Below, piece by piece: positions 1 through 64,000 of a stretch of 64,000 bases of DNA. Numbering within the stretch: position 1 is the first letter of the stretch; every line of letters begins with the position of its first letter. A model generated the notes under the pieces. It was given only the letters and a program-made list of their open reading frames with translations, did not search any database and had not been told where the DNA came from. The position numbers were made by a program, and so were the translations under genes. This stretch comes from Tardiphaga sp. 709 (GTDB lineage Bacteria; Pseudomonadota; Alphaproteobacteria; Rhizobiales; Xanthobacteraceae), in NCBI RefSeq assembly GCF_032401055.1, contig NZ_CP135529.1, forward strand, positions 5,268,501 to 5,332,500, read 5' to 3'.

Positions 1-462
1 GATCACCGTGATCGCAGGCGTCTCGCGGACCTTGCGGACTAGGGCTCGAATAACGTCCCGGCCTGTTGCGTCACCCCCGGCATGGATGATCCGGCGGCGC
101 GAATGCGCGGCCTCGAGGCCGAGGACTATCTTGCCGCTGGCATCCCGATCGAAAATGACGCCGAGCCGCGCCAATTGTTCGATTGCGGCGGGCGCTGCGG
201 CGAGGATTGAGGCCGCGATGGTCTCGTCGCACAAGCCGTCACCGGCGGCGAGTGTGTCTGCCAGATGCAGCGAAGCACTATCATCCGCCCCGATACCGGC
301 AGCGATACCGCCTTGTGCGAGTGCGCTCGACGATTCCGAGCCCAGCGGTGCGCCGGTCAGGAGCAATACTGGCCGCGGCGCCAGCGCCAGGGCGGTCATG
401 AGTCCGGCAATGCCGCCGCCGATGATGAGGGGAGCGCCGTCCGTATCGTGCAACGCTGTCAT
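1..462 (-). CDS. nadB: L-aspartate oxidase, N-terminal part (cut by window edge)
   Basis: First enzyme of de novo NAD synthesis: oxidises L-aspartate to iminoaspartate with FAD in the cytoplasm. About 154 N-terminal codons are visible. The product begins [21 protein letters not shown], giving the FAD-binding GGGIAG loop at residues 13-18, followed by an [11 protein letters not shown] stretch and a [11 protein letters not shown] segment, both typical of NadB. The ATG overlaps the nadA stop codon by 4 bases (ATGA), so translation is probably coupled to nadA. The gene is open to the left edge; the flavin domain continues outside the window, and nadC would be expected next. Regulation is presumably through the operators upstream of nadA. 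Confidence 0.93.
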
Positions 463-1442
463 GTGACGGCCAGCATTCGTTCGACCGCGAGGCGTGCGCG
501 CGCTGCGACACTGTCGTCGATCGTGACTTTGTGCTGCATCGTCTCCAACGCGTGACGGATGTTACCGAGCGTGATTGTCTTCATGTGCGGACAAAGATTG
601 CACGGACGGATGAATTCGAGGTCCGGATACTGGATGGCGACATTGTCGCTCATCGAGCATTCCGTCAGAAGCACGACCCGCGGTGGTCGTTTGCTTGCGA
701 CGTAGGACGACATGGCGGCCGTCGAGCCGGCGAAATCGGCCTCCGCCAAGACGTCCGGCGGGCATTCGGGGTGCGCGAGTACGACGATACCAGGGTGGTT
801 CTCGCGCAATTGGCGCACCTCTTCGGCGCTGAAGCGCTCGTGCACCTCGCAATGACCGGTCCAGGTAATAACTTTCACGGCTGTCTCGGCAGCGATGTTC
901 CTGGCCAGATATTCGTCCGGCAGCATGATCACGCGTTCAACGCCAAGCGACTCGATCACCGCCTTGGCATTGCCCGAGGTGCAGCAGATATCCGACTCGG
1001 CCTTCACCGCAGCTGAAGTGTTCACGTAAGTCACGATCGGGACGCCGGGATAGTTTTGCCGCAGCAGCCTCACGTCCTCGGCCGTGATGGAGTCGGCAAG
1101 CGAGCAGCCGGCACCGCGATCGGGAATCAGCACGGTCTTCGACGGATTGAGTAATTTGGCCGTCTCAGCCATGAAGTGAACGCCGGCGAGAACGATGACG
1201 TCGGCCTCCACGTGCATTGCTTCACGCGCCAGCGCGAGGCTGTCGCCGACAATGTCCGCGACGCAGTGGAAGATGTCCGGTGTCTGATAATTGTGGGCAA
1301 GGATGACCGCGTTGCGGCTTTGCTTCAACGCGATGATCGCGTCGATATCTTCTGACAGCATCGACCATTCGATCGCGGGGATCGCGTGGCGCACTTTCGC
1401 ATAGAGATGTTCCGAAGGACGTAGTTCGGGAATCGACAGCAT
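459..1442 (-). CDS. nadA: Quinolinate synthase
   Basis: Condenses iminoaspartate with dihydroxyacetone phosphate to quinolinate; a cytoplasmic [4Fe-4S] enzyme working with NadB. The 327-residue product has the NadA hallmarks: AHNYQ near residue 49, GAGCSLAD with Cys113, AHPECP with Cys227 and CNLCPHM with Cys281/Cys284. Cys113, Cys227 and one of the last pair should ligate the cluster. A longer frame reaches back to 1619 but would run through the operator region and into nadQ; the ATG at 1442 gives the normal family length. It lies 52 bases downstream of nadQ on the same strand and overlaps nadB by 4 bases, so nadQ-nadA-nadB may be one transcript, with a regulated promoter between nadQ and nadA. 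Confidence 0.96.
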
Positions 1443-1445
1443 GGC

Positions 1446-1466
1446 ATATACTCTCGTTGAGCATAT
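1446..1466. promoter_or_regulatory. Operator-like dyad 1 upstream of nadA (probable NadQ site)
   Basis: Imperfect inverted repeat with half-sites ATATACTC and GAGCATAT around a 5-base spacer, ending 4 bases before the nadA start codon. It matches the second dyad in architecture (TATACT-type half-sites, 21 bp overall). The spacing to the start codon fits a repressor that blocks transcription or initiation. Seen directly; assignment to NadQ is inference from position. Confidence 0.6.
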
Positions 1467-1467
1467 G

Positions 1468-1488
1468 TTATACTGTAATGGAGTATAA
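1468..1488. promoter_or_regulatory. Operator-like dyad 2 upstream of nadA (probable NadQ site)
   Basis: Perfect inverted repeat TTATACT-N7-AGTATAA. Its centre (1478) is 22 bases from that of dyad 1 (1456), i.e. about two helical turns, so two repressor dimers could bind the same face. It sits in the 52-base gap between the nadQ stop and the nadA start. Confidence 0.65.
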
Positions 1489-1494
1489 GTCTTG

Positions 1495-2487
1495 TCAAGC
1501 CCCCGAGACGGGAAGTTTGGTCCCGGCGACGGCGCGTTCCGCAAGGACGGCACGGCGAAAGCGGAAGAGTTTTGCAGGACGTCCGCCGGTGTCCTGGCTG
1601 GTTTCGCCAGTTTCCTCAACGAGTTCCTGCTGCTCTATCAGGCGGCGGAAATTCGGCTTGTGCACTTGCCGTCCGGCCAGCGCCTCAACACAGCGTTGCA
1701 ATTGCAGCAGCGTGAATGTGTCCGGCATCAATTCAAACACGACAGGATGGTATTTGATCTTGGCCCTGAGTCTTGCAATTCCGGTGGCCAGAATCCGGCG
1801 ATGGTCCAGGATCATGGGGTGACCCGGCGTGTTCGATAGACCCTCACGGGTAGACGTGGATGTCGAGGAATTGCCGCGTGTCGCCTCGGGGATCAGTCTC
1901 GCCTCGTATAATAGTTCGTATCGCTGCAGAACCAGTTCCTCGTTCCAGCTGTGCTCTTCGAAACCGAAGAGCATTGCCGCACGCTGCCGACGAGCGCGCT
2001 GCGCCGCCCGGTCGGATGCTGCAGAAGCCCAGGCTTTGAGCCCTGGCTGCAGAGCTTTCTCCATCAGCGGCGGTGGGCCGTCACGATGATCCTCCCAGGG
2101 GAAATAATCATACCAGCCGCGCCATCTGGCCTCGTGTTCGCCGAATGCCGGTTGTTCTCGGGTCAGGCCAAGATAGCTGATCGAGATGACGTGCTGCCCA
2201 ATGGCGCCAGCGCGATCGCGATCGGCAAAGGTGTAGAGCTGTTCGACATAACCGAGCGGCAACCGTGTCTGCCGTTCGACCCAGGCACGGAGTCCCGATT
2301 GCAGCGAACGATGGGCGAGTTCGAAAGGCCCGGAGGGCAGGGCGCGCTGATCCTGGATCGTTAGAACACGAGGCTCGCCCGAGGTCACGGCTACCAGCAC
2401 TGCAACAAGATCAGCCGCAATTCCTTGCGGTGATGAATGCGCTGCCAGACGCGCTGGCCTGGAATTGGGGCTGTCGAGCGGGTCCAT
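1495..2487 (-). CDS. nadQ: NadQ/NrtR-type NAD biosynthesis repressor (Nudix-like plus winged helix)
   Basis: A 330-residue protein with an N-terminal Nudix-fold half ([18 protein letters not shown] near residues 28-45, then ALPSGPFE) and a C-terminal winged-helix half (residues about 225-315, including [18 protein letters not shown] and a [10 protein letters not shown] wing). The Nudix box is not conserved, so a ligand-sensing role is likelier than hydrolysis. This arrangement is known from the NrtR and NadQ (COG4111) regulators, which repress NAD synthesis genes in response to adenylated metabolites. The position directly upstream of nadAB, with two dyads in between, supports that role. No strong ribosome-binding site precedes the chosen ATG. 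The family call rests on architecture and context. Confidence 0.8.
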
Positions 2488-2554
2488 GAGCTGGTCTGCT
2501 TAAGCGTTCATAGGGGCAAGGTGAAAGGCTGCATCGCGAATCCACGCTGATATT

Positions 2555-2968
2555 TTAGCATGAAGCTGCAACGCGACACGCACGGCAATTGCGGCCATCC
2601 AGACTTGAATGAGTCGCGTCAGCGCACTTTTCCGACGTGCATCCCGGTTGCCATTTGGCCTTATGAGGTCGTGCGTCGGCTGCTCGGCTGGCGGAGGGGA
2701 ATAAAAGCCTTGATTTGGCGGCGTTGACGGCCTGCCGGGTGGCCGCGGATTTGTGGTGTCCCAGGTTGTCCATGATGACGATGTCGCTGGGCCGCAAAGA
2801 GCTACTGACGAAGGTTGGTGTGAAAGCTTTTACCATGGAAAGCGTTCGCCCATATCGCGGATCAGTTCGCGAACGCCTCGATGCGCTGGGCGTACGATTC
2901 GATAGGCCAAGGCTGGCGCAGCACGCACGGTGATCGAGCGCAGCGAAGATCGCCTCGGAATTTCCCAA
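2555..2968 (-). pseudogene. IS630-type transposase relic
   Basis: Only the segment at about 2696-2836 is recognisable. It reads VKAFTPTFV...LRPSDIVIMDNLGHHKS...AKSRLLF, the DDE-domain strand with its catalytic Asp (IMDNLG) as in IS630-family transposases. Beyond RLLF the expected proline-rich YSPDLNPIE block with the last catalytic Glu is not found in any frame, and the N-terminal half is missing. No terminal inverted repeats could be identified. This is a decayed, immobile fragment at the border between the nad genes and the polysaccharide locus. Confidence 0.7.
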
Positions 2969-3535
2969 AGTCCAGCTACCGAAAACGCAGAAGGGGCGGC
3001 CAGAGATACTGGGTTCGTCGATTAGCGAATGGGTGATGCTATTGCAAAGCGAACATCTGCCGATACGCGGGTGTCAGGTATGTGCCAAGATAAAATAGCT
3101 TATTGAGCTTCCCCAACCGTGCCGTGAAAATTGTTATGGACCTTGGGCGCATCGGCGAGCATGGGCGACGTGCCTCGTAGCGGCGACGCCGCTTCTGATC
3201 AAATGTCGCGATTGTCCTGAGGATACCAGCTTGCGTTGGATTTGCGCTCACACGAGCGAGTGGGCAGTTCTGTCGCGAGCAGCCATATGTTCGTTGACGA
3301 GACAGTACCAACGGTGCGAGGCGGATTTCGTCTAAAATTCATAGACGAGTAGTAACATCCGATCAGGCGGATGCGATGTTCTGTATTTTGTTACCTTGAA
3401 AAGTCCACCAGATCTCCGCTGAGATTTGCCCATCAACCATGATTACGCATGGTTGCTTACGGTTCAATTCCGAAGTCTGGAATGAAATTTGCAGCGTATT
3501 AGGCATTGGGTTGAGTTGAGTATTAGGAGGTAAAG
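2969..3535. other. Intergenic region without convincing gene
   Basis: Small reading frames occur here (for example minus-strand 3039-3311) but none has recognisable composition, family signature or good ribosome-binding site. It may hold further debris of the IS630 relic to its left. A good AGGAGG at 3525-3530 belongs to the next gene. Confidence 0.5.
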
Positions 3536-3745
3536 ATGGCCATGTTACACCGGCCTTGGACTGCCGACGAAATTGCAATGCTTCACCACTTGGCGGGAAC
3601 CATGCCGCCGGAGGAAATAGCGAAAGAAATTGGACGCACCCGAGCTGCCACGACGATCAAAGCCCATGAGTTACATCTGTCCCTAAGACGACCAAGCGCG
3701 GAGCGCCTAAGCAAGGGGTGGACGAAGAGTTCGGTTCTCGGCTAG
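3536..3745 (+). CDS. Small Myb/SANT-like DNA-binding protein
   Basis: A 69-residue protein with a single helix-turn-helix-like unit: RPWTADEIAMLHHLAG, then PPEEIAKEIGRTRAATTIKAHEL. The tryptophan followed by an acidic helix, and the I-A-x-x-I-G-R-T turn, resemble the GcrA/SANT-like small proteins frequent in rhizobia. A clear AGGAGG lies 5 bases before the ATG, which fixes the start. The 24-residue tail is basic. Target and role are unknown. It converges with a similar gene at 4053-4253. Confidence 0.65.
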   Translation: MAMLHRPWTADEIAMLHHLAGTMPPEEIAKEIGRTRAATTIKAHELHLSLRRPSAERLSKGWTKSSVLG

Positions 3746-4052
3746 GCCGTTAAACGCAGACCGCCATAAACCTGTCATCGTGACATTGATCGACCCGTTT
3801 GGCAATGCGCGACGCCCTCGGGTGAAGTTATCAGTGCCACTTTGAGGATGGCCATAAATGCGCAGCAGGCGATCCTGAAGCGGCGTGATGAGGCACGTAA
3901 TTTGTCGTCTCGGCCAATCGTTGCGTCAGTATGTTGTCGCGCATCGATCGACTTATCGTCGCTGTCTACCCTGAAACATTAATGCGCATTCGTGCCGCGT
4001 CATATTGACGGCCGCGCGCGTTCTCCCGATTTTGAGCTAAAGCGCGCTCGCT
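3746..4052. other. Intergenic region between two convergent small HTH genes
   Basis: About 300 bases with no supported coding sequence, clear terminator or RNA gene. Confidence 0.4.
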
Positions 4053-4253
4053 TTATCCAAACCGCGAGATGCCGGCGCGCGCGCGTCCGGCCCTGCCCAA
4101 CGGAACACCCAAAGAACTGGCCCGTCGTTTGACGGCGGCCAGGGTGCGGTCCAGGTCTTGCGCGATCTCGAGATTGGATCGGCCCGCTATAGCGAGTTCC
4201 CTCAATCTCTGATCGTCCTCAACCGACCAAGCATTATTCGATGGATCCGTCAC
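4053..4253 (-). CDS. Small Myb/SANT-like DNA-binding protein
   Basis: A 66-residue protein of the same type as the one at 3536-3745: AWSVEDDQRLRELAIAG followed by SNLEIAQDLDRTLAAVKRRASSLGVPL. The W-S-x-E-D-D opening and the L-D-R-T-x-A-A-V-K-x-R turn are characteristic of small single-repeat Myb/GcrA-like proteins in rhizobia. The start codon is GTG, preceded by a GGGG stretch. The C-terminus is Arg/Gly-rich. Function unknown; probably binds DNA. Confidence 0.65.
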   Translation of the reverse strand: MTDPSNNAWSVEDDQRLRELAIAGRSNLEIAQDLDRTLAAVKRRASSLGVPLGRAGRARAGISRFG

Positions 4254-4329
4254 GTTGCCCCCATGTTCGCGAAAGGCATTTCCAATGAGTAGACGCCCGT
4301 TGGAGAAATCGGATCGGTGATCATTGGAC

Positions 4330-4641
4330 TCAAGCGGAAGGGTCGACGGATATCATGACGATCCCATCGACATTGATAAGGAATACCATAGTCGGTTCAT
4401 CCGACGCGGGAGCACGAAGATGCGCGTGCTCAAAGGCCGAGATCTCGCGTGGAGAGGCAGGGCGGTATGCGAGGCGGGAATGAGGGGCGCAAATCGACTC
4501 GCCATTGGTGGTCATCGACTCGAGATCTGTTCTAAGCAGATCGTCGGCGCACATTGCACCAGCGATATCCGCATCAGGTGCGTTAAATACAAGCGTCGGC
4601 TTGCCGTCGATCTCAAGAACAAAAACTTGAGCCGCTTTCAT
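4330..4641 (-). CDS. Small conserved-looking protein of unknown function
   Basis: About 103 residues from the second in-frame ATG (MKAAQVFVLEIDGKPTLVF); the longest frame starts 15 codons earlier at 4686. The chosen start fits the composition and has a GAGG about 12 bases upstream. The protein is acidic, with no signal peptide or membrane segment, and contains IDGKPTLVFNAPDAD and a C-terminal TMVFLINVDG stretch. It resembles hypothetical proteins I associate with bradyrhizobia, but I cannot name a family. It stands alone between the HTH genes and the polysaccharide operon. Confidence 0.5.
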   Translation of the reverse strand: MKAAQVFVLEIDGKPTLVFNAPDADIAGAMCADDLLRTDLESMTTNGESICAPHSRLAYRPASPREISAFEHAHLRAPASDEPTMVFLINVDGIVMISVDPSA

Positions 4642-4785
4642 TAGAAGACGTGCCTCGTAAAAAACAGAAACTGGAAAATCCAACATTAGAAAATAGATTG
4701 AACCGCGTAGTTGTCTCTGGGCCCTGCCGCCGATTGATGAATCGACCGTGGTCGGTCAACCCAGAAACAATCCGCGGGAGGAGAT

Positions 4786-5892
4786 TCAGAATTCAACGCT
4801 CCTGTACAGCTCCTTCACTCGCTCCCGCTGGTATGTTGATTTGATCCAGCCGGCGGCACAATTGCCCAAATATTGCCGATGATTCTCGCAGTCGAGATGT
4901 CTCCCAATAATATCGGCCACGTACTGCGGATCCATCGATGCCAGGTGAACCGCCGTCCTCCCGTCGCAAGAGTAGTCGCGTATCCCGCCCACCGCATTTG
5001 CGATAACGGGCAAGCCCACCATCATGGCTTCGGCGACGACGATACAGAATCCTTCCTCGTCACTCATATGGATAAAGAGATCGTGCTCAGCCGCATCGGC
5101 GTACCATTTATGCTTGAAACCGGCGAATTCGACCTGTTGGCCAATGCCAAGCTCGTTCGCCAATTGTTGAAATGCGGATTTCATGGGACCTTCGCCATAG
5201 ATGGTCAGAACGACGATACGACCACGATCGGCGAGAATCCGAATTGCCTTGAGCAGGAGATCGACGCGTTTTCGACTGACCAGGCGACCAGCGGTTACGA
5301 TCCGCGCGGGGCCGGAGAGTTCGTAGCAGCTCTTCAGCGGTGCTTCATCACTGGCAAGAAACAGCGGGACGACTTTTTCCTCACGCGGCCGCGGTTTGAA
5401 ATAGACGCGCGTTGCATTCAATGTCGTGGTGCAATCTGCCCAAACGCTGTCGACGCGACCGGAAGTCAATCTCAGGAGCTTGCTATACAACGCGACCGCG
5501 CGTCCGCGCTCCAGCTCGGCAATGTGCTCGAAGGCGATGCATTTGACCTTGGGAAATGCATATAGAACGAACCGGCCGATGATGTTTGCCTGTTTAAGTG
5601 ACAAGATGACGGAGTCCGGGCGGAAGGTGACGATGGTCCGGAACAGCAGATACATTCCGATGACGCAGCCGCGGATTGTCAGCTTCGGCGACGTGCTAGC
5701 TTCGATAATTCGGTCTTCGCCCGCTAAAGCCCCGACTTCACGCCTGAGCTCGGCGGAACCTCTATGCAGAATGATGACCCGGAAGTCGTAACCTTCGAAA
5801 AGGCCGTTCTCCAACAGGCTGCGCAACCCGATCTCGGCGCCACCTCGCGTGAGGCCATTGATGAAGTAGATAACGCGGCGTTGCTCGGTCAT
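4786..5892 (-). CDS. Glycosyltransferase family 4 (GT-B fold)
   Basis: A 368-residue cytoplasmic glycosyltransferase predicted to add a sugar to the lipid-linked polysaccharide repeat. N-terminal acceptor half: INGLTRGGAEIGLRSLL, the GGAE loop typical of GT4. C-terminal nucleotide-sugar half: IVTAGRLVSRKRVDLLLKAI, YGEGP, and EEGFCIVVAEAMMVGLPVIA near residues 285-305 carrying the E-x7-E donor motif. Its start overlaps the stop of the upstream GT2 gene by 4 bases, so it is the last gene of a minus-strand operon beginning at the glycosyl-phosphate transferase at 10947. Donor and linkage cannot be deduced. Confidence 0.88.
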   Translation of the reverse strand: MTEQRRVIYFINGLTRGGAEIGLRSLLENGLFEGYDFRVIILHRGSAELRREVGALAGEDRIIEASTSPKLTIRGCVIGMYLLFRTIVTFRPDSVILSLKQANIIGRFVLYAFPKVKCIAFEHIAELERGRAVALYSKLLRLTSGRVDSVWADCTTTLNATRVYFKPRPREEKVVPLFLASDEAPLKSCYELSGPARIVTAGRLVSRKRVDLLLKAIRILADRGRIVVLTIYGEGPMKSAFQQLANELGIGQQVEFAGFKHKWYADAAEHDLFIHMSDEEGFCIVVAEAMMVGLPVIANAVGGIRDYSCDGRTAVHLASMDPQYVADIIGRHLDCENHRQYLGNCAAGWIKSTYQRERVKELYRSVEF

Positions 5893-6854
5893 GATCGGCT
5901 CGCGCGTGACAGCGTTAATTTTACGGCTCTCATGGCCGATTCACCGCCTAAATAGTGCAATGCGAGGGTGAGCAAGGCTCGCAGATTGAACGGGTTGAAA
6001 TAGATCGCCGACGTCAGAAGATTCACGGCGCTCTCGCTGCGGCCGTCCAGCGCCTCCAGATTGCCGAGCTTTCGCGCACGTTCGGATAGTCGCTTGGCTG
6101 CGTAGCGAAGTAGCCGTGGATCCTGAGCGGCGATATGAAACGCTACGTAAGCGTGATGCTTCATCAACTGGTTACGTTTGGAGGTCATGGCCGATTCGTG
6201 AAGTCGCTTGTCGACCAGAGGGATCTTCACCCCTGCAACCCGACCCAGCCTCGTTGCACGGAAGAAGAACTCAGTGTCCTCGAATACTTCCAGTGCCGCG
6301 TCAAAGCCGCCAAGCTTGTCCCATAATGATCGCCGCATCAGAACCGTAGACGGGACGATAGGGGGGTCGTCCATGAAATATGCCAGGCTCTGATCGGACT
6401 GAAGGGTAAGGTCAACGAGCGGAGCGACTTCGGGCGGCTTGCGATTGTCCGACCAGAATAATGAGAATGCAGTATAGACGAGCGCGGTCTCCGGCATGGC
6501 GTCGAAGATGGAAAGCTGCCGTTCGAGTTTGTCCAATCGCCAGAGATCGTCGGCATCCAGGAAGGCGATATAGTCGCTATCGGTGACCGCGACGCCACGA
6601 TTGCGGTTGAGCGACACGCCGCGTATGCCCTGGATCTTGTCTGTGGCGACCGGCAAGATCGATATGCGGGGATCGCGCGCGGGGAGCTCCTGCAGGATCG
6701 CCTGGGTCTCTGCGTCCGACCCGTCGTCGCAGATAACGATGTGGTCGATCAGGTCAGCGCGACTTTGCTCGAGCACGCTGGCAATGGCTGCATGCAGAAA
6801 AGGTCCCTCGTCAAAGCAGGTAACGATAACGGAAACACTCATACGACTACTCAC
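5889..6854 (-). CDS. Glycosyltransferase family 2 (GT-A fold)
   Basis: A 321-residue inverting-type glycosyltransferase. SVIVTCFDEGPFL at the N-terminus, CDDGS at residues 42-46 and the metal-binding FLDADD (Asp100/Asp102) are the standard GT2 features. FEDTEFFFRA near residue 200 is the usual acidic ED block. It overlaps the next gene by 4 bases and follows the O-antigen-ligase-like gene by 58 bases. It probably assembles the exopolysaccharide repeat on the cytoplasmic face of the membrane. Confidence 0.88.
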   Translation of the reverse strand: MSSRMSVSVIVTCFDEGPFLHAAIASVLEQSRADLIDHIVICDDGSDAETQAILQELPARDPRISILPVATDKIQGIRGVSLNRNRGVAVTDSDYIAFLDADDLWRLDKLERQLSIFDAMPETALVYTAFSLFWSDNRKPPEVAPLVDLTLQSDQSLAYFMDDPPIVPSTVLMRRSLWDKLGGFDAALEVFEDTEFFFRATRLGRVAGVKIPLVDKRLHESAMTSKRNQLMKHHAYVAFHIAAQDPRLLRYAAKRLSERARKLGNLEALDGRSESAVNLLTSAIYFNPFNLRALLTLALHYLGGESAMRAVKLTLSRASRS

Positions 6855-6912
6855 TACTACGTTCTAACCGGATTATCTGCGTCAGGCCTCGTGCTTGCAT
6901 GTCGCCACCAAC

Positions 6913-8247
6913 TCAAGTGGCGCCGTTCTCCATGATATACCGATACTGTTTTCCGGGTTCGATCGTATGCTGCGCGCGGGCGGCTGCGGCGCATTGCTCC
7001 GCGGAAACCCGCGCGCGCATGACAATATTGGGCAGCAAGTCCGGCATCAGGGTAATCAAGACGATGATCACGAACATCTCGGTGCCGGACCCTTCATACC
7101 ACATGTAGGTCAGCACCGGGATGAAGATGATGAACAGGAGTCGGATGTAGGCATAGTCGCTGAAGCGGCGGCGCATCCAGACGGCATCACGAATACCAAG
7201 GACCATTGAACGGCCAAGCGCAGCAAGTACGATCCCCGTACCGAGAATCCCGTTCTCGGCCAGCATGCGAAGAAATTCATTATGCACGGCTGCCCGCAAA
7301 TACGGGGGGTAGTTTGCGAAATATGTTCGTGCGAAATTGCCGGTTGCGTCAGTACCTGCGCCCAGGAACGGGTTCTGGGAAAACATCGCCCACGCGACTT
7401 CGGTGCCAAGCTTGCGAGCGGTATCGCTAATGGAGGAAGGTAAGCCGCCTTCTATCGCGTACCAGATCTCATTTCGGTCCTGCTCGACAAATATACTGCC
7501 GACACGCTGTGATATCTGTCCGTCGGTCAGGATGTCCGTAAAGGCCATGGCCAGGGCGCCCGCGGCCGCAGCCAGAACGAGAGCGCCCAGGTTCCGGACA
7601 TTGAGGAACACCGCGAGTGTAACGGCCAGAAACGGCACCAGCGCCTTTCGCTCGGCTGACATCAGAATCAAGACAAAAAGCAGAGCCCAGATCGAGAGCC
7701 AGAAGCGGTTGGTCGGCAGTGCCCCGATCACGAGGCCGATCGCAATGCACATCGGGAGAAACAGAAAGGCCGATTTCGGATCGCCCAGCTGCTTCCAAAC
7801 GATGATATGGCCATGCGAGACATGCCAAATGACGTTGAATGCAATCGTCGCGGCCAGAAGCCCGAGAAGTAGCTGGTAGTGCCAACGTCGCAGGCCGGAC
7901 GTGTCGATATTGCAGATGAGAATTCCAAGAGAGATAAGAATCGTGATCTGTAAGAATCGCTTGCTGATGTAGACCAGTTCACCAGTCCAAAGTGCCGGAA
8001 CCGTCGAAACCAGATAGAACATGACGAGAAGGAGCATGCCTGCACTGGTCCTGATGTGACGCGGATGCGTCGTGCATAGATACAGTGCAATAAGACCCAA
8101 GGTGACAATGTCGATGGGTTTCAGCGTGCCGACCGGGGTTCGCAGCTCAAGCCCCATGAAAAGTGCGCCGAGCGAACAGACAATGCCGACCGTGACGATA
8201 CTTCGCGGTGTGATCTCAAATCGGCCTCTGAAGGAGTTATTGTACAA
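6913..8247 (-). CDS. O-antigen ligase/polymerase-like membrane protein (Wzy candidate)
   Basis: A 444-residue protein made largely of hydrophobic segments (about 10-12 predicted by eye) with a large polar loop at about residues 250-330 containing NPFLGAGTD and HNEFLRMLAENGILG. The loop position and the H-N-x-F-L pattern are those of the WaaL/Wzy O-antigen ligase superfamily. In a locus with flippase, co-polymerase and export lipoprotein, a polymerase of repeat units (Wzy) is likelier than an LPS ligase. Its start overlaps the preceding glycosyltransferase by 11 bases. Confidence 0.82.
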   Translation of the reverse strand: MYNNSFRGRFEITPRSIVTVGIVCSLGALFMGLELRTPVGTLKPIDIVTLGLIALYLCTTHPRHIRTSAGMLLLVMFYLVSTVPALWTGELVYISKRFLQITILISLGILICNIDTSGLRRWHYQLLLGLLAATIAFNVIWHVSHGHIIVWKQLGDPKSAFLFLPMCIAIGLVIGALPTNRFWLSIWALLFVLILMSAERKALVPFLAVTLAVFLNVRNLGALVLAAAAGALAMAFTDILTDGQISQRVGSIFVEQDRNEIWYAIEGGLPSSISDTARKLGTEVAWAMFSQNPFLGAGTDATGNFARTYFANYPPYLRAAVHNEFLRMLAENGILGTGIVLAALGRSMVLGIRDAVWMRRRFSDYAYIRLLFIIFIPVLTYMWYEGSGTEMFVIIVLITLMPDLLPNIVMRARVSAEQCAAAARAQHTIEPGKQYRYIMENGAT

Positions 8248-9403
8248 TGGCTCGCGCTCGCATGATGGCAGTTTGGTAGATCGTCTCTAGAGACACACCC
8301 ATACTGGCAGTCGACCACTTTTCGAGATCGATGGATTTTGCATTTGAACTCATGCTGGCAAGAAGAAGCGGGTCATCGAGCAGGCTGCGGACGGCTGACA
8401 GCATTGAATCAAAGTCTCCCTGCTTGCAGACCATGCCGTTATAATCCGACTTCACAATCACCTCGATACCCGGCAGGTCGAAAGTAACGGCAGGTTTTCC
8501 GCTGGCACAGTATTGAACGACGGCCCGCGGCAGGCCCTCTCTACCGGAGCAATAGATGCACAGATCCGCCGTCTCGAGCAGTGCCGGTGCATCCGAAACG
8601 TATCCGCATACATCAATGATCTCCTGAAGACCAAGATTGGACACGTGTTCCTTCAACGGAGCCTCAAGTGCGCCCGTGCCGGCCAGCACGAATGTCGTGT
8701 CACTAAACTGTGCCCTTCGCTCACTGACACCGTCGATCAACTCGCGATGAGCCTTACGCCGTTCGTAATTGGCGAGATAGACAACTCGTCGGCGCGGACG
8801 GCTCGTCGGAGTTTCGATGCGCACGTGCTGCGCTTGCCGGCTCCGGAAGGCATCAATGTCCATGCCGCTGGGCACGATATAGTGCAAATCGGGGGTGCCG
8901 ACGCCATGCGCGAGCGCTAGTTCCATCATGCCGGGGCTCACATCGACGAAAGCATGGGTGCATGATGCGGTGACACGCTCCAGAGCAACATAGACCTGAC
9001 GCTGCAACCAGCCGACATTGATGAAAGCGAGGATATGGATTCCGTGAACGACGGCGAGGCTTGGGATATTCATTGCCGCCATGCGTCCGATGACGCCAGC
9101 CTTGCTGGTATGCGTATGTACGACGTCTGGACGGAGCCACCACAGCAGACGCCTGATCGTGCGCATGGCACGCAGATCACGCATCGGGCTGATGCTTCTG
9201 GTGAGGGACTTGACCTGAATGGCTTTCACCGCCGGATGCAACCGGGCAATCATCTTTGGATCGAAGTCGTGACCATAGATGATTGTGACGGGATGCCCCA
9301 GTTGAGCAAAATGGTTGCAGCTGAGGACTGTATTTTCATCAGCTCCTCCCGCAACGAGGCGAGTGATGATGTGAAGAATATGATGCGGATTCGTATTGTA
9401 CAT
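8237..9403 (-). CDS. Glycosyltransferase family 4 with altered EX7E motif
   Basis: A 388-residue GT-B enzyme. HIITRLVAGGADENT at the N-terminus and DVVHTHTSKAGVIGR near residues 93-107 are typical of GT4 enzymes in polysaccharide loci. The donor-binding motif reads E289-G-L-P-R-A-V-V-Q297, so the second Glu of E-x7-E is Gln. A 12-codon longer start exists at 9439; the chosen Met begins directly before the first beta strand. Second gene of the minus-strand operon, 71 bases after the glycosyl-phosphate transferase. Probably cytoplasmic/peripheral membrane; donor unknown. Confidence 0.87.
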   Translation of the reverse strand: MYNTNPHHILHIITRLVAGGADENTVLSCNHFAQLGHPVTIIYGHDFDPKMIARLHPAVKAIQVKSLTRSISPMRDLRAMRTIRRLLWWLRPDVVHTHTSKAGVIGRMAAMNIPSLAVVHGIHILAFINVGWLQRQVYVALERVTASCTHAFVDVSPGMMELALAHGVGTPDLHYIVPSGMDIDAFRSRQAQHVRIETPTSRPRRRVVYLANYERRKAHRELIDGVSERRAQFSDTTFVLAGTGALEAPLKEHVSNLGLQEIIDVCGYVSDAPALLETADLCIYCSGREGLPRAVVQYCASGKPAVTFDLPGIEVIVKSDYNGMVCKQGDFDSMLSAVRSLLDDPLLLASMSSNAKSIDLEKWSTASMGVSLETIYQTAIMRARAIVQ

Positions 9404-9474
9404 GTCGATTTCTCCGGAAGAGAAAACGTAAAATGGCAAACGAGTCAGGGAACGCTAAATGACGTCCCCGTAGA

Positions 9475-10947
9475 TCAGTAGACATCGCGAATTTTCATAA
9501 CCGAGTAGATAGTTCGAAAGATAATCTTGATATCGAGAGCCAGACTCCAATTTTCGATGTACCAGAGATCTTGCTCCACGCGCTTGGCCATAAGGTCCGT
9601 AGTGGCCGTCTCCCCGCGATAGCCGGTGACTTGGGCCCATCCCGTAATGCCCGGCGGCATCCGGTAGCGAAGCGCATAGTTATCGAGCAAATTGCTGTAG
9701 ATCGTGTCATGCGCAACGGCATGCGGGCGAGGTCCGACGATCGACATCTCCCCGCGGAGAACGTTGATCAGCTGAGGCAGCTCGTCGATGCTCGTCGATC
9801 TGAGCCAGCCACCGATCCTGGTGATGCGTGCGTCGCCACGCGACGCTTGCCGGATAACGTTACCGTCATCTGCGGTGGTCATTGAGCGGAATTTGAGAAT
9901 CCGAAACACGCGGCCGTTAAAGCCAGTGCGCCTTTGTGCGAAGAATATTGGTCCCGGGCTATCCAGGCGGATCAGTGCCGCGATCATCAGCATCATTGGG
10001 CACAGAGCGAGTAGCCCGGCTCCGGCCAAAGTAACGTCAATCAGGCGCTTTATGGTCTGTTCGAACGTTGAGCATGGTCGGCGCTGCAACTCGACAGCAA
10101 CACCGGCCCCGATGTCGACCAGCGGTCGTTGCAGAAGGGAATGTAGCTCACTATGCGGGATCAATTTCACGGAAATGGGGATGCGACGCAGTTGATGCAT
10201 CAGAGTTGTAAGCTGTTTCGAATTTATAGCGCCGGCGCAAATGACAATCTCGTTGAGTTTTCCGTCGCGGTTAAGATCGAGGAGGTCTTCGCGGGCTAGC
10301 GCGCTTTTCTGGTCCAAGGTGTCCGCGAGATCATTGGCCGGATAAGTTCGAACAATCTCATAACCATGCTGCGACAGAGAGTGAATGATATCATTGGTTG
10401 TCGACAGCGGAACGTGGAGGTCTGAATCCTGGATGAGGGCGATCCGCTTGCGCTTGAGGCCGCCGTGGCGAAGCGCGTTCGTTAGAAGACGTCCAGCGGA
10501 ATACCTTACGACTCCGAGCGCTGCGGCACCGGTCACGAAGTAAAGAATAAGAGCGCCTCGCGAGAATTGATCGCCGATTTTCAGCAGGAACGCCGCCAAA
10601 GAGCCAAAGAGAAAGACGCCTACCCAGTTCGTCAGTATCTTAGTCAGCGTGGTTCCGTTTCGCAGCAACGATGACGGGCGATATATCCCTCGTGCTTGTG
10701 CCGAGGCGAGATACAGACCGCCAAGTATGAAGCTCGCGCCGAGCGGAGCGCTCAATTCGCTGAAAACTGGAATCTGGGCGTGAGAATAGAAGTATGCATA
10801 TGTCAGTACGGAGATACAGCCGGTCAGGACGATGGCGCAGGCGTCGCTTATTGCGAGTGCGTAGCCCCATGCTTCATACGATAGCGGAAGTCGATGGCTC
10901 GGCTTGAAGAGGAGCTGTGGCCCGTGGAACTCTGATACCGATGCCAT
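9475..10947 (-). CDS. Undecaprenyl-phosphate glycosyl-1-phosphate transferase (initiating enzyme)
   Basis: Starts polysaccharide synthesis by moving a hexose-1-phosphate from its nucleotide donor to undecaprenyl phosphate at the inner membrane. The 490-residue protein has four to five N-terminal membrane segments (about residues 25-130), a central nucleotide-fold-like region, and a C-terminal catalytic domain starting at KRLIDVTLAG. That domain shows FAQRRTGFNGRVFRILKFRSM, TSIDELPQLINVLRGEMSIVGPRP and LRYRMPPGITGWAQVTGYRGE, all standard for WcaJ/ExoY/PssY enzymes. It is first in a minus-strand operon. Glucose is the commonest donor in this subfamily, but galactose cannot be excluded. Confidence 0.93.
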   Translation of the reverse strand: MASVSEFHGPQLLFKPSHRLPLSYEAWGYALAISDACAIVLTGCISVLTYAYFYSHAQIPVFSELSAPLGASFILGGLYLASAQARGIYRPSSLLRNGTTLTKILTNWVGVFLFGSLAAFLLKIGDQFSRGALILYFVTGAAALGVVRYSAGRLLTNALRHGGLKRKRIALIQDSDLHVPLSTTNDIIHSLSQHGYEIVRTYPANDLADTLDQKSALAREDLLDLNRDGKLNEIVICAGAINSKQLTTLMHQLRRIPISVKLIPHSELHSLLQRPLVDIGAGVAVELQRRPCSTFEQTIKRLIDVTLAGAGLLALCPMMLMIAALIRLDSPGPIFFAQRRTGFNGRVFRILKFRSMTTADDGNVIRQASRGDARITRIGGWLRSTSIDELPQLINVLRGEMSIVGPRPHAVAHDTIYSNLLDNYALRYRMPPGITGWAQVTGYRGETATTDLMAKRVEQDLWYIENWSLALDIKIIFRTIYSVMKIRDVY

Positions 10948-11418
10948 AGTTGCTACCGACGCGTTGCATTGAAAAAGATAGAAAGTGGAAGCCCCGCATG
11001 GGGCGTCGCTTTGTATCGTTCTGCAGTCGAGGTCGCTGAGCGTAATTCTTGATAGTCAGAAATTGGTAGTTCAGAAGAAAATATCGCGGCCCTATTCAGG
11101 GTTGTGAAGGCGCTTAACGTCAAGACTAAAAGTTTAGCGGTGTTTGCTTTCAAAAGCGTAGGTTCGTCGTCATGACATGACCTGTGACGAAGAAGCTATG
11201 GATGCTTTGCGAGATTTCGCGGCAGTCGCCGCCGAAGATGTGGACGTTGCGATTGCTCTGCAGGCATCGTCTTGAGTTCCACCATTAACTGTCACGGCGG
11301 CGGGATATGAAGTATTGCGCAGTCTTTCGTGCGGCGGTTTGCTTGCTCTCGCGTCGATATTAGTTGGCATAGCGTATGCTTGTTTTTGAACGACTGCTTT
11401 GAGTCGGAGTACTCGATT
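10948..11418. other. Divergent intergenic region of the polysaccharide locus
   Basis: Separates the minus-strand operon from the plus-strand glycosyltransferase, so it should carry both promoters. A short hairpin GCCCC-GCAT-GGGGC lies at 10991-11004 in what would be the leader of the minus-strand operon. Two short minus-strand frames here (10953-11153, 11170-11433) lack any support as genes. No clear sigma-70 boxes were picked out. Confidence 0.45.
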
Positions 11419-12666
11419 ATGTGGTTGCTGCATAAGCAGGACGATCGCCAGTCCCTTGTTGTTATGCTCACGTGTCAGTTCGTGGAGATCATGGGCGGCG
11501 CGGAAAAGCAGTGCTTGAGCCTGTCCCGGGCGCTGGAAGGTCGTGGAGAGAATGTCATCGTCTTGTCAAGCCGCGTACCCGGTGTCGCTCTCGACGATGG
11601 TGCTATCGGTATCCGAGTGATCCGGTTCTGGTGTCCGTCGCCGCCGCAGCTCGCCGGTCGCCATTTGTTGTCGTCATTGCTCTGGGCGGTTCAAGCGCTG
11701 TTTTGGCTATTCTGGCATCGCCAGCACATTAAAGTCGTTCACGCGCACCAGCTCCGGATCAACGCCTATGTCGCCGCGGTCGCAAGCAAGTTCCTGAAGC
11801 TGCCATCGGTCCTGAAGTTGGGCGTTGGCGGAGAAGAGAACGATCTCGTGGTGATCGGACGGAGGAAGTATCTGTTCGGGAAGGCCGGTGTAGATTTTGT
11901 GGTTAGGCATGCGAGCCGGTTTATTGCGATCAGTAAGCAGATCGAAGACGATCTGAAGGCACATGGCGTATCTCCATTTGCAATCGCGTCGATCCCGAAC
12001 GGTGTCGATCTCACTCGTTTCGCAGCGCGCATTGAGGAGACGCAGGCAGCGCGGGCCGAAAGTATCAAGGACGCGGCAGTATTCAGCTTCGTTGGGCGGT
12101 TGTCTCCCGAGAAGAATGTGTTGTCGATGATTGCGGGTCTCCAGTCTGTACCGGCGCCGAAGAGGACAATGGTGATGTTGGCCGGGGAGGGGCCTTTACG
12201 GGAAGCGATCGAAGCAAGACTGCAAAGTACGCGAAATCCGCTAGATATAAGGCTGCTTGGTGCCATCACAGACGTTAGCGGGCTTCTTCACCGCACGCAC
12301 TTTCTTCTGCTTCTCTCAAGCTCTGAAGGCCTCTCTAACGCGCTGCTGGAGGCGCTCGCGGCTGGTGTGGTGCCAATCATTACGGATATGAGCGGTGCGC
12401 GCGACGTGATTCCGTTCGAGAATTATCCGCTGTTTTCCGTGAGCGGTAGCGAAGTCGATATCGCGGTCGCCGTTCGCAGGGCCTATGCACTCGATCCAGC
12501 GGTCTGGTTGGAGTGGTCGCGGCGGCTGTCCCAGCACGCGGAGAGAACGTTCGATCTTGAGTCGGTCGCGATGCGCTACGTTGAACTCTATCGTGCCCTG
12601 TCCGAGCCAGGCGCTTCTGTCGGACTAAGGACCACTCGCGAGACATCTCAGGTCAATCAAGCCTAG
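11419..12666 (+). CDS. Glycosyltransferase family 4
   Basis: GT-B enzyme of about 415 residues. The frame is open from 11329, but the first 30 codons are unlike the family; ATG 11419 or ATG 11464 (MLTCQFVEIMGGAEKQC) are better starts and the choice is uncertain. Signature parts: MGGAEKQCLSLSRALE, KVVHAHQLRINAYVA, IPNGVDLTRF, FSFVGRLSPEKNV, and SSEGLSNALLEALAAGVVPI with an intact E-x7-E. It begins the plus-strand half of the locus and is followed by a methyltransferase after 34 bases. Donor and acceptor unknown. Confidence 0.85.
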   Translation: MWLLHKQDDRQSLVVMLTCQFVEIMGGAEKQCLSLSRALEGRGENVIVLSSRVPGVALDDGAIGIRVIRFWCPSPPQLAGRHLLSSLLWAVQALFWLFWHRQHIKVVHAHQLRINAYVAAVASKFLKLPSVLKLGVGGEENDLVVIGRRKYLFGKAGVDFVVRHASRFIAISKQIEDDLKAHGVSPFAIASIPNGVDLTRFAARIEETQAARAESIKDAAVFSFVGRLSPEKNVLSMIAGLQSVPAPKRTMVMLAGEGPLREAIEARLQSTRNPLDIRLLGAITDVSGLLHRTHFLLLLSSSEGLSNALLEALAAGVVPIITDMSGARDVIPFENYPLFSVSGSEVDIAVAVRRAYALDPAVWLEWSRRLSQHAERTFDLESVAMRYVELYRALSEPGASVGLRTTRETSQVNQA

Positions 12667-12700
12667 TGATCTTTCAACCCTCAGAAAAGGGGATGCGACC

Positions 12701-13642
12701 GTGCTGGCTAACCTCACCGAGATCGCCCATTTGCTCAGGCGTCCTGAATGTCTGGAGACGCCGTTATTCTTGAAGGAAGCTATTGGCGCGAGCGGCGGCG
12801 AAGCGGTCCAAACGGAAGACGCCGTCCGTCGCATTCATGGGCAGCCAATACTAATTGATTTCAACACCAGCGTGGCGCGACCGGAGGACTTCAGCGAGGG
12901 ATTTCGTCCGCTTTTGAACAGAAAGCGACACTCCTTTTTCAGGCGGCTCGCGAAAAGCCTCTATGTGTCTACGGCGACAAGCGCACGGAACTACAAGCGG
13001 GTAGCGGCGGAGATCAAGGCGCGTGTCGCCAAGCCGGTTGTGCTGGTGATTGGCGGCGGAACCAGGGGAGAGGGGGCGGACGCGCTTTATAGTGATGCCG
13101 AATTACGCGTCGTCTCGTTCGACATCTATCCGAGCGATAATACGCTCTTCGTCGCCGACGCTCACTCGATCCCATTGATGTCGGGCTGTGTCGATCTGGT
13201 TTGCATTCAGGCCGTGCTGGAACATGTCGTGGACCCTGTCAGGGTGGTCTCCGAGATCGTGCGCGTACTGAAGCCGGGCGGGTTCGTCTATGCGGAAACA
13301 CCATTCCTGCAGCATGTTCACGAGGGCGCCTATGATTTCTGGCGTTTCAGCGAAAGCGGGCATCGGCTGCTCTTCCGCGAGTTCGAGGCAATCGATCGTG
13401 GCACTCTCGGTGGGCCTGGTCTTTCGCTCTATTGGGCCGTTCGTCAGTTCTGGAGAGCAGTCACGCGATCAAAGACGCTAGGCAATTTGTTGGCGGCTCC
13501 AGGACTGGCCTTCGTCATGCTGGATCGATTCATCCCCGAGCAGCGGCGGATCGACGGTGCAAATGGCTCATTCTTCTTCGGCGTTAAATTTTCGGGGAAT
13601 GTCCGGCCACGACTGCATCCAGCGGATATCTATCTGGGCTAG
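12701..13642 (+). CDS. SAM-dependent methyltransferase (class I, Methyltransf_11 type)
   Basis: A 313-residue protein starting with GTG, with AAAAGGGG about 7-14 bases upstream. The C-terminal two thirds is a Rossmann-like methyltransferase: VVLVIGGGTRGEGAD (SAM loop, near residue 113), then LVCIQAVLEHVVDPVRVVSEIVRVLKPGGFVYAET, where the LEHV/KPGG spacing is diagnostic. The N-terminal 100 residues are unassigned. Between a glycosyltransferase and a flippase it is a likely O-methylation enzyme for a sugar of the repeat; this is inference. Confidence 0.8.
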   Translation: MLANLTEIAHLLRRPECLETPLFLKEAIGASGGEAVQTEDAVRRIHGQPILIDFNTSVARPEDFSEGFRPLLNRKRHSFFRRLAKSLYVSTATSARNYKRVAAEIKARVAKPVVLVIGGGTRGEGADALYSDAELRVVSFDIYPSDNTLFVADAHSIPLMSGCVDLVCIQAVLEHVVDPVRVVSEIVRVLKPGGFVYAETPFLQHVHEGAYDFWRFSESGHRLLFREFEAIDRGTLGGPGLSLYWAVRQFWRAVTRSKTLGNLLAAPGLAFVMLDRFIPEQRRIDGANGSFFFGVKFSGNVRPRLHPADIYLG

Positions 13643-13680
13643 CGAGGTGGCGTCGTGAACCGTAACACAGTTGATACTGG

Positions 13681-15222
13681 ATGGACGTTTCGCTGATGGA
13701 CGCGCGTGGGGAAACCTCCGGCAGCAGCCTCACACGAAGGCTCGGTACCGGCGTTGGCTGGCTGATGATCGGGCGCCTCGGGTTGGCATTCTCCGGGCTT
13801 GCGTCGTCAGTGGCACTGGCACGACTGATGTCACCGCGTGAATTTGGCATGATGGCCGCGATTACGGTCGTCCTGTTTCTCGGCAATGCGCTGACCGAGG
13901 GCGGGTTTGTCTCTCCCATCATTCAAAGGACACAGGTCGATGCTGATCTCAGAAATGCGGTTTTCAGTCTGTCTGCAATATTCGGCCTCGTGCTCGGTGC
14001 TTTGGCAGCCGTTGCGTCGCCGTGGGTGGCCGGGTTTTTCAGGATAGAAGGGCTTGAATGGCCACTGTTAGCTGCGGTTGTCATCATTCCGATCAAGGCG
14101 ATGGCGGCGCCTGCCATCGGGTTGCTGATGCGGGATCATCGCTATCGGGAGGTCACGGTTGCCGCGCTGTTATCGAACATATTCGCTTACTCCATCGTAG
14201 CCATCTTGCTTGCCGCGCTGGGATTCGGGATTTGGGCTTTGGTAATCCCGAGCATTCTCGCCGCGTTGACCGAGCTGGTCCTGGTTGGCCGCGCAGCCGG
14301 CCCACCTCGAAAATTCGTTTGGCGCATCACAGATCGGAATTTCATCAGGGACTGGCGCGCCTCCGTCTCCAGCGGGCTTTTGAACTGGGGCGCGCTTTCG
14401 AGCCCGAATGTCATCGTCGGACGACTTTTCGGGGCGGATGGACTGGGGCTTTACTCACGTGCCGGCAGTCTATTCTCCATGGCAACGCAATTGTTCTCCA
14501 CGACGGTTGAGCGGGTCATGTTCTCGGGTCTGTCGGGAGTTCAGGAGGATAGCGAGCGTGTAACGTTGCTCTTTCGACGCATGCTGTCCGTGCTGCTGCC
14601 TATTTACGTCACGATTGGCGTTGGGCTTGCCATCCATGCCGAGCCGATCATTCGTATCCTGTTCGGTTCTCAATGGCTGGCCGCGATCCCCGTGACCAGT
14701 GTATTGTTCCTGGCATTCTCGGGCCGCGCCAGCTACAAAATATCGGAGTCGCTAGCGCTCAGTAAGGGGCGTTTCAACAGCGTTGCCTTTCGTCAACTGC
14801 TCTATCTTGTGCTTGTGAGCGTGGGCTTGCTGGTCGGATCTCCGCACGGCCTGGTCGGAGTCGCAAGCGGCTTCACTGCTGCAATCTGGATATTCTACGT
14901 GGTAAGCGTTCTCCAGGCCCGGCATCTTGTTGACCTCAGCTGGGCAAGCATAGCCTTCGTGCACCTGCGCGCCGTTGGGATCGCTGGCGTTGGCGCATTC
15001 GCTGATATCGCGGCGATATGGTCCTTCTCTCGGTTTGGCTGGCTTCTGTCGCATGGCGCGGGGGCAATGGCATTCGTCATCGTGCTTGCGGTGACGATGT
15101 CGCTGTTGCCGGATCGGATCATCGGCGAGGACCTGGTCTGGGCGCGGCGCAGAATATTCTCACTGATCAAGATCCGAACGGGTAGGCCCGTGGTCGGCCT
15201 ACCCGTTGTGTCGGTCGACTGA
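13681..15222 (+). CDS. Oligosaccharide flippase (Wzx/PST family)
   Basis: A 513-residue polytopic protein with about 12-14 hydrophobic segments. The opening GTGVGWLMIGRLGLAFSGLASSVALARLMSPREFGMMA is the standard first helix pair of the polysaccharide transporter family (COG2244), and SVSSGLLNWGALSSPNVIVGRLFGADGLGLYSRA is the repeat-like second half. It should flip the undecaprenyl-PP-linked repeat to the periplasm, feeding the polymerase at 6913-8247. It lies 38 bases after the methyltransferase and converges with the UDP-glucose dehydrogenase gene. Confidence 0.88.
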   Translation: MDVSLMDARGETSGSSLTRRLGTGVGWLMIGRLGLAFSGLASSVALARLMSPREFGMMAAITVVLFLGNALTEGGFVSPIIQRTQVDADLRNAVFSLSAIFGLVLGALAAVASPWVAGFFRIEGLEWPLLAAVVIIPIKAMAAPAIGLLMRDHRYREVTVAALLSNIFAYSIVAILLAALGFGIWALVIPSILAALTELVLVGRAAGPPRKFVWRITDRNFIRDWRASVSSGLLNWGALSSPNVIVGRLFGADGLGLYSRAGSLFSMATQLFSTTVERVMFSGLSGVQEDSERVTLLFRRMLSVLLPIYVTIGVGLAIHAEPIIRILFGSQWLAAIPVTSVLFLAFSGRASYKISESLALSKGRFNSVAFRQLLYLVLVSVGLLVGSPHGLVGVASGFTAAIWIFYVVSVLQARHLVDLSWASIAFVHLRAVGIAGVGAFADIAAIWSFSRFGWLLSHGAGAMAFVIVLAVTMSLLPDRIIGEDLVWARRRIFSLIKIRTGRPVVGLPVVSVD

Positions 15223-15233
15223 GGCTGACCGAC
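15181..15233. terminator. Two hairpins at a convergent gene end
   Basis: GGTAGGCC-N7-GGCCTACC (15181-15203, inside the last codons of the flippase gene) and GTCGGTC-N10-GACCGAC (15210-15233, across its stop) lie between the convergent flippase and ugd genes. No strong T-run follows, so a terminator role is only suggested. Confidence 0.4.
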
Positions 15234-15256
15234 AGCCCAGGCGCCAGTAGTGCCAT

Positions 15257-16597
15257 CTAGCTGACGGCGCGAAGCAAAGACTTGGGCCGCGAAGGCTTGT
15301 GACCGACGCTGTTATAAATGAAGCCGTGGCGTTCGATCTCGGTTGACCGGTAGACATTGCGCAAGTCAACCAGAATTGGCAGATGCATCAGCTCGCGAAG
15401 GCGTGGGAAGTCCAGTGCACGATAAGCGTCCCACTCCGTCACTAAAACCAGGGCGGACGCATTGTCGGCGCAAGTGTAGGCATCCGGGTAGAACGTTACT
15501 CCGCTGATGACCCCCTGGGCCTGCGTCATTCCCACGGGATCTGTAACATTGACCGTCGCGCCAGCATCGAGCAACGCTTGAACGATCGCGATGGATGGAG
15601 CATCGCGCATGTCGTCGGTATTGGGTTTGAAAGTCAGTCCCAGCAACCCGATCGTCTTGCCTTTGACGGAGCCGCCGCAGGCGGCGATCACCTTCCGGGC
15701 CATGGCGCGCTTCCGCTGGTCGTTTACGGCGGCAGCGGTCTCGACAATACGTAGCGATCCGCCGTAGTCCTGCGCCGTCTTGACGAGCGCCGCCGTATCC
15801 TTTGGAAAGCATGATCCGCCATAGCCGGGGCCGGCGTGCAGGAATTTCTGGCCGATCCGGTTGTCCAGGCCCATGCCACGCGCGACGTCCTGGACATTGG
15901 CGTCGGCCAGCTCGCAAAGGTCTGCGATCTCGTTGATGAATGTGATCTTGACCGCCAGAAAAGCGTTTGATGCGTATTTGATCAACTCGGAAGTGCGTCG
16001 CTCCGTGAAGAAGATAGGCGACTGATTGAGAAAAAGAGGGCGATATACCTCACTCATGACGTCGCGCGCACGCTCGTCCTCGGTGCCGATCACGATGCGA
16101 TCCGGCCGCTTGAAGTCGCCGATCGCAGCACCTTCACGCAGGAATTCGGGATTGGAAACGACCGAGAATTTGAGGTCCGGACGTGCCGACCGGATTATGC
16201 TCTCGACTTCATCGCCGGTTCCAACCGGTACCGTCGATTTCAGCACAACGATCGTATAGCGACTGGCGGTTCCCGCGATATCGCGCGCTGCCTGATAGAC
16301 ATAGCTCAGGTCCGCATGGCCGTCGCCGCGTCTTGATGGCGTGCCGACGGCGATGAAGATGACGGCTGCTCCTTGGATAGCGTCTTTGAGATTCGTCGTA
16401 AAGTGCAATCGATCCGCGGCAACGTTGCGGGTGACGAGATCGTCCAGTCCGGGTTCAAAGATTGGAATGGTGCCGACCCTGAGGTTCTCAATCTTCGTGG
16501 CGTCGGTATCCACGCAAGTTACCGAGTGGCCAAAATCTGCAAAACAAGCTGCCGAAACAAGTCCGACATATCCAGCGCCGACTACCGTAATATCCAT
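15257..16597 (-). CDS. ugd: UDP-glucose 6-dehydrogenase
   Basis: Oxidises UDP-glucose twice with NAD to UDP-glucuronate for an acidic polysaccharide. The 446-residue product has the NAD-binding GAGYVGLVSAACFA at residues 7-20, the STVPVGTG strand at 121-128, and the catalytic cysteine motif GPGYGGSCFPKD with Cys263. Full family length. It is transcribed alone against the flippase. Directly upstream on the same strand lies the stub of an epimerase of the type that would use its product, suggesting the polymer contains glucuronate rather than galacturonate unless another epimerase exists elsewhere. Confidence 0.95.
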   Translation of the reverse strand: MDITVVGAGYVGLVSAACFADFGHSVTCVDTDATKIENLRVGTIPIFEPGLDDLVTRNVAADRLHFTTNLKDAIQGAAVIFIAVGTPSRRGDGHADLSYVYQAARDIAGTASRYTIVVLKSTVPVGTGDEVESIIRSARPDLKFSVVSNPEFLREGAAIGDFKRPDRIVIGTEDERARDVMSEVYRPLFLNQSPIFFTERRTSELIKYASNAFLAVKITFINEIADLCELADANVQDVARGMGLDNRIGQKFLHAGPGYGGSCFPKDTAALVKTAQDYGGSLRIVETAAAVNDQRKRAMARKVIAACGGSVKGKTIGLLGLTFKPNTDDMRDAPSIAIVQALLDAGATVNVTDPVGMTQAQGVISGVTFYPDAYTCADNASALVLVTEWDAYRALDFPRLRELMHLPILVDLRNVYRSTEIERHGFIYNSVGHKPSRPKSLLRAVS

Positions 16598-16673
16598 CGT
16601 TCAAACCTCTTTTACTCGAGAAAACGAAAAATCCGGCAATTGAACATATTTGAAGCGACGCGCGAACGGCACC

Positions 16674-16799
16674 TCATAGCCTGATATGCAGAATCCCTGC
16701 CAATTCCCGGGACCGGTGGACGGTATGACCTAGCTTGATGAGTTCACGTGCAACGCGAAAGCCGATGAAGCCGGCTGTGCCCGGGAAAAGAAAACGCAT
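16674..16799 (-). pseudogene. N-terminal stub of an NAD-dependent sugar epimerase
   Basis: A 41-residue frame reads MRFLFPGTAGFIGFRVAREL then IKLGHTVH, an unmistakable first strand-loop-helix of an extended SDR/UDP-glucuronate 4-epimerase-type protein (GTAGFIGF, usually followed by HVA and GH.V). After about 28 residues the sequence is unrelated and a stop follows. The remaining 290 or so residues are gone; ugd begins 77 bases further on in the same direction. Probably the scar of a deletion. Confidence 0.7.
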
Positions 16800-16838
16800 T
16801 ATCGGCTTCCTTTCGTAACCAGGCGGGGATGGCCAGCG

Positions 16839-18440
16839 TCAACCTCCCGATAGCATTGTCCTTACGATTCCATCGGCGGCCCGGAGCGCCAGCTGTATGA
16901 TTGTGAAAGTTGGATTGGCGCTGCCGGAAGTTGGGAATGCCGATGCGCTGGCGATCCAGATGTTGGGGATTGCATGGCATTGTAGATCTGCATTGACCAC
17001 GGACTCCGCTGGCATCGTGCCCATGCGCGTCGTACCTGACGGATGTGAGGTGTCGACGGAGTCCGAGAGCGACAGGGTTCCCTCTAAAACACCCGGATTC
17101 CAGATCACCGGACACAGGGGCTCGATTCCCGCACGAATCCAGAAATTGCTCAGACATTGCACTGTGCGCAGAAACGTCCGGAGCTCGGTCTCACCGGGTG
17201 CCCATTCCAATTTGGGAAGCGGAACGCCGAACCTGTCACGTTTCTGGGATAGTGTGATTTGATTGTCGTAGACGGGGATTTGCTCAATCCGGACATCCAG
17301 ACGCAGTTCAGCGGCGGGCGGCAGAAATGTCTGCTGTGTCAATGCGCGCCATAGGCCAAGGTTTGTAAGCAGATCGCGGTCGACCAAGAGATAAAGGAGT
17401 TTACGCAGCGAATGCTGGATCTCGTGCCGCTGGAAATCGCGAACGAGTGCTCTCAGCCGATCCAGAGGTGTGCCGTCGGAGATGTGTAACCGGACTTCGG
17501 CATAGGCGCTGGCGACGGCGTTCGCATCCTGAGCCTGATCGCTGAGCTGGAAGTAGAGCTTCCGACGGGTGCTTCCCCAATAATCATAGCCGAACAGGCG
17601 GGTCACCCGGTCATCGTCGGTCGGCAGAAGCCGGCCAACTTCGAGCCGGATATGATCTTGAAAATAGTGGCCTAACGCGTTGCATCTCTCGAACGCGCGA
17701 TTTTGCGACTGCTGATCTAGAATCAGAAGAAGCCGCGTCGTCTCGATCGTGCCCGCCGAGATGAGGAACTGATCCGCGTTGACTGTGAGTTTGCGACCGC
17801 TGAGGGAGCGGGCTTCGACTGACGTTAGCCGGCCCGTTGCTGGATCGACCCCCAGACCGCAGACTGTTGCTCCAAGATAAAGCTGAAGTGCGGAGCTGCG
17901 TGTGATCTGCCGTTGCAGCCGCTGACCAATATTGCGGCGCCGAAAATTTGGCCATTTCGGTAGCCGGATGTGAATGTCCGGGTCGCATCGTGGAATGACA
18001 GAGTTAGGATCTATCCCATCAAGGACGTCTCCCTCGAACGCACTATTGTCCAGGCCAAATAGGTCTTCGATTTCTGGTGTATAGATGTCGAGCTCATGAA
18101 TCGGGAACGGCCAGCCGTCCAGCGACAGGTGTGGACGCGGGCCAGTGTCGTGCGGCGTTAGAGGAAGAAGGCGCCCACCCCATCGACGTGATGTACCTCC
18201 GAGACCGCGAAGCCGCCCCGTCATGGCGCCAGCATATGACGTCGATGAGGTGTCTGCGCGATTCAATTCGTCGATGTCGGGTTCGAGCGTCTGATAGCCG
18301 CTTTCAAGCAGGACAACCGAATAGCCCTGTTTTGCGAGACGTAGTGATGCGACGAGACCGGCAAAGCCAGCTCCAATGACGCATATCTGCGCGAACTTCG
18401 CCTCGTCATTCTCTTCAACGCGGAGGTCTCGAATAGACAT
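16839..18440 (-). CDS. GMC-family FAD-dependent oxidoreductase
   Basis: About 533 residues from ATG 18440 (a GTG eight codons earlier is possible). N-terminal FAD fold CVIGAGFAGLVASLRLA near residues 20-36, followed by GRLRGLGGTSRRWGGR. The C-terminal GMC domain reads DTSHPSGTTRMG ... NADLQCH, then NIWIASASAFPTSGSANPT, the standard last FAD-contacting block containing the expected His. GMC enzymes oxidise alcohol groups, often of sugars or sterols. Its place among exopolysaccharide genes suggests oxidation of a sugar or alcohol on the polymer precursor, but no substrate can be read from the sequence. No signal peptide is visible. Confidence 0.82.
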   Translation of the reverse strand: MSIRDLRVEENDEAKFAQICVIGAGFAGLVASLRLAKQGYSVVLLESGYQTLEPDIDELNRADTSSTSYAGAMTGRLRGLGGTSRRWGGRLLPLTPHDTGPRPHLSLDGWPFPIHELDIYTPEIEDLFGLDNSAFEGDVLDGIDPNSVIPRCDPDIHIRLPKWPNFRRRNIGQRLQRQITRSSALQLYLGATVCGLGVDPATGRLTSVEARSLSGRKLTVNADQFLISAGTIETTRLLLILDQQSQNRAFERCNALGHYFQDHIRLEVGRLLPTDDDRVTRLFGYDYWGSTRRKLYFQLSDQAQDANAVASAYAEVRLHISDGTPLDRLRALVRDFQRHEIQHSLRKLLYLLVDRDLLTNLGLWRALTQQTFLPPAAELRLDVRIEQIPVYDNQITLSQKRDRFGVPLPKLEWAPGETELRTFLRTVQCLSNFWIRAGIEPLCPVIWNPGVLEGTLSLSDSVDTSHPSGTTRMGTMPAESVVNADLQCHAIPNIWIASASAFPTSGSANPTFTIIQLALRAADGIVRTMLSGG

Positions 18441-18585
18441 TCGCTCATCCGCAGTCGGTCGCACGGCTCAAGCGCGATGCGATGGATTAAGGAGAATGGA
18501 AGGATCGCCCCGGGGATAGCGTTGCAAGAAGAATGCCGCGTGGCTCCGACGGGAGCCAGGCAGCGTCGTCGGTAACGGTCTCGCA

Positions 18586-18780
18586 TCAATTAATATTGTT
18601 CTCGATCGACGTTCGAAAGCGGCCCCACGTCGACACCACGAAATCGCAGCGCTGACATCTCACTTCCTGATCTTCCCGGAGAAGCTTGGGAATTCGGATG
18701 GATGGGCTCCCGCACGCAGCGCAGTGGAATTCGCGCCAACCCGACGAACGAGATTCCTTCTCCCAGCTACGGTCCGGCAT
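18586..18780 (-). CDS. Small putative zinc-ribbon protein
   Basis: About 64 residues from ATG 18780, which has GAGAGG 6 bases upstream (a GTG two codons earlier is the longest start). Two cysteine pairs, FHCAACGS and VRCQRCDF, 20 residues apart, form a likely zinc ribbon. The rest is charged with no membrane segment. Located upstream of the GMC oxidoreductase on the same strand. Function unknown; the cysteine spacing is the only support beyond the ribosome-binding site. Confidence 0.5.
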   Translation of the reverse strand: MPDRSWEKESRSSGWREFHCAACGSPSIRIPKLLREDQEVRCQRCDFVVSTWGRFRTSIENNIN

Positions 18781-18920
18781 ACGCACCTCTCAAGCTCGAG
18801 ATGAACTACTCATGCAATAGTGAGGCCAGCTCTGGCATGTCGATTGCTTGACACCGGATGTATTGCGTCGTGGGCTTCATGCCCTGGGTCGGCGACCGAT
18901 TTCGACGGAGCAAAGGACCT

Positions 18921-20054
18921 ATGACCTATTCCGCAACTCATCCGACGCCGGAAGTCATTGATGAGCAGAAGTCGCAGCAGGAGCCGCGTGCTGGAAGGCT
19001 GGAATCGGCGTCGACTGATGCGTTCAAAGGTATCTGCATCTTCCTTATCATCTTCGGACATAACAAAAGCCTGGAATATGCGAGCCCGGAGTTCCGGGCT
19101 TTTCTGTATTTGTTTCACGTCGCGATGTTCTTGTACTTGCCGTTCCTGAGGCCGTGGCAGGCGTGGGGGCGGGCAAAACCACTCGACCTGATCATCCGCT
19201 ACGGCTGGCCATGTGTGGTGTTCACACTCGTCTACTCAGTTATCTTTGTAAAATTCTCCGGTCGCTCATTGACCGAAGTACCCATGCTGGTCGCCGAAGC
19301 CGTGCTTGCCATGAGCGCGCGCGGCTTCGATCACGCGACGGGCCTTCAGCTGCTCTGGTTCTTGCCAGCGCTGATCGGTATCCGTTTCGCGATGATGCTC
19401 GTGGCACCGATCGCAGGCGCGCAATTATGGCCTGTTCTGGCCGTCGCGGCTTTTGCACACAGTCTGGTAGGTCTGTTGCCGGAGAGTCTGAAATACGTCA
19501 CGCCATTCGGGTGGCCGATTGCGGCGTTGCTGCTGTTTCCGGGAATGGTAATTGCGCTCCTTGATCTTGGGCGACGCCGAATACCAGTGTGGATGCTTAT
19601 CGGCCTTGGCGCGATTGCATTGACGCTCATGCTCGCGACGGGGCTGATCAATCGTGGTCATCCGCTCAATGTCGGAATGATCTTTGTGCCCTCAATCGCA
19701 ACGCCGTTGAAATTGATTGCACTCGACCTTATCCAGATATGGGCCTTTGTTACCCTCATGGCCGTCAGCCGGTTATTGCCGGTGCAAAGGTTGTTCAGCG
19801 GGCTTGGCAGGATGTCCTTCGAGCTCTTTGTGCTTCACCAGCCGATCTATATCGGGATCCGCGCGATCTCGCCGGCGGTGCTGGTCACCAGTTGGGGACC
19901 TTGGGTGACAGGCGCTGTGACACTCGCTTTGACGATTGCAATCGCTGTGGGTGTTGCTGTCGCCATTCGCAGCGTGCCGCCAGTGCACAGGCTCCTGTTT
20001 CCGGCCGGTGTTGGATCCTTCGGTCGCTTGTGGAGTCCACACCTGCAGCAGTGA
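18921..20054 (+). CDS. Acyltransferase family 3 membrane protein
   Basis: About 377 residues with some ten hydrophobic segments. The first, STDAFKGICIFLIIFGHNK, carries the family's catalytic-type His in an F-G-H context, and LGRMSFELFVLHQPIYI near the C-terminus is the typical late helix. Start moved to ATG 18921, which has AAAGGA and GGAG upstream; the longest frame adds 21 unlikely residues. Family members O-acetylate or O-acylate polysaccharide residues in the membrane. First gene of a plus-strand run leading to the arabinose-lipid genes. Confidence 0.8.
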   Translation: MTYSATHPTPEVIDEQKSQQEPRAGRLESASTDAFKGICIFLIIFGHNKSLEYASPEFRAFLYLFHVAMFLYLPFLRPWQAWGRAKPLDLIIRYGWPCVVFTLVYSVIFVKFSGRSLTEVPMLVAEAVLAMSARGFDHATGLQLLWFLPALIGIRFAMMLVAPIAGAQLWPVLAVAAFAHSLVGLLPESLKYVTPFGWPIAALLLFPGMVIALLDLGRRRIPVWMLIGLGAIALTLMLATGLINRGHPLNVGMIFVPSIATPLKLIALDLIQIWAFVTLMAVSRLLPVQRLFSGLGRMSFELFVLHQPIYIGIRAISPAVLVTSWGPWVTGAVTLALTIAIAVGVAVAIRSVPPVHRLLFPAGVGSFGRLWSPHLQQ

Positions 20055-20120
20055 GAAACCTGGCCTGGCGGAGCCGGCGAATGGGCAAGTTCAAGGTAAA
20101 CAGGGCAGATTGAGGCAATC

Positions 20121-21451
20121 ATGCAGGCCGAGACGAGTTCTTCGAATGACGCAAGCGCCGTCAAAGAGATGGCTCGCGCCGCAGCTCTTTATATCAGGCC
20201 AGGAGGCTCATTCGTCCTGCTTGGCATTGCCTTTGTCCTGACGCTTGCGATGCTTGCGCATAACGGCATTTTCGGCGTTGTCGAGACGTTCTCGGACGAG
20301 CATGACCATTTCAAGCGGTCAATGATGTTCGCCAGCATTGTCCGCGGAAATGCAAATCTCGAGACCATCGGCACGTTCTATGCGGGGGAATCTGGCCGCC
20401 GCTCTATCCGATGCTGATGGGCAGCATCCAGGCACTAACGAACTGCGGTGTGGGGTTTCTTCGGGGAATTAATGTATTGCTGACCTATGGTGGCTTTGGG
20501 TTTCTGATCGCCGCGATAGCGCAGCCATGGGGCCGCTATATCGGTATCGCCGTTGTCGCCCTGTTCGTTGTCGGAACACATTATTACTTTCAAATTCGTC
20601 CTGAAAGCCTGGTACTCCTGTTGCTTGGCGCAGCGATATTTCTGATCGTGAAGTATCGCCTGTTCTCCGTTGGCACGCAGGGACAGCCCAGCCGATATGT
20701 GCTTTGCGGGGCATTGTTCGCGATGGCTTGTCTGACACACGCTTTCGTTGCGGTGCTGGCCATTTATCTTGTGATACTCGCTCTGCTCAGGATCCGGTAT
20801 CGGTTCCATTTTGTGGTGGCATTTGCCCTGATCGCCGGGCCCTACGTTGCTGCGCAGGCGATGATTCATAACGGCGTGGTGCTGTTCGCGACCACGGCCG
20901 AGGAAAATCTTGCACGGAACAATAATGTGTTCCTTCGGAATCATGAGCGACCGCAGGCGGATGAACTGCTCTTCGCGGAAATGGAGCGGCGGTATAAAGC
21001 GGGTGACAAGGTGACATACCCGCGCCCCATGTTGTTGCCCCAGGGAAGATACGAGCAGTGGCTCCATGACGAAAACAAGCGCCGCATATTCAAGGAAATG
21101 GCCATGGAGGAGGTCCGCGCCGATCCGGCGGGCGTAGCGATCCGGGCGATGCAGCGCGCCACCGGCCTGATTGGCGGAGAGGGCTGTGTCCCGGGCCAGC
21201 GTTATGGCTGTAATGTCAGCCCAAAGCTCGACCTGATGGCATTCTACGGCCTCGAGCTAATGGCACTCATCGGTTTGATTTATGCGGCACGAAGTGAACG
21301 AATTCGAGTTTCATCATTCTCATTTGCAATCGCATGCGTCGCGTTGCTCGCTCCCATGATTGTCACCCAGGCGGTGGAGCGCCAGTTCGTTATTGTGCTG
21401 GTATTGGCATCGTTCGGTGGATTGGCTCGCCTCAAATCGCCGCGAACATAG
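20121..21451 (+). pseudogene. GT-C-like polytopic glycosyltransferase, interrupted by a frameshift
   Basis: Two frames join into one membrane protein of about 443 residues. The first (20121-20417) gives helix 1 (SFVLLGIAFVLTLAMLA) and a first loop with DEHDHFKRSM, an acidic motif as in the first external loop of GT-C transferases. The second enters as IWPPLYPMLMGSIQALTN, and continues through about nine hydrophobic segments to 21451. Loss of one G from the run at 20384-20388 explains the shift: restoring it gives TFYAGGIWPPLYP. GT-C enzymes use polyprenyl-phosphate sugars outside the membrane, which fits the arabinose-lipid genes downstream. Either real inactivation or a base-calling error in the G-run. 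Confidence 0.7.
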
Positions 21452-21704
21452 GCACCGCGCGCGACGCGGGCGCGGTCCGCAGTGCGAGCGATGCGCCATA
21501 GGACATCGCGCGCTTCCGAAGAAAAACCTGCGGAAGGCTAATTTTGCAGGAAAAGTAAGTCTCGGTTCCATCCGAACAAACTCGGAAGTGTAGTTTCTGG
21601 AGATGTCGTAAATGAAGGCGTTTCCTGCATATAATATGTACTTGCCGAAAATTGTACGCGTTCGATAGCCTACTCGAAGTGGAATTTTCCTTTAGGAGGA
21701 TCCA

Positions 21705-22895
21705 TTGCGTTTCGCAGCTTTAGACGGCTGGCGTGGTATAGCAGCCATCGGGGTTGCAGTTTTCCATCTCAGTGTTTTAGGTCATTTTTTTGATATTCCC
21801 TTTGTCCGAAAGGCGGACGTATTCGTCGATTTCTTCTTTGTCCTGAGCGGTTTTGTTCTTACTCACGCTTATGGCAATCGCCTCTCGAACAAAGACGAAT
21901 TTTTTCGTTTCGCTATTCGTCGCTTCGGCCGGCTGTGGCCGTTGCATATCGTCACGACGCTTGTTCTGGTCGCAAGCGAGGTCCTGAAGTACGCGACGAT
22001 GAAGTTTGCTGGCCTCGGTGCGGGCGCGCCTGCATTTGCCGGGCGGACGAGCGTGGAGGCGCTCATCTATAATGTATTCTTGCTGCATGGTCTTGGCTTC
22101 TTCCCGGACTTCACCTGGAACCTGCCGAGTTGGAGCATCAGTACTGAATTCTACGTCTATGCAGCATTCGCAAGTATTTGCGTGGCGTTCGGACGGCCAT
22201 CGGTGGTGATTGCGGGGGTAGCGGCTGCGCTGGCTGCTGCCGTCTTCTACATCTTGATCGGTCAGCGTGCCGGGCCGCCGCCGCTCTATACTGCTGTTCC
22301 GCGATGTATGTGCGAATTCTTCGTCGGCGTTTTCGTTTACCGGCTCTTTCGCATGACGCCGCCGTTGGGGATACGTGTAGCGTCGTGGTTCGAGATCCCA
22401 ATCGTTATTGTGATGGTCGTTCTGCTTTCGGTGTCATCCCGCAGCCAGCTGGCGCTCGTGAGCCCAATCCTTTTTGGAGCGGTTGTCTTTGTCTTCGCGG
22501 GCGGGGGTGGGATCGTGTCGCGCGGCCTCATGTGGCGGCCGCTTCAGAGTATGGGGGAAATTTCTTACTCGATCTATTTGGTTCATTTTGTTGTCCTGAC
22601 CATTTTCAATGCGCTGACGCGGGCGCTGGAGCAAAAATTGCATATGCCGCTGCGCGCGCAGTTCGTTCATGACGGAGCGCCGTTCGATGTTCTCACGGTG
22701 GGCGGCCCCTGGTTTCTGGATCTCGTAGCGGTTGGCTATCTCGTCATCGTGATCTTCGTGTCGCGTCATACGTACAATCTGATTGAAGTCCCGGCTCGGG
22801 ATTTTTTCAACAATGTGGCCGCAAACATGTTTCCGGTCGCACCTGCGGGGAGTGCAGAGAAGCCGATTCCGTGTGGCCTGCGGGATGCGCTCTGA
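21705..22895 (+). CDS. Acyltransferase family 3 (OafA-like) membrane protein
   Basis: A 396-residue polytopic protein starting with TTG, supported by AGGAGGA five bases upstream. The N-terminus FAALDGWRGIAAIGVAVFHL is the classic acyltransferase-3 opening with conserved Arg and His; FVDFFFVLSGFVLTHAY follows, and PSWSISTEFYVY and SYSIYLVHFVVL are the later landmarks. Predicted to O-acetylate a sugar of the polysaccharide. It sits between the broken GT-C gene and the HAD-UbiA gene. Confidence 0.88.
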   Translation: MRFAALDGWRGIAAIGVAVFHLSVLGHFFDIPFVRKADVFVDFFFVLSGFVLTHAYGNRLSNKDEFFRFAIRRFGRLWPLHIVTTLVLVASEVLKYATMKFAGLGAGAPAFAGRTSVEALIYNVFLLHGLGFFPDFTWNLPSWSISTEFYVYAAFASICVAFGRPSVVIAGVAAALAAAVFYILIGQRAGPPPLYTAVPRCMCEFFVGVFVYRLFRMTPPLGIRVASWFEIPIVIVMVVLLSVSSRSQLALVSPILFGAVVFVFAGGGGIVSRGLMWRPLQSMGEISYSIYLVHFVVLTIFNALTRALEQKLHMPLRAQFVHDGAPFDVLTVGGPWFLDLVAVGYLVIVIFVSRHTYNLIEVPARDFFNNVAANMFPVAPAGSAEKPIPCGLRDAL

Positions 22896-23009
22896 AGTCT
22901 AAGGCGGCGGCAGGTGGGGCCTCGATGGGCTAGCGCAAGGCGAGACGAGATGCAGACGAATTGATGTGAGACGACCTGCAATACTGTGAGGCGAGCTGGA
23001 GTAAGGCGT

Positions 23010-24449
23010 ATGGGCTTAGCAGAAGCGTCGTTATCCGGTATGTCGGTTCCGCTTATTGTTGACGTCGACGGAACACTCCTGAAGACAGATTTGCTTGTTG
23101 AGACATTTCTCGCGTTGCTTTCGCGCAAGCCATTGAGAGCGCTGCTGGCACTGGCGGAGTTGCGGAAGGGCAAGGCTGCGTTCAAGGCGCGGCTGGCGAG
23201 CGAAGCAGAGATCGATATCTCGCTGATGCCCGTGCGGGAAGAGGTCATCACCTTCCTTCACGGTGAGAAGGCTCGAGGGCGGAAGATCTATCTCGCGTCT
23301 GCGGCAGACGCGCAGCTCGTATCCGCATTGTCCGATCACCTCGGCCTGTTCGACGGTGTGCTTGGATCGGACGGCACGATCAACCTGTCTGGTGCGGCCA
23401 AGGCGGATGCCTTGTGCGAGCGATTTGGCAAGGCTCAGTTCGACTATGTTGGCGACAGCCGGGCGGACCTCAAGGTCTGGAGCACCTGCAACGTTGCGAT
23501 CGTCGCGGGTGGTCGTGGCGCGTGGCGCTCCGGGATTTCAGGCTGCCAGCCGGGCGTAGTGGAGATTGTCGGGTCCCAGCCGGGCCTTCGCGATTACATC
23601 TCGGCGCTGCGCCCGCATCAATGGCTGAAGAACGCGCTCGTGTTTGTTCCCGCTATCGCTGGACACGTCCTGATGACGACCTGGTTCGGGTCGATTCTCG
23701 CCTTCATCAGTTTCTGCCTGTGCGCGTCCGCAGTCTATATTCTTAACGACCTGCTCGATCTGCGAGCCGACCGGCAGCACCCGCGCAAGCGCAATCGTCC
23801 GTTCGCATCAGGGCGCGTTCCCATCATCCATGGGGCGGTGATGGCGCCGAGCCTGCTGCTTGCGGCGTTCTCCCTCACATTGTTTCTGCCGAAGGTCTTT
23901 GCGATTGTCCTGGCCGGCTACCTGGTTTTGACAACGCTTTATTCCTTTTGGCTCAAGCGCAAAGTGTTGGTGGACGTCATCGCGCTTGCGTGCCTGTATG
24001 CCGCGAGGGTGATCGGCGGATCAGTGGCGACCGGCGTGCTGATCTCGCAGTGGTTGGAAGCGTTCTCCATCTTCCTGTTCCTCAGCCTCGCCCTCGTGAA
24101 GCGTTCCGGTGAATTAGTCGATCGCGTTAAAAGTGGACGTGGTGATCCGGGCGGACGAGGGTATAGGCTCGACGATTTGCCGGTGATCGAGTCCATGGCC
24201 GCTGCCAGCGGCTATTTGTCGGCGTTGGTGATGGCGCTCTACCTGAACAGCGAGGCTGTCGTAAACCTCTATAACAAGCCGCATCGACTTCTGCTGATCT
24301 GCGTGGCGTTGCTGTTCTGGACGAGCCGGATGTTGCTCAAGGCTCATCGCGGACAGATGGATGATGATCCCATCGTCTTCGCTGCGCGGGACCGGGTCAG
24401 TCTGGGCGTCGGAGCAATATGCCTCGGCGTCGTGTATATCAGCCTATGA
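23010..24449 (+). CDS. HAD phosphatase - UbiA prenyltransferase fusion (polyprenyl-P-phosphoribose synthase/phosphatase)
   Basis: About 479 residues. Residues 1-190 are a HAD domain (DVDGT with Asp18/Asp20, and YVGDSRADLKVW near 146). Residues about 195-479 are a UbiA-type prenyltransferase with eight or nine helices and the polyprenyl-substrate motif NDLLDLRAD at 246-254 followed by HPRKRNRP. In mycobacteria the UbiA protein Rv3806c joins PRPP to decaprenyl phosphate and a separate phosphatase removes the 5-phosphate; this fusion could do both. ATG 23010 is chosen because GGAG precedes it by 8 bases; a GTG at 22986 and an ATG at 23040 are alternatives. The stop overlaps gtrA by 4 bases. Confidence 0.85.
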   Translation: MGLAEASLSGMSVPLIVDVDGTLLKTDLLVETFLALLSRKPLRALLALAELRKGKAAFKARLASEAEIDISLMPVREEVITFLHGEKARGRKIYLASAADAQLVSALSDHLGLFDGVLGSDGTINLSGAAKADALCERFGKAQFDYVGDSRADLKVWSTCNVAIVAGGRGAWRSGISGCQPGVVEIVGSQPGLRDYISALRPHQWLKNALVFVPAIAGHVLMTTWFGSILAFISFCLCASAVYILNDLLDLRADRQHPRKRNRPFASGRVPIIHGAVMAPSLLLAAFSLTLFLPKVFAIVLAGYLVLTTLYSFWLKRKVLVDVIALACLYAARVIGGSVATGVLISQWLEAFSIFLFLSLALVKRSGELVDRVKSGRGDPGGRGYRLDDLPVIESMAAASGYLSALVMALYLNSEAVVNLYNKPHRLLLICVALLFWTSRMLLKAHRGQMDDDPIVFAARDRVSLGVGAICLGVVYISL

Positions 24450-24874
24450 AGTCATCAACTCATAGCTTGATCGCGACTTATGTCGTCTTTTGCATGATAG
24501 CAATGGCGACCAACCTCGGGACGCAGAACGCATTAAACTGGCTGTTGGTAAAGCAGGGAGTCGCTGACCAGCTTCGGCTGCTTGTCGTACTCGCCGGCGG
24601 TACACTGGCGGGCCTTTTGATTAAGTACGTGCTGGACAAGCGCTATATCTTCGAGGACCGCAGCCGCGACCTTAACTCTCATGCGCGCAAGTTCTCGATG
24701 TATACGGCGATGGGACTAGTGACGACGGCCATCTTCTGGATATTTGAAGCTGTGGCGTTCTTCATCGTGCCGACGACAGCGGGACTGATGATCGGCGGCG
24801 CGATCGGGCTCACGATCGGCTATGTCATCAAGTACCACCTCGATCGGCGATTTGTCTTTGAGGCGGCGGTATGA
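24446..24874 (+). CDS. GtrA-family membrane protein (candidate lipid-arabinose translocation partner)
   Basis: About 142 residues, four hydrophobic segments, with the GtrA/DPMS C-terminal repeats GTLAGLLIKYVLDKRYIF and IGLTIGYVIKYHLDRRFVF, each ending in the characteristic R-x-x-F. The longest frame begins at 24419, but ATG 24446 overlaps the preceding stop (ATGA) and starts just before helix 1. In Mycobacterium the GtrA protein Rv3789 sits directly before dprE1 and dprE2 and has been linked to decaprenyl-phospho-arabinose translocation or to recruiting the arabinosyltransferase AftA. The same order here argues for a like role. Confidence 0.85.
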   Translation: MKSSTHSLIATYVVFCMIAMATNLGTQNALNWLLVKQGVADQLRLLVVLAGGTLAGLLIKYVLDKRYIFEDRSRDLNSHARKFSMYTAMGLVTTAIFWIFEAVAFFIVPTTAGLMIGGAIGLTIGYVIKYHLDRRFVFEAAV

Positions 24875-26193
24875 TGCTTTCGGGATGGGGACGATATCCT
24901 GTGCTGCCATGCACAGCCCGGAAGGCGCGCGGCGAAGCTGATGTTATAAAGTTGATGGCTTCAACAACAAGCCTGATCGCTCGCGGAGCCGGCCGCGCCT
25001 ATGGCGACGCGGCATTGAATTCGCAGATGACGCTGCTGATGGAGGGCAGCAACCGCATTCTTTTTTTCGACGACGCGACGGGGCGCCTGACATGCGAGGC
25101 GGGAGTGCTTCTCGCCGACATCCTGAACGTCTTCGTGCCGCAGGGCTGGTTTCCGCCCGTTACGCCGGGCACGCAATACGTGACTGTGGGAGGCATGATC
25201 GCCTCGGACGTCCATGGAAAGAATCATCATGGTGCGGGCAGTTTTGGCGAATATGTTGAGTCCCTTGAACTCGCGGTCAGCGATGGACGAACGTTGCGCT
25301 GTGCGGATGATGAGAATGCCGACCTGTTCAATGCCACGATCGGCGGCATGGGACTGACCGGCGTCATCCTGCGCGCGACCTTCCGCATGCTGCGCATCGA
25401 GACGGACCTGATCGTTCAGGAGACGATCCGCGCAAACAACCTGAGAGAAGCTTTCGACGTCCTGGAGAACTCGCTCTCGGCAACGTATTCGGTCGCATGG
25501 ATCGATAGCTTGGCAAGGGATGACAAGCTTGGCCGCTCGGTTGTGTTCACGGGAGAGCATCTGGCGGCGGCGGAATTGCCGAAGGATCGGACATCTGTGC
25601 CATTTTCCGCCAAGCTTCCGAACGGGCGAAAAGTGCCATTCGACCTTCCCGGAATGACTCTGAACAGATTTAGCGTATCAGCCTTCAATGCACTCTATGT
25701 CGGATCGCGCAAATTCGGGCGCTCGTTGATCAATTTCCAGCCTTACTTCTACCCTCTGGATAGTATCGCGGAATGGAACCGGATCTACGGGCGTGCGGGC
25801 TTCGTTCAGTATCAGGTGGCATTTCCGCGCGAGAGCAGTTTCGAAGGGATAAGCGCGATCCTTCGGACTGCCTCTGACTACGGACTGGGGTCATTTCTCT
25901 CCGTATTGAAGCTCTGTGGTAGACAGCGGAATAGTCCACTTTCGTTTCCACGGGAGGGCTACACGCTGACTCTCGATTATCCCATTAGAGCAAGAACTTT
26001 CAGCATGCTCCTGGAACTTGATCGCATCGTCGATGATCACGGGGGGCGGATCTATCTGGCGAAGGATGCCAGGATGGGAGCCCGCATGCTGGAGCGTGGA
26101 TATCCGCGGATCGCTGAATTTGCGGCTGTACGGCAACGGTTCGATCCAGATCGCAAAATGCGTTCCTTACTCTCTGACCGACTGGGCATCTAA
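24871..26193 (+). CDS. dprE1: DprE1-like FAD-dependent polyprenyl-phosphoryl-ribose oxidase
   Basis: Oxidises the 2-hydroxyl of polyprenyl-phospho-ribose to the keto intermediate, first half of the ribose-to-arabinose epimerisation. The 440-residue product has the VAO/FAD fold: RGAGRAYGDAALN at 38-50, TPGTQYVTVGGMIASDVHG near 98-116 with KNHHGAGSFG after it, and the C-terminal YLAKDARM with Lys398. Alignment by eye with the mycobacterial enzyme gives a constant offset of 20, placing Lys398 on Lys418 and Thr367 on Cys387, the benzothiazinone target cysteine. Start overlaps the GtrA stop by 4 bases, stop overlaps the next start by 1. Confidence 0.9.
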   Translation: MMLSGWGRYPVLPCTARKARGEADVIKLMASTTSLIARGAGRAYGDAALNSQMTLLMEGSNRILFFDDATGRLTCEAGVLLADILNVFVPQGWFPPVTPGTQYVTVGGMIASDVHGKNHHGAGSFGEYVESLELAVSDGRTLRCADDENADLFNATIGGMGLTGVILRATFRMLRIETDLIVQETIRANNLREAFDVLENSLSATYSVAWIDSLARDDKLGRSVVFTGEHLAAAELPKDRTSVPFSAKLPNGRKVPFDLPGMTLNRFSVSAFNALYVGSRKFGRSLINFQPYFYPLDSIAEWNRIYGRAGFVQYQVAFPRESSFEGISAILRTASDYGLGSFLSVLKLCGRQRNSPLSFPREGYTLTLDYPIRARTFSMLLELDRIVDDHGGRIYLAKDARMGARMLERGYPRIAEFAAVRQRFDPDRKMRSLLSDRLGI

Positions 26194-26933
26194 TGATGAT
26201 CGCATCGCCTGTTTTGATCGTGGGTGCCGCGTCCGATATCGGACGCGCGATTGCGGCGGAGTATGCCAAGGCGGGCGCTTCGCTCATTCTCGCCGCGCGA
26301 GATGTCAGCAGGCTAGAGCCCGACGTGAAGGATCTGTTCTATCGATATAAGGCAGACGCGCAGCTCATGGAGCTTGATATTCTTGACGAGGGGCAGCGCG
26401 AAGCACTGCTTGGAAAATTGACGGAGGTTCCCGGTACCGTCATTTCCGTTGCCGGCGTTCTTGGCGACGAAGCGGCTGCATGGAGCAGTGCCGCTGCTGC
26501 TAACCACATCATGCAAGTAAATTATGTGGCTCCGTCCCTATTGCTCGGGGCCTTCGCCAATCTCATGGCGGACCGGCCAGGCGCGTGCATCATTGGAATT
26601 AGCTCGGTCGCGGGAGACCGGGGACGCAAGAAGAATTATACATATGGTTCCGCCAAGGCAGGTTTCACTGCGTTTTTGTCCGGTCTGCGCAATCGCTTCG
26701 GATCGAGCGGACTTCACGTGCTCACGGTCAAGCCTGGATTTGTCGCCACCCGAATGACTGAGGGAATGGCGCTTCCGCCGCTTCTGACGGCGAGTCCGCA
26801 GCAGGTTGCCAGTTCCATTATCAGTGCCCACCGCAAGAAGAAGGACGTACTCTACGTACTGGGTGTCTGGCGAGGCATCATGTTCATTATCCGGGCGATC
26901 CCGGAACGTATGTTTAAATCCATGGATATCTAA
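26193..26933 (+). CDS. dprE2: DprE2-like SDR, polyprenyl-phosphoryl 2-keto-pentose reductase
   Basis: Reduces the DprE1 product with NAD(P)H, completing conversion of the ribosyl to the arabinosyl lipid. The 246-residue SDR has the cofactor loop GAASDIG near residue 11, SSVAGDRGRKKNYTYGSAKAG containing the Tyr-x-x-x-Lys catalytic pair, and PGFVATRMTEGM. Length and the D-R-G-R-x-x-N-Y-x-Y-G-S-A-K block fit DprE2. TAATG junction with dprE1 indicates tight coupling. Last gene of the HAD-UbiA/GtrA/DprE1/DprE2 set. Confidence 0.88.
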   Translation: MMIASPVLIVGAASDIGRAIAAEYAKAGASLILAARDVSRLEPDVKDLFYRYKADAQLMELDILDEGQREALLGKLTEVPGTVISVAGVLGDEAAAWSSAAAANHIMQVNYVAPSLLLGAFANLMADRPGACIIGISSVAGDRGRKKNYTYGSAKAGFTAFLSGLRNRFGSSGLHVLTVKPGFVATRMTEGMALPPLLTASPQQVASSIISAHRKKKDVLYVLGVWRGIMFIIRAIPERMFKSMDI

Positions 26934-27096
26934 GAAGGAACGAGGGTGGAGATATCTGAGTGAGGTCGTGGCCGATATCTGGCACCGTCCTTGCTTACTA
27001 TTTGGTTCGGCTCAGAAGATTTCGAGTCCAACTGCCTTTCTATGCTTTCTACGACGCGCAGTATTGTGAAGTAGTGTCAGAGTAAGGGAGCATGCC

Positions 27097-29310
27097 GTGC
27101 TCGAATTGCATCGAAATTCGTTTCGTGTTGACCAAGAGATCAATCAGGCGCCGCCTTTTGGCGATCGAAGTCTGAGCCTGTCCGGCTTCCTGGCAATTTT
27201 CCGCCGAAACCGTTGGTTGGTCATAGGCTGCCTCGCTCTCGCCTGGGGCATTGGTGCGACCGTCTATATGACGTCTCCCAAGCTATACACGTCTAAGGCG
27301 CGCATGATGCTGGACGCGACGAGGTCAAAGTTCCTGTCGTCGCAGCAAGCCAGCGCGTCCGACGGGGTTCTGGATGCCATGACCGTCGAGAGCCAGGTCG
27401 AGGTTGTGCGGTCGGAAGGCGTTGCGATTGCTGTCGCCAAGAAATTGGATCTTGCCAACGATCCTGACTTTACTTCGCCAGGCGGCTCTCCAGTGGCGAC
27501 TGTTATCCGGTTTGTTGTTGGCCTCTTCACGGAATCGTCCGATCCGAGCGAAAGCCGGATTTCGCGTGCTGCGGTCGATAATCTGCTCGAGAATCTGACA
27601 GTCACTCGGGTTGGATTGACCTACGTCATCGAGATCAGCTTTCGCGCCCGCGATCCGAAGAAGGCTGCCGTCATCGCTAATGCGTTTTCGGATGCATATA
27701 TCGCAGGTCAGTTAGAAGCAAAGTATAGCGAGGCAAAGAGAGCTGCCGACTGGCTGCGCGAACGAATTGCTGAACTTCGGCAGGAGTCTTTCGTTGCTGA
27801 AAGCGCCGTGCAGGATTTTAAATCGCAGAACAATATCGTCGATACCAAGCAGGGCCTCATTAGTGAACAGCAGTTAGGCGAACTGAACACGCAACTGGTG
27901 CTCGTCCAAGGGCAGGTTGCGGAGGCCAAAGCACGACTGGATCGTGTGAACGTGGTCATGACGGAAGGAGTCACTAACGCCGCGGTCGCAGATACGTTGA
28001 AAAGTGAAGTTATCAACCGGATGCGCCAACAGTATCTCGATATGCAGCAGCAAGAAGCACAACTGTCGAGAAAGTACGGGCGCGAACACGGAGCCGCCGT
28101 CAACCTGCGAAACGTGATGATTGGCCTCGAGCGGTCGATGGCCGACGAAGTAAGCCGCGTTGCCGAGGCGAACAAAAGCGACTACCAAATTGCCCTGCTA
28201 CGTCAGCAAGCGATCACTGCAAACGTAAATACTCTGATCAAAGGCGAAGCGCTGACGCGCAAGGCGCAGGTGACCCTACGCCAACTTGAAAGCACAGCGC
28301 TGAGCTATCGCGCGATTTTTGACTCGTTTCTTCAAAAGTATGTGCAGTCGAATCAGCAAACTTCGGTTCCTTCCACGGAAGCGCGCGTTATCACGATTGC
28401 AACGCCGCCAGAAAAGAAGAGCAATCCAAAGGGCGGCATCATTCTTGGTATCGCAAGCGCGCTTGGCTTGATGGCCGGCGCGGCCGCTGCGTTTGGACGC
28501 GAGGCACTCGATCGGACGTTCCGCTCGACTGAGAGTGTCGAGTCGACGCTACGCGTTTCTTGTTTCGGAGCGTTGCCGTTCGTAGCGGGGAGGAAATTGC
28601 GCAGGTCGGGACCGAAGATACTAGGTTTGGGAGAGCCTAAGACCGATGCTCCGGCCCGCGACCTCGACCCAGGCGAGTCAATTGCGCGCTACGTCATTAA
28701 TGATCCATTCTCGCGCTTTGCTGAAACTCTTCGTACGATCAGGGTCGCTGCTGACCACGCCGGATTGATCGGGAAGTCGAAGGTCATTGGCGTTGTTTCA
28801 GCGATGCCTGAAGAGGGGGCAACCACAATTGCTGCTAATCTCGCTCATCTGGTGGCGCATGCCGGCAATCATGTGTTGCTAATAGACGGCGGTCTGAGGG
28901 ATGCCGGCCTGACGCGTGCGCTGGCTCCAACGGCGGCAACCGGATTACTCGATGCGATCGGGCGTCCTGAAGATACCGATGAATTTTTCTGGCAAGATGG
29001 TGAAACGGGATTGAAATTCCTGCCAGCGATAACGCAGGAAAGACCGATCCACACGGCGGAGAAACTCTCGTCGGTCGGGATGGATTTGTTGCTGAAGAAG
29101 GCCAAGGAGAACTTCGATTACATTATCATCGATTTGCCGCCGCTAACCAAAGCGGTGGATGCCAGGGCCATCAGCCCCCTGATCGAAAAATTCGTCTTCG
29201 TTGTGGAGTGGAGAAAGACCTCTTACGACGAAGTCATTGGTGCGCTGTCTACGGCGCCAATGGTCTATGAGAAAATGCTAGGCGTTGTGCTTAATAAAGC
29301 GGCATCCTGA
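27097..29310 (+). CDS. Wzz/GumC/ExoP-like polysaccharide co-polymerase with degenerate kinase domain
   Basis: A 737-residue inner-membrane protein that should set chain length and link polymerase to export. It starts at GTG 27097 with AAGGGAG 6 bases upstream. Order: N-terminal Wzz domain with helix 1 at about 38-58, long coiled-coil periplasmic part (about 200-420), second helix at about 446-466 preceded by PPEKKSNPKGG, and a C-terminal BY-kinase-like P-loop domain (about 560-737). The P-loop reads PEEGATT: Ala575 replaces the nucleotide-binding Lys. Walker A' reads LLIDGGLR with Gly599 for the second Asp, while Walker B (YIIIDLPP) is kept. The protein stops at LGVVLNKAAS with no Tyr-rich tail. 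Probably a structural co-polymerase without autokinase activity. Confidence 0.88.
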   Translation: MLELHRNSFRVDQEINQAPPFGDRSLSLSGFLAIFRRNRWLVIGCLALAWGIGATVYMTSPKLYTSKARMMLDATRSKFLSSQQASASDGVLDAMTVESQVEVVRSEGVAIAVAKKLDLANDPDFTSPGGSPVATVIRFVVGLFTESSDPSESRISRAAVDNLLENLTVTRVGLTYVIEISFRARDPKKAAVIANAFSDAYIAGQLEAKYSEAKRAADWLRERIAELRQESFVAESAVQDFKSQNNIVDTKQGLISEQQLGELNTQLVLVQGQVAEAKARLDRVNVVMTEGVTNAAVADTLKSEVINRMRQQYLDMQQQEAQLSRKYGREHGAAVNLRNVMIGLERSMADEVSRVAEANKSDYQIALLRQQAITANVNTLIKGEALTRKAQVTLRQLESTALSYRAIFDSFLQKYVQSNQQTSVPSTEARVITIATPPEKKSNPKGGIILGIASALGLMAGAAAAFGREALDRTFRSTESVESTLRVSCFGALPFVAGRKLRRSGPKILGLGEPKTDAPARDLDPGESIARYVINDPFSRFAETLRTIRVAADHAGLIGKSKVIGVVSAMPEEGATTIAANLAHLVAHAGNHVLLIDGGLRDAGLTRALAPTAATGLLDAIGRPEDTDEFFWQDGETGLKFLPAITQERPIHTAEKLSSVGMDLLLKKAKENFDYIIIDLPPLTKAVDARAISPLIEKFVFVVEWRKTSYDEVIGALSTAPMVYEKMLGVVLNKAAS

Positions 29311-29381
29311 AAGTATCATTTGAGAGCTCGTCGGGTGAATTGTGCTTATTCGATTGGCATGAATCCGCGGCGCTGGCTGGC

Positions 29382-29422
29382 TCATTGGAGTCTCTCACCT
29401 CTGCTCTCAAGACTCCCAATGA
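29382..29422. terminator. Stem-loop after the co-polymerase gene
   Basis: TCATTGGAGTCT (29382-29393) and AGACTCCCAATGA (29410-29422) pair over 12 bp with a single bulged C, around a 16-base loop. A TTTTT run follows at 29436-29440. It lies 72 bases after the co-polymerase stop and upstream of the export lipoprotein gene. Likely a terminator or attenuator; the large loop and distance to the T-run keep this tentative. Confidence 0.5.
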
Positions 29423-29461
29423 TATCAGTATGTTATTTTTGGTTTTCAGCCATAAGCATTC

Positions 29462-29491
29462 GTTAATCGTCTTTGGTCATCATCGATTAAC
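29462..29491. promoter_or_regulatory. Inverted repeat upstream of the export lipoprotein gene
   Basis: Perfect 8-bp arms GTTAATCG (29462-29469) and CGATTAAC (29484-29491) separated by 14 bases, in the gap between the co-polymerase and wza-like genes. The AT-rich arms and position, about 145 bases before the start codon, suggest a transcription-factor site. No regulator can be named. Confidence 0.4.
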
Positions 29492-29636
29492 CGATGTTGC
29501 CTGAAATCCTCCATTCCCAATAAAAAAGCACTGGTAGTTCAAAGGGGTTGGACGAGTCTGACCTGCCTTGGTACGGCATCTGCAGGCTATTGTTCAGAAA
29601 TGCGTTTGCGTTCTTGCCAATAAGGCTGCCCCTTTA

Positions 29637-30894
29637 ATGAATACGTCTACGCCAATCAATTCTAAGGGCGGTTTACGGATCACGCTTTCCTCGAATTGCG
29701 CGCGGCCTCGGCCTGTGTTGGCAGGGCTGGCATTTGCTTCCCTGCTCTTGGGAGGATGTGCGGGCGGGGTGCTTCCATCCAGTGGTCCTCCGTCGGCAAG
29801 GGTCTTCAAGGAGTCGGTCGACACCGTTGGTAACCCCAATTCGACCGTCGGCTATGTTGTAGTTAACCTCCGCCCCGAGGTGGTTACGCATTTGAATTCC
29901 GAAGATGGCGGGCGGCTCTTTAGCAACATGAGGGGACGCGCGAAGACGAGTGTTGCGCTTGGAATCGGCGATGTCGTCAGCATCACAATTTATGAGGCCC
30001 AGCGCGGCGGTTTATTCACGTCGACCGAAGGCAATGCCGCGCCTGGCAACGCTGTGGAGCTGCCACGTCAGCAGGTCGACCTGGCCGGCAACATCACCGT
30101 GCCTTATGCTGGCGCCATCAAGGCTGCGGGCCGGTCGCCGCAGGATGTGCAGCTTGAGATCAAGAGTAAGCTAAGCGGCCGTGCGATTGATCCTCAGGTC
30201 CTTGTTTCGGTCGCGGATCGAGATCTCCAACAGCATCAGCGTTCTTGGCGAAGTGAATACGCCTGCTCGTATTCCGATCGAACCTGGTGGCATCCAGCTG
30301 CTGCCAGCGCTTGCCCGGGCGGGCGGCACAAAGGCACCGGCGTTTGAAAGCATCATCTCGATTCAAAGAGATGGGAAGATCGACAGCGCGTTGCTCGTTG
30401 CTGTGAACGAGCGCCCGGATAACAATATTCAGCTTCGTCCCGGTGACGTCGTGACTGTTACCCGTCGTCCGCGCTACTTCCTGGCTTTCGGTGCGACGGG
30501 TCAGACAACAACTCTTGGGCCCCTGGATCGTCGGTTCCCGTTCGACTCGTACCGTATGTCTCTCGGAGATGCTCTCGCCAAGGCCGGCGGTCTTCAAGAT
30601 GACCGTGCGCAAGCGGCAGCCGTATTTCTCTATCGATTTGAGTCGCGCCAAGCGCTTGAGCGCATGGGCGTAGACGTCAGCCTGCATCCCGGCCCGCTTG
30701 TCCCGACAGTGTATCGGGCAGACCTTGAAGATCCGTCCGGTTACTTTCTTATCTCAGATTTCATCATGCGGGATCGGGATATGATCTACGTCTCGAACGC
30801 GCCCTCTGTCGATTTCCTGAAGTTTATCACTCTTATCCGATCGGTCCCGCAGACCGTATCCGACTACAGGGTGGCTGCGGAAGCGCGCTTCTGA
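29637..30894 (+). pseudogene. Wza/GumB/ExoF-like polysaccharide export lipoprotein, frameshifted
   Basis: Two frames form one outer-membrane polysaccharide export protein of about 419 residues. The N-terminus (ATG 29637; a longer start at 29568 is possible) has a signal with lipobox LLGGC. The Poly_export domain follows: LGIGDVVSITIYEAQRGGLF, then LPRQQVDLAGNITVPYAGAIKAAGRSPQDV. The first frame reads DPQVLVSVADR and then goes wrong; the second picks up at ISNSISVLGEVNTPARIPI and runs through SLBB-like repeats (LRPGDVVTVTRRPRYFLAFGA; SLGDALAKAGGLQDD) to 30894. Removing one base at 30221-30222 restores VADRISNSISV. Real disruption would block polymer export, so base-calling error must be considered. 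Confidence 0.82.
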
Positions 30895-31094
30895 TTGCTT
30901 GAAATCGCGTGTATCAGATGCGCGCTCTCGCCCCATGTGTCCAAAACATGGGCGCCTACCGCGAATGCTAACAAGATTTTGCGCCGCGGAATCGAATATT
31001 CTGGACTCTGGGTGTAGTTCCGTTAGTTCGATAGTTGCCTCACAAAATTTAGCTTGGGACGCATTAATGTTCTGCTTAGGCGGCGAGAGCTGAC

Positions 31095-31418
31095 ATGAGC
31101 GTCATCATGATGCTGATTATAATCAACGGGCTGGCTGGCTTTGCGCTCGGTCTGCTTGGACGGAGCGGCATCGCAATTTTTGCGCTACTAGGCTCGATGC
31201 TTTTCTCAGCAATTGTACTCTCAGCTAATGTCGAAGGCCAGATTGTTTGGAAGACGCTTCTTTGCATGTTCACCGGGCAAGCCGCGTTTCTATTGGCTTC
31301 CGTGTTCGTCTTCTTGCGGAGCAATAAGCGCCGTTCTTCCGAAATTCCTTTATCGCAAGATGTCGCAATCAAGGAAGCAAAGCGGTGGGAGAAGAAGCCT
31401 GCTAGCAAGACGCACTAA
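31095..31418 (+). CDS. Small membrane protein of unknown function
   Basis: A 107-residue protein with three hydrophobic segments (about residues 2-20, 25-45 and 55-75) and a basic, polar tail (SNKRRSSEIP ... KRWEKKPASKTH). Only a weak GAGAG ribosome-binding site is present. No family recognised. It follows the export lipoprotein gene by 200 bases on the same strand and may be the last gene of the polysaccharide locus. Confidence 0.5.
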   Translation: MSVIMMLIIINGLAGFALGLLGRSGIAIFALLGSMLFSAIVLSANVEGQIVWKTLLCMFTGQAAFLLASVFVFLRSNKRRSSEIPLSQDVAIKEAKRWEKKPASKTH

Positions 31419-31676
31419 TTGTTAAGGACCGATGGCCTGTATGCGATCAGGGTGCCTTTCAGGACCTTGAGCTAGCCGGCTTATACGGGGCGGTTTGGCG
31501 CATAGAGACATGCTCTGATGATCTCGTGGGGCTAACATATCGACTATGTCCGCTTGTGGCGCAGAGCTGACGTCGAGATGCAAATTTGACCTATTTGATC
31601 TGACCCGTATTTGACTGGCGTCACGATCATCGGGTCCAGCGACCTTCGTGGAAATCGCGGTTGTTATTGATCGTAT

Positions 31677-32453
31677 TCACTTGAGTGCAGCAGCGCTTCG
31701 AGAGATGTTCTCTGCCAAGGTCTTAAGGCTGGGCAGGAAGGTTTTGAGCAACTCACGTCGATCGATTGCAGACATGAAATAAGTCATGCCAACGGTCGCA
31801 AGCACCTTGTCTCCACTCATGATCGGGATGGCGATCGTTCCGGATGAGCGAGGGTCGACGGCGCGATCCCGCTCGGCATAGCCTTGCTTCCGGATTGATC
31901 GCAGCATCGACAATGTCTGGGCGCGATCGCCGATGAGTTGATCTTCATCATCCGTCGATCGTGAAAGAAGGTCGAGCAGCATCGTGCGCTCCGCAGGGGG
32001 ACAGAAGGCGAGATAGGCACGGCCCAATGCGCGGCGCAGCAGGCTGAGATGCATGTTGATCGTTCCGTGGAACGGCGATACCGGACTGTCGGCAATGGTG
32101 CTGAAGCGCACGACCACGGACGTGTGGTCGAGAACGCCGATCGCCAACGGCCACTGATGCTGTGACGTAAAGGACAGTGCCCACGGTCGCGCGGCTTCGA
32201 CCACCAGCGGGTCGCCGTGAAAGCCGTTGCTTAAAGATTTAACGCGTGAGGCGACTGCGTAGCCACCTTGTCTGCAGTCATTAGCGACATAGCCCATGGC
32301 GCACAGCGATTTCATCAGGCGCACGATGGTCGATTTCGGCAAACCTGTCGCGAGATGAAGCATCTGGATCGAGGCAACGCGATGCCGGTTCAGCTCCTCC
32401 AGCAGGATGAGCGTGCGTGCTGCTGCTTCAACTTTCGGCGAACGGGGGGGCAT
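31677..32453 (-). CDS. IclR-family transcriptional regulator (copy 1)
   Basis: About 258 residues from ATG 32453; a longer frame from 32516 adds 21 residues unlike the family. The N-terminal winged helix reads ARTLILLEELNRHRVASIQMLHLATGLPKSTIVRLMKSL, with the TGLPKSTIVRL recognition helix. The C-terminal effector domain contains LLRRALGRAYLAF and RGSGTIAIPI-like SSGTIAIPIMSGDKVLATVGM. Divergent from the DUF6282 gene at 32813, the same arrangement as the second IclR at 39320, so it probably controls the 32813-39323 operon in response to its substrate. Confidence 0.88.
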   Translation of the reverse strand: MPPRSPKVEAAARTLILLEELNRHRVASIQMLHLATGLPKSTIVRLMKSLCAMGYVANDCRQGGYAVASRVKSLSNGFHGDPLVVEAARPWALSFTSQHQWPLAIGVLDHTSVVVRFSTIADSPVSPFHGTINMHLSLLRRALGRAYLAFCPPAERTMLLDLLSRSTDDEDQLIGDRAQTLSMLRSIRKQGYAERDRAVDPRSSGTIAIPIMSGDKVLATVGMTYFMSAIDRRELLKTFLPSLKTLAENISRSAAALK

Positions 32454-32812
32454 ACCAAGATTCCACTCTGCGGAACGGTGGCGAATAGATATGGCAAATG
32501 GCCCGGCTGGTTGCAATATCCGCCCAACAGAATGCGCCGGTGTCCGCTCAGGCCACCGAAGCGCAACCGTGTCGTGGGAGGAAGTGCCGTGTCTTGCGGA
32601 GAGGTCAGGGCGCCAATGGCGTCGTCGCGCCGCACCAATATCGCGCGGCTGTCAGTTCACCTGCCATGTCCGGAAAACGTCAGGCGTTGTCGCGATCTGT
32701 CGTGCGCGGGCCGACCCGGACGTGTCGCGCGATGAGGCGTCGGTTGCGGCCCCGCCATCCACCGGCAGATCGCCATTTTCTCAGAACCAGCATCCACTGA
32801 AGGGCAGCCATC
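32454..32812. other. Divergent regulatory gap of the first catabolic operon
   Basis: About 360 bases between the IclR gene and the DUF6282 gene, expected to hold both promoters. Open frames cross it on both strands, but their products are unrelated to known proteins. No convincing palindrome or promoter could be picked out. Confidence 0.4.
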
Positions 32813-33775
32813 ATGGCCGAGAATTCCGTTTCATATCCTGACACTGTCGTGCTCCCGCCGCTCTCGCGTCCGAAGGAGGTCGAGGAGCTGTTGGTCGATG
32901 CGATCGATCTGCACTGTCACAGCGGGCCCGCCGCGATGCCGCGGATACTTGATCACTACGAGGAGATGCAGGACGCTGCCGCTGCGGGTTTTCGCGCGGT
33001 GCTGTACAAGGATCACTTCTATCCCGGCATGGCGCACGCCATCATTCTGGAAAAGCTGTTTCCGCAGTTCGGCGTTCACCTGTATTCGGGCGTGGCGCTG
33101 AACAATGCGTCTGGCGGCATCAATCCGCACGCGGTCGATCATGCGATCAAGCTCGGCGGCAAGATCGTCTGGATGCCGACGCTTTCGGCGGCGAACCATA
33201 TCAGCGTTCAGGCCAGCGGTCAGGCCAAGACATTCCCGAAGACGTCCCAGAAGATGCTGGATCCGATCCCGCTCACGGCGCTGGACGCCAATGGCAAGCT
33301 CACCGATGACACGAAGAAGGTCATCGATCTGATCGCGGAGGCCAATATCATCCTGGCTGGCGGTCACCTTCACGTCTCGGAGCAGCACGTCCTGTTCGAG
33401 GAGGCCAAACGCCGCGGCGTCAAGAAGATGATGGTCAATCATCCGACCTATGTGGTCGGCTTTGCCGATAGCGATATTCGCCAGTTGGTTTCGCTCGGTG
33501 TGACGATGGAACATTCGATCTGCATGTTCATCGAAGGCAAGTCGAAGAAGTTCAGCGCGGACGATCTGGCCCACCTCATCGAGATCGCCGGCGTAGAGCA
33601 CACCATTTTGTCGTCCGATCTGGGCCTGCTTGGTTCGCAACGTCCGGTGGACGGCTTCCGCAGTGTCACGCAGATGCTGCTCGATCTTCAGATGCCGCAT
33701 GCCTCGATCAAGAAACTGATCAGCGAGAACGCAGCGGCATTTCTCGATCTGCCGGCGAAGCGCGCCGCTCAATAG
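32813..33775 (+). CDS. DUF6282 family putative metal-dependent hydrolase (copy 1)
   Basis: A 320-residue cytoplasmic protein of the amidohydrolase/PHP-like TIM-barrel type. Likely metal ligands: D-L-H-C-H near residue 34 (DAIDLHCHSGP), Y-K-D-H near 65, GGHLHVSE near 184 and LSSDLGLLG near 265. It shares this framework with the second copy at 40359-41300 (for example VALNNASGGINPHAVDHA against [18 protein letters not shown]). Function is not established for the family; hydrolysis or decarboxylation of a catabolic intermediate is a guess. First gene of the operon opposite IclR copy 1. Confidence 0.82.
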   Translation: MAENSVSYPDTVVLPPLSRPKEVEELLVDAIDLHCHSGPAAMPRILDHYEEMQDAAAAGFRAVLYKDHFYPGMAHAIILEKLFPQFGVHLYSGVALNNASGGINPHAVDHAIKLGGKIVWMPTLSAANHISVQASGQAKTFPKTSQKMLDPIPLTALDANGKLTDDTKKVIDLIAEANIILAGGHLHVSEQHVLFEEAKRRGVKKMMVNHPTYVVGFADSDIRQLVSLGVTMEHSICMFIEGKSKKFSADDLAHLIEIAGVEHTILSSDLGLLGSQRPVDGFRSVTQMLLDLQMPHASIKKLISENAAAFLDLPAKRAAQ

Positions 33776-33826
33776 ACCGACAAGAACGACCAGCGAAGGT
33801 CGGCAAACAAGATCGACGAGGAAATC

Positions 33827-35167
33827 ATGAACGTGGATCGCGAAAGCGAAGAAGCCCTGATGAATAGCATCATGTGGCGGGTCATGCCGCTTGTGATGGC
33901 GATGATGATGCTGGCCGTGATCGACCGGTCGAATGTCGGCTACGCCAAACTGCAGATGGCCAGCAGCCTGGGCATGTCCGAAACCGTGTACGGGCTGGCG
34001 TCCTCGCTGTTCTTTATCGGCTATTCGTTCTTTGAAATCCCGAGCGCGCTGGCCGCGCACAGGTTCGGTGCACGGCTCTGGTTTGCCCGCATCCTGCTGA
34101 CATGGGGCATGCTGACGGTGCTCCTGGGTTTCAGCATGACTGGCTCAATGTTTGCGGCGGTACGCTTCCTGGTCGGGGTGGCCGAGGCAGGGGCGTATCC
34201 GGGCATCATCTTCTACCTTACGCTCTGGTTTCCCAAGCGCTACCGCGTGCAGGCCGTGGCGCTTCTCACCATCGGCAGTCCACTCGGCAACATGTTCGGC
34301 TCGCTGTTTGGCGGCATCCTGCTGGATTTTGATGGCATGCTTGGCCTCGCCGGGTGGCAGTGGGTCTTCATCGCCACGGGCGCGCCTGCGGCCCTGCTGT
34401 TCGTGCTGGTGATGCGCTATCTCCCCGACAATCCGCAGACGGCCGGTTTCCTGTCGTCCGAGGAGAAGGCGCAGCTGGCGGACGCGCTCAGCCGCGATGA
34501 AATCGCCACCACCATGCATACCAATCCGCTCCGCGTCCTGATCGACGCAAGGGTGTGGTGGTTTTCGTTCGTCTACACGCTGATCACGCTGTCGCTCTAC
34601 GGAATCATCTATTGGTCGCCAACGGTCGTCAAAGGATTCGGCACGACCGGCACGCAGAACGGTCTGCTGAATGCACTGCCATGGGCTGTGGCTGCCGCGG
34701 TTCTCGTCTGGCTCCCGCGACATCTACGCGAGCACCGCACAGTCCTGATCGGCATGGCGGTGATCGCCCTGTGCGGGATGGGAGCGTTCTTCACCTCGAC
34801 ATTGCTGACCGAGAACTGGATGCGTTACGTGGCGCTCGCAGTCGGAACGCCATGCGTTTCGCTGATGTTTCCGTGCTTCTGGTATCTGCCATCGCAGATC
34901 TTCAAGGGAGCGCATGCGGCGGCGGCGATTGCAGCCATCAGCACGATCGGCAGTCTCGGCGGCTTTGCTGCGCAGAATCTCATGCCGTGGGTCGCGAGCT
35001 TGTCAGGCAGTGCGCTGGCTGCGATGTCGGTGCCCGCCCTCAGCCTGGGTCTGCTGGCCGCCAGCGCGTTCGCGATGTTGCTGACATGGCGCGTCGCACC
35101 GAAGGCGGACGGCGAGAGCGAGGTCACCGTTGCGGCTGCTGCCGCTCGCCGGCAGGCCGTGTCATGA
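33827..35167 (+). CDS. MFS permease, anion:cation symporter (phthalate/tartrate permease-like)
   Basis: A 446-residue 12-helix transporter. IDRSNVGYAKLQM after helix 1, RFLVGVAEAGAYPGIIFYLTLWFPKRYR at helices 4-5 and YLPDNPQTAGFLSSEEK after helix 6 are the signature blocks of the ACS subfamily, which takes up organic anions such as phthalate, tartrate, hexuronates or allantoate by proton or sodium symport. GAGGAAAT precedes the ATG. The stop overlaps the next gene by 4 bases (ATGA). It indicates that the substrate of this operon is a carboxylate. Confidence 0.9.
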   Translation: MNVDRESEEALMNSIMWRVMPLVMAMMMLAVIDRSNVGYAKLQMASSLGMSETVYGLASSLFFIGYSFFEIPSALAAHRFGARLWFARILLTWGMLTVLLGFSMTGSMFAAVRFLVGVAEAGAYPGIIFYLTLWFPKRYRVQAVALLTIGSPLGNMFGSLFGGILLDFDGMLGLAGWQWVFIATGAPAALLFVLVMRYLPDNPQTAGFLSSEEKAQLADALSRDEIATTMHTNPLRVLIDARVWWFSFVYTLITLSLYGIIYWSPTVVKGFGTTGTQNGLLNALPWAVAAAVLVWLPRHLREHRTVLIGMAVIALCGMGAFFTSTLLTENWMRYVALAVGTPCVSLMFPCFWYLPSQIFKGAHAAAAIAAISTIGSLGGFAAQNLMPWVASLSGSALAAMSVPALSLGLLAASAFAMLLTWRVAPKADGESEVTVAAAAARRQAVS

Positions 35168-36204
35168 CAGCGCTTCCGTCGGACATGCGGGCGGTCAGGA
35201 TCACCCGCTTTGGCGGTCCCGAGGTGCTGTCGCTTGGCGAAGAGGAGTTGCCGACTTTAGCGCGCGGCGAAGTACTGGTGCGTGTGGTGGCGGCCGGCGT
35301 GAACCGGCCGGACATCCAGCAGCGCCGCGGACTCTATCCGCCGCCGCCTGGCGCAACGGAGATTCCGGGCCTCGATATTGCCGGTATTGTGGTCGCGGTA
35401 GCGCCGGATGTGAACTGGCCGCGGGTCGGCAGCGCGGTCTGCGCCTTGGTCACAGGCGGCGGCTATGCGGAGTATTGCAGCGTGCCAGCCGTGCAATGCA
35501 TGTCGATCCCTCAGGGATACGACTTCGCGCAAGCTGCGGTGCTACCCGAGGTGCTGTTCACCTGCTGGAACAACGTCATTCTACTCGGCAAGCTTGCAGA
35601 GGGCGAGAGCATCCTCGTACAGGGTGGCACCAGCGGTGTCGGCATGGCGACCATCCAGATCGCAAAGCTGCTGCGATCCGCGCGTGTCTTTGCCACGGCC
35701 GGGTCGGAAACGAAGCGTCAGATCTGCCGCGATCTCGGCGCGGAGATTGCGCTCGACTATCGCTGCGATTGGGTCAAGCCTCTGGTGGAGGCGACCAAAG
35801 GGCAGGGCATCAACGTCATCCTCGACTCGCAGGCTGGTCCTTACACTAATCTGGAGCTGGAACTGCTGGCCTTCGATGGCCGCCTTGTCCTGATCGCGAG
35901 TCATCTCGGCGAGCGCGCCGACATCAATGTCCGGCAGATCGTGCGCCGCCGGCTGACGCTGACGGGGTCGACGATCCGGCCGCGTCCGCCGGAATACAAA
36001 GGCTGGATTGCCAAGGCCCTGATGCGCGAGGTCTGGCCATTGCTTGAGGATCGGCGGATGCGGCTCAACATCTGCGCGGCATTTCCGCTGGAGGACATGG
36101 CCAAGGCGCATGCCCTCATGGATGCCAATGAACAGATCGGCAAGGTCGTGCTGATCGTCGATCCGGCCTTGGCCTATGTGGTGCCGGACGGACAGCCGGA
36201 CTAG
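35164..36204 (+). CDS. Zinc-independent quinone oxidoreductase (MDR family)
   Basis: A 346-residue NADPH:quinone reductase-like protein. MRAVRITRFGGPEVLSLGE at the N-terminus, AAGVNRPDIQQRRGLYPPPPG near residues 40-60, and the cofactor-binding VQGGTSGVGMATIQIAKLL near 150 are standard for the PIG3/QOR branch. Zinc-ligand cysteines of alcohol dehydrogenases are missing. Start chosen at the ATG overlapping the permease stop; the open frame extends far upstream only as an overlap with the permease gene. Probably handles an enone or quinone intermediate of the pathway. Confidence 0.88.
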   Translation: MTALPSDMRAVRITRFGGPEVLSLGEEELPTLARGEVLVRVVAAGVNRPDIQQRRGLYPPPPGATEIPGLDIAGIVVAVAPDVNWPRVGSAVCALVTGGGYAEYCSVPAVQCMSIPQGYDFAQAAVLPEVLFTCWNNVILLGKLAEGESILVQGGTSGVGMATIQIAKLLRSARVFATAGSETKRQICRDLGAEIALDYRCDWVKPLVEATKGQGINVILDSQAGPYTNLELELLAFDGRLVLIASHLGERADINVRQIVRRRLTLTGSTIRPRPPEYKGWIAKALMREVWPLLEDRRMRLNICAAFPLEDMAKAHALMDANEQIGKVVLIVDPALAYVVPDGQPD

Positions 36205-36222
36205 AGCACGAAAGACGACGTG

Positions 36223-37269
36223 ATGAGTGATGTCCTGTCAATGCCGGTCGCGGCGGCCGAGGAGTTTCTCGCGGATCTGTTCGAGCGCGCCGATCTTCCA
36301 TTGCCGGCGTCCAGACAGATGGCATGTGCGCTGGTAGACGCCGATGTCGCAGGTCTCCCGTCGCACGGCCTGTTGCAGGCGGACATGTATATTCGCCGGC
36401 TTCGCCTCGGGAGCGTGTCGTCCGCCGTGAAGCCGATCGTGGTTGAGAGCCGCGCGGCTATGGCTGTGCTGGATGCGCAAGGTATGTTCGGCCATCTGGC
36501 GGGTGACGCGGCCATGCAGATGGCCATTGAGCGTAGTAAAGAAACGGGCGTCGGCGTCGTAGCGGTTCGCGACAGTTTTCACTTCGGTGCGGCGGCCCGG
36601 TACACACGCCAGGCAAGTGCGCGGGATTGCATCGGCATCGCCATGTGCAACACCAAGCCAATGATGCCGGTGCCCGGCGGTCTTGAGAAACTGGTCGGCA
36701 ACAATCCGCTTTCGATCGCGCTTCCGGTATCCGAAGGGCCGGAGTTTGTGCTGGACATGGCGCTGAGTGAAGCGGCGCTCGGCAAGATCCGCGTCTATGA
36801 GCGCGAAGGGAAGCCGCTTCCGCCGACATGGGCTGTCGACCGCAACGGTGAGCCCACGACGGATGCCAAGGCCGCGATCGACGGCATGTTGTTGCCGTCG
36901 GGCGGCGCGAAGGGCTTCGGCCTGTCGCTGGCGATCAATCTGATGTGCAGCCTGCTGTCACAGGGGCCGGGCGGTGACGAGGTTGCGCCGCTCTATGGCG
37001 ATCTCGCGAAGCCGTTTTTGTGCTCGCTGCTGTTTCTGGCAATCGATATCGAACACTTCCGGCCGGCCAAAGATTTTCGCAATGAAGCGTCCGCCGAGCT
37101 CGCGAAAATTCGCGGGTCGCGCGCGCAGGTGCCGCCACGTACGCCAGGTGAACGCAGTTGGACGAAGCGCCAGAGCGATGGCGGCCGGATCACTATTCCA
37201 CGCGCATTGTCCGCGACGTTGAACGCGCTCGCAGAGGAAATGGGATCGCCGGAGCGTCTGCCGTCTTAA
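36223..37269 (+). CDS. Ldh-family (YlbC/malate-type) NAD(P)-dependent 2-hydroxyacid or imine oxidoreductase
   Basis: About 348 residues. DADVAGLPSHGLLQADMYIRRLRLG is the conserved N-terminal block and VAVRDSFHFGAAARYTRQA carries the catalytic His of the family. GGAKGFGLSLAINLM near residue 225 is the cofactor-binding turn. The family includes ureidoglycolate, sulfolactate and 2,3-diketogulonate dehydrogenases and piperideine-carboxylate reductase, so the substrate cannot be assigned. ATG 36223 is preferred over the GTG one codon upstream. Third enzyme in the 32813-39323 operon. Confidence 0.88.
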   Translation: MSDVLSMPVAAAEEFLADLFERADLPLPASRQMACALVDADVAGLPSHGLLQADMYIRRLRLGSVSSAVKPIVVESRAAMAVLDAQGMFGHLAGDAAMQMAIERSKETGVGVVAVRDSFHFGAAARYTRQASARDCIGIAMCNTKPMMPVPGGLEKLVGNNPLSIALPVSEGPEFVLDMALSEAALGKIRVYEREGKPLPPTWAVDRNGEPTTDAKAAIDGMLLPSGGAKGFGLSLAINLMCSLLSQGPGGDEVAPLYGDLAKPFLCSLLFLAIDIEHFRPAKDFRNEASAELAKIRGSRAQVPPRTPGERSWTKRQSDGGRITIPRALSATLNALAEEMGSPERLPS

Positions 37270-37360
37270 CGGTACGGCGCTGCCAAAAAGCATCACCGCA
37301 TAAATTGAAATGAGATCGGCCGTCATGTCGACGGCCGCAGAACGAACAGGAGCATGGGCG

Positions 37361-38263
37361 ATGCAGGCGCCGCGTCAAAAGGTCTTCATCACTTGTGCCG
37401 TCACCGGCAATCTGACCACGCCGGAACAGACACCGCATCTGCCGATCACGCCGGCGGAGATCGCTGAGGCCTGTCTCGGGGCGGCCGAGGCCGGCGCCGC
37501 GATCGTGCATATCCATGTAAGGGACCCCTTCACCGGGAAGCCTTCGATGGAGCTCGCCTATTACCGGGATGTCGTTGAACGGATACGCGCGAAAAACACC
37601 CAGTTGATCCTCAACATCACTACGGGGCCCGGCGGCCGTTTCGTTCCATCTACAGACCAGCCGCGAGTCGCAGCGGCGGGAACGACGTTGATCGCGCCTG
37701 AAAAACGTGTCGAGCACATCGCCGCGCTTCGCCCGGATATCTGTACCCTCGATCTCAACACCATGAATTCGGGCAGGGAAGTCGTCATCAATACGCCCGG
37801 CAATGTCAGGCGGATGGCGAAGGTGATCCGCGAAGCCGGGGTCAAGCCGGAGATCGAGCTATTCGATTCCGGCGATATCGCGCTGATGAATGATCTGCTG
37901 AGGGACAACACACTCGACGGACCCGTACTCTGCTCGTTCGTCATGGGTGTTCGCTATGGTTTCCAGCCAAGTCCCGAGACGGTCATCTACGCCCGCAACA
38001 TGTTGCCGCCGGATGCCCAGTTCACCGCAATCGGCATCGGCAAGACGTCATTCCACAATGTCGCGCAATCCTATCTGTGCGGCGGACACGTTCGTGTCGG
38101 TCTGGAAGACGCCGTCTATCTATCGCGCGGACAGCTCGCGCCATCGAACGCGGCCATGGTGGAGAAAGCCTGTCGCATCGTCGAGGAACTCGGCGGAGCG
38201 ATCGCGTCGCCACGCGAGGCGCGCGAGATCATCGGCCTTCCCACCCGCCTTGCGGAACACTGA
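37361..38263 (+). CDS. DUF849 beta-keto acid cleavage enzyme (BKACE)
   Basis: Family enzymes condense a beta-keto acid with acetyl-CoA to give acetoacetate and a new acyl-CoA, using zinc in a TIM barrel. The product is 300 residues from ATG 37361, which has AGGAG 8 bases upstream; a start at 37310 is less likely. Family marks: VFITCAVTGNLTTPEQTPHLPITP near the N-terminus, the zinc pair in VHIHVRDPFTGKPS (His50, His52), LNITTGPGG, and GHVRVGLEDAVYLSRG near the end. It suggests that the degraded compound passes through a 3-oxo acid. Confidence 0.92.
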   Translation: MQAPRQKVFITCAVTGNLTTPEQTPHLPITPAEIAEACLGAAEAGAAIVHIHVRDPFTGKPSMELAYYRDVVERIRAKNTQLILNITTGPGGRFVPSTDQPRVAAAGTTLIAPEKRVEHIAALRPDICTLDLNTMNSGREVVINTPGNVRRMAKVIREAGVKPEIELFDSGDIALMNDLLRDNTLDGPVLCSFVMGVRYGFQPSPETVIYARNMLPPDAQFTAIGIGKTSFHNVAQSYLCGGHVRVGLEDAVYLSRGQLAPSNAAMVEKACRIVEELGGAIASPREAREIIGLPTRLAEH

Positions 38264-38276
38264 GAGGACTGACGGG

Positions 38277-39323
38277 ATGACGCGTCTTAATGTGACCGTC
38301 GGTCGGACGGTCCTCAAGAATCCGCTGATAGCGGGATCAGCCGAGCAGCATATCGACCCTGAAGGTGTCCGGCGCGCGCTGCGCGCCGGGGTCGGCGCGG
38401 TGGTGGTCAAGTCCGTCAACGAATCCGAGCGTGGTCGTGATCAGCTGCAGCGGGCGGAGTATATGTTGCTCGACAGCGAGTGGCGCGAAATGGCGTGGAC
38501 GTCGAATGCACCTGACACGGCATTCATCGCCTGTCGCTCCGGCCTGACGCCGCAGAGCTTCGATGCGTGGCTCGATCAGACGGCCGGGCTCGATCGCGAG
38601 GCCAGACTGGTTGACGCCTATGCGGTCGCGAGCCTGATCGTTGCGGATGTCGCGCGGACGGTCGAGATGGCCAGGCAGGTCGAGCAGGCCGGCGTGCGCG
38701 TCCTCGAACTGAATATCGGCACACCCTATGCAAGTCAGGCGAAAGGAGTGGTGTCCACCGAACTCGATCCCGAGCGGGTCTCCATGATCGTGTCCGCGGT
38801 ACGGGAGGCGATCGGCATCCCGCTATGGGTCAAGATCACCGGGCAGAGTGAGCGCGTGCCGGAGCTGGCAGATGCTGCATTTCGCGCAGGCGGCGAAACA
38901 GTGGTGATGGCCGGGCGGCTGCTCGGATTCATACCGGATGTCGAGACGATGCAGCCGTTTCTGGGAACGACGCTTGGCGTCGGTGGCTACTGGAATCTGC
39001 CGCTTACCTGTCACTGGCTGGCTGTGTCGCGGCAACAGCTTGGCGGCGACAAGCCTCTGATCGCGACCAACGGCGCACGCACGGGTCTCGATGTGGCGCG
39101 CATGATGCTCGCCGGCGCCAGCGCGGTGGAGATGGCATCGGCGGTGATGCTGCGCGGCGCTGCCGTGCTGTCATCTGCGCTGGATGAATTCGACGCTTAC
39201 CTTCGCGGCAAGCGCATGACCGCTGCCGAACTGATCGGCAGGGCTGCAGACCAGCGCAAAACATTCGCCGACATGCCGCTGCGCACCGACAACTGGAGAA
39301 AATACATTGCGGATCAGCTTTAA
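38277..39323 (+). CDS. Dihydroorotate dehydrogenase-like FMN protein with altered active site
   Basis: A 348-residue TIM-barrel flavoprotein: NPLIAGSAEQHIDPEGVRRALRAGVGAVVVKSV at the N-terminus, LWVKITG, LIATNGARTGLDVARMMLAGASAVEMASAVMLRG at the FMN-phosphate site. In DHOD and PreA the loop N-x-S-C-P holds the catalytic Cys; here it reads N-I-G-T-P, with Thr149 in that place. It therefore probably does not oxidise dihydropyrimidines as usual. Start at ATG 38277, 14 bases after the BKACE stop. Its stop overlaps that of the convergent IclR gene by 3 bases. Confidence 0.82.
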   Translation: MTRLNVTVGRTVLKNPLIAGSAEQHIDPEGVRRALRAGVGAVVVKSVNESERGRDQLQRAEYMLLDSEWREMAWTSNAPDTAFIACRSGLTPQSFDAWLDQTAGLDREARLVDAYAVASLIVADVARTVEMARQVEQAGVRVLELNIGTPYASQAKGVVSTELDPERVSMIVSAVREAIGIPLWVKITGQSERVPELADAAFRAGGETVVMAGRLLGFIPDVETMQPFLGTTLGVGGYWNLPLTCHWLAVSRQQLGGDKPLIATNGARTGLDVARMMLAGASAVEMASAVMLRGAAVLSSALDEFDAYLRGKRMTAAELIGRAADQRKTFADMPLRTDNWRKYIADQL

Positions 39324-40141
39324 CGCGGGCGCGCCGTCCGCGCGCTGCGCTTGACGGGCGGTGGTTGATGAGCGCCGCGTCCGTGCCCGAGCTTGTGCGA
39401 GATCTGGCGTGCCGCCTCGATGAGCTGGGCGACGTCGGACGGCCGTGTTTTCTCCGGCAGGACCTGGATCGATGCCACGATGGCGATCGAAGCGATGCAG
39501 GCATCCTGTGCGTCGAAGATTGGCGCGGCCACCGCATTCATCCCGATCAGGCTTTGCTCGGGTGCCGAGGCAAATCCAAGACGCACGATATCCAGATATT
39601 CCTGCTCGAGCTTGCGGACGGATACGATGGTCTTGTCGGTGAAGCGCTGCAGGGGCTGCGCGAGGACGCGCGCCCTCATGGGGCTGGGAGCAAAAGCGAG
39701 CAGGACCTTTCCTTGCGCCGACGCATGGAAGGTCAATTCGCTGCCCGGCCGAACGCCAAGTTCAATCGCCGCGGTGCCCGACAGCTTGTGCAGGATCAAC
39801 GCGCCGCGCGGCGTCATCTCGGAGAGCACGACGAAATGACCAAGCGCATCACGCAACTGCCGCATCGGTCCTTCCGCGAGCTGGATCAGATCCGCATCCG
39901 GCGCATGTCGGGCGAGCAACCGGCCCTTCGGCCCGATGCTGTAGCGCGAGGTGCTGGAGTTCTGTGTGAGATAGCCGCGGTCGACCAGCGTCTGCAGATG
40001 CCGATGCACCGATCCCTTCGTCATGCCCAGACGGTCGGCGATCTGCGTCACGCCCAGTTCATCGTCCGAGAATGCAACGGCTTCCAGTACGTCGATGGCC
40101 AGTTGCACGGAGTGGACGCCGGTTGATGCTGAATCGCTCAT
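39320..40141 (-). CDS. IclR-family transcriptional regulator (copy 2)
   Basis: A 273-residue regulator. N-terminal winged helix: VQLAIDVLEAVAFSDDELGVTQIADRLGMTKGSVHRHLQTLVDRGYL. Effector domain: FHASAQGKVLLAF near residues 150-162, then SLIGMNAVAAPIFDAQDACIASIAIV. Divergent from the second DUF6282 gene at 40359. The gap contains a sigma-70-like promoter and a 23-base dyad (40287-40309) well placed for its binding. Distinct in sequence from copy 1, so the two operons may answer to different effectors. Confidence 0.9.
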   Translation of the reverse strand: MSDSASTGVHSVQLAIDVLEAVAFSDDELGVTQIADRLGMTKGSVHRHLQTLVDRGYLTQNSSTSRYSIGPKGRLLARHAPDADLIQLAEGPMRQLRDALGHFVVLSEMTPRGALILHKLSGTAAIELGVRPGSELTFHASAQGKVLLAFAPSPMRARVLAQPLQRFTDKTIVSVRKLEQEYLDIVRLGFASAPEQSLIGMNAVAAPIFDAQDACIASIAIVASIQVLPEKTRPSDVAQLIEAARQISHKLGHGRGAHQPPPVKRSARTARPR

Positions 40142-40246
40142 CGTTTCTCAACTTCGTGTTCGCCTGTGCTGAACAACGTAGCGAACTGGAATGCAAGTGC
40201 AATGTGATTGATGCGTGGAGCATCGCGGGGATATGCCCCAAAACTA

Positions 40247-40276
40247 TTGACACGACCGTGCGCCGACCACTATCTT
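40247..40276 (+). promoter_or_regulatory. Putative sigma-70 promoter of the second catabolic operon
   Basis: TTGACA at 40247-40252 and TATCTT at 40271-40276 with an 18-base spacer, about 80 bases before the DUF6282 start at 40359. The dyad at 40287-40309 begins 10 bases downstream, overlapping the expected transcription start. Confidence 0.5.
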
Positions 40277-40286
40277 TAAATGAAAC

Positions 40287-40309
40287 GATGTTCCGCTCTC
40301 GCGAACATC
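40287..40309. promoter_or_regulatory. Operator-like dyad, probable IclR site
   Basis: Perfect 7-bp arms GATGTTC (40287-40293) and GAACATC (40303-40309) around 9 bases. It overlaps the predicted start point of the plus-strand promoter and lies 146 bases from the divergent IclR start. Placement fits repression by, or autoregulation of, the adjacent IclR protein. The regulator assignment is inference. Confidence 0.5.
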
Positions 40310-40358
40310 AGCGAAATCGACGGCCTTCAAGGCCGGCGGGATAAAATGCGGTGAGGGA

Positions 40359-41300
40359 ATGACAGAGATAACTGACCCCAACGTCGAGGCGCGCATCGAC
40401 GCGTTGCTAAAAGGGGCGATTGATCCGCATGTGCATAGTGGACCGTCCATCGCGCCGCGTGGCATCGATCACGTCACGCTGCTTCGGCAGGCGTCCCAGG
40501 CGGGTTTCGCTGCGGTCGTCACCAAGGATCACGACTACAGCGGCGTCATGACGGCCGAGTTGATCAGGCAGCATTTTCCTGAGCTGAAGACGAAGATCTA
40601 TTCCAGCATCGTGCTCAATAATGTGGTGGGTGGTCTCAACCCCTATGCGGTCGAACACACCGCTGCGCTGGGCGGCAGGATCGTCTGGCTTCCCACGCTG
40701 GCCGCCGCAAACCATCTGCGATGGCAGGCATCGGCCAATTGGGTTCATCCCGCATCCACCGATCGGATGCGACCGGTCACTGCCATTCCCGTTCTGAACG
40801 ACGACAAGTCGGTGCGCGACGACATGAAGGAAATTATCGACATCGTCGCGCGCAACGACATGGTGCTGGCCAGCGGCCACCTGCATGTCAGCGAGACCTG
40901 GGTGATCTTCGAAGAGGCGCAGCGTCGGGGCGTCAAGCGCCTGGTGTTCACTCATCCGGAGGACATCGTTGATGCGTCGTTGAACGACGTCAAAGGAATC
41001 GCAGCGATGGGCGCCTTCGTCGAACACTCGCTCTGCATGTTCCTCGACGGCTGCAAGTTCAAGAGCCGTGAGGCCGAGGATCTGCGCGACCAGATCGAAG
41101 CTGCGGGTGTGGAGCAGACGATGCTGTGCTCCGACCTCGGTCAGACCGGAACCTTCAGCCCGCTCGATGGCTTCCGCCGCGGCATCAGGCTCTGCATGGA
41201 TCTCGGTTACGACGACGATCAGATCCGCAAGATGGTCTCCGGCAACACCGCGCGCGCGCTCGGCATCGAAGCGGACGTAGCCACGGCGCGGGCTAGTTAG
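40359..41300 (+). CDS. DUF6282 family putative metal-dependent hydrolase (copy 2)
   Basis: A 313-residue paralogue of the protein at 32813-33775, with the same likely metal ligands: [11 protein letters not shown] near residue 24, TKDHDY near 55, [10 protein letters not shown] and [18 protein letters not shown] near 255. The two copies share most motifs but differ throughout, so this is an old duplication or independent recruitment rather than recent copying. First gene of the second operon, opposite IclR copy 2, followed by a cupin-like gene after 80 bases. Confidence 0.82.
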
Positions 41301-41380
41301 CTTTCCGGACAAGGCACAATCTCAGGCCGGCGCATCGTGAAATGCCGGCTCCCAGAATTGACATCAAGGGAGATCCCCAC

Positions 41381-42286
41381 ATGTACGACGCCACCGACCC
41401 GAGAGCTAAGCTTGCACCTGCACCTGCAACTGCAAATGCAGCGCCTGCAGGCCCTTTCGGCCAGGCGGAATATCTCCGCTTCTATGACGAGCCGCCGCAG
41501 GAGGATGGACCGTCAGGCAAGAGCTGGTATGGGCGCGGTCAGAACTTCTTACTCGTGCATACGGAAGGAAAGGCGGGCGGCGTATTGGCGCGCGAAGAGC
41601 AGCCGGACGAATATGCCGTCCTGCTATCCGATCCCAAGGTGGTCGTGGAGATCACCACGGCGGACGGTACGCAGCGCGTCAATGGCCGGTCCCTAGCATT
41701 TGTGCCGCCTGGACGGTCCAGCATCAAGATCATTGAGGCCGGCAAGATCGTTCGCATCTTCACCACGCGGTCGGAGGATCTCGCGGCGAAATGCGCCAAT
41801 GCGGCTTCCTATGCCACGGCTAAGCCTTACGTCGCACCGCTGGAGCCGTGGCCCGCGCCGAAAGACGGCTTTCGTCTGCGTGTCTACAGCCTCGACGTAC
41901 CGCCGGAGCCGGGACGCTTCGGTCGCATCTGGCGATGCACCACCATCATGGTGAACTATCTCGACGGCTATAACGGCCCCCGCGATCCCAGCAAACTGTC
42001 GCCGCACCATCACGACGACTTCGAGCAGTGTTCGCTCGCGGTGGAGGGGGAGTTCATTCACCACCTGCGCTGGCCCTGGACGATCAACAAGAAGAACTGG
42101 CGCACGGACGATCACGAACTGTGCAAGACGCCGTCCATCGCCGTCATTCCGCCTCCCTCGATTCACACCACCGAGGCCTGCGGAAGTGACTTCAACCAGC
42201 TCGTCGACATCTTCTGTCCGCCGCGGCTCGACTTCTCGCAGAAGCCCGGCTGGATCCTGAACGCCGATGAATATCCGATGCCGTAA
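41381..42286 (+). CDS. Cupin-like protein of unknown function
   Basis: About 301 residues from ATG 41381, with AAGGGAG 8 bases upstream (a longer frame begins at 41342). After an Ala/Pro-rich N-terminus ([13 protein letters not shown]) there are two beta-rich halves. The second contains [27 protein letters not shown] near residues 205-230, whose clustered His, Glu and Gly look like a cupin metal site (H-x-H...E...G), and [24 protein letters not shown]. No specific family recognised. Position between DUF6282 and an aldolase suggests a dioxygenase-, isomerase- or hydrolase-like step of the same pathway. Confidence 0.65.
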
Positions 42287-42325
42287 CCGGCAGCCCACCC
42301 CACAACGGCAACAGGATTATCAAAG

Positions 42326-43090
42326 ATGACAACTGCTTCCACATTTCGGCAGCGCATGCTCGGTGGCGAGAAACTTGTCGGCACGTTTCTGAAGACGCCG
42401 ACCGGTCACGGCACCGAAATCCTCGGCGACATCGGCTATGATTTCGTCGTGATCGATCAGGAGCACGGGCCGTTCGACCGCACCAGCAGTGATATCGCAC
42501 TGATGGCCGCGCGGGCAACCGACACGCCGGCGCTGGTTCGGGTGCCCGGACCGGAAGCCATTCTCTCGGTGCTCGATTGCGGCGCGACCGGGGTCCTAGT
42601 CCCTCATGTCAAGAGCGCGGCCTATGCGCGCGAGGTGGCCGCGATGTTGCGTTATCGCGGCGGTAGCCGCGGCTTTGCGACCAGTACGCGCGCAGGCCGC
42701 TATTCCGGCATACCGATGTGGCGACACATTGCGGATGCGGATGCCCGGATGGTGTTCGTGGCCCAGATCGAGGATCCGGTGGCGCTGGACGAGATCGACG
42801 CGATCGCTGCCGTCGAGGGTGTCGACTCCCTGTTCATTGGGCGCGGCGACCTAACCGCCGCCTTCGGCGATGAATCGAAAGATCCGCCCGACGTGTTGCG
42901 CGCAGTCGAGCGCATCTCGGAGGCCGCACGCAAGGCCAATAAGCCGATCAGCGTCTATGTCGGCAATGCGAGCGAGGCCGCCTGGCTGAATTCGCTCGGC
43001 GCCAGCGTGTTCGTGCTCTCCTCGGACCAGGGCTTTCTGCGTCAGGCGGCAACCGCCGGCCTCCGCGATGTCCGGGACAAGGTCGGATGA
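42326..43090 (+). CDS. HpcH/HpaI-type 2-oxo-4-hydroxy acid aldolase
   Basis: Metal-dependent class II aldolase releasing pyruvate (or a like 2-oxo acid) and an aldehyde from a 4-hydroxy-2-oxo acid. The 254-residue TIM-barrel protein shows VGTFLKTPTGHGTEILGDIGYDFVVIDQEHGPFDR at the N-terminus (metal and catalytic region), TPALVRVPG, GVLVPHVKSAAYAREV, and the QIEDPVALDEIDAIAAVEGVDSLFIGRGDLT block with the second metal ligand. Normal length. It fits with the aldehyde dehydrogenase at 53297 as a cleavage-then-oxidation pair, though they are not in one operon. Confidence 0.9.
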   Translation: MTTASTFRQRMLGGEKLVGTFLKTPTGHGTEILGDIGYDFVVIDQEHGPFDRTSSDIALMAARATDTPALVRVPGPEAILSVLDCGATGVLVPHVKSAAYAREVAAMLRYRGGSRGFATSTRAGRYSGIPMWRHIADADARMVFVAQIEDPVALDEIDAIAAVEGVDSLFIGRGDLTAAFGDESKDPPDVLRAVERISEAARKANKPISVYVGNASEAAWLNSLGASVFVLSSDQGFLRQAATAGLRDVRDKVG

Positions 43091-43157
43091 GCATGCGCTA
43101 GACCAATCAATCTGCAATCAGCGTTCAAGCTGAGAAAAACAGACAGGGGACGGAAAC

Positions 43158-44309
43158 ATGAGGTTACGGAAGGCGCCAATTGTCGCCACGCTGTTCGCGC
43201 TCACGCTGGCACTGCCGGCGTCTGCGCAGCAGACGATCAAGATCGGATCGTCGCTGGGTTTGACGGGCTACGGGTCGGCGACCGACGGTCACTGGCGCGA
43301 TGGGATGCAGATCGCCGTTGAGGCGGTCAATGCGCAGGGCGGTGTCCTCGGTAAGAAGCTTGAACTGGTGATCGAGGACAACAAGTCGACGCCGCAGCAG
43401 GCAGTGGTCGTCTATCGCAAGATGATGACAGACGACAAGGTCGCTGCCTTCGACAGTGGCTGCATTTCGGCCGGAAACTTTGCCGCCGCGAGCTTCGTCT
43501 CCAGAGCCAAGCTGCCGATGTTCCTTTGCTCCATTCTGCCGCGCCAGCCCGATGAGCAGAAGTGGGCCTTCCAGTTCCTGCCCCCACCCAAATTCGAGGT
43601 GGATGCGCGCTACCAGTATCTCAAGGACAAGACCGATATCCGTAAGGTCGGAATCCTCTCCGATCCGAGCCCCTACAGCCTGCTGATGCGCGGTCTGGCG
43701 GAAAAGGGTGCCGAGGAATTCGGACTGACTGTCGTGGCCAACGAGTCCTACCAGCAGGATGACGCCGACTTCAGCGTCCAGATCGGGCGCATCAATGCGG
43801 CCGGCGCCGGCGCGATCATCATGCTGGGGCAGGGCAATGCGGTGGTCACCGTCGCCAACAACATCCGCAGCCTCGGCCTGACCAAGATGCTGATGCTGGG
43901 CAGCATCAATGAGCTCGATATCCTGCTTTCGGCTGGCAAGGTGCTTGGCGACCAGTATCTGGTTCCGTCGCCGCTCATCCAGGTGGCGGCGGATGACATC
44001 AGCGTCGTCACGGACCCCGCCGCACGCGCGGCCGCCGAGCCGTTCGTCAAGGCGATGAAAGCCAAGTTCGGCAAGTCCGACAACGCGCAGGCCTCGCGTG
44101 CCTGGGACTCCATCATGATGATGGCCGCCGCCATGAAGAAGGCGAACTCGACCGACGGGACGGCCGTGCGTGACGCCTTCGAGAAACTCGGCCATTACGA
44201 CGGTGCAGGCGCCTCCTACGACTTCAGCGCCGAGAATCATATCGGCATCACCAGAAATCCCTATGTAATCGCCTCGGTAAAGGACGGCGTTCTGGTTCTC
44301 AAGAAATGA
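43158..44309 (+). CDS. Branched-chain amino acid-type ABC transporter substrate-binding protein
   Basis: Periplasmic receptor of 383 residues with a signal peptide (APIVATLFALTLALPASAQQ) and the LivK-type opening IKIGSSLGLTGYGSATDGHWRDGMQIAVEAVNAQGGVLGKKLELVIEDNKSTPQQAV. AGGGGACGG precedes the ATG. It is followed directly by two ATPases and two permeases, making a complete five-gene importer (43158-47645). In such catabolic islands these receptors often bind aromatic or other organic acids rather than leucine; ligand unknown. Confidence 0.92.
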   Translation: MRLRKAPIVATLFALTLALPASAQQTIKIGSSLGLTGYGSATDGHWRDGMQIAVEAVNAQGGVLGKKLELVIEDNKSTPQQAVVVYRKMMTDDKVAAFDSGCISAGNFAAASFVSRAKLPMFLCSILPRQPDEQKWAFQFLPPPKFEVDARYQYLKDKTDIRKVGILSDPSPYSLLMRGLAEKGAEEFGLTVVANESYQQDDADFSVQIGRINAAGAGAIIMLGQGNAVVTVANNIRSLGLTKMLMLGSINELDILLSAGKVLGDQYLVPSPLIQVAADDISVVTDPAARAAAEPFVKAMKAKFGKSDNAQASRAWDSIMMMAAAMKKANSTDGTAVRDAFEKLGHYDGAGASYDFSAENHIGITRNPYVIASVKDGVLVLKK

Positions 44310-45034
44310 CGGCGATGGCGGACATCACCCCACTGATCGCGGTGCGCGATCTGACGGCGCGCTACGGTCATATCGAAGCGCTGCGGTCGACGGCACTTCA
44401 CGTGGCGCCGGGCGAGTTCGTCACCATTCTGGGGCCGAATGGTGCGGGCAAGACCACCTTGCTTCGCGCCATCACGAGGCTGATCGCCAGCACCGGCCAG
44501 ATTATCTTCAACGGGCAGGACGTCACCCATCTGCGCACCCATGAACTTGCTGGACTCGGCATCATCATGGTGCAGGAAGGGCGTGGTTTGTTCGGCGACA
44601 TGAGCGTGCGGGAGAACCTGCAACTCGGCGCCTACAAACTGTCCGGACCGCAGGCCCACAGCGAGCGGCAGCTGGAGAAGGTGTTCTCCCTATTTCCGCG
44701 GCTGCGCGAACGCATCGACCAGACCGCCTCGTCCATGTCCGGCGGCGAGCAGCAGATGCTGGCCGTCGGCCGCGCATTGATGGCTGATCCGAAGCTGCTC
44801 ATTCTCGACGAGCCGTCGCTTGGCTTGGCGCCGCGCGTCGCCTCCGAAATTCTGTCGACGCTCGGCGCTCTCAACAAGGAGGGTCTCGGCATCTTGCTGG
44901 TCGAGCAGAAAGCGCCGCTGGCGCTCAAGCTCGCCCAGCGTGTTTACATTCTTGCCTCTGGAAGCGTTCGGGCCGAGTTGCCGACACAGGAGATTGAATC
45001 GCATCATGACCTCGCTCGCTATTACTTCACCTAA
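44306..45034 (+). CDS. LivF-type ABC transporter ATPase
   Basis: A 242-residue ATP-binding subunit: Walker A GPNGAGKTTLLR near residue 42, signature SSMSGGEQQMLAVGRAL near 140, Walker B LLILDEPSLGLAP. The V-Q-E-G-R-G-L-F-G-D-M-S-V-R-E-N-L stretch and length are LivF-like. The start overlaps the receptor stop by 4 bases and its 3' end overlaps the next start by 29 bases. Confidence 0.93.
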   Translation: MTAMADITPLIAVRDLTARYGHIEALRSTALHVAPGEFVTILGPNGAGKTTLLRAITRLIASTGQIIFNGQDVTHLRTHELAGLGIIMVQEGRGLFGDMSVRENLQLGAYKLSGPQAHSERQLEKVFSLFPRLRERIDQTASSMSGGEQQMLAVGRALMADPKLLILDEPSLGLAPRVASEILSTLGALNKEGLGILLVEQKAPLALKLAQRVYILASGSVRAELPTQEIESHHDLARYYFT

Positions 45035-45989
45035 GCCGGCTGCACGTCTGGAACGTTTCTCCCTCGGCCTGCTCGGGGCAGGAGCGCTGCTGTTCGTCGC
45101 CGTCCTTGTTTATGGCGGCTACCTGTTGACGGTGATGCAGCTCGCGATGATCTACGGCATCTTTTGCCTCGGATTGAATTTCTTCATGGGCTATACGGGC
45201 CAGGCATCCTTTGGTCAGAACGCCTTTGCCTGTATCGGCGGCTACGGCAGCGCCATTCTCTGCGTGCAGTACAATTGGGAGCCTGCGCTCGCCCTTATCG
45301 CCTCGATGGGCGTTGCGGGAATAGCCGCGCTCGTGATCGGTTACCCGACGCTGCGCCTGCGCGGCCACTATCTCGCGATGGCGACCTTCGCGCTGGGCCT
45401 CATTACCTATGACATCTCGGTCCAGTGGACCAGCCTGACCCAGGGCTATATGGGCTATGCCGGCATTCCACCGCTCGGCATCGGCAGCCTGACCATCGAG
45501 GATGAACGGCTGAAGCTGCTCAGTCTCGGCGGGCTGCTGCTGGTCGGCTTCTGGATATCGCAGCGTCTGCGCGATTCCCGTTTCGGCCGCGGACTGCGCG
45601 CCATTTCAGGAAGCGAGAACGGCGCCGCTGCGCTCGGCATTCGCATTTCGCGCTTCAAGCTGATCGCCTTTGTCATCGCCGGATTGTACGCCTCGGCCGC
45701 CGGATCGTTGTTTGCACATACGGTCGGCTTCATCAGTCCCGAAGTGTTCGGTCCGCAGATGGTCATTGTGACCTTCACGATGCTCTATGTCGGCGGCGTC
45801 GGCACGCTGATCGGTCCGGTTGTCGGCGCCATCGTTGCGTCTCTGTTGCCGGAAATCTTCCGCAGCACCGGCCGCTTCCAGGACATCGCCTATGCGCTGG
45901 TGTTGCTGTTGATGCTGATCTATGCGCCCAAAGGCCTCTCTGCGCTCGGCGGACTGTTTCGCCCGCGCAAAGACAAAGGGGAGGCGTGA
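45006..45989 (+). CDS. LivM-type ABC transporter permease
   Basis: A 327-residue permease with about ten hydrophobic segments. GLNFFMGYTGQASFGQNAFACIGGYGSA is the LivM signature, and GIRISRFKLIAFVIAGLYASAAGSLFAH the C-terminal transporter motif. The frame is open from 44820, but that part is an overlap with the ATPase gene; ATG 45006 is the first Met giving a normal N-terminus. Inner membrane partner of the LivH-type subunit at 46758. Confidence 0.92.
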   Translation: MTSLAITSPKPAARLERFSLGLLGAGALLFVAVLVYGGYLLTVMQLAMIYGIFCLGLNFFMGYTGQASFGQNAFACIGGYGSAILCVQYNWEPALALIASMGVAGIAALVIGYPTLRLRGHYLAMATFALGLITYDISVQWTSLTQGYMGYAGIPPLGIGSLTIEDERLKLLSLGGLLLVGFWISQRLRDSRFGRGLRAISGSENGAAALGIRISRFKLIAFVIAGLYASAAGSLFAHTVGFISPEVFGPQMVIVTFTMLYVGGVGTLIGPVVGAIVASLLPEIFRSTGRFQDIAYALVLLLMLIYAPKGLSALGGLFRPRKDKGEA

Positions 45990-45991
45990 CG

Positions 45992-46765
45992 ATGGCTCTC
46001 CTCAAGGTCAAGGGTCTGACCAAGCGTTTTGGCGGGCTGCTCGCGAATAACGAGATCGATCTCGAAGTGCCCCAGGGCAGTCTCTTTGCAGTGATTGGTC
46101 CGAACGGCGCGGGCAAGACCACGTTCTTCAGCATGATTTCCGGCTTCCTCAATTCGACCTCGGGAAGCATCGCCTTCGATGGCCGCGACACCACGCGCAT
46201 GCGCCAGGATCAGATCGCCGCTATGGGGCTGATCCGGACGTTTCAGCTCGTGCAATTGTTCAAGGGCATGTCCGTCGCCGAGAACGTCGAGGTCGGCTGC
46301 CACCTCGCCACCCGAGGCGGCGTCGCCGCGGCGCTGCTGCGACCGTCCTGGTTTCGCAGGCAGGAAGCCGAGGTTCACGAACGGGCGCGCGAATTGCTCG
46401 ATTTCGTCGGGCTTGGCGCGCACGCTGATCTCGATGCCGAGTTGCTGCCCTATGGCCAGCAACGTCTGCTCGAGGTCGCGCGCGCGTTGGCATCCAGGCC
46501 GCGACTTCTGCTGCTCGACGAGCCGGCCGCCGGTCTCAATACGCAGGAGACCGATGGGCTCGCGCATATCATCCAGAAGATCAACCGCCAGGGCACCACG
46601 GTGCTGTTGATCGAGCACGACGTCGGTCTGGTTACGCGAATCGCACACCGGATCGCTGTGCTCGATTTCGGCCGGAAGATTGCCGAAGGCACGCCGGACG
46701 AAATCAAGGTTCATCCCGAAGTCATTGCCGCTTATCTCGGCGTAGAGGAGGCAGCACATGCCTAG
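45992..46765 (+). CDS. LivG-type ABC transporter ATPase
   Basis: A 257-residue ATP-binding subunit. Walker A GPNGAGKTTFFSMISGFL near residue 36, the LivG-type signature LLPYGQQRLLEVARALASRP and Walker B LLLLDEPAAGLN, followed by the LivG tail EGTPDEIKVHPEVIAAYLG. ATG 45992 is chosen because AAGGGGAGG lies 7 bases upstream; a GTG at 45986 is also possible. The 3' end overlaps the LivH-type gene by 8 bases. Confidence 0.93.
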   Translation: MALLKVKGLTKRFGGLLANNEIDLEVPQGSLFAVIGPNGAGKTTFFSMISGFLNSTSGSIAFDGRDTTRMRQDQIAAMGLIRTFQLVQLFKGMSVAENVEVGCHLATRGGVAAALLRPSWFRRQEAEVHERARELLDFVGLGAHADLDAELLPYGQQRLLEVARALASRPRLLLLDEPAAGLNTQETDGLAHIIQKINRQGTTVLLIEHDVGLVTRIAHRIAVLDFGRKIAEGTPDEIKVHPEVIAAYLGVEEAAHA

Positions 46766-47645
46766 CGCAGTCGAACTCGTCCAGAGCCTCGTCAACGGCG
46801 TCGGTATCGGACTGATCTACGGACTGGTCGCGATCGGATTTTGCGTCATCTACAATGCCAGCGGCATCGTCAATTTCGCGCAGGGCGTGTTCGTCATGCT
46901 CGGCGGCATGTTCGCACATACGCTGCTGACGCAATTCGGCCTGCCGATCTATGTTTCGGCGGTACTGTCCACGATCCTGGTCGCGGGCATCGGCGTTCTC
47001 GTTCAGATCGCCATCATCAATCCGATGTGGCGTCGCAAGGCGCCGTTGTTCGCGATCATTCTTGCGACGCTGGCCATCCAGCTTCTGATCGAACAGGTCG
47101 TCATTCTCACTCTGGGCGATCAGCCGCGGACCTATCCGGAATTCACCTCCGGCGGGCCGCTAAAGATCGGGCCGATCGCGATCGGCTATCAGCTGTTCTG
47201 GGTGCTCGGATGCGGTGCCTTGATGGTGTTCGCACTGACGCAGTTCTTCAACCGCACGCGGATGGGGCGGGCGTTGCGAGCCTGTTCGCAGAATCGCGAG
47301 GCGGCGGCGCTGCTGGGCATTCCCGTCGAGCGCATGTTGATTGTCTCCTTTGCACTCAGCGCCGCGCTGGGCGCCGCCGCCGGCATTCTCATCACGCCGA
47401 CGCAATATACGGCCTACAGCGTCGGCGGTCCGTTCGGCATCAATGGTTTCATCGCGGCGATCATCGGTGGTTTCGGGAGCGCGCCGGCGGCGCTGGTCGG
47501 CGGCATCTTTCTCGGTGTCATCCAGTCCGGCGCCATCGTGTTCTTCGGCGCGGGTTTCAAGAACATCGTGGCGCTGACAGTGCTACTCATCGTCCTCCTG
47601 TTCTTCCCGAGCGGATTGTTCGCCGGCAGGGCGAAGAGCGCCTGA
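46758..47645 (+). CDS. LivH-type ABC transporter permease
   Basis: A 295-residue permease with about eight hydrophobic segments. The N-terminus VQSLVNGVGIGLIYGLVAIGFCVIYNASGIVNFAQGVFVMLGG is diagnostic for LivH. The cytoplasmic loop GRALRACSQNREAAALLGIPVERMLIVSFALSAALGAAAGIL is the EAA-like ATPase contact. Last gene of the transporter set; a flavodoxin-like reductase follows after 30 bases. Confidence 0.92.
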   Translation: MPSAVELVQSLVNGVGIGLIYGLVAIGFCVIYNASGIVNFAQGVFVMLGGMFAHTLLTQFGLPIYVSAVLSTILVAGIGVLVQIAIINPMWRRKAPLFAIILATLAIQLLIEQVVILTLGDQPRTYPEFTSGGPLKIGPIAIGYQLFWVLGCGALMVFALTQFFNRTRMGRALRACSQNREAAALLGIPVERMLIVSFALSAALGAAAGILITPTQYTAYSVGGPFGINGFIAAIIGGFGSAPAALVGGIFLGVIQSGAIVFFGAGFKNIVALTVLLIVLLFFPSGLFAGRAKSA

Positions 47646-47675
47646 TCCGAGGCAAATGCCGGTGAGAGTATCGCG

Positions 47676-48374
47676 ATGAATGTCTTGATGGTCTACGCAC
47701 ATCCCGAGCCGACGTCGTTCACTGGCGCCCTGAAGGATGCCGGTGTCGCGGCGCTGCGTCAGGCCGGCCACACCGTGGTGGTATCTGATCTGTATGCCGA
47801 GCAATTCGACCCGGTTGCCGGGCGGCACGATTTCAATGCAGTGGCGGATGCGGAGCGGTTTCACTACCAGACCGAACAGGCCCATGCGTACGGCACGGGC
47901 GGTTTTGCGACCGACCTCGCGCGTGAGCAGCAGCGCTTTCGCGACGCCGATCTCGTTGTCTGGCTCTACCCGATCTGGTGGGGCGGCATGCCGGCCATTC
48001 TGAAAGGCTGGTTCGATCGCGTTCTCGCTTATGGCTTCGCCTATGCCGATGGTCGCCGCTTTGCCAGCGGTTTCTTTCCCGACAAGTACGGGCTGCTGTG
48101 CCTCAGCACCGGCGGCACTCGGCAACGGTTCTCGGCTGGCGACGCTTATGGCGACATCCGGACCGTGCTGTGGCCAGCGCAGCGCCTGATGATCGAGTAT
48201 CTCGGCATGACAGCTCTTGAACCGTTCGTCGCTTACGCAGCACCGCGTGTCGATGCCGACGGCCGCGAAGTGTATCTGCTGCAATGGAGCAAGCGACTGC
48301 AGCAGGCCGTCGAAGACATGGCGTCGCACGCCAGCACCGCAGCAGTCACTCCCACCGCAAAAGGCAGGTCATGA
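47676..48374 (+). CDS. NAD(P)H:quinone oxidoreductase, flavodoxin-like fold
   Basis: A 232-residue FMN/FAD reductase of the NQO/MdaB/KefF type: MNVLMVYAHPEPTSFTGALKDAG at the N-terminus, LVVWLYPIWWGGMPAILKGWFDRVLAYGFAY near residues 92-122 (the P-I-W-W-G flavin contact). It overlaps the following SDR by 4 bases. Together with the zinc-independent quinone reductase at 35164 it hints at enone or quinone intermediates in the pathway. Confidence 0.9.
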   Translation: MNVLMVYAHPEPTSFTGALKDAGVAALRQAGHTVVVSDLYAEQFDPVAGRHDFNAVADAERFHYQTEQAHAYGTGGFATDLAREQQRFRDADLVVWLYPIWWGGMPAILKGWFDRVLAYGFAYADGRRFASGFFPDKYGLLCLSTGGTRQRFSAGDAYGDIRTVLWPAQRLMIEYLGMTALEPFVAYAAPRVDADGREVYLLQWSKRLQQAVEDMASHASTAAVTPTAKGRS

Positions 48375-49141
48375 GCATCAGCAATCAAGGGCGGACCGAC
48401 CGGGATTCGTTGAGCGGCAAGGTCGTACTGGTCACGGGCGGCTCGCGCGGCATGGGAGCTGCGATCGCACGGCGTTTTGCCAGCGCGGGCAGTCGCGTGG
48501 CGATCGGCTACCGCAATGAATCCGCGGCGGCGGATGCGGTACTCGGTGATATCGCCGCGTTGGGAGCGCAAGGCATCGGCGTTACCGGTGACATTTCCAA
48601 TCCGGACGATGCGAGGGCGATGGTCGCGCAGGCCATTGCGCGGTTCGGGCATCTCGACATTCTGGTGAATTGCGCCGGTATCGCGGAATATCGACCGTTC
48701 GAGGCGGTCGACTCCGAACTGTTTCGCGTCACCTTCGATACCAATGTCCTCGGCACGATCGCGGTCATTCAGGCGGCACTCCCGCATCTGACCGCGCCGG
48801 GAGGACGGATCATCAATTTCTCCTCCGCGCTTGCTACCCGGCCAATCCCGACCACCTCGATCTATGCGGCCTCTAAGGCGGCGGTTGCCGCCCTGTCACA
48901 TGCGCTCGCCAAGGAATTCGGCCCGCGCGGGATCACAGTCAACGCGATCGCGCCTGGTGTGATCGAGACCGACATGACGACGCAGATACTGGCCGAGCGC
49001 GGCGCGGGGATCGCGGCGATGACGCCGCTCGGGCGCATCGGGCAAACCGATGACATTGCCGGTGTCGCGCTGTTTCTGGCATCGCCGGAGGCGAAATGGC
49101 TTACCGGGCGCACGATCATCGCCGATGGCGGGGTGAGCTGA
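48371..49141 (+). CDS. SDR-family oxidoreductase (FabG-like)
   Basis: A 256-residue short-chain dehydrogenase: cofactor loop TGGSRGMGAAIA near residue 22, NCAGIAEY, catalytic Ser and YAASK, PGVIETDMT, and the C-terminal FLASPEAKWLTGRTIIADGG. Start at ATG 48371 overlaps the previous stop (ATGA); longer frames are overlaps with that gene. Probably oxidises or reduces a hydroxy-acid intermediate. Last gene of the operon beginning at 40359. Confidence 0.9.
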   Translation: MSISNQGRTDRDSLSGKVVLVTGGSRGMGAAIARRFASAGSRVAIGYRNESAAADAVLGDIAALGAQGIGVTGDISNPDDARAMVAQAIARFGHLDILVNCAGIAEYRPFEAVDSELFRVTFDTNVLGTIAVIQAALPHLTAPGGRIINFSSALATRPIPTTSIYAASKAAVAALSHALAKEFGPRGITVNAIAPGVIETDMTTQILAERGAGIAAMTPLGRIGQTDDIAGVALFLASPEAKWLTGRTIIADGGVS

Positions 49142-49638
49142 CACGGGGCGTCGAACAGCGGTTCGCATCCGCTGCGGGACCAAATGACGCAGGCTCGACA
49201 ATAACGGCGACATTCATACGCCGACCATGTCGGACGCGCGCCTTGCATACCCGATGATATCACGACGCCTGCGCGCCGCGGCACGCGCTGCATTTTGCGG
49301 AGCGACTCACAATAGTGATCGCCGGCAACGCCGCAGCGAGGTGATACGAGCTCTATTGGCGGGCTTGCGATCATAGTTCTCGACGCGCTGCGCGCATGCG
49401 TTTCGATAGTTGTTCGCGATGACGAAACGGCACCCTTCATTTGTGCGTCAATGCAACGCGAATGACACACTCCGTTCATCATTAGCCCGAAATTCGCTGC
49501 CGTCGTTGACAGGCCGATCTCTCCATCAATATCTTATATCAAAACATCGTTACGCCCTCGCGTACAATGAGCGCGAGCCGGCGATGGGCGGCCAAGTAAA
49601 ATTTCACTGAGGAAACGAAGGCAATTCGGAGGGCTATA
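49142..49638. other. Intergenic region with possible terminator and porin promoter
   Basis: Right after the SDR stop there is a 6-bp hairpin CAGCGG-N7-CCGCTG (49156-49174), a weak terminator candidate. A TTGACA at 49506-49511 is followed 18 bases later by TATCTT (49530-49535), a possible promoter of the porin, leaving an untranslated leader of about 100 bases. No gene seen in between. Confidence 0.4.
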
Positions 49639-51165
49639 ATGACGACGACTATCAAGACTCTTGTTCTCGGCTCGGCGGCAGGGATTCTCGCGATCGGCGG
49701 TGCACACGCAGCCGATCTGCCGGTGAAGGCCAAGGCGGTCGAATATGTGAAGATCTGCTCGCTTTACGGCGCGGGCTTCTATTACATTCCGGGCACCGAC
49801 ACCTGCATCAAGATCGGCGGTGCACTTCGCATCGATACCGCGTTCAACGCCGCGAGCAACTATGACGTGCCGTACTGGTTCGGTGGCGCTGGCGGCAACA
49901 ATCTCTACACAAAAGATTACTTCAATACGAAGCCGCGCCTGACGTTGACCACCGATACGCGCACGGCGACCGAATATGGTCTGCTTCGCACATTCTCCAA
50001 CATTCATTTCGACTTCGCGCAGGGACGTGAAAGCATCGCCGGCGGCTTCGTCGAGGTAGACTTCGCGTTCATCCAGTTCGGAGGTTTCACCTTCGGTAAG
50101 GCCGTCTCGCAGTTCGACCCGCAATGGGCGCTCGCCAAGCCGACCATTGCCTCCGGTTTCTTCGCGGGCTCGAACAACGCGACGGGTATCCCGCAGCTGG
50201 CCTACACGGCCTCCTTCGGCAACGGCGTCTCCGGCACCATCTCGCTCGAGAACGCGTCGCCCTATCGCAATGCCGGCCTGTGGAACGTGAACACGTTCAT
50301 CGTGGCGCCCGGTGCCTCGCAGTTCACCGGTGCATTCTATGGCTCGTCGTCGAACACGTTCCTCGGCAATGCCGCCGGCGGCAACCATATGCCGGATGTC
50401 GTCGGCAACCTCCGCCTAGATCAGGCATGGGGCACGCTGCATTTCGCTGCAGCCCTTCATCAGGCGACGGCTCAATACTACACCAATGAACCCTCCGGCC
50501 ACCCTGACGATGCCTACGGCTTCGCCGTAAGCGGCGCTGTCGAGTTCAAGAACCTGCCAACTGGCGCGGGCGACAGCCTCAAGCTGGAAGCCTCCTACGC
50601 CAAGGGCGCCGCGAAATACGTCTTCGCGGGCACCGTCGATACGCTGGGCGGCGGCCGGTTCGCCAAGTTCGATGGCAACACGGTCGGCTTCGGCTACGTT
50701 CTCGATGGCGTCTATGCACCTGGCGGCCAGATCGTGCAGAGCTCGGCCTGGGAAGTCAGCGGCTTCTTCGAGCATTACTGGAACCCGGCGTGGCGCACCT
50801 CGCTGTTCGCCAACTACAGCCACATCTCCTACGGTGATGCGGGCAATGCTCTGCTAGCAGGGGCATTCGCCTCGACCACGCGGGGCTTCGGCACCAGTTC
50901 GTCCTCGGCAGCGGCTTCGTCCGCCGGCGTTCTGTCCGGGACCACCAACAACTTCGACTTTGCCACCACGCAGGTCGGCACGAGAACAGCCTGGACGCCC
51001 GTTCAAAATCTGACGCTCTCGGCGGAATTCATCTACAGCCGCCTGGATCAGAGCCTGGGTGGCACCTACACCGGCAACGTCGTCGGCAAGCCTGCCGGCA
51101 CATCTTACGCCATACGCGATCAGAACCTCTACAACGGCGCGGTTCAGATCCTGCGGTCGTTCTGA
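49639..51165 (+). CDS. Outer-membrane porin (Porin_2 family)
   Basis: A 508-residue beta-barrel porin. Signal peptide to about residue 24 (GSAAGILAIGGAHAAD), then the conserved start VKICSLYGAGFYYIPGTDTCIKIGG, with two cysteines, typical of Bradyrhizobium/Rhodopseudomonas porins. The rest is alternating aromatic/glycine strand sequence, ending in Phe. Low-complexity Ser/Ala loop (STTRGFGTSSSSAAASSAG) near residue 415. Flanked by catabolic genes, so it may be a substrate-induced channel rather than the housekeeping porin. A strong hairpin follows. Confidence 0.93.
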   Translation: MTTTIKTLVLGSAAGILAIGGAHAADLPVKAKAVEYVKICSLYGAGFYYIPGTDTCIKIGGALRIDTAFNAASNYDVPYWFGGAGGNNLYTKDYFNTKPRLTLTTDTRTATEYGLLRTFSNIHFDFAQGRESIAGGFVEVDFAFIQFGGFTFGKAVSQFDPQWALAKPTIASGFFAGSNNATGIPQLAYTASFGNGVSGTISLENASPYRNAGLWNVNTFIVAPGASQFTGAFYGSSSNTFLGNAAGGNHMPDVVGNLRLDQAWGTLHFAAALHQATAQYYTNEPSGHPDDAYGFAVSGAVEFKNLPTGAGDSLKLEASYAKGAAKYVFAGTVDTLGGGRFAKFDGNTVGFGYVLDGVYAPGGQIVQSSAWEVSGFFEHYWNPAWRTSLFANYSHISYGDAGNALLAGAFASTTRGFGTSSSSAAASSAGVLSGTTNNFDFATTQVGTRTAWTPVQNLTLSAEFIYSRLDQSLGGTYTGNVVGKPAGTSYAIRDQNLYNGAVQILRSF

Positions 51166-51201
51166 GCCTGATCGACCACCGGGTCGGTGTGAAAACAAGA
51201 G

Positions 51202-51223
51202 CCCCCGGCAGATGTGCCGGGGG
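51202..51223. terminator. Strong hairpin after the porin gene
   Basis: CCCCCGGCA-GATG-TGCCGGGGG, a perfect 9-bp stem with a 4-base loop, 36 bases after the porin stop. Only a short T-stretch follows (GCTGTT), so it is a probable terminator or mRNA-stabilising end. Confidence 0.65.
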
Positions 51224-51388
51224 GGCTGTTCACGCAAGCGCGTGAGCAAGCCGTGCCGTACAGCGGAACGGCGGCACATTCCGCAACTTCGATAGCGGTT
51301 TGATTGTAGGACATCGAACAGGGAAAGCGCTGCGGAAGACGGCGCCGAACAAGCGGGCACAGCCCGCTCTGTATAAATCGGAGGAAAC

Positions 51389-52357
51389 ATGCGTGCATTG
51401 TTAGCTGGCCTATGCGGTCTCGTGTTCGCCCTGACGCCCATCCATAGTGCTGTCGCGCAAGGATGGCCGGAGCGGATGGTCACCATGATCGTGCCGTTTC
51501 CGGCGGGATCCGCCGTCGACACGCTCGCGCGCGCCGTTGGTCAGGCGCTGAGTGAGGCGCTCGGCAAGCAGTTCATTGTCGACAATCGTGCGGGCGCAGG
51601 CGGCAGCATTGGTGGTGCGGCCGTGGCCAAGGCGAGCGCTGACGGCTACACGCTCCTGTTCGGCACGCCTGCGCCGATTGCGCTCAACAAGCTGATGTAT
51701 AAGGGGCTGGCCTATGATTCCGAAAAGGATTTCACGCCGGTCGTTCTCGTCGCCAAGTCCCCGCTCATTGTAACGGCGCGCGCCGACTTTCCAGCGAAGA
51801 CATTCGAAGAGTTGATTACTTATGCGAAACAGAACCCTGACAAGGTCAATGTGGGACATCCCGGCAATGGCACACTCGGGCACATCACGTCGGAACTGGT
51901 GCAGAGGTCCGTCGGCGTCAAGATGACCAACGTGCCGTATCGCGGCACATCACCGCTGATGACGGATTTGCTCGGCGGTCAGATCGACATCGTCATCGAC
52001 TTCATGCCGACCTATGTGCCGCTGGTCACTTCGGGAAAAGTTCAGGCGCTTGCCGTCACGACCAGCCAGCGGGCCGCGCAACTGCCGGCCGTGCCGACGG
52101 TGCAGGAGACGGGCTTCAAGGGCTTCGAGGCATCAGCGTGGTACGCCATGGTCGCGCCGACCGGGACGTCGCCGGAGATCGTCACCAAGTTGAACAGCAT
52201 CGTGAACAGCTTTCTCCAGAGTGAAAAGGGGAAGGCTATTCTCGGGCAGAATGCATTGCTGGGCGTCGGCGGATCACCCGGCGATCTCAAGGCATTCGTC
52301 GCGGCCGAGCTCGCCAAGTGGCGGCCGGTGATCGAGGCGGCAAAAATTGCAATGTAG
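51389..52357 (+). CDS. Bug (TctC)-family solute-binding protein, orphan
   Basis: A 322-residue periplasmic receptor with signal peptide (LLAGLCGLVFALTPIHSAVAQG) and the TctC landmarks WPERMVTMIVPFPAGSAVDTLARAV and VDNRAGAGGSIGGAAVAKASADGYTLLFGT. GGAGG stands 4 bases before the ATG. No TctA/TctB membrane partners are in the window, as is common for Bug proteins, which bind carboxylates and may serve sensing or share a distant transporter. Nearby SDR and aldehyde dehydrogenase genes suggest the same catabolic context. Confidence 0.92.
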   Translation: MRALLAGLCGLVFALTPIHSAVAQGWPERMVTMIVPFPAGSAVDTLARAVGQALSEALGKQFIVDNRAGAGGSIGGAAVAKASADGYTLLFGTPAPIALNKLMYKGLAYDSEKDFTPVVLVAKSPLIVTARADFPAKTFEELITYAKQNPDKVNVGHPGNGTLGHITSELVQRSVGVKMTNVPYRGTSPLMTDLLGGQIDIVIDFMPTYVPLVTSGKVQALAVTTSQRAAQLPAVPTVQETGFKGFEASAWYAMVAPTGTSPEIVTKLNSIVNSFLQSEKGKAILGQNALLGVGGSPGDLKAFVAAELAKWRPVIEAAKIAM

Positions 52358-52443
52358 CAAGAACGAGGCCGGCATGGCGCAGTGTAACGTTGTCCTGCTT
52401 GCGCTGAGTGCAGGCACGCCGCCTGACGATCGGGAGTGATGAA

Positions 52444-53214
52444 GTGACTGACGTGATCCACATCGATGTTCCCGCGCTATCGACTCCCACAGTGGCGCTC
52501 GTCACAGGCGGCAGCAGCGGGATCGGCAAGGCGACAGCGGCACGCCTCGCGGCCAGCGGATCGGCTGTCGTGGTCGGCTACAAGAGCCGCAAGGAACTGG
52601 CAGAAGATGTCGTAAGCGGGCTGCAGGGCACCGGGCATCTCGCTATGTGCATCGCGATCGACGATCCATCCTCCATCGCCGAAGCGGCGGCGCGGGTTGC
52701 GAAGGCGTATGGCCGGCTCGATGTGCTGGTCAATTGTGGAGGCGCCACGACGCCAGTACCCGCCCAAGATCTTGACGCACTGACCGACGAGATCTTCGAC
52801 CGGACCGTGACCGTCAACCTGCGGGGGCCTTTCGCCATGGTGCGCGCTTTCCGTCCGTTGCTGGAACGCGGCAGCGGCGCTGCCATTGTGAACATTTCGT
52901 CCATTGCCGCCCGCACCGGGCTGGGAAGCAGCCTCGCTTATCTCTCCGCCAAGGCGGGCGTCGACGCGTTGACGATCGCGCTCGCGAAAGTGCTCGCACC
53001 CAAAATCCGGGTGTTTTCCATTTCGCCGGCCGGCGTGGATACGGATTTCGTCGCCGGCCGGACGCGGGAACAGTTGCAGCGGGTCGCCGAAAAACTCCCG
53101 CTTGCCCGCATCACGACGCCCGATGATGTCGCAAGAGCGGTGATGGCCTGCATCGTCAGCCTGACGAGCTCGACGGGGATCGTCGTGCCCGTGGACGAGG
53201 GCAGGCACCTCTAA
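52444..53214 (+). CDS. SDR-family oxidoreductase
   Basis: About 256 residues from GTG 52444, which has GGGAG 7 bases upstream; the longer frame from 52408 lacks one. Cofactor loop TGGSSGIGKATAARLA, NCGGATTP, NISSIAARTGLGSSLAYLSAKAGVDALT with the Tyr-x-x-x-Lys pair, SPAGVDTDF. It ends with IVSLTSSTGIVVPVDEGRHL rather than the usual DGG. Substrate unknown; sits between the Bug receptor and the aldehyde dehydrogenase. Confidence 0.88.
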   Translation: MTDVIHIDVPALSTPTVALVTGGSSGIGKATAARLAASGSAVVVGYKSRKELAEDVVSGLQGTGHLAMCIAIDDPSSIAEAAARVAKAYGRLDVLVNCGGATTPVPAQDLDALTDEIFDRTVTVNLRGPFAMVRAFRPLLERGSGAAIVNISSIAARTGLGSSLAYLSAKAGVDALTIALAKVLAPKIRVFSISPAGVDTDFVAGRTREQLQRVAEKLPLARITTPDDVARAVMACIVSLTSSTGIVVPVDEGRHL

Positions 53215-53296
53215 AGCACTCGGCGGCGGGAGTTGCGGCGAGATAGCGACGGCGGGGCCGCGAGCTCCAAACACAATTGCTATGTAGGCGCTACGG

Positions 53297-54721
53297 ATGG
53301 AGAAGATGGACAAGCTGAAGTTCTATATCGACGGCGCCTGGGTGGATCCCGTCACACCGTCAACTCTTGAAGTTTTCAATCCTGCGACGGAGGAGGCCTT
53401 CGCGCGGATCAGCCTGGGCTCCTGCCAGGATGTGGACCGGGCCGCGCAAGCGGCCCGCCGTGCCTTCGCGACATACTCCGACGTGAGCGTGAAAGACCGC
53501 CTCGTCTATCTTCAGAAGATCATTGAGGGCTTCAGGGCACGTCTGCCGGAACTGGCGCGGATGATGACGTTGGAAATGGGATCGCCGATCACCTTTGCGA
53601 CAGAACGCCAAGCGACCGTTGCGCTGTTTCATTTCGAGGAAGCTGCGCGCGTGCTTGCGGACTACAGGTTTGAAGAACCGATGGGAGGCGGGGTCGTTCG
53701 CCGTGAGCCGATCGGCGTCTGCGGCCTGATCACGCCGTGGAACTGGCCGTTGAACCAGGTGGCTTCGAAGGTCGCGCCAGCACTGGCCGCCGGCTGCACG
53801 GTCATTCTCAAGCCGAGTGAGATCGCACCGTTGAGCTCCATGCTGTTCGCCGAGATCGTGCACGACGCCGGCATTCCAGCAGGTGTGTTCAATGTGGTGA
53901 ACGGCGATGGTCCGACGGTGGGCGAGGCAATCGCCGGCCATCCCGAGATCGACATGGTGTCATTCACCGGATCGACGACGGCCGGTGTTCGGGTGGCGAA
54001 GCTGGCGGCGGATACGGTCAAGCGTGTCGCGCAGGAACTGGGCGGAAAGTCCGCCAATATCATCCTTCCGGATGCCGATCTGAAAGCTGCCGTGATACAG
54101 GGCGTTCACGCCTGCTACACAAATGCTGGCCAGAACTGCCAGTCGCCCACGCGCATGCTGATTCCGCGCGCACAGCGCGACGCAACCTTCGCCGCGGCAA
54201 GTGAAGCCGTCGGCAGCATCCGCCTCGGCGATCCGCTCGATCCGGCGTCCACCATGGGGCCTTTGGTGAGCCAGTCACAATTCCAGAAAGTGCAAGACCT
54301 GATCCAGTCCGGCATCGACGAGGGCGCGACCCTGGTAGCGGGCGGAACGGGTCGGCCGGCGGGGCTCAATCGCGGATACTACGTTCGCCCTACCGTGTTC
54401 GGCGACGTGACGTCGCAAATGAGAATTGCGCGCGAGGAGGTGTTCGGTCCTGTGCTGTCCATCATGAGCTATGATAGCGAGGACGAGGCCATCGAGATTG
54501 CCAATGATACGCCGTTCGGACTGGCGGGCTTCGTGCAATCGCGTGATCGCAACCGAGCGCGCACCGTCGCCAATCGCATCCGCGCGGGACGTGTTTACCT
54601 CAACGGCGCTGCATTCGACCGCAGCCTTCCGTTCGGAGGATACAAGCAGTCCGGCAATGGGCGCGAGTTCGGGGTTTTCGGCTTCGAAGAATATCTGGAG
54701 GTCAAAGCGATCATTGGGTAG
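53297..54721 (+). CDS. NAD(P)-dependent aldehyde dehydrogenase
   Basis: A 474-residue ALDH: TPWNWPLNQ at 147-155, FTGSTTAGVRVA near 223-234, general base Glu247 in QELGGKSANI and catalytic Cys281 in TNAGQNCQSPTRM. The ending GGYKQSGNGREFGVFGFEEYLEVKAI is typical. Two in-frame ATGs (53297, 53306) could start it. It could oxidise the aldehyde set free by the HpaI-type aldolase at 42326; that link is inference. Confidence 0.92.
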   Translation: MEKMDKLKFYIDGAWVDPVTPSTLEVFNPATEEAFARISLGSCQDVDRAAQAARRAFATYSDVSVKDRLVYLQKIIEGFRARLPELARMMTLEMGSPITFATERQATVALFHFEEAARVLADYRFEEPMGGGVVRREPIGVCGLITPWNWPLNQVASKVAPALAAGCTVILKPSEIAPLSSMLFAEIVHDAGIPAGVFNVVNGDGPTVGEAIAGHPEIDMVSFTGSTTAGVRVAKLAADTVKRVAQELGGKSANIILPDADLKAAVIQGVHACYTNAGQNCQSPTRMLIPRAQRDATFAAASEAVGSIRLGDPLDPASTMGPLVSQSQFQKVQDLIQSGIDEGATLVAGGTGRPAGLNRGYYVRPTVFGDVTSQMRIAREEVFGPVLSIMSYDSEDEAIEIANDTPFGLAGFVQSRDRNRARTVANRIRAGRVYLNGAAFDRSLPFGGYKQSGNGREFGVFGFEEYLEVKAIIG

Positions 54722-55225
54722 CGAATCCGGCTTCGCCCCAAAACACGATAGCGGTTCGCCGCAAGTAGTCCGCCACGAGGCTGTCGTAGCTCTCGCGGCG
54801 CCGCGGTCGCGCGCTTCCTCCAAGTTGGCGCGCGGCCGCACATTTCTTCCCGCGGGGAAATTTGGGCTTCGACTTGAGCCCGTGCCCCGCAAATTGGCCG
54901 GGTCAGGTCATACGGCCTAAAGGACTAGAGGTGACCTGAGGGCGGCTCTCGGCGCAAAGCGGAGGCTGGGACATTGCGCGCCGGCATCGCTAGCGATGGA
55001 GACTCCAGCAAGGCCTTGGTGTGAGCTTTAACCCATAAGCGAACAGCTTGAGCCTCGCGGCGAACATTCCTGGTTTTTCGGAGCCTGCGATAGGAACGCA
55101 AAAGGTCATAGCGGAGAATCGATGACGTCTCGCCATGTTCAGAGCGCGGACGCGGTTGCTCTACGCTGCCGATACTGTTGTGAAGAAAACTCTCGAACTT
55201 ATGGAGCGCATCAAAGCTGGTAATA
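54722..55225. other. Intergenic region without recognised gene
   Basis: About 500 bases between convergent aldehyde dehydrogenase and AraC genes. A minus-strand frame (54925-55338) overlaps the AraC gene and has no family signature. No terminator or RNA gene stands out. Confidence 0.4.
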
Positions 55226-56200
55226 TCATGCAACGGCGAGTGATCGCGTAGTGCGACGAGCGCCGAGCGTCTTCGACGGATGCTCTCCGAAAAGCGTGTG
55301 GTAGTAATAGGCGAAACGCCCCAATTCGATGAATCCATGTTCGATTGCGACTTTGGCCACTGTGGTTTGCGTCGGATCGCGTTCGCGCAGGATGGAATGA
55401 ATGTTGCACAAGCGCTTGTGGCGCAGGAACGTCACCGGTCCCATACCCAGAACCTCGTCAAATGCTCGATGAAGGCTTCGACGAGATACGGCGAACTCGG
55501 TGCAAATCTCCGAGATATGGACTGGCCTCGTGCCCGCCGTATCGATGTAATGTTCGACGTTCCGGACCAGCGCGGTGGCGGATGTGTGTAGCCTCGCGGT
55601 GTCCGACGGCAGTGAATGCAGGACAGTTGCCATCATGGCATCCGTGATTGACCGTCTCCAGAAATCGGCCGACTGATCAGGAAAGTCGCCAGTCGAATCC
55701 GCGAGGCGCGAAGCGATCTTGCGCAATCTATAAATCGCAATTGCGCCGATGCGTGGATCGGCCGTGTAGTGGTTCTTTACACTCCATGTCGCGGGATCGG
55801 CCAAATCTGTTGCGCCGCCGAAGATGCTGGCGACGTCCGTCAAATCCAGACGAATGGCGGCGTAAGAGGAGGCGCCAAAAAACCTGCCGTCATGGTCGAT
55901 GCTCGGCGGAATAACCAGAACGTCGCCGGGCTGCATGTCGTACGACCAGTGCGTTACACGATTGCTGGATCCCAGCAGCATTCCGATGATGAGCTTTTGC
56001 TCATTCGACGTTCGCTGCGTTCGAATTCCGGCTGAGAATGATCCAATGCTGAGAGAGAAATCCCCAATTCCGACGTGGGTCAGAGAACCACGTAGCTTGC
56101 CCCGCTCAAGTTGCATCACGTCCACGTGGGAGCCGTGAACTGCTTCGCGAAAACCCTCGAAGTCATTCACGCGGGCGGTTGTCACCGAAAGCTCACTCAT
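55226..56200 (-). CDS. AraC-family transcriptional regulator
   Basis: About 324 residues from ATG 56200 (longest frame starts at 56245). N-terminal sensing domain (about 1-200) with MQPGDVLVIPPSIDHDGRFFG in the cupin-like region. C-terminal double helix-turn-helix: SEICTEFAVSRRSLHRAFDEVLGMGPVTFLRHKRL and VAKVAIEHGFIELGRFAYYYHTLFGEHPSKTLG, the canonical AraC second motif. It resembles OruR/TrpB-type regulators with an N-terminal AraC-binding-like fold. 52 bases downstream of the outer-membrane protein gene on the same strand, which it may control. Confidence 0.9.
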   Translation of the reverse strand: MSELSVTTARVNDFEGFREAVHGSHVDVMQLERGKLRGSLTHVGIGDFSLSIGSFSAGIRTQRTSNEQKLIIGMLLGSSNRVTHWSYDMQPGDVLVIPPSIDHDGRFFGASSYAAIRLDLTDVASIFGGATDLADPATWSVKNHYTADPRIGAIAIYRLRKIASRLADSTGDFPDQSADFWRRSITDAMMATVLHSLPSDTARLHTSATALVRNVEHYIDTAGTRPVHISEICTEFAVSRRSLHRAFDEVLGMGPVTFLRHKRLCNIHSILRERDPTQTTVAKVAIEHGFIELGRFAYYYHTLFGEHPSKTLGARRTTRSLAVA

Positions 56201-56252
56201 CGTGTCGTCCCTTTCAATAGGACAGCAACAGGGTGAAGCACCCAAGACCCGC

Positions 56253-57266
56253 CTAGAACTTGGCCTTGATCGCTGATGACATCGGCTTCACCGAGGAATC
56301 GGCGGCCAGGGGCAGCGAGACGGTGAAAAAACCCGATGTGCCCTCCATGCGATTTTGCGCATCAAACTCACGATAGACTTTGATGCGCGTAGAAATCGGC
56401 AACTTCCCAACTTCAAATGTATATCCGACAGTTCCGCCGAGCGCGATGACACGGCCCTCGAACGATCCAAGTCTCGCGCCGCTGCCGCTGTCACCGGTGA
56501 ATTGCTGATAGTAATAGCCTACGAGGCCGACAGTGAATTCCTTGGTGATGTACTTCGAGGCGGCCCATTCCAGATGGAACTCGTCGCCGGTCTTGTAGTC
56601 CGTCGCCCGGTTGGTTTGATTGAACGTGGCGCCCATCGCCATGGATAAATCAACACCGATTGTCGGGTCGAGCCATGTCAGCGCGCCGTAGATATCTACC
56701 CCGGGCCTATTCAGCGACGCATTGGACAACTGGCCCACAACGTAGCTTCCGGAAGGGATGATTCCGCTCACGCCAAGCTGCCAGTGGAAATTTCCCGAAT
56801 GCCATCCGACAAAAGAGCTTACGAGGAAGTCGCTGACATTAAGCTCTGAGTCACTAACGTTCGCGCCGATCGGCCCCAGGCGCGGTGAATTCACCAGCAG
56901 GCCCGCGTTCACCCGCGGTTCGCCAAATGTCGGCACGGTGGCGGAGAAAGCCAGATCGCCGCCGAATATTTTCGCGGGCGTCACCCAGATCGTGGTTGGA
57001 AGATTCATCCAGGTCGTGGCGCTAACGTTCGCAACCAGCAAGCCTCCGAACGGGAGCGTTCGCCCACCGCCGATCTTGCCGTCATAAAAATACGTGTCGT
57101 CCTGGAAGTATAATCCCGGGGGCGGTGTAAAGCCGGCCATCGGGCCGCGAGCACCGAGCAGATAGACACCGACCGCGCCTTCTGCCGCTTTTGCATTCTC
57201 GGCGGCAGCAGCAACAAGCAGCATCGTACCGAAGCCAAAAATCATACGAGAACTATATCGCATCAT
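56253..57266 (-). CDS. Phenol MetA/SphA-type outer-membrane channel
   Basis: About 337 residues from Met 57266 with signal peptide (FGFGTMLLVAAAAENAKAAEG). The beta-rich body has GVYLLGARGPMAGFTPPPGLYFQDDTYFYDGK at its start and LDPTIGVDLSMAMGATFNQTNRATDYKTGDEFHLEWAASKYIT, the hallmark of the COG4313/PF13557 family, and ends in Phe after SSAIKAKF. Family members (MetA, SphA) are linked to uptake of phenolic or hydrophobic compounds. Paired with an AraC regulator, as often seen. Confidence 0.85.
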   Translation of the reverse strand: MMRYSSRMIFGFGTMLLVAAAAENAKAAEGAVGVYLLGARGPMAGFTPPPGLYFQDDTYFYDGKIGGGRTLPFGGLLVANVSATTWMNLPTTIWVTPAKIFGGDLAFSATVPTFGEPRVNAGLLVNSPRLGPIGANVSDSELNVSDFLVSSFVGWHSGNFHWQLGVSGIIPSGSYVVGQLSNASLNRPGVDIYGALTWLDPTIGVDLSMAMGATFNQTNRATDYKTGDEFHLEWAASKYITKEFTVGLVGYYYQQFTGDSGSGARLGSFEGRVIALGGTVGYTFEVGKLPISTRIKVYREFDAQNRMEGTSGFFTVSLPLAADSSVKPMSSAIKAKF

Positions 57267-57580
57267 ACCTCCGCCCAAAGGAATCTGCGTGCGACCGCGC
57301 ATATGGCCGATTGCAATCTAAACGGAATTTCTGTGGAACAACAACCTCCAAAGTCTGGCGTGAAAACTCGTGCTGACTTTTAGCAAAATTGCGAGCCGTG
57401 ACGAGTGTCCCCTTAATCCTTGACGGCACGATCGAGAACTTTGGCACAAACTGCACATCCCAATTTCAGATCCTGCGCATAGTGTGCTCCTCGCTGGCCA
57501 TCAAGTGAGCAGCGTTGACGCGGACAGGGTTTGTTTTTTGCTAAAATTTCTTTGCGTTGAAACAAGAAGGGACAGACACC
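57267..57580. other. Divergent intergenic region
   Basis: About 310 bases between the outer-membrane protein gene (minus) and the small secreted protein gene (plus). It should contain promoters for both directions; none could be fixed with confidence. Confidence 0.35.
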
Positions 57581-58016
57581 ATGACCTTCGACGATTCAAG
57601 GCTTCGCCGGAATGCTGCGATTTTCTTCGTGGCGGAACTCTTCGTCGTGGTTCAACTTGCGCCAGCGACCGCCGCCATGCCCGGTCATGGCGCATTGCAC
57701 AAACTACAAGTCAACGACACGTCAGTGGTTGTCCCGGTCGTGGTTGTGCACAGAGGCCGAGCCGTCGTCGGGCCGCGCGGCGGGTGCTGTTGTGCGCCGA
57801 TCAACGGTCGTTCGCCCGGCCGTTCGGACTGGTCGCTGGGTGCGCCCCGGGTGGTACAGGTGGCCGCCCGGCGGTGCGATCGCGGCAGGTGCTGCCATCG
57901 GTTTCGTGACAGCAGCGACGGCGGCCGCGTGGGCGGTGTCCCCGCCAGCACCCGGCTATTGTTGGTACTACACGGACCCAAGCCAGAGACAGGGATTCTG
58001 GGACGTTTGCCAATAG
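57581..58016 (+). pseudogene. Small secreted protein of bradyrhizobial type, frameshifted
   Basis: The N-terminus in one frame (MTFDDSRLRRNAAIFFVAEL then FVVVQLAPATAAMPGHG) is a signal peptide. The C-terminus in another frame (RPGWYRWPPGGAIAAGAAIG, then PPAPGYCWYYTDPSQRQGFW) is a hydrophobic glycine-rich helix plus the GYCWYYTDPS motif known from many small hypothetical proteins of bradyrhizobia. Reading crosses over by one extra base at about 57775-57795, where VVGPRGG passes to AVVRRSTVV. Intact length would be about 144 residues. Function unknown. Either a pseudogene or a sequencing slip. Confidence 0.65.
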
Positions 58017-58019
58017 TCG

Positions 58020-59027
58020 ATGGTTGATGGGAATGCCATGACGATGTTGCAAGCTAGCATCGAGCGAAGCGATCATTCAGCTGACGATCTGCGAATGGAC
58101 GGCATGATGTGGATTCCGGGCGGGACCTTCCGCATGGGATCGGATCATCATTATCCCGAGGAAGCACCAAGTCACCGCGTGACCGTTGATGGCTTCTGGA
58201 TCGACCAAACGCCTGTCACCAACCGGCAGTTCAAGCTGTTCATCAAAGCCACGGGGCATGTGACGCTCGCCGAGGTTCCGCCAGATCCGAAGGACTATCC
58301 CGGCGCACTGCCTCACATGCTCTATGCGGGTTCGCTGGTGTTCACCCCGCCGCGTCAGCCGGTCGATCTGCGCAATTGGGCCGAGTGGTGGTCCTTCATG
58401 AAAGGCGCCGACTGGCGCCATCCTTACGGACCCAAGACCAATATCAACGTGCACGACAATCATCCTGTCGTGCACGTTTCGTATTCGGATGCGCTCGCTT
58501 ACGCAACATGGGCCGGCAAGGAGTTGCCGACCGAAGCAGAATGGGAGTTTGCCGCGCGCGGCGGCCTCGATGGCGCGGAGTTCGCATGGGGCGACGAGTT
58601 CACGCCGGGCGGTGCGCATATGGCCAATACCTGGCAGGGCGAATTCCCGCGGGAGAATCTTGGTCAGGATGGCTTTGAGCGCACGTCGCCTGTGACGGCT
58701 TTTCCGCCGAACGGGTATGGCGTTCACGACATGATCGGCAACGTCTGGGAATGGACTAGCGATTGGTACTCACCGAAACACGAAGCCGACGCGCCGAAGG
58801 CGTGCTGCATTCCTGAAAATCCGCGCGGCGGCCGCGAAGATCAAAGTTACGACACCTGCCAGCCGACCATCAGAATTCCACGCAAGGTGCTCAAAGGCGG
58901 ATCGCACCTCTGCGCGCCAAATTATTGTCGCCGCTATCGGCCGGCCGCGCGCCACGCCGAACCGATCGACACGTCGACCAGCCATGTCGGATTCCGCTGT
59001 GTGACAAGGAAACTCGCTACGCAATGA
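58020..59027 (+). CDS. Formylglycine-generating enzyme (sulfatase-activating)
   Basis: Converts the sulfatase active-site Cys to formylglycine in the cytoplasm. The 335-residue protein has the FGE fold: MMWIPGGTFRMGSDHHYPEEAPSHRVTVDGFWID at the N-terminus, LPTEAEWEFAARGG near 169-182, NVWEWTSDWY, and KGGSHLCAPNYCRRYRPAARH with the copper-binding catalytic pair Cys298/Cys303, ending in GFRCV. Both cysteines are present, separating it from EgtB-like and other FGE-sulfatase-domain proteins. ATGs at 58038 and 58044 are alternative starts. The sulfatase gene follows after 33 bases, an obvious enzyme-substrate pair. Confidence 0.93.
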   Translation: MVDGNAMTMLQASIERSDHSADDLRMDGMMWIPGGTFRMGSDHHYPEEAPSHRVTVDGFWIDQTPVTNRQFKLFIKATGHVTLAEVPPDPKDYPGALPHMLYAGSLVFTPPRQPVDLRNWAEWWSFMKGADWRHPYGPKTNINVHDNHPVVHVSYSDALAYATWAGKELPTEAEWEFAARGGLDGAEFAWGDEFTPGGAHMANTWQGEFPRENLGQDGFERTSPVTAFPPNGYGVHDMIGNVWEWTSDWYSPKHEADAPKACCIPENPRGGREDQSYDTCQPTIRIPRKVLKGGSHLCAPNYCRRYRPAARHAEPIDTSTSHVGFRCVTRKLATQ

Positions 59028-59060
59028 CCTTCAACTTCTTTGGGAAGAACGGAGAGTGCA

Positions 59061-60767
59061 ATGACGAGCAGTGCGAAAGACCAGGACAAAGCCGAAGCGC
59101 CATCGAACGAAGCCGACAATCGCGCTCTCAGCCGCCGGAATATTTTGCTGGGCTCATCGGCGCTGGTGGCCATGGCGGCGATGACGACGGCCGCAGAGGC
59201 CCAGACGCAAAAGGCTGCGCCGACACCAGGACCGGCGCCAGCACCCGCCACGCCGTCCGGACGCAAGCCGAACATCCTCGTCATCTTCGGTGACGACGTA
59301 GGCCAGACCAACATCAGTGCTTATTCGTTCGGAGTGGTGGGCTACAAGACGCCGAATATCGATCGCCTTGCCAGGGAAGGCATGATGTTCACCGATTACT
59401 ATGCGGAGAACAGCTGCACGGCGGGCCGGTCGACCTTCATCACGGGGCAATCCTGCCTCCGTACCGGCCTCTCCAAGGTCGGCGCACCCGGTGCTCCTGT
59501 TGGCCTCCAGAAGGGGGATATCACGATTGCCCAGGCGCTCAAGCCGCTGGGTTATGCGACGGGACAATTTGGCAAGAATCACCTCGGCGACCGCGATGAA
59601 TACCTCCCGACCAATCACGGTTTCGATGAGTTCTTCGGCAACTTGTATCATCTCAATGCCGAGGAGGAGCCGGAGCAACCTTATTGGCCAAAAGACGATC
59701 CGGCTTTCCTCAAGGCATATCATCCACGCGGCGTGATCCGCAGCTATGCCGATGGCAAGATCGAGGATACAGGGCCGCTGACCCGGAAGCGGATGGAAAC
59801 GATCGACGACGAGACGTCGGATGCCGCAGTCGATTTCATGACGCGACAAGTGAAGGCCAACAAGCCGTTCTTCACCTGGATGAATGCAACACGAATGCAT
59901 GCCTTCACACATGTGCGCGATTCGATGCGTGGACAGAGCGGAATGGTCGGGAATGAGTACGCTGACGGCATGGTCGAACATGACGGCGATGTCGGAAAAC
60001 TCCTGAAGGCCATCGACGATCTCGGCATCGCCGACAATACCATCGTCATCTACACGACCGATAATGGCCCTAATCAATGGTCGTGGCCCGATGCTGCTAC
60101 GACGCCGTTTCGCAGCGAAAAAGATACCAACTGGGAAGGTGCGTTCCGCGTCCCGGCGATGGTTCGCTGGCCTGGGAAAATCAAGGCCGGTGAGATTTCC
60201 ACCGGGATAGTCTCCGGTCTGGATTGGTTCCCGACACTGCTCGCGGCCGCCGGCGACACCGACGTCAAGGACCGGCTGCTCAAGGGATGGCAGCCGGCTG
60301 GCAATCCCACCACCTTCAAGAACTACCTCGATGGCTTCAACCAGCTCGATTACCTGACAGGGAAATCGCCCAAGAGCGCGCGTAACGAGTTTTATTACTT
60401 CAACGACGACGGCGACCTCGTCGCGATGCGTTATGACGATTGGAAGGTGGTTTTTTCCGAGCAGCGTATGCCGGGCGGCTTCGTGGTCTGGGCGAATCCC
60501 TTCACGACCTTGCGGGTGCCGAAGCTCTACAATCTTCGGATGGATCCTTATGAGCGCGCGGACGTGGTATCGGATCAATACTATGACTGGCTCACGAAGA
60601 ACGATTACCTCATGGTCAAGGGGCAATTGAAGGCCGCGGCCTTCCTGCAGACATTCGCGGAATATCCGCCCAGTCAGCGTCCCGCGAGCTTTAATGTCGA
60701 GGGCGCGCGCAAGGAGGTCAACAAGGCGATCGACCAGTCGTTCAGGGCCCGCGGCCTCGAGAAGTAG
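59061..60767 (+). CDS. Tat-type arylsulfatase with CTAGR active-site motif
   Basis: A 568-residue sulfatase. The N-terminus has SRRNILLGSSALVAMAAMTTAAEA (given here only as a twin-arginine signal at residues 24-47), then a Pro/Ala linker. Sulfatase core: NILVIFGDDVG with the metal-binding Asp pair at 78-79, active-site C119-T-A-G-R, GHFGKNH-type GQFGKNHLGD, and YTTDNGPN near 335. Ala replaces the usual Pro in C-x-P-x-R, a variant seen in other FGE-dependent sulfatases. Export by Tat fits modification by the cytoplasmic FGE before transport. ATG 59061 has GGAGAG upstream. Substrate unknown, probably an aryl or sugar sulfate ester. Confidence 0.92.
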   Translation: MTSSAKDQDKAEAPSNEADNRALSRRNILLGSSALVAMAAMTTAAEAQTQKAAPTPGPAPAPATPSGRKPNILVIFGDDVGQTNISAYSFGVVGYKTPNIDRLAREGMMFTDYYAENSCTAGRSTFITGQSCLRTGLSKVGAPGAPVGLQKGDITIAQALKPLGYATGQFGKNHLGDRDEYLPTNHGFDEFFGNLYHLNAEEEPEQPYWPKDDPAFLKAYHPRGVIRSYADGKIEDTGPLTRKRMETIDDETSDAAVDFMTRQVKANKPFFTWMNATRMHAFTHVRDSMRGQSGMVGNEYADGMVEHDGDVGKLLKAIDDLGIADNTIVIYTTDNGPNQWSWPDAATTPFRSEKDTNWEGAFRVPAMVRWPGKIKAGEISTGIVSGLDWFPTLLAAAGDTDVKDRLLKGWQPAGNPTTFKNYLDGFNQLDYLTGKSPKSARNEFYYFNDDGDLVAMRYDDWKVVFSEQRMPGGFVVWANPFTTLRVPKLYNLRMDPYERADVVSDQYYDWLTKNDYLMVKGQLKAAAFLQTFAEYPPSQRPASFNVEGARKEVNKAIDQSFRARGLEK

Positions 60768-60780
60768 ATGCGGAGACAGA

Positions 60781-60820
60781 GGGGGCGTGCTGGCATCGTG
60801 CCAGCCGGCCCCTCACTTTT
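60781..60820. terminator. Rho-independent terminator after the sulfatase gene
   Basis: GCTGGCA-TCG-TGCCAGC (60789-60805), extended by outer GGGG/CCCC pairing (60781-60784 with 60809-60812), followed by TTTT at 60817-60820. It begins 14 bases after the sulfatase stop and ends 30 bases before the next start. Confidence 0.65.
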
Positions 60821-60849
60821 CGAGGCTTTCGATCGAGTGAGGTCTATCG

Positions 60850-61872
60850 ATGACCGGAAAAATTGATCGTTTCTTCCGTCGCTGCATTCTGGCTTCGCTT
60901 GTCGCCAGTTCGCTTTGCGCGTTCCTGAGCCAGCACGCTCTTGCACAAGGCGATCCGCTGCCTTCATGGAACGACGGCGCGGTCAAGAAATCCATTATGG
61001 ATTTCGTCGCAAAAGTTATCACGCAGGGCGGTGCAGATTTTGTGTCACCCGCCGAACGCATCGCTGTGTTCGACAATGATGGCACCCTGTGGTGCGAGCA
61101 ACCGATCTATTTCCAGGCCGCCTTTGCGCTTGACCGCGTCAAGGCCATGGCGGCGCAGCATCCCGAGTGGAAGCAGCAGCAGCCGTTCAGGGCGTTTCTC
61201 TCCGGCGACAGAAAGGCGCTGGCGGAGCAGGGCGAGAAGGGCCTGCTGACGCTGGCAGCCACAGCGCATAGCGGGATGACCACGGATGAATTTGCAAAAT
61301 CCGTGTCCGATTGGCTGGCAACGGCAAAACATCCACGCTTCAACCGCCCGTATAACGAGCTCATCTATCAGCCGATGGTCGAGCTGCTGGCCTATCTTCG
61401 CGCCAATGGCTTCAAGACATTCATCGTGTCCGGCGGCGGCGTCGAGTTCATGCGGGTGTGGGCCGAAAAGGCCTATGGCGTTCCGCCCGAGCAGGTGGTC
61501 GGCTCAAGCGGTGTCACGAAATATCAGCTCGACGCCGCGGGCAGGCCATCGCTGCTGAAGACGGCGAAGGTGCAGTTCATCGACGATGGGCCGGGGAAAC
61601 CTGCCGGGATCAACATGATCATCGGCCGCCGTCCGATCCTCGCCTTCGGAAATTCCGATGGCGACCATCAGATGCTGCAATGGACCATGGCGGGAGGTGG
61701 CCCCCGCTTTGCCGGCATCGTGCACCACACCGATGCGGCACGCGAATATGCCTATGACCGGCCGTCGAAGATCGGACAGCTCGACAAGGCGTGGGACGAG
61801 GCGAAGGCAAATGGCTGGACCGTCGTGGATATGAAGCAGGACTGGAAGAAGGTCTTTGCCTTCGAGCCGTGA
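60850..61872 (+). CDS. Secreted HAD-superfamily phosphatase
   Basis: A 340-residue protein with a signal peptide (ILASLVASSLCAFLSQHALAQ). HAD motif I FDNDGTLW (Asp75, Asp77), motif II IVSGGG near 197 and motif IV FGNSDGDHQM near 269 are all intact. It resembles the phosphoserine-phosphatase-like exported HAD proteins found beside sulfatase and DUF1254 genes. Probably periplasmic; substrate unknown. Confidence 0.87.
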   Translation: MTGKIDRFFRRCILASLVASSLCAFLSQHALAQGDPLPSWNDGAVKKSIMDFVAKVITQGGADFVSPAERIAVFDNDGTLWCEQPIYFQAAFALDRVKAMAAQHPEWKQQQPFRAFLSGDRKALAEQGEKGLLTLAATAHSGMTTDEFAKSVSDWLATAKHPRFNRPYNELIYQPMVELLAYLRANGFKTFIVSGGGVEFMRVWAEKAYGVPPEQVVGSSGVTKYQLDAAGRPSLLKTAKVQFIDDGPGKPAGINMIIGRRPILAFGNSDGDHQMLQWTMAGGGPRFAGIVHHTDAAREYAYDRPSKIGQLDKAWDEAKANGWTVVDMKQDWKKVFAFEP

Positions 61873-61903
61873 CGGTTTTTATAGGCATGGATGGGAGTGG
61901 GTC

Positions 61904-63220
61904 ATGAACAGATTTGTTTGCGCAGCATTCGCTCTGCTTTTGACGACGGCATGGGCGGCGAACGCCCAACCGCAACCCGCCCGCATCACGGACCAGGATA
62001 TCAGTGACGCGTATATCTATCTTCTCGGCCGGCTGTTGGTCACGCGTCAGCAGCAACTTGATTTCCAGGAAGGGTTTAAATGGAACGAGCTGGTGCATCG
62101 CAAGCCCGGCGCCGTGGATTGGCCCAACCCCAATCTTGATGTTGCCTACTCCGAAGCCTGGGTCGCTGTCGACGACAGCAGTTGCACCATCGTCAGCCTG
62201 CCGAAGGTCGAGGGACGCTACTACACGGTCCACTTCCTCAATGGCTGGGGCGAGACAATAGCCAACATCAATGAGCGCCTCTTTCCCAAGCGGCCGTTCG
62301 GGGAGTTTGCCATGTGCCTCAGGGGCGCGAACGTTGCGATCCCTGCGGGAGCGACGCGCATCGATCTGCCGGTGAAATATTCTCGCGTGCTTGCCCGGGT
62401 CGAGCTTGGCTCCGATCCGGAGGCGGCAATCGCCTTGCAACATCAGTTCAAGTTCCAGGCAACAGGCGCGCCGAAACTTCCGGACATTCCCAAGACGCCG
62501 ATATTCGAGCTTGAGACATTGCCGGGCGTCGAAGCTTTCGAGGCAGCCGATATTGCACTCGACAGCGAGGTTGATCTCAGCGTCGGGCTGGAAGCGTTGG
62601 GCCAGAAGGCTCGCGCCATCGCCAAGGCCATCAAGGACCCTGCCGAACGCGCGCGCGTGGATCAGGTGATCCGTATCCGTGCATTCGCCGACTTGGGTAA
62701 GGCCGGGGCCATCATCGGCCACGGCACGGTGCAGAACGGCTGGGCACGTCCCGGTGTTGTTGGAGAATATGGCCTCGATTATCTGGCGCGAACGTTGGTC
62801 AACAACGGCGGCATCTGGGCCAATATCAAGCCGGAAGTTCTCTACTATCGAGGAAGCCTCGATCAGGCCGGAGCCGAGATCAGCGGTGACAACGTCTATA
62901 CACTGACCTTTCCGAAGGATGGGCTGCCGGCTCAGTATGCGACGTTCTTCTGGTCGGTGATCGCCGTGGACGGTCACCGTTTCCGCGTGCTGCCGAATCC
63001 AATCAACCGGTTTCTGATCAACAACCAGTCGAAGCTGCAATACGGCGCTGACGGTTCGCTGACGCTCTATTTTGCCGATCAGAAGCCTGCCGATGCGCCC
63101 GACGGCAACTGGCTGCCGACGCCGAAAGGGCAGAAGTACCGCCTCACATTCCGGTTCTATCGCCCGACAGAAGGCGTGGCGAACGGCACCTATTACCCGC
63201 CGCCGTTGGTCAAGCGGTGA
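61904..63220 (+). CDS. DUF1254/DUF1214 secreted protein
   Basis: About 438 residues from ATG 61904 (longest frame begins at 61856). Signal peptide FVCAAFALLLTTAWAANAQP. DUF1254 part: SDAYIYLLGRLLVTRQQ, NPNLDVAYSEAWVAVDDSSCTIVSLPKVEGRYYTVHFLNGWGETIANI. DUF1214 part near the end: YTLTFPKDGLPAQYATFFWSVIAVDG and LTLYFADQKPADAPDGNWLPTPKGQKYRLTFRFYRPT. Both domains are of unknown function and usually envelope-located. Lies 31 bases after the HAD gene. Confidence 0.88.
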   Translation: MNRFVCAAFALLLTTAWAANAQPQPARITDQDISDAYIYLLGRLLVTRQQQLDFQEGFKWNELVHRKPGAVDWPNPNLDVAYSEAWVAVDDSSCTIVSLPKVEGRYYTVHFLNGWGETIANINERLFPKRPFGEFAMCLRGANVAIPAGATRIDLPVKYSRVLARVELGSDPEAAIALQHQFKFQATGAPKLPDIPKTPIFELETLPGVEAFEAADIALDSEVDLSVGLEALGQKARAIAKAIKDPAERARVDQVIRIRAFADLGKAGAIIGHGTVQNGWARPGVVGEYGLDYLARTLVNNGGIWANIKPEVLYYRGSLDQAGAEISGDNVYTLTFPKDGLPAQYATFFWSVIAVDGHRFRVLPNPINRFLINNQSKLQYGADGSLTLYFADQKPADAPDGNWLPTPKGQKYRLTFRFYRPTEGVANGTYYPPPLVKR

Positions 63221-63294
63221 TGTGAGAGAGGACGGTAATTACAAGCGACTTCGCTATTGCAGGCTGTGAACTGAACACGAAAGGAATTTTCGTC

Positions 63295-64000
63295 ATGAAG
63301 ACACTTATTACTCTTTTTGTTTCAGGATTGGTGTGCGCCGCAGTCGTTGCCGCGCAGGCTCAATCACCAGCGGGCGTCACCGTGCCTGTCACGCTGGATA
63401 ACTTTGCCCGTGCCGAGTCCGACGCCTATATCGGTAATCTTCTCAAAGAAGGAAGTTTGGGAAAGTTCAAGCATAACCGTGAGCCGGCGAGCATCGATAA
63501 TCAAACGGTCATTCGCCTTAATCGCGACACGCTCTATTCGTTCGCCGTGTTCGACCTCGACGCGGGGCCTGTGACCGTCACGATGCCGAACGCGGGCAAG
63601 CGCTTTATGTCGCTGCAAATTATTAACGAGGACCATTATGTTCCGGCCGTTTATTATGGTGCCGGATCGCACAAATTGACAAAGGAGAATGTGGGCACGC
63701 GGTTACGCCGTGGCTGGCGTCCGTACGCTCGTCGATCCAAACAATCCCGAGGACCTCAAGCAGGTTCACGATCTGCAAGACGCGATCAAGGCAAGCCAGA
63801 AAGGTGAAGGGAAGCTCGATCTGCCGAATTGGGATCAGGCCGCCCGGAAAGATATCCACGACGCGCTTCTGGTGCTGGCGAAATATGCAGGCGGCTTCTC
63901 GCATGCCTTCGGCACCAAAGGGCAGGTCGATCCTATCAGGCATTTGATCGGGACGTCCGCGGGCTGGGGAGGCAATCCCGATAAGGACGCGACCTATCTC
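63295..64000 (+). pseudogene. Second DUF1254 secreted protein, frameshifted and cut by window edge
   Basis: Signal peptide (LITLFVSGLVCAAVVAAQAQS) and DUF1254 N-terminus: DNFARAESDAYIGNLLKEGSLGKFKHNREP, QTVIRLNRDTLYSFAVFDLDAGPVTVTMPNAGKRFMSLQIINEDHYVPAVYYG. At 63701-63705 one surplus base shifts the frame. The next frame continues YAVAGVRTLVDPNNPEDLKQ, then LDLPNWDQAARKDIHDALLVLAKYAGGFSHAFG and GTSAGWGGNPDKDATYL to the right edge. Removing a G or T from GGTTACG restores one open frame. AAGGA precedes the ATG by about 10 bases. Distinct from its neighbour at 61904; both may act together in the envelope. Confidence 0.75.

Follow-up and report, generated by a model that had tools for sequence, protein, structure and literature searches.

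A predicted polyprenyl-phosphate-D-arabinofuranose module within an exopolysaccharide locus of Tardiphaga sp. 709

Introduction

A polyprenyl-linked arabinose donor is made by the mycobacterial decaprenyl-phosphoryl-arabinose pathway (Rv3806c, Rv3807c, and Rv3789-3791), in which Rv3789-3791 follow the order GtrA-DprE1-DprE2. In rhizobia, the noeCNHOP genes found on plasmids of Rhizobium sp. IRBG74 and Sinorhizobium alkalisoli have as their counterpart noeCHOP of Azorhizobium caulinodans, which serves Nod-factor arabinosylation. The three-component pentofuranose systems of Citrobacter youngae O1/O2 (GT136; Kelly et al. 2024, PMC11127046) comprise, in the excerpts of that paper used here, a HAD-UbiA donor synthase/phosphatase, an epimerizing step (ORF13), a MATE/EmrE-like flippase, and a GT-C enzyme (GT136); the same excerpts give a biochemical demonstration of the HAD-UbiA chemistry for ORF15 and describe DprE1/E2 homologues as accompanying Araf-containing glycans. 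The type IV pilin D-Araf genes of Pseudomonas paraeruginosa (PSPA7_6245-6251, TfpW) likewise, by their partial description, supply D-Araf in a Gram-negative bacterium to a GT-C, with pilin as the acceptor. The chemistry of such donor modules has already been published (PMC11127046 and PMC5080398, in excerpt). Here, we report the computational analysis of a 64,000-nucleotide stretch of the Tardiphaga sp. 709 genome (the window), for which an original prediction, made from the sequence, had proposed a polyprenyl-phospho-D-arabinose module inside an exopolysaccharide (EPS) locus.

Locus content

The module spans window positions 22986 to 26933 on the plus strand and consists of four overlapping genes, with the junctions ATGA, ATGATG, and TAATG in that order, so that gene identities, order, and overlaps are all as originally described. 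The first gene starts at GTG 22986 or at ATG 23010.

22986-24449, plus strand: HAD-UbiA fusion, predicted to be a polyprenyl-phosphate phosphoribosyltransferase and to carry the 5'-phosphatase as a domain of the same protein (NF006088, Pfam, PDB, motifs)
24446-24874, plus strand: GtrA family protein, predicted flippase for lipid-linked pentose (PF04138, NF037976, about 4 transmembrane [TM] segments)
24871-26193, plus strand: DprE1-like FAD oxidase (NF053785, PDB 4aut, tree)
26193-26933, plus strand: DprE2-like short-chain reductase (NF005489, NF053786, PDB 21gq_C)

Around it lie the following genes.

4786-5892, minus strand: glycosyltransferase, GT4-like (PF00534)
5889-6854, minus strand: glycosyltransferase, GT2-like (PF00535)
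6913-8247, minus strand: Wzy/ligase-like polymerase (PF04932, 43.8 bits; about 11 TM)
8237-9439, minus strand: glycosyltransferase, GT4-like (PF00534)
9475-10947, minus strand: initiating sugar-phosphate transferase (PF02397, 222 bits)
11329-12666, plus strand: glycosyltransferase, GT4-like (PF13439 and PF00534)
13681-15222, plus strand: Wzx-like flippase (PF13440, 191 bits)
15257-16597, minus strand: UDP-sugar dehydrogenase (PF03721, PF00984, PF03720)
18858-20054, plus strand: acyltransferase_3 membrane protein (PF01757, 47 bits)
20121-21451, plus strand: candidate GT-C arabinosyltransferase gene with a one-base frameshift near 20388 (open relatives, about 10 TM, first-loop motif)
21705-22895, plus strand: acyltransferase_3 membrane protein (PF01757, 82.5 bits)
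27097-29310, plus strand: Wzc/GumC-like chain-length regulator with kinase-type domain (TIGR01005, 370 bits, cut-off 412; Wzz, AAA_31)
29568-30894, plus strand: Wza-like export gene with a frameshift near 30222 (Poly_export and SLBB domains, spread over two reading frames)

The Wzx/Wzy, GumC-like, and Wza-like neighbors that had been claimed were recovered together with the initiating transferase, and the window thus holds the set of a Wzx/Wzy-type EPS locus (initiating transferase, Wzx, Wzy, Wzc-like, Wza-like), with wza frameshifted in this assembly and an open 441-amino-acid (aa) copy of it in sister genome G001. No tRNA was found at the locus border in the window, and promoter and terminator scans gave results at the level of shuffled sequence.

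Comparison with described systems

The module has the same UbiA-GtrA-DprE1-DprE2 order as noeCNHO on the two symbiosis plasmids. NoeC of both plasmids is without a HAD domain, whereas the window UbiA is fused to one, and noeCNHOP adjoins nod genes where the window module adjoins EPS genes. No similarity was detected between NoeP and the GT-C candidate, and tblastn searches of the window with NoeP, NodA, NodB, and NodC of locus L128 gave no match at E 0.01. With the mycobacterial pathway the window shares the UbiA-type transferase and the DprE1/DprE2-like pair; its phosphatase, in contrast, is fused as a HAD domain, and no Emb/Aft-type Pfam family was found among the window proteins scanned. 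The Citrobacter systems, as excerpted, have the same kinds of component, the window GT-C being a candidate; they are set apart by description in the flippase (GtrA in the window) and in epimerization (by the DprE1/DprE2-like pair in the window), and the window GT-C candidate is unclassified.

Proposed pathway and acceptor

Among the 18 genomes of the genus, the locus Wzy was present in the same four as the module (partial in G003), and Wzc relatives, found in 17, reached 94 to 100% identity only in these four. Of the 391 genomes sampled from the family, four have the GT-C candidate, and these are exactly the ones with a DprE1 at least 81% identical. In all four, the two acyltransferases with the GT-C candidate between them, then the module, Wzc, and Wza, form a one-strand run. 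Because the genomes carrying the GT-C candidate are close relatives, its co-occurrence with the module may represent one event.

We observed the gene content, order, motifs, and homology of the module, and we observed that four relatives have it together with Wzy, the GT-C candidate, and a close Wzc; the individual enzymatic steps are inferred for this organism, as are the lipid, the linkage, and the acceptor. It is likely that the polyprenyl-phosphate-D-Araf module feeds an extracytoplasmic glycosyltransferase and that D-Araf is put on the polysaccharide of the surrounding Wzx/Wzy/Wzc/Wza locus. The four genes would make and turn outward polyprenyl- (probably undecaprenyl-) phosphate-D-arabinofuranose: the DprE1-like oxidase and DprE2-like reductase would invert C2 to the arabino form, GtrA would flip the lipid-linked sugar to the periplasm, and a multi-TM GT-C-type transferase, for which the 20121-21451 protein is the foremost candidate, would there add D-Araf to the locus polysaccharide. 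The two acyltransferases may contribute additional decoration.

Alternatively, the donor could be made as proposed while its arabinose ends up on LPS, on a glycoprotein (pilin, for example), or in a free glycolipid; the module would then be no more than a neighbor of the EPS genes. Such modules serve pili (PMC12369383) and Nod factors (PMC5080398) elsewhere, according to excerpts of those papers, and a Rhizobium leguminosarum plasmid carries one away from EPS genes, about 6 kb from a conjugation gene. We nonetheless consider another acceptor unlikely, since within the genus it is the same four genomes that have the module, the GT-C candidate, Wzy, and a close Wzc, and the run from acyltransferase to Wza is consecutive on one strand in each.

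Candidate transferase and frameshifts

The GT-C candidate, two genes upstream of the module and hidden by its frameshift, was overlooked in the original prediction, which named no transferase and did not mention the frameshift in wza either. It is intact in three sister genomes (443 aa in G001 and G005; a 488-aa open reading frame [ORF] in G003) and has about 10 TM, an acidic motif in the first loop, and no Pfam family; the G003 copy has a sub-threshold match to Glyco_transf_22 (E 0.008), and comparison with curated families assigned none. A profile built from the copies in these three relatives had two PDB sequence matches, both to branching enzymes at E 0.06, which were taken as chance. The structure model of the downstream fragment (20387-21448, no alignment) was unusable (pLDDT 50.8, pTM 0.32); searching for similar folds with this model yielded no match at E ≤ 0.001 and no GT-C among the matches listed. 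In single-sequence comparisons with the GT-C alignment, 70 neighbor proteins (68 and two NoeP) reached at best 8.7% probability, which was not upheld with a group profile. The group comparison covered seven groups, one of them contained in another, and gave signal between groups for that subset only; no sequence link from the candidate to NoeP or the other neighbors was found by this test, which has little power because it also failed between the other groups. Of 385 genomes sampled from the class, three matched the profile of the candidate: the window's own genome, plus two with E about 3e-4 across 55 and 90 positions, which were not counted as relatives. Among 15 genomes (its own and those of 14 named module-bearing loci), only its own had the candidate.

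Another Pfam-less multi-TM family found next to such modules (Rhizobium laguerreae L070 and 12 others) gave a GT-C-like model (pTM 0.81), with ArnT, DPY19, AftA, and AftB as best PDB folds (E 6e-5 to 1e-3; modest TM-scores, 0.39 to 0.49). The protein at 20121-21451, with a presumed GT-C fold, is the likeliest candidate for the transferase that would place D-Araf on the polysaccharide. More tentatively, this orphan quite possibly founds a new D-arabinofuranosyltransferase family, one of many unrelated-looking, hardly cataloged GT-C proteins that would accompany the donor module, each fixing a different acceptor.

Net frame changes relative to both G001 and G005 were confined to the GT-C candidate and wza among 19 comparable window genes. 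Relative to G005, frame changes affected 3 of 17 window ORFs (4 of 18 relative to G001), compared with 6 of 41 and 9 of 36 in two other regions of the assembly (the reference being sister-genome ORFs of at least 150 aa, picked mechanically, some of which may be no genes). Because frame changes are about equally frequent elsewhere in this assembly, the break in the GT-C candidate is probably an assembly error. Real frameshifts in a decaying locus, whose product the sequenced strain would have lost, would account for two broken genes in one locus, open in sister genomes, and for these two alone being net changed; such decay is nevertheless improbable, given the similar frequencies in the other regions, for which it was rejected as the main reading, and the donor genes, all four intact in this assembly.

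Predicted donor enzymes

The HAD-UbiA fusion scored 610 bits to NF006088 (cut-off 351), with Pfam scores of 77.8 for UbiA (cut-off 34.2) and 27.2 for HAD (cut-off 27). It keeps the HAD motifs DVDGT (residue 26) and GDSRAD (156) and the UbiA motifs NDLLDLRAD (254) and KRSGEL (372), and its best PDB sequence match, covering the UbiA part only (residues 203-378), was decaprenyl-phosphate phosphoribosyltransferase (8j8j, E 1e-25). The GtrA protein scored 142 bits to NF037976 (cut-off 50) and 36.4 bits to PF04138 (cut-off 26.1); the control gene in the NoeN position is also a GtrA (156 bits). The oxidase has the motifs HGKNHH and AKDAR, DprE1 as its best PDB sequence match (4aut, E 2e-84), and 411 bits to NF053785 (E 7e-123), its second-best family being sugar lactone oxidase (TIGR01678, 60 bits). 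It is called DprE1-like because 411 bits misses the NF053785 equivalog cut-off of 500, which the control NoeH, from a genetically tested arabinosylation operon, misses too (403 bits). The reductase has the motifs GAASDIG, SSVAG, and YGSAK and DprE2 as its best PDB sequence match (21gq_C, E 4e-28); with 313 bits to NF005489 (cut-off 267) and 164 bits to NF053786 (equivalog cut-off 250), it passes the former and misses the latter, as does NoeO (330 and 198 bits). It is very improbable that the lipid-linked pentofuranose made is not D-Araf, with the ribofuranose retained or a different epimer formed: related Citrobacter systems carry Ribf or Xylf (PMC11127046, in excerpt) and both redox proteins fall under the curated DprE1/DprE2 cut-offs, but NoeH and NoeO, whose operon is genetically tied to Nod-factor arabinosylation, score alike, and the motifs are kept. 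Profile scores well above the level of chance, motifs, and neighboring genes support the predicted polyprenyl-phospho-D-arabinose module within an EPS locus.

Phylogeny and distribution

The DprE1-like protein shares 50% and 49% identity with NoeH of the two symbiosis plasmids and groups with both in a clade whose 54 rows are mostly alphaproteobacterial (support 92). This bears out the claimed kinship with the noe set; mycobacterial-type DprE1 lies outside this clade, on a long branch. The tree omits L112 and L118 (without a DprE1-labeled ORF after gene picking) and one outgroup ORF of <330 aa, and two outgroup rows, one inside the 54-row clade, sit unreliably on branches of length 10. The outgroups being unreliable, it is the profile scores (411 against 60 bits) that argue against an unrelated oxidoreductase, the outcome that the original prediction had named as contrary to it.

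The exact UbiA-GtrA-DprE1-DprE2 order occurred in 19 of 80 named loci (simple ORF caller; "near" meaning within five genes; some contigs ending early). The "mycobacterial gene order" that had been claimed is therefore correct as an order but not distinctive, being also that of noeC-N-H-O. DprE1-like genes (E ≤ 1e-60) were found in 90 of the 391 sampled family genomes, and a D-arabinan has been published for the alphaproteobacterium Devosia submarina (PMC8707391, in excerpt); to call D-arabinose an uncommon surface chemistry was thus an overstatement. Five loci of one sampled group of the same family (g49) had 67 to 93% DNA identity to named Bradyrhizobium-type loci, so the family includes Bradyrhizobium-like genomes.

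Significance

In this alphaproteobacterium, a surface polymer probably carries D-arabinose, in keeping with chemistry described in other bacteria. If so, the donor pathway of mycobacterial cell walls and rhizobial Nod factors would also serve an ordinary exopolysaccharide. The transferase would then be the bottleneck in predicting such polymers, as the standard family library tends to miss it: 9 of 10 hand-picked multi-TM neighbors of modules (NoeP and nine of 68 candidates), NoeP included, had no Pfam family at E 0.01. The GT-C-like model of the L070 family would offer a concrete route to finding more transferases. Should the candidate indeed found a new family, the module would be a generic donor cassette, its product set by a swappable transferase.

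The DNA region contains the following features (window coordinates):

20121-21451, +, putative arabinosyltransferase gene (GT-C candidate), frameshifted near 20388
22986-26933, +, module of four genes (HAD-UbiA fusion, GtrA, DprE1-like, DprE2-like)
29568-30894, +, wza-like gene, frameshifted near 30222

Re-reading of the sequence confirmed the four overlapping genes of the original prediction, with matching positions and overlaps. Their products are a HAD-UbiA fusion (NF006088, 610 bits; NCBIfam/Pfam scan), a GtrA protein (NF037976, 142 bits; NCBIfam scan), a DprE1-like FAD oxidase (NF053785, 411 bits, under the cut-off of 500), and a DprE2-like reductase (NF005489, 313 bits; NF053786, 164 bits, under the cut-off of 250). 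PDB searches returned DprE1, DprE2, and decaprenyl-phosphate phosphoribosyltransferase as the closest solved relatives of the module enzymes, and all three enzymes retain the sought motifs. The module is a genuine, well-formed donor set in an exopolysaccharide (EPS) locus, and the donor that it makes is very probably lipid-linked D-arabinofuranose (D-Araf). In the available text of PMC11127046, a Citrobacter fusion-type protein is demonstrated to convert PRPP to polyprenyl-phosphate-ribofuranose and to carry out its dephosphorylation, and Araf-containing glycans are accompanied by DprE1/E2 homologues.

A DprE1 tree was built by a quick method. It placed the window protein, together with NoeH of the Nod-factor arabinosylation operon, in a 54-row clade (support, 92) composed mainly of alphaproteobacterial sequences plus a small number of gammaproteobacterial, actinobacterial, and cyanobacterial ones; the mycobacterial-type chain fell outside on a long branch, and six relatives plus one outgroup formed a separate seven-row group. 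The link to NoeH therefore stood, but the tree itself does not separate other oxidases; because the second outgroup was placed inside the 54-row clade (branch length, 10), that separation rests on the profile scores.

A scan of genome contigs confirmed at least 574 relatives, of which 80 named loci were kept for counts. With a limit of five genes either way from DprE1, UbiA was a neighbour in 63 of the 80, DprE2 in 65, and both in 54; all four module genes were close together in 30 and in the exact order in 19. Fusion-length UbiA proteins (at least 440 amino acids [aa]) made up 40 of 64. Among 72,556 plasmid records, 64 carried a DprE1-like gene (E ≤ 1e-40). Elsewhere in the genome that contains the window, an ~85-base stretch (L161:10297-10385, near C1:4030300) had dozens of matches across the two strands of sister genome G005 and is an interspersed repeat family, perhaps REP-like.

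Two symbiosis plasmids (L128 and L129) carry UbiA-GtrA-DprE1-DprE2-hypothetical a few genes away from nodABC; their NoeC has no HAD domain, unlike the window fusion. NoeH, NoeO, and the GtrA protein of the S. alkalisoli plasmid received profile scores like those of the window proteins. In Rhizobium sp. IRBG74, the available text of PMC5080398 names the operon noeCNHOP, reports that deletion of noeP abolished arabinosylation while deletion of noeN merely reduced it, and proposes NoeN as a phosphatase. The gene between noeC and noeH (7582-8004 on both plasmids) is annotated GtrA (L128 copy, 156 bits; cut-off, 50) and was taken as noeN because of its position. If so, NoeN would belong to the GtrA family, for which a flippase role fits better, and the phosphatase suggestion looks doubtful.

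The donor requires a transferase. A longer gene begins at 20121 in one frame and continues in another as ORF 20411-21451, which holds its rear portion; the open version encodes 443 aa in sister genomes G001 and G005 and 488 aa in G003. The protein has ~10 hydrophobic segments, and its first loop is long and contains both a DEHDH motif and a PPLYP stretch; these features fit a GT-C protein. Family scans found no curated family covering it, the sole hint being a sub-threshold match of the G003 copy to Glyco_transf_22 (E = 0.008). DprE1-like genes (E ≤ 1e-60) occurred in 90 of 391 sampled family genomes, and the candidate in 4, exactly those with a DprE1 at least 81% identical to that of the window. 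Wzy was found in the same four (4 of 18 in the genus; G003 copy partial), and Wzc relatives (E ≤ 1e-60) in 17 of the 18, with 94 to 100% identity only in those four. Since the four genomes are closely related, the shared set represents one common locus rather than independent events.

Multi-TM neighbours lay within five genes in 46 of the 80 named loci. Pfam had no family for 9 of 10 hand-picked ones (NoeP included), and the remaining one was GT87. One neighbour family, that of the Rhizobium laguerreae L070 protein, includes two of the nine; a structure model based on an alignment of 13 rows (pLDDT, 76; pTM, 0.81) had ArnT, DPY19, AftA, and AftB as its top PDB folds, with E-values from 6e-5 to 1e-3 and TM-scores of 0.39 to 0.49. 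This resemblance means that Pfam-less module neighbours can be GT-C transferases and lends only indirect support to the putative GT-C nature of the window candidate, which is probably the transferase for the module's donor. A mobilizable Rhizobium leguminosarum plasmid (L195:10015-15759) carries a UbiA-GtrA-DprE1-DprE2-hypothetical set away from EPS genes; the hypothetical protein, directly after the module, shares 98% identity with the L070 neighbour from the family modelled above as GT-C.

The breaks in the candidate and wza could, with low probability, be real gene loss. The wza-like gene is divided between two frames in this assembly and open in sister genomes, and among 19 comparable window genes (21 tried), only these two showed a net frame change against both G001 and G005. 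In a wider count against G005, two regions elsewhere in the genome had net frame changes in 6 of 41 ORFs and in 9 of 36, respectively, and the window had them in 3 of 17 ORFs (in 4 of 18 when G001 was the reference). With similar rates elsewhere, the two breaks look like the general state of the assembly.

Domain scans placed the following genes around the module:

Left: initiating transferase, four glycosyltransferases, Wzy/ligase-like protein, Wzx, methyltransferase, UDP-sugar dehydrogenase, GMC-type oxidoreductase
Adjoining: two membrane acyltransferases
Right: Wzc-like and Wza-like genes

The genes scanned at 31.7 to 49.1 kb were of other kinds, chiefly catabolic, regulatory, and transport, and G+C content was 54 to 59% at 4 to 32 kb versus 60 to 64% at 34 to 54 kb. 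Two DUF6282 proteins (32813-33775 and 40359-41300) lie in a single cluster, which also encodes a branched-chain-type ABC transporter, a beta-keto acid cleavage enzyme, and a pair of IclR regulators.

The arabinose acceptor is likely the EPS of this locus. Among the matches listed in open-licence PMC literature (titles and abstract openings), no report of D-Araf in Bradyrhizobium EPS was found. Devosia submarina presumably belongs to the same order as the window organism. Its pure alpha-D-arabinofuranan, described in the available text of PMC8707391, means that D-Araf on an alphaproteobacterial surface is not new, and the original description of the surface chemistry as uncommon is overstated; Pseudomonas paraeruginosa pilins also bear D-Araf (available text of PMC12369383). 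The mechanism of the donor module is largely known already.
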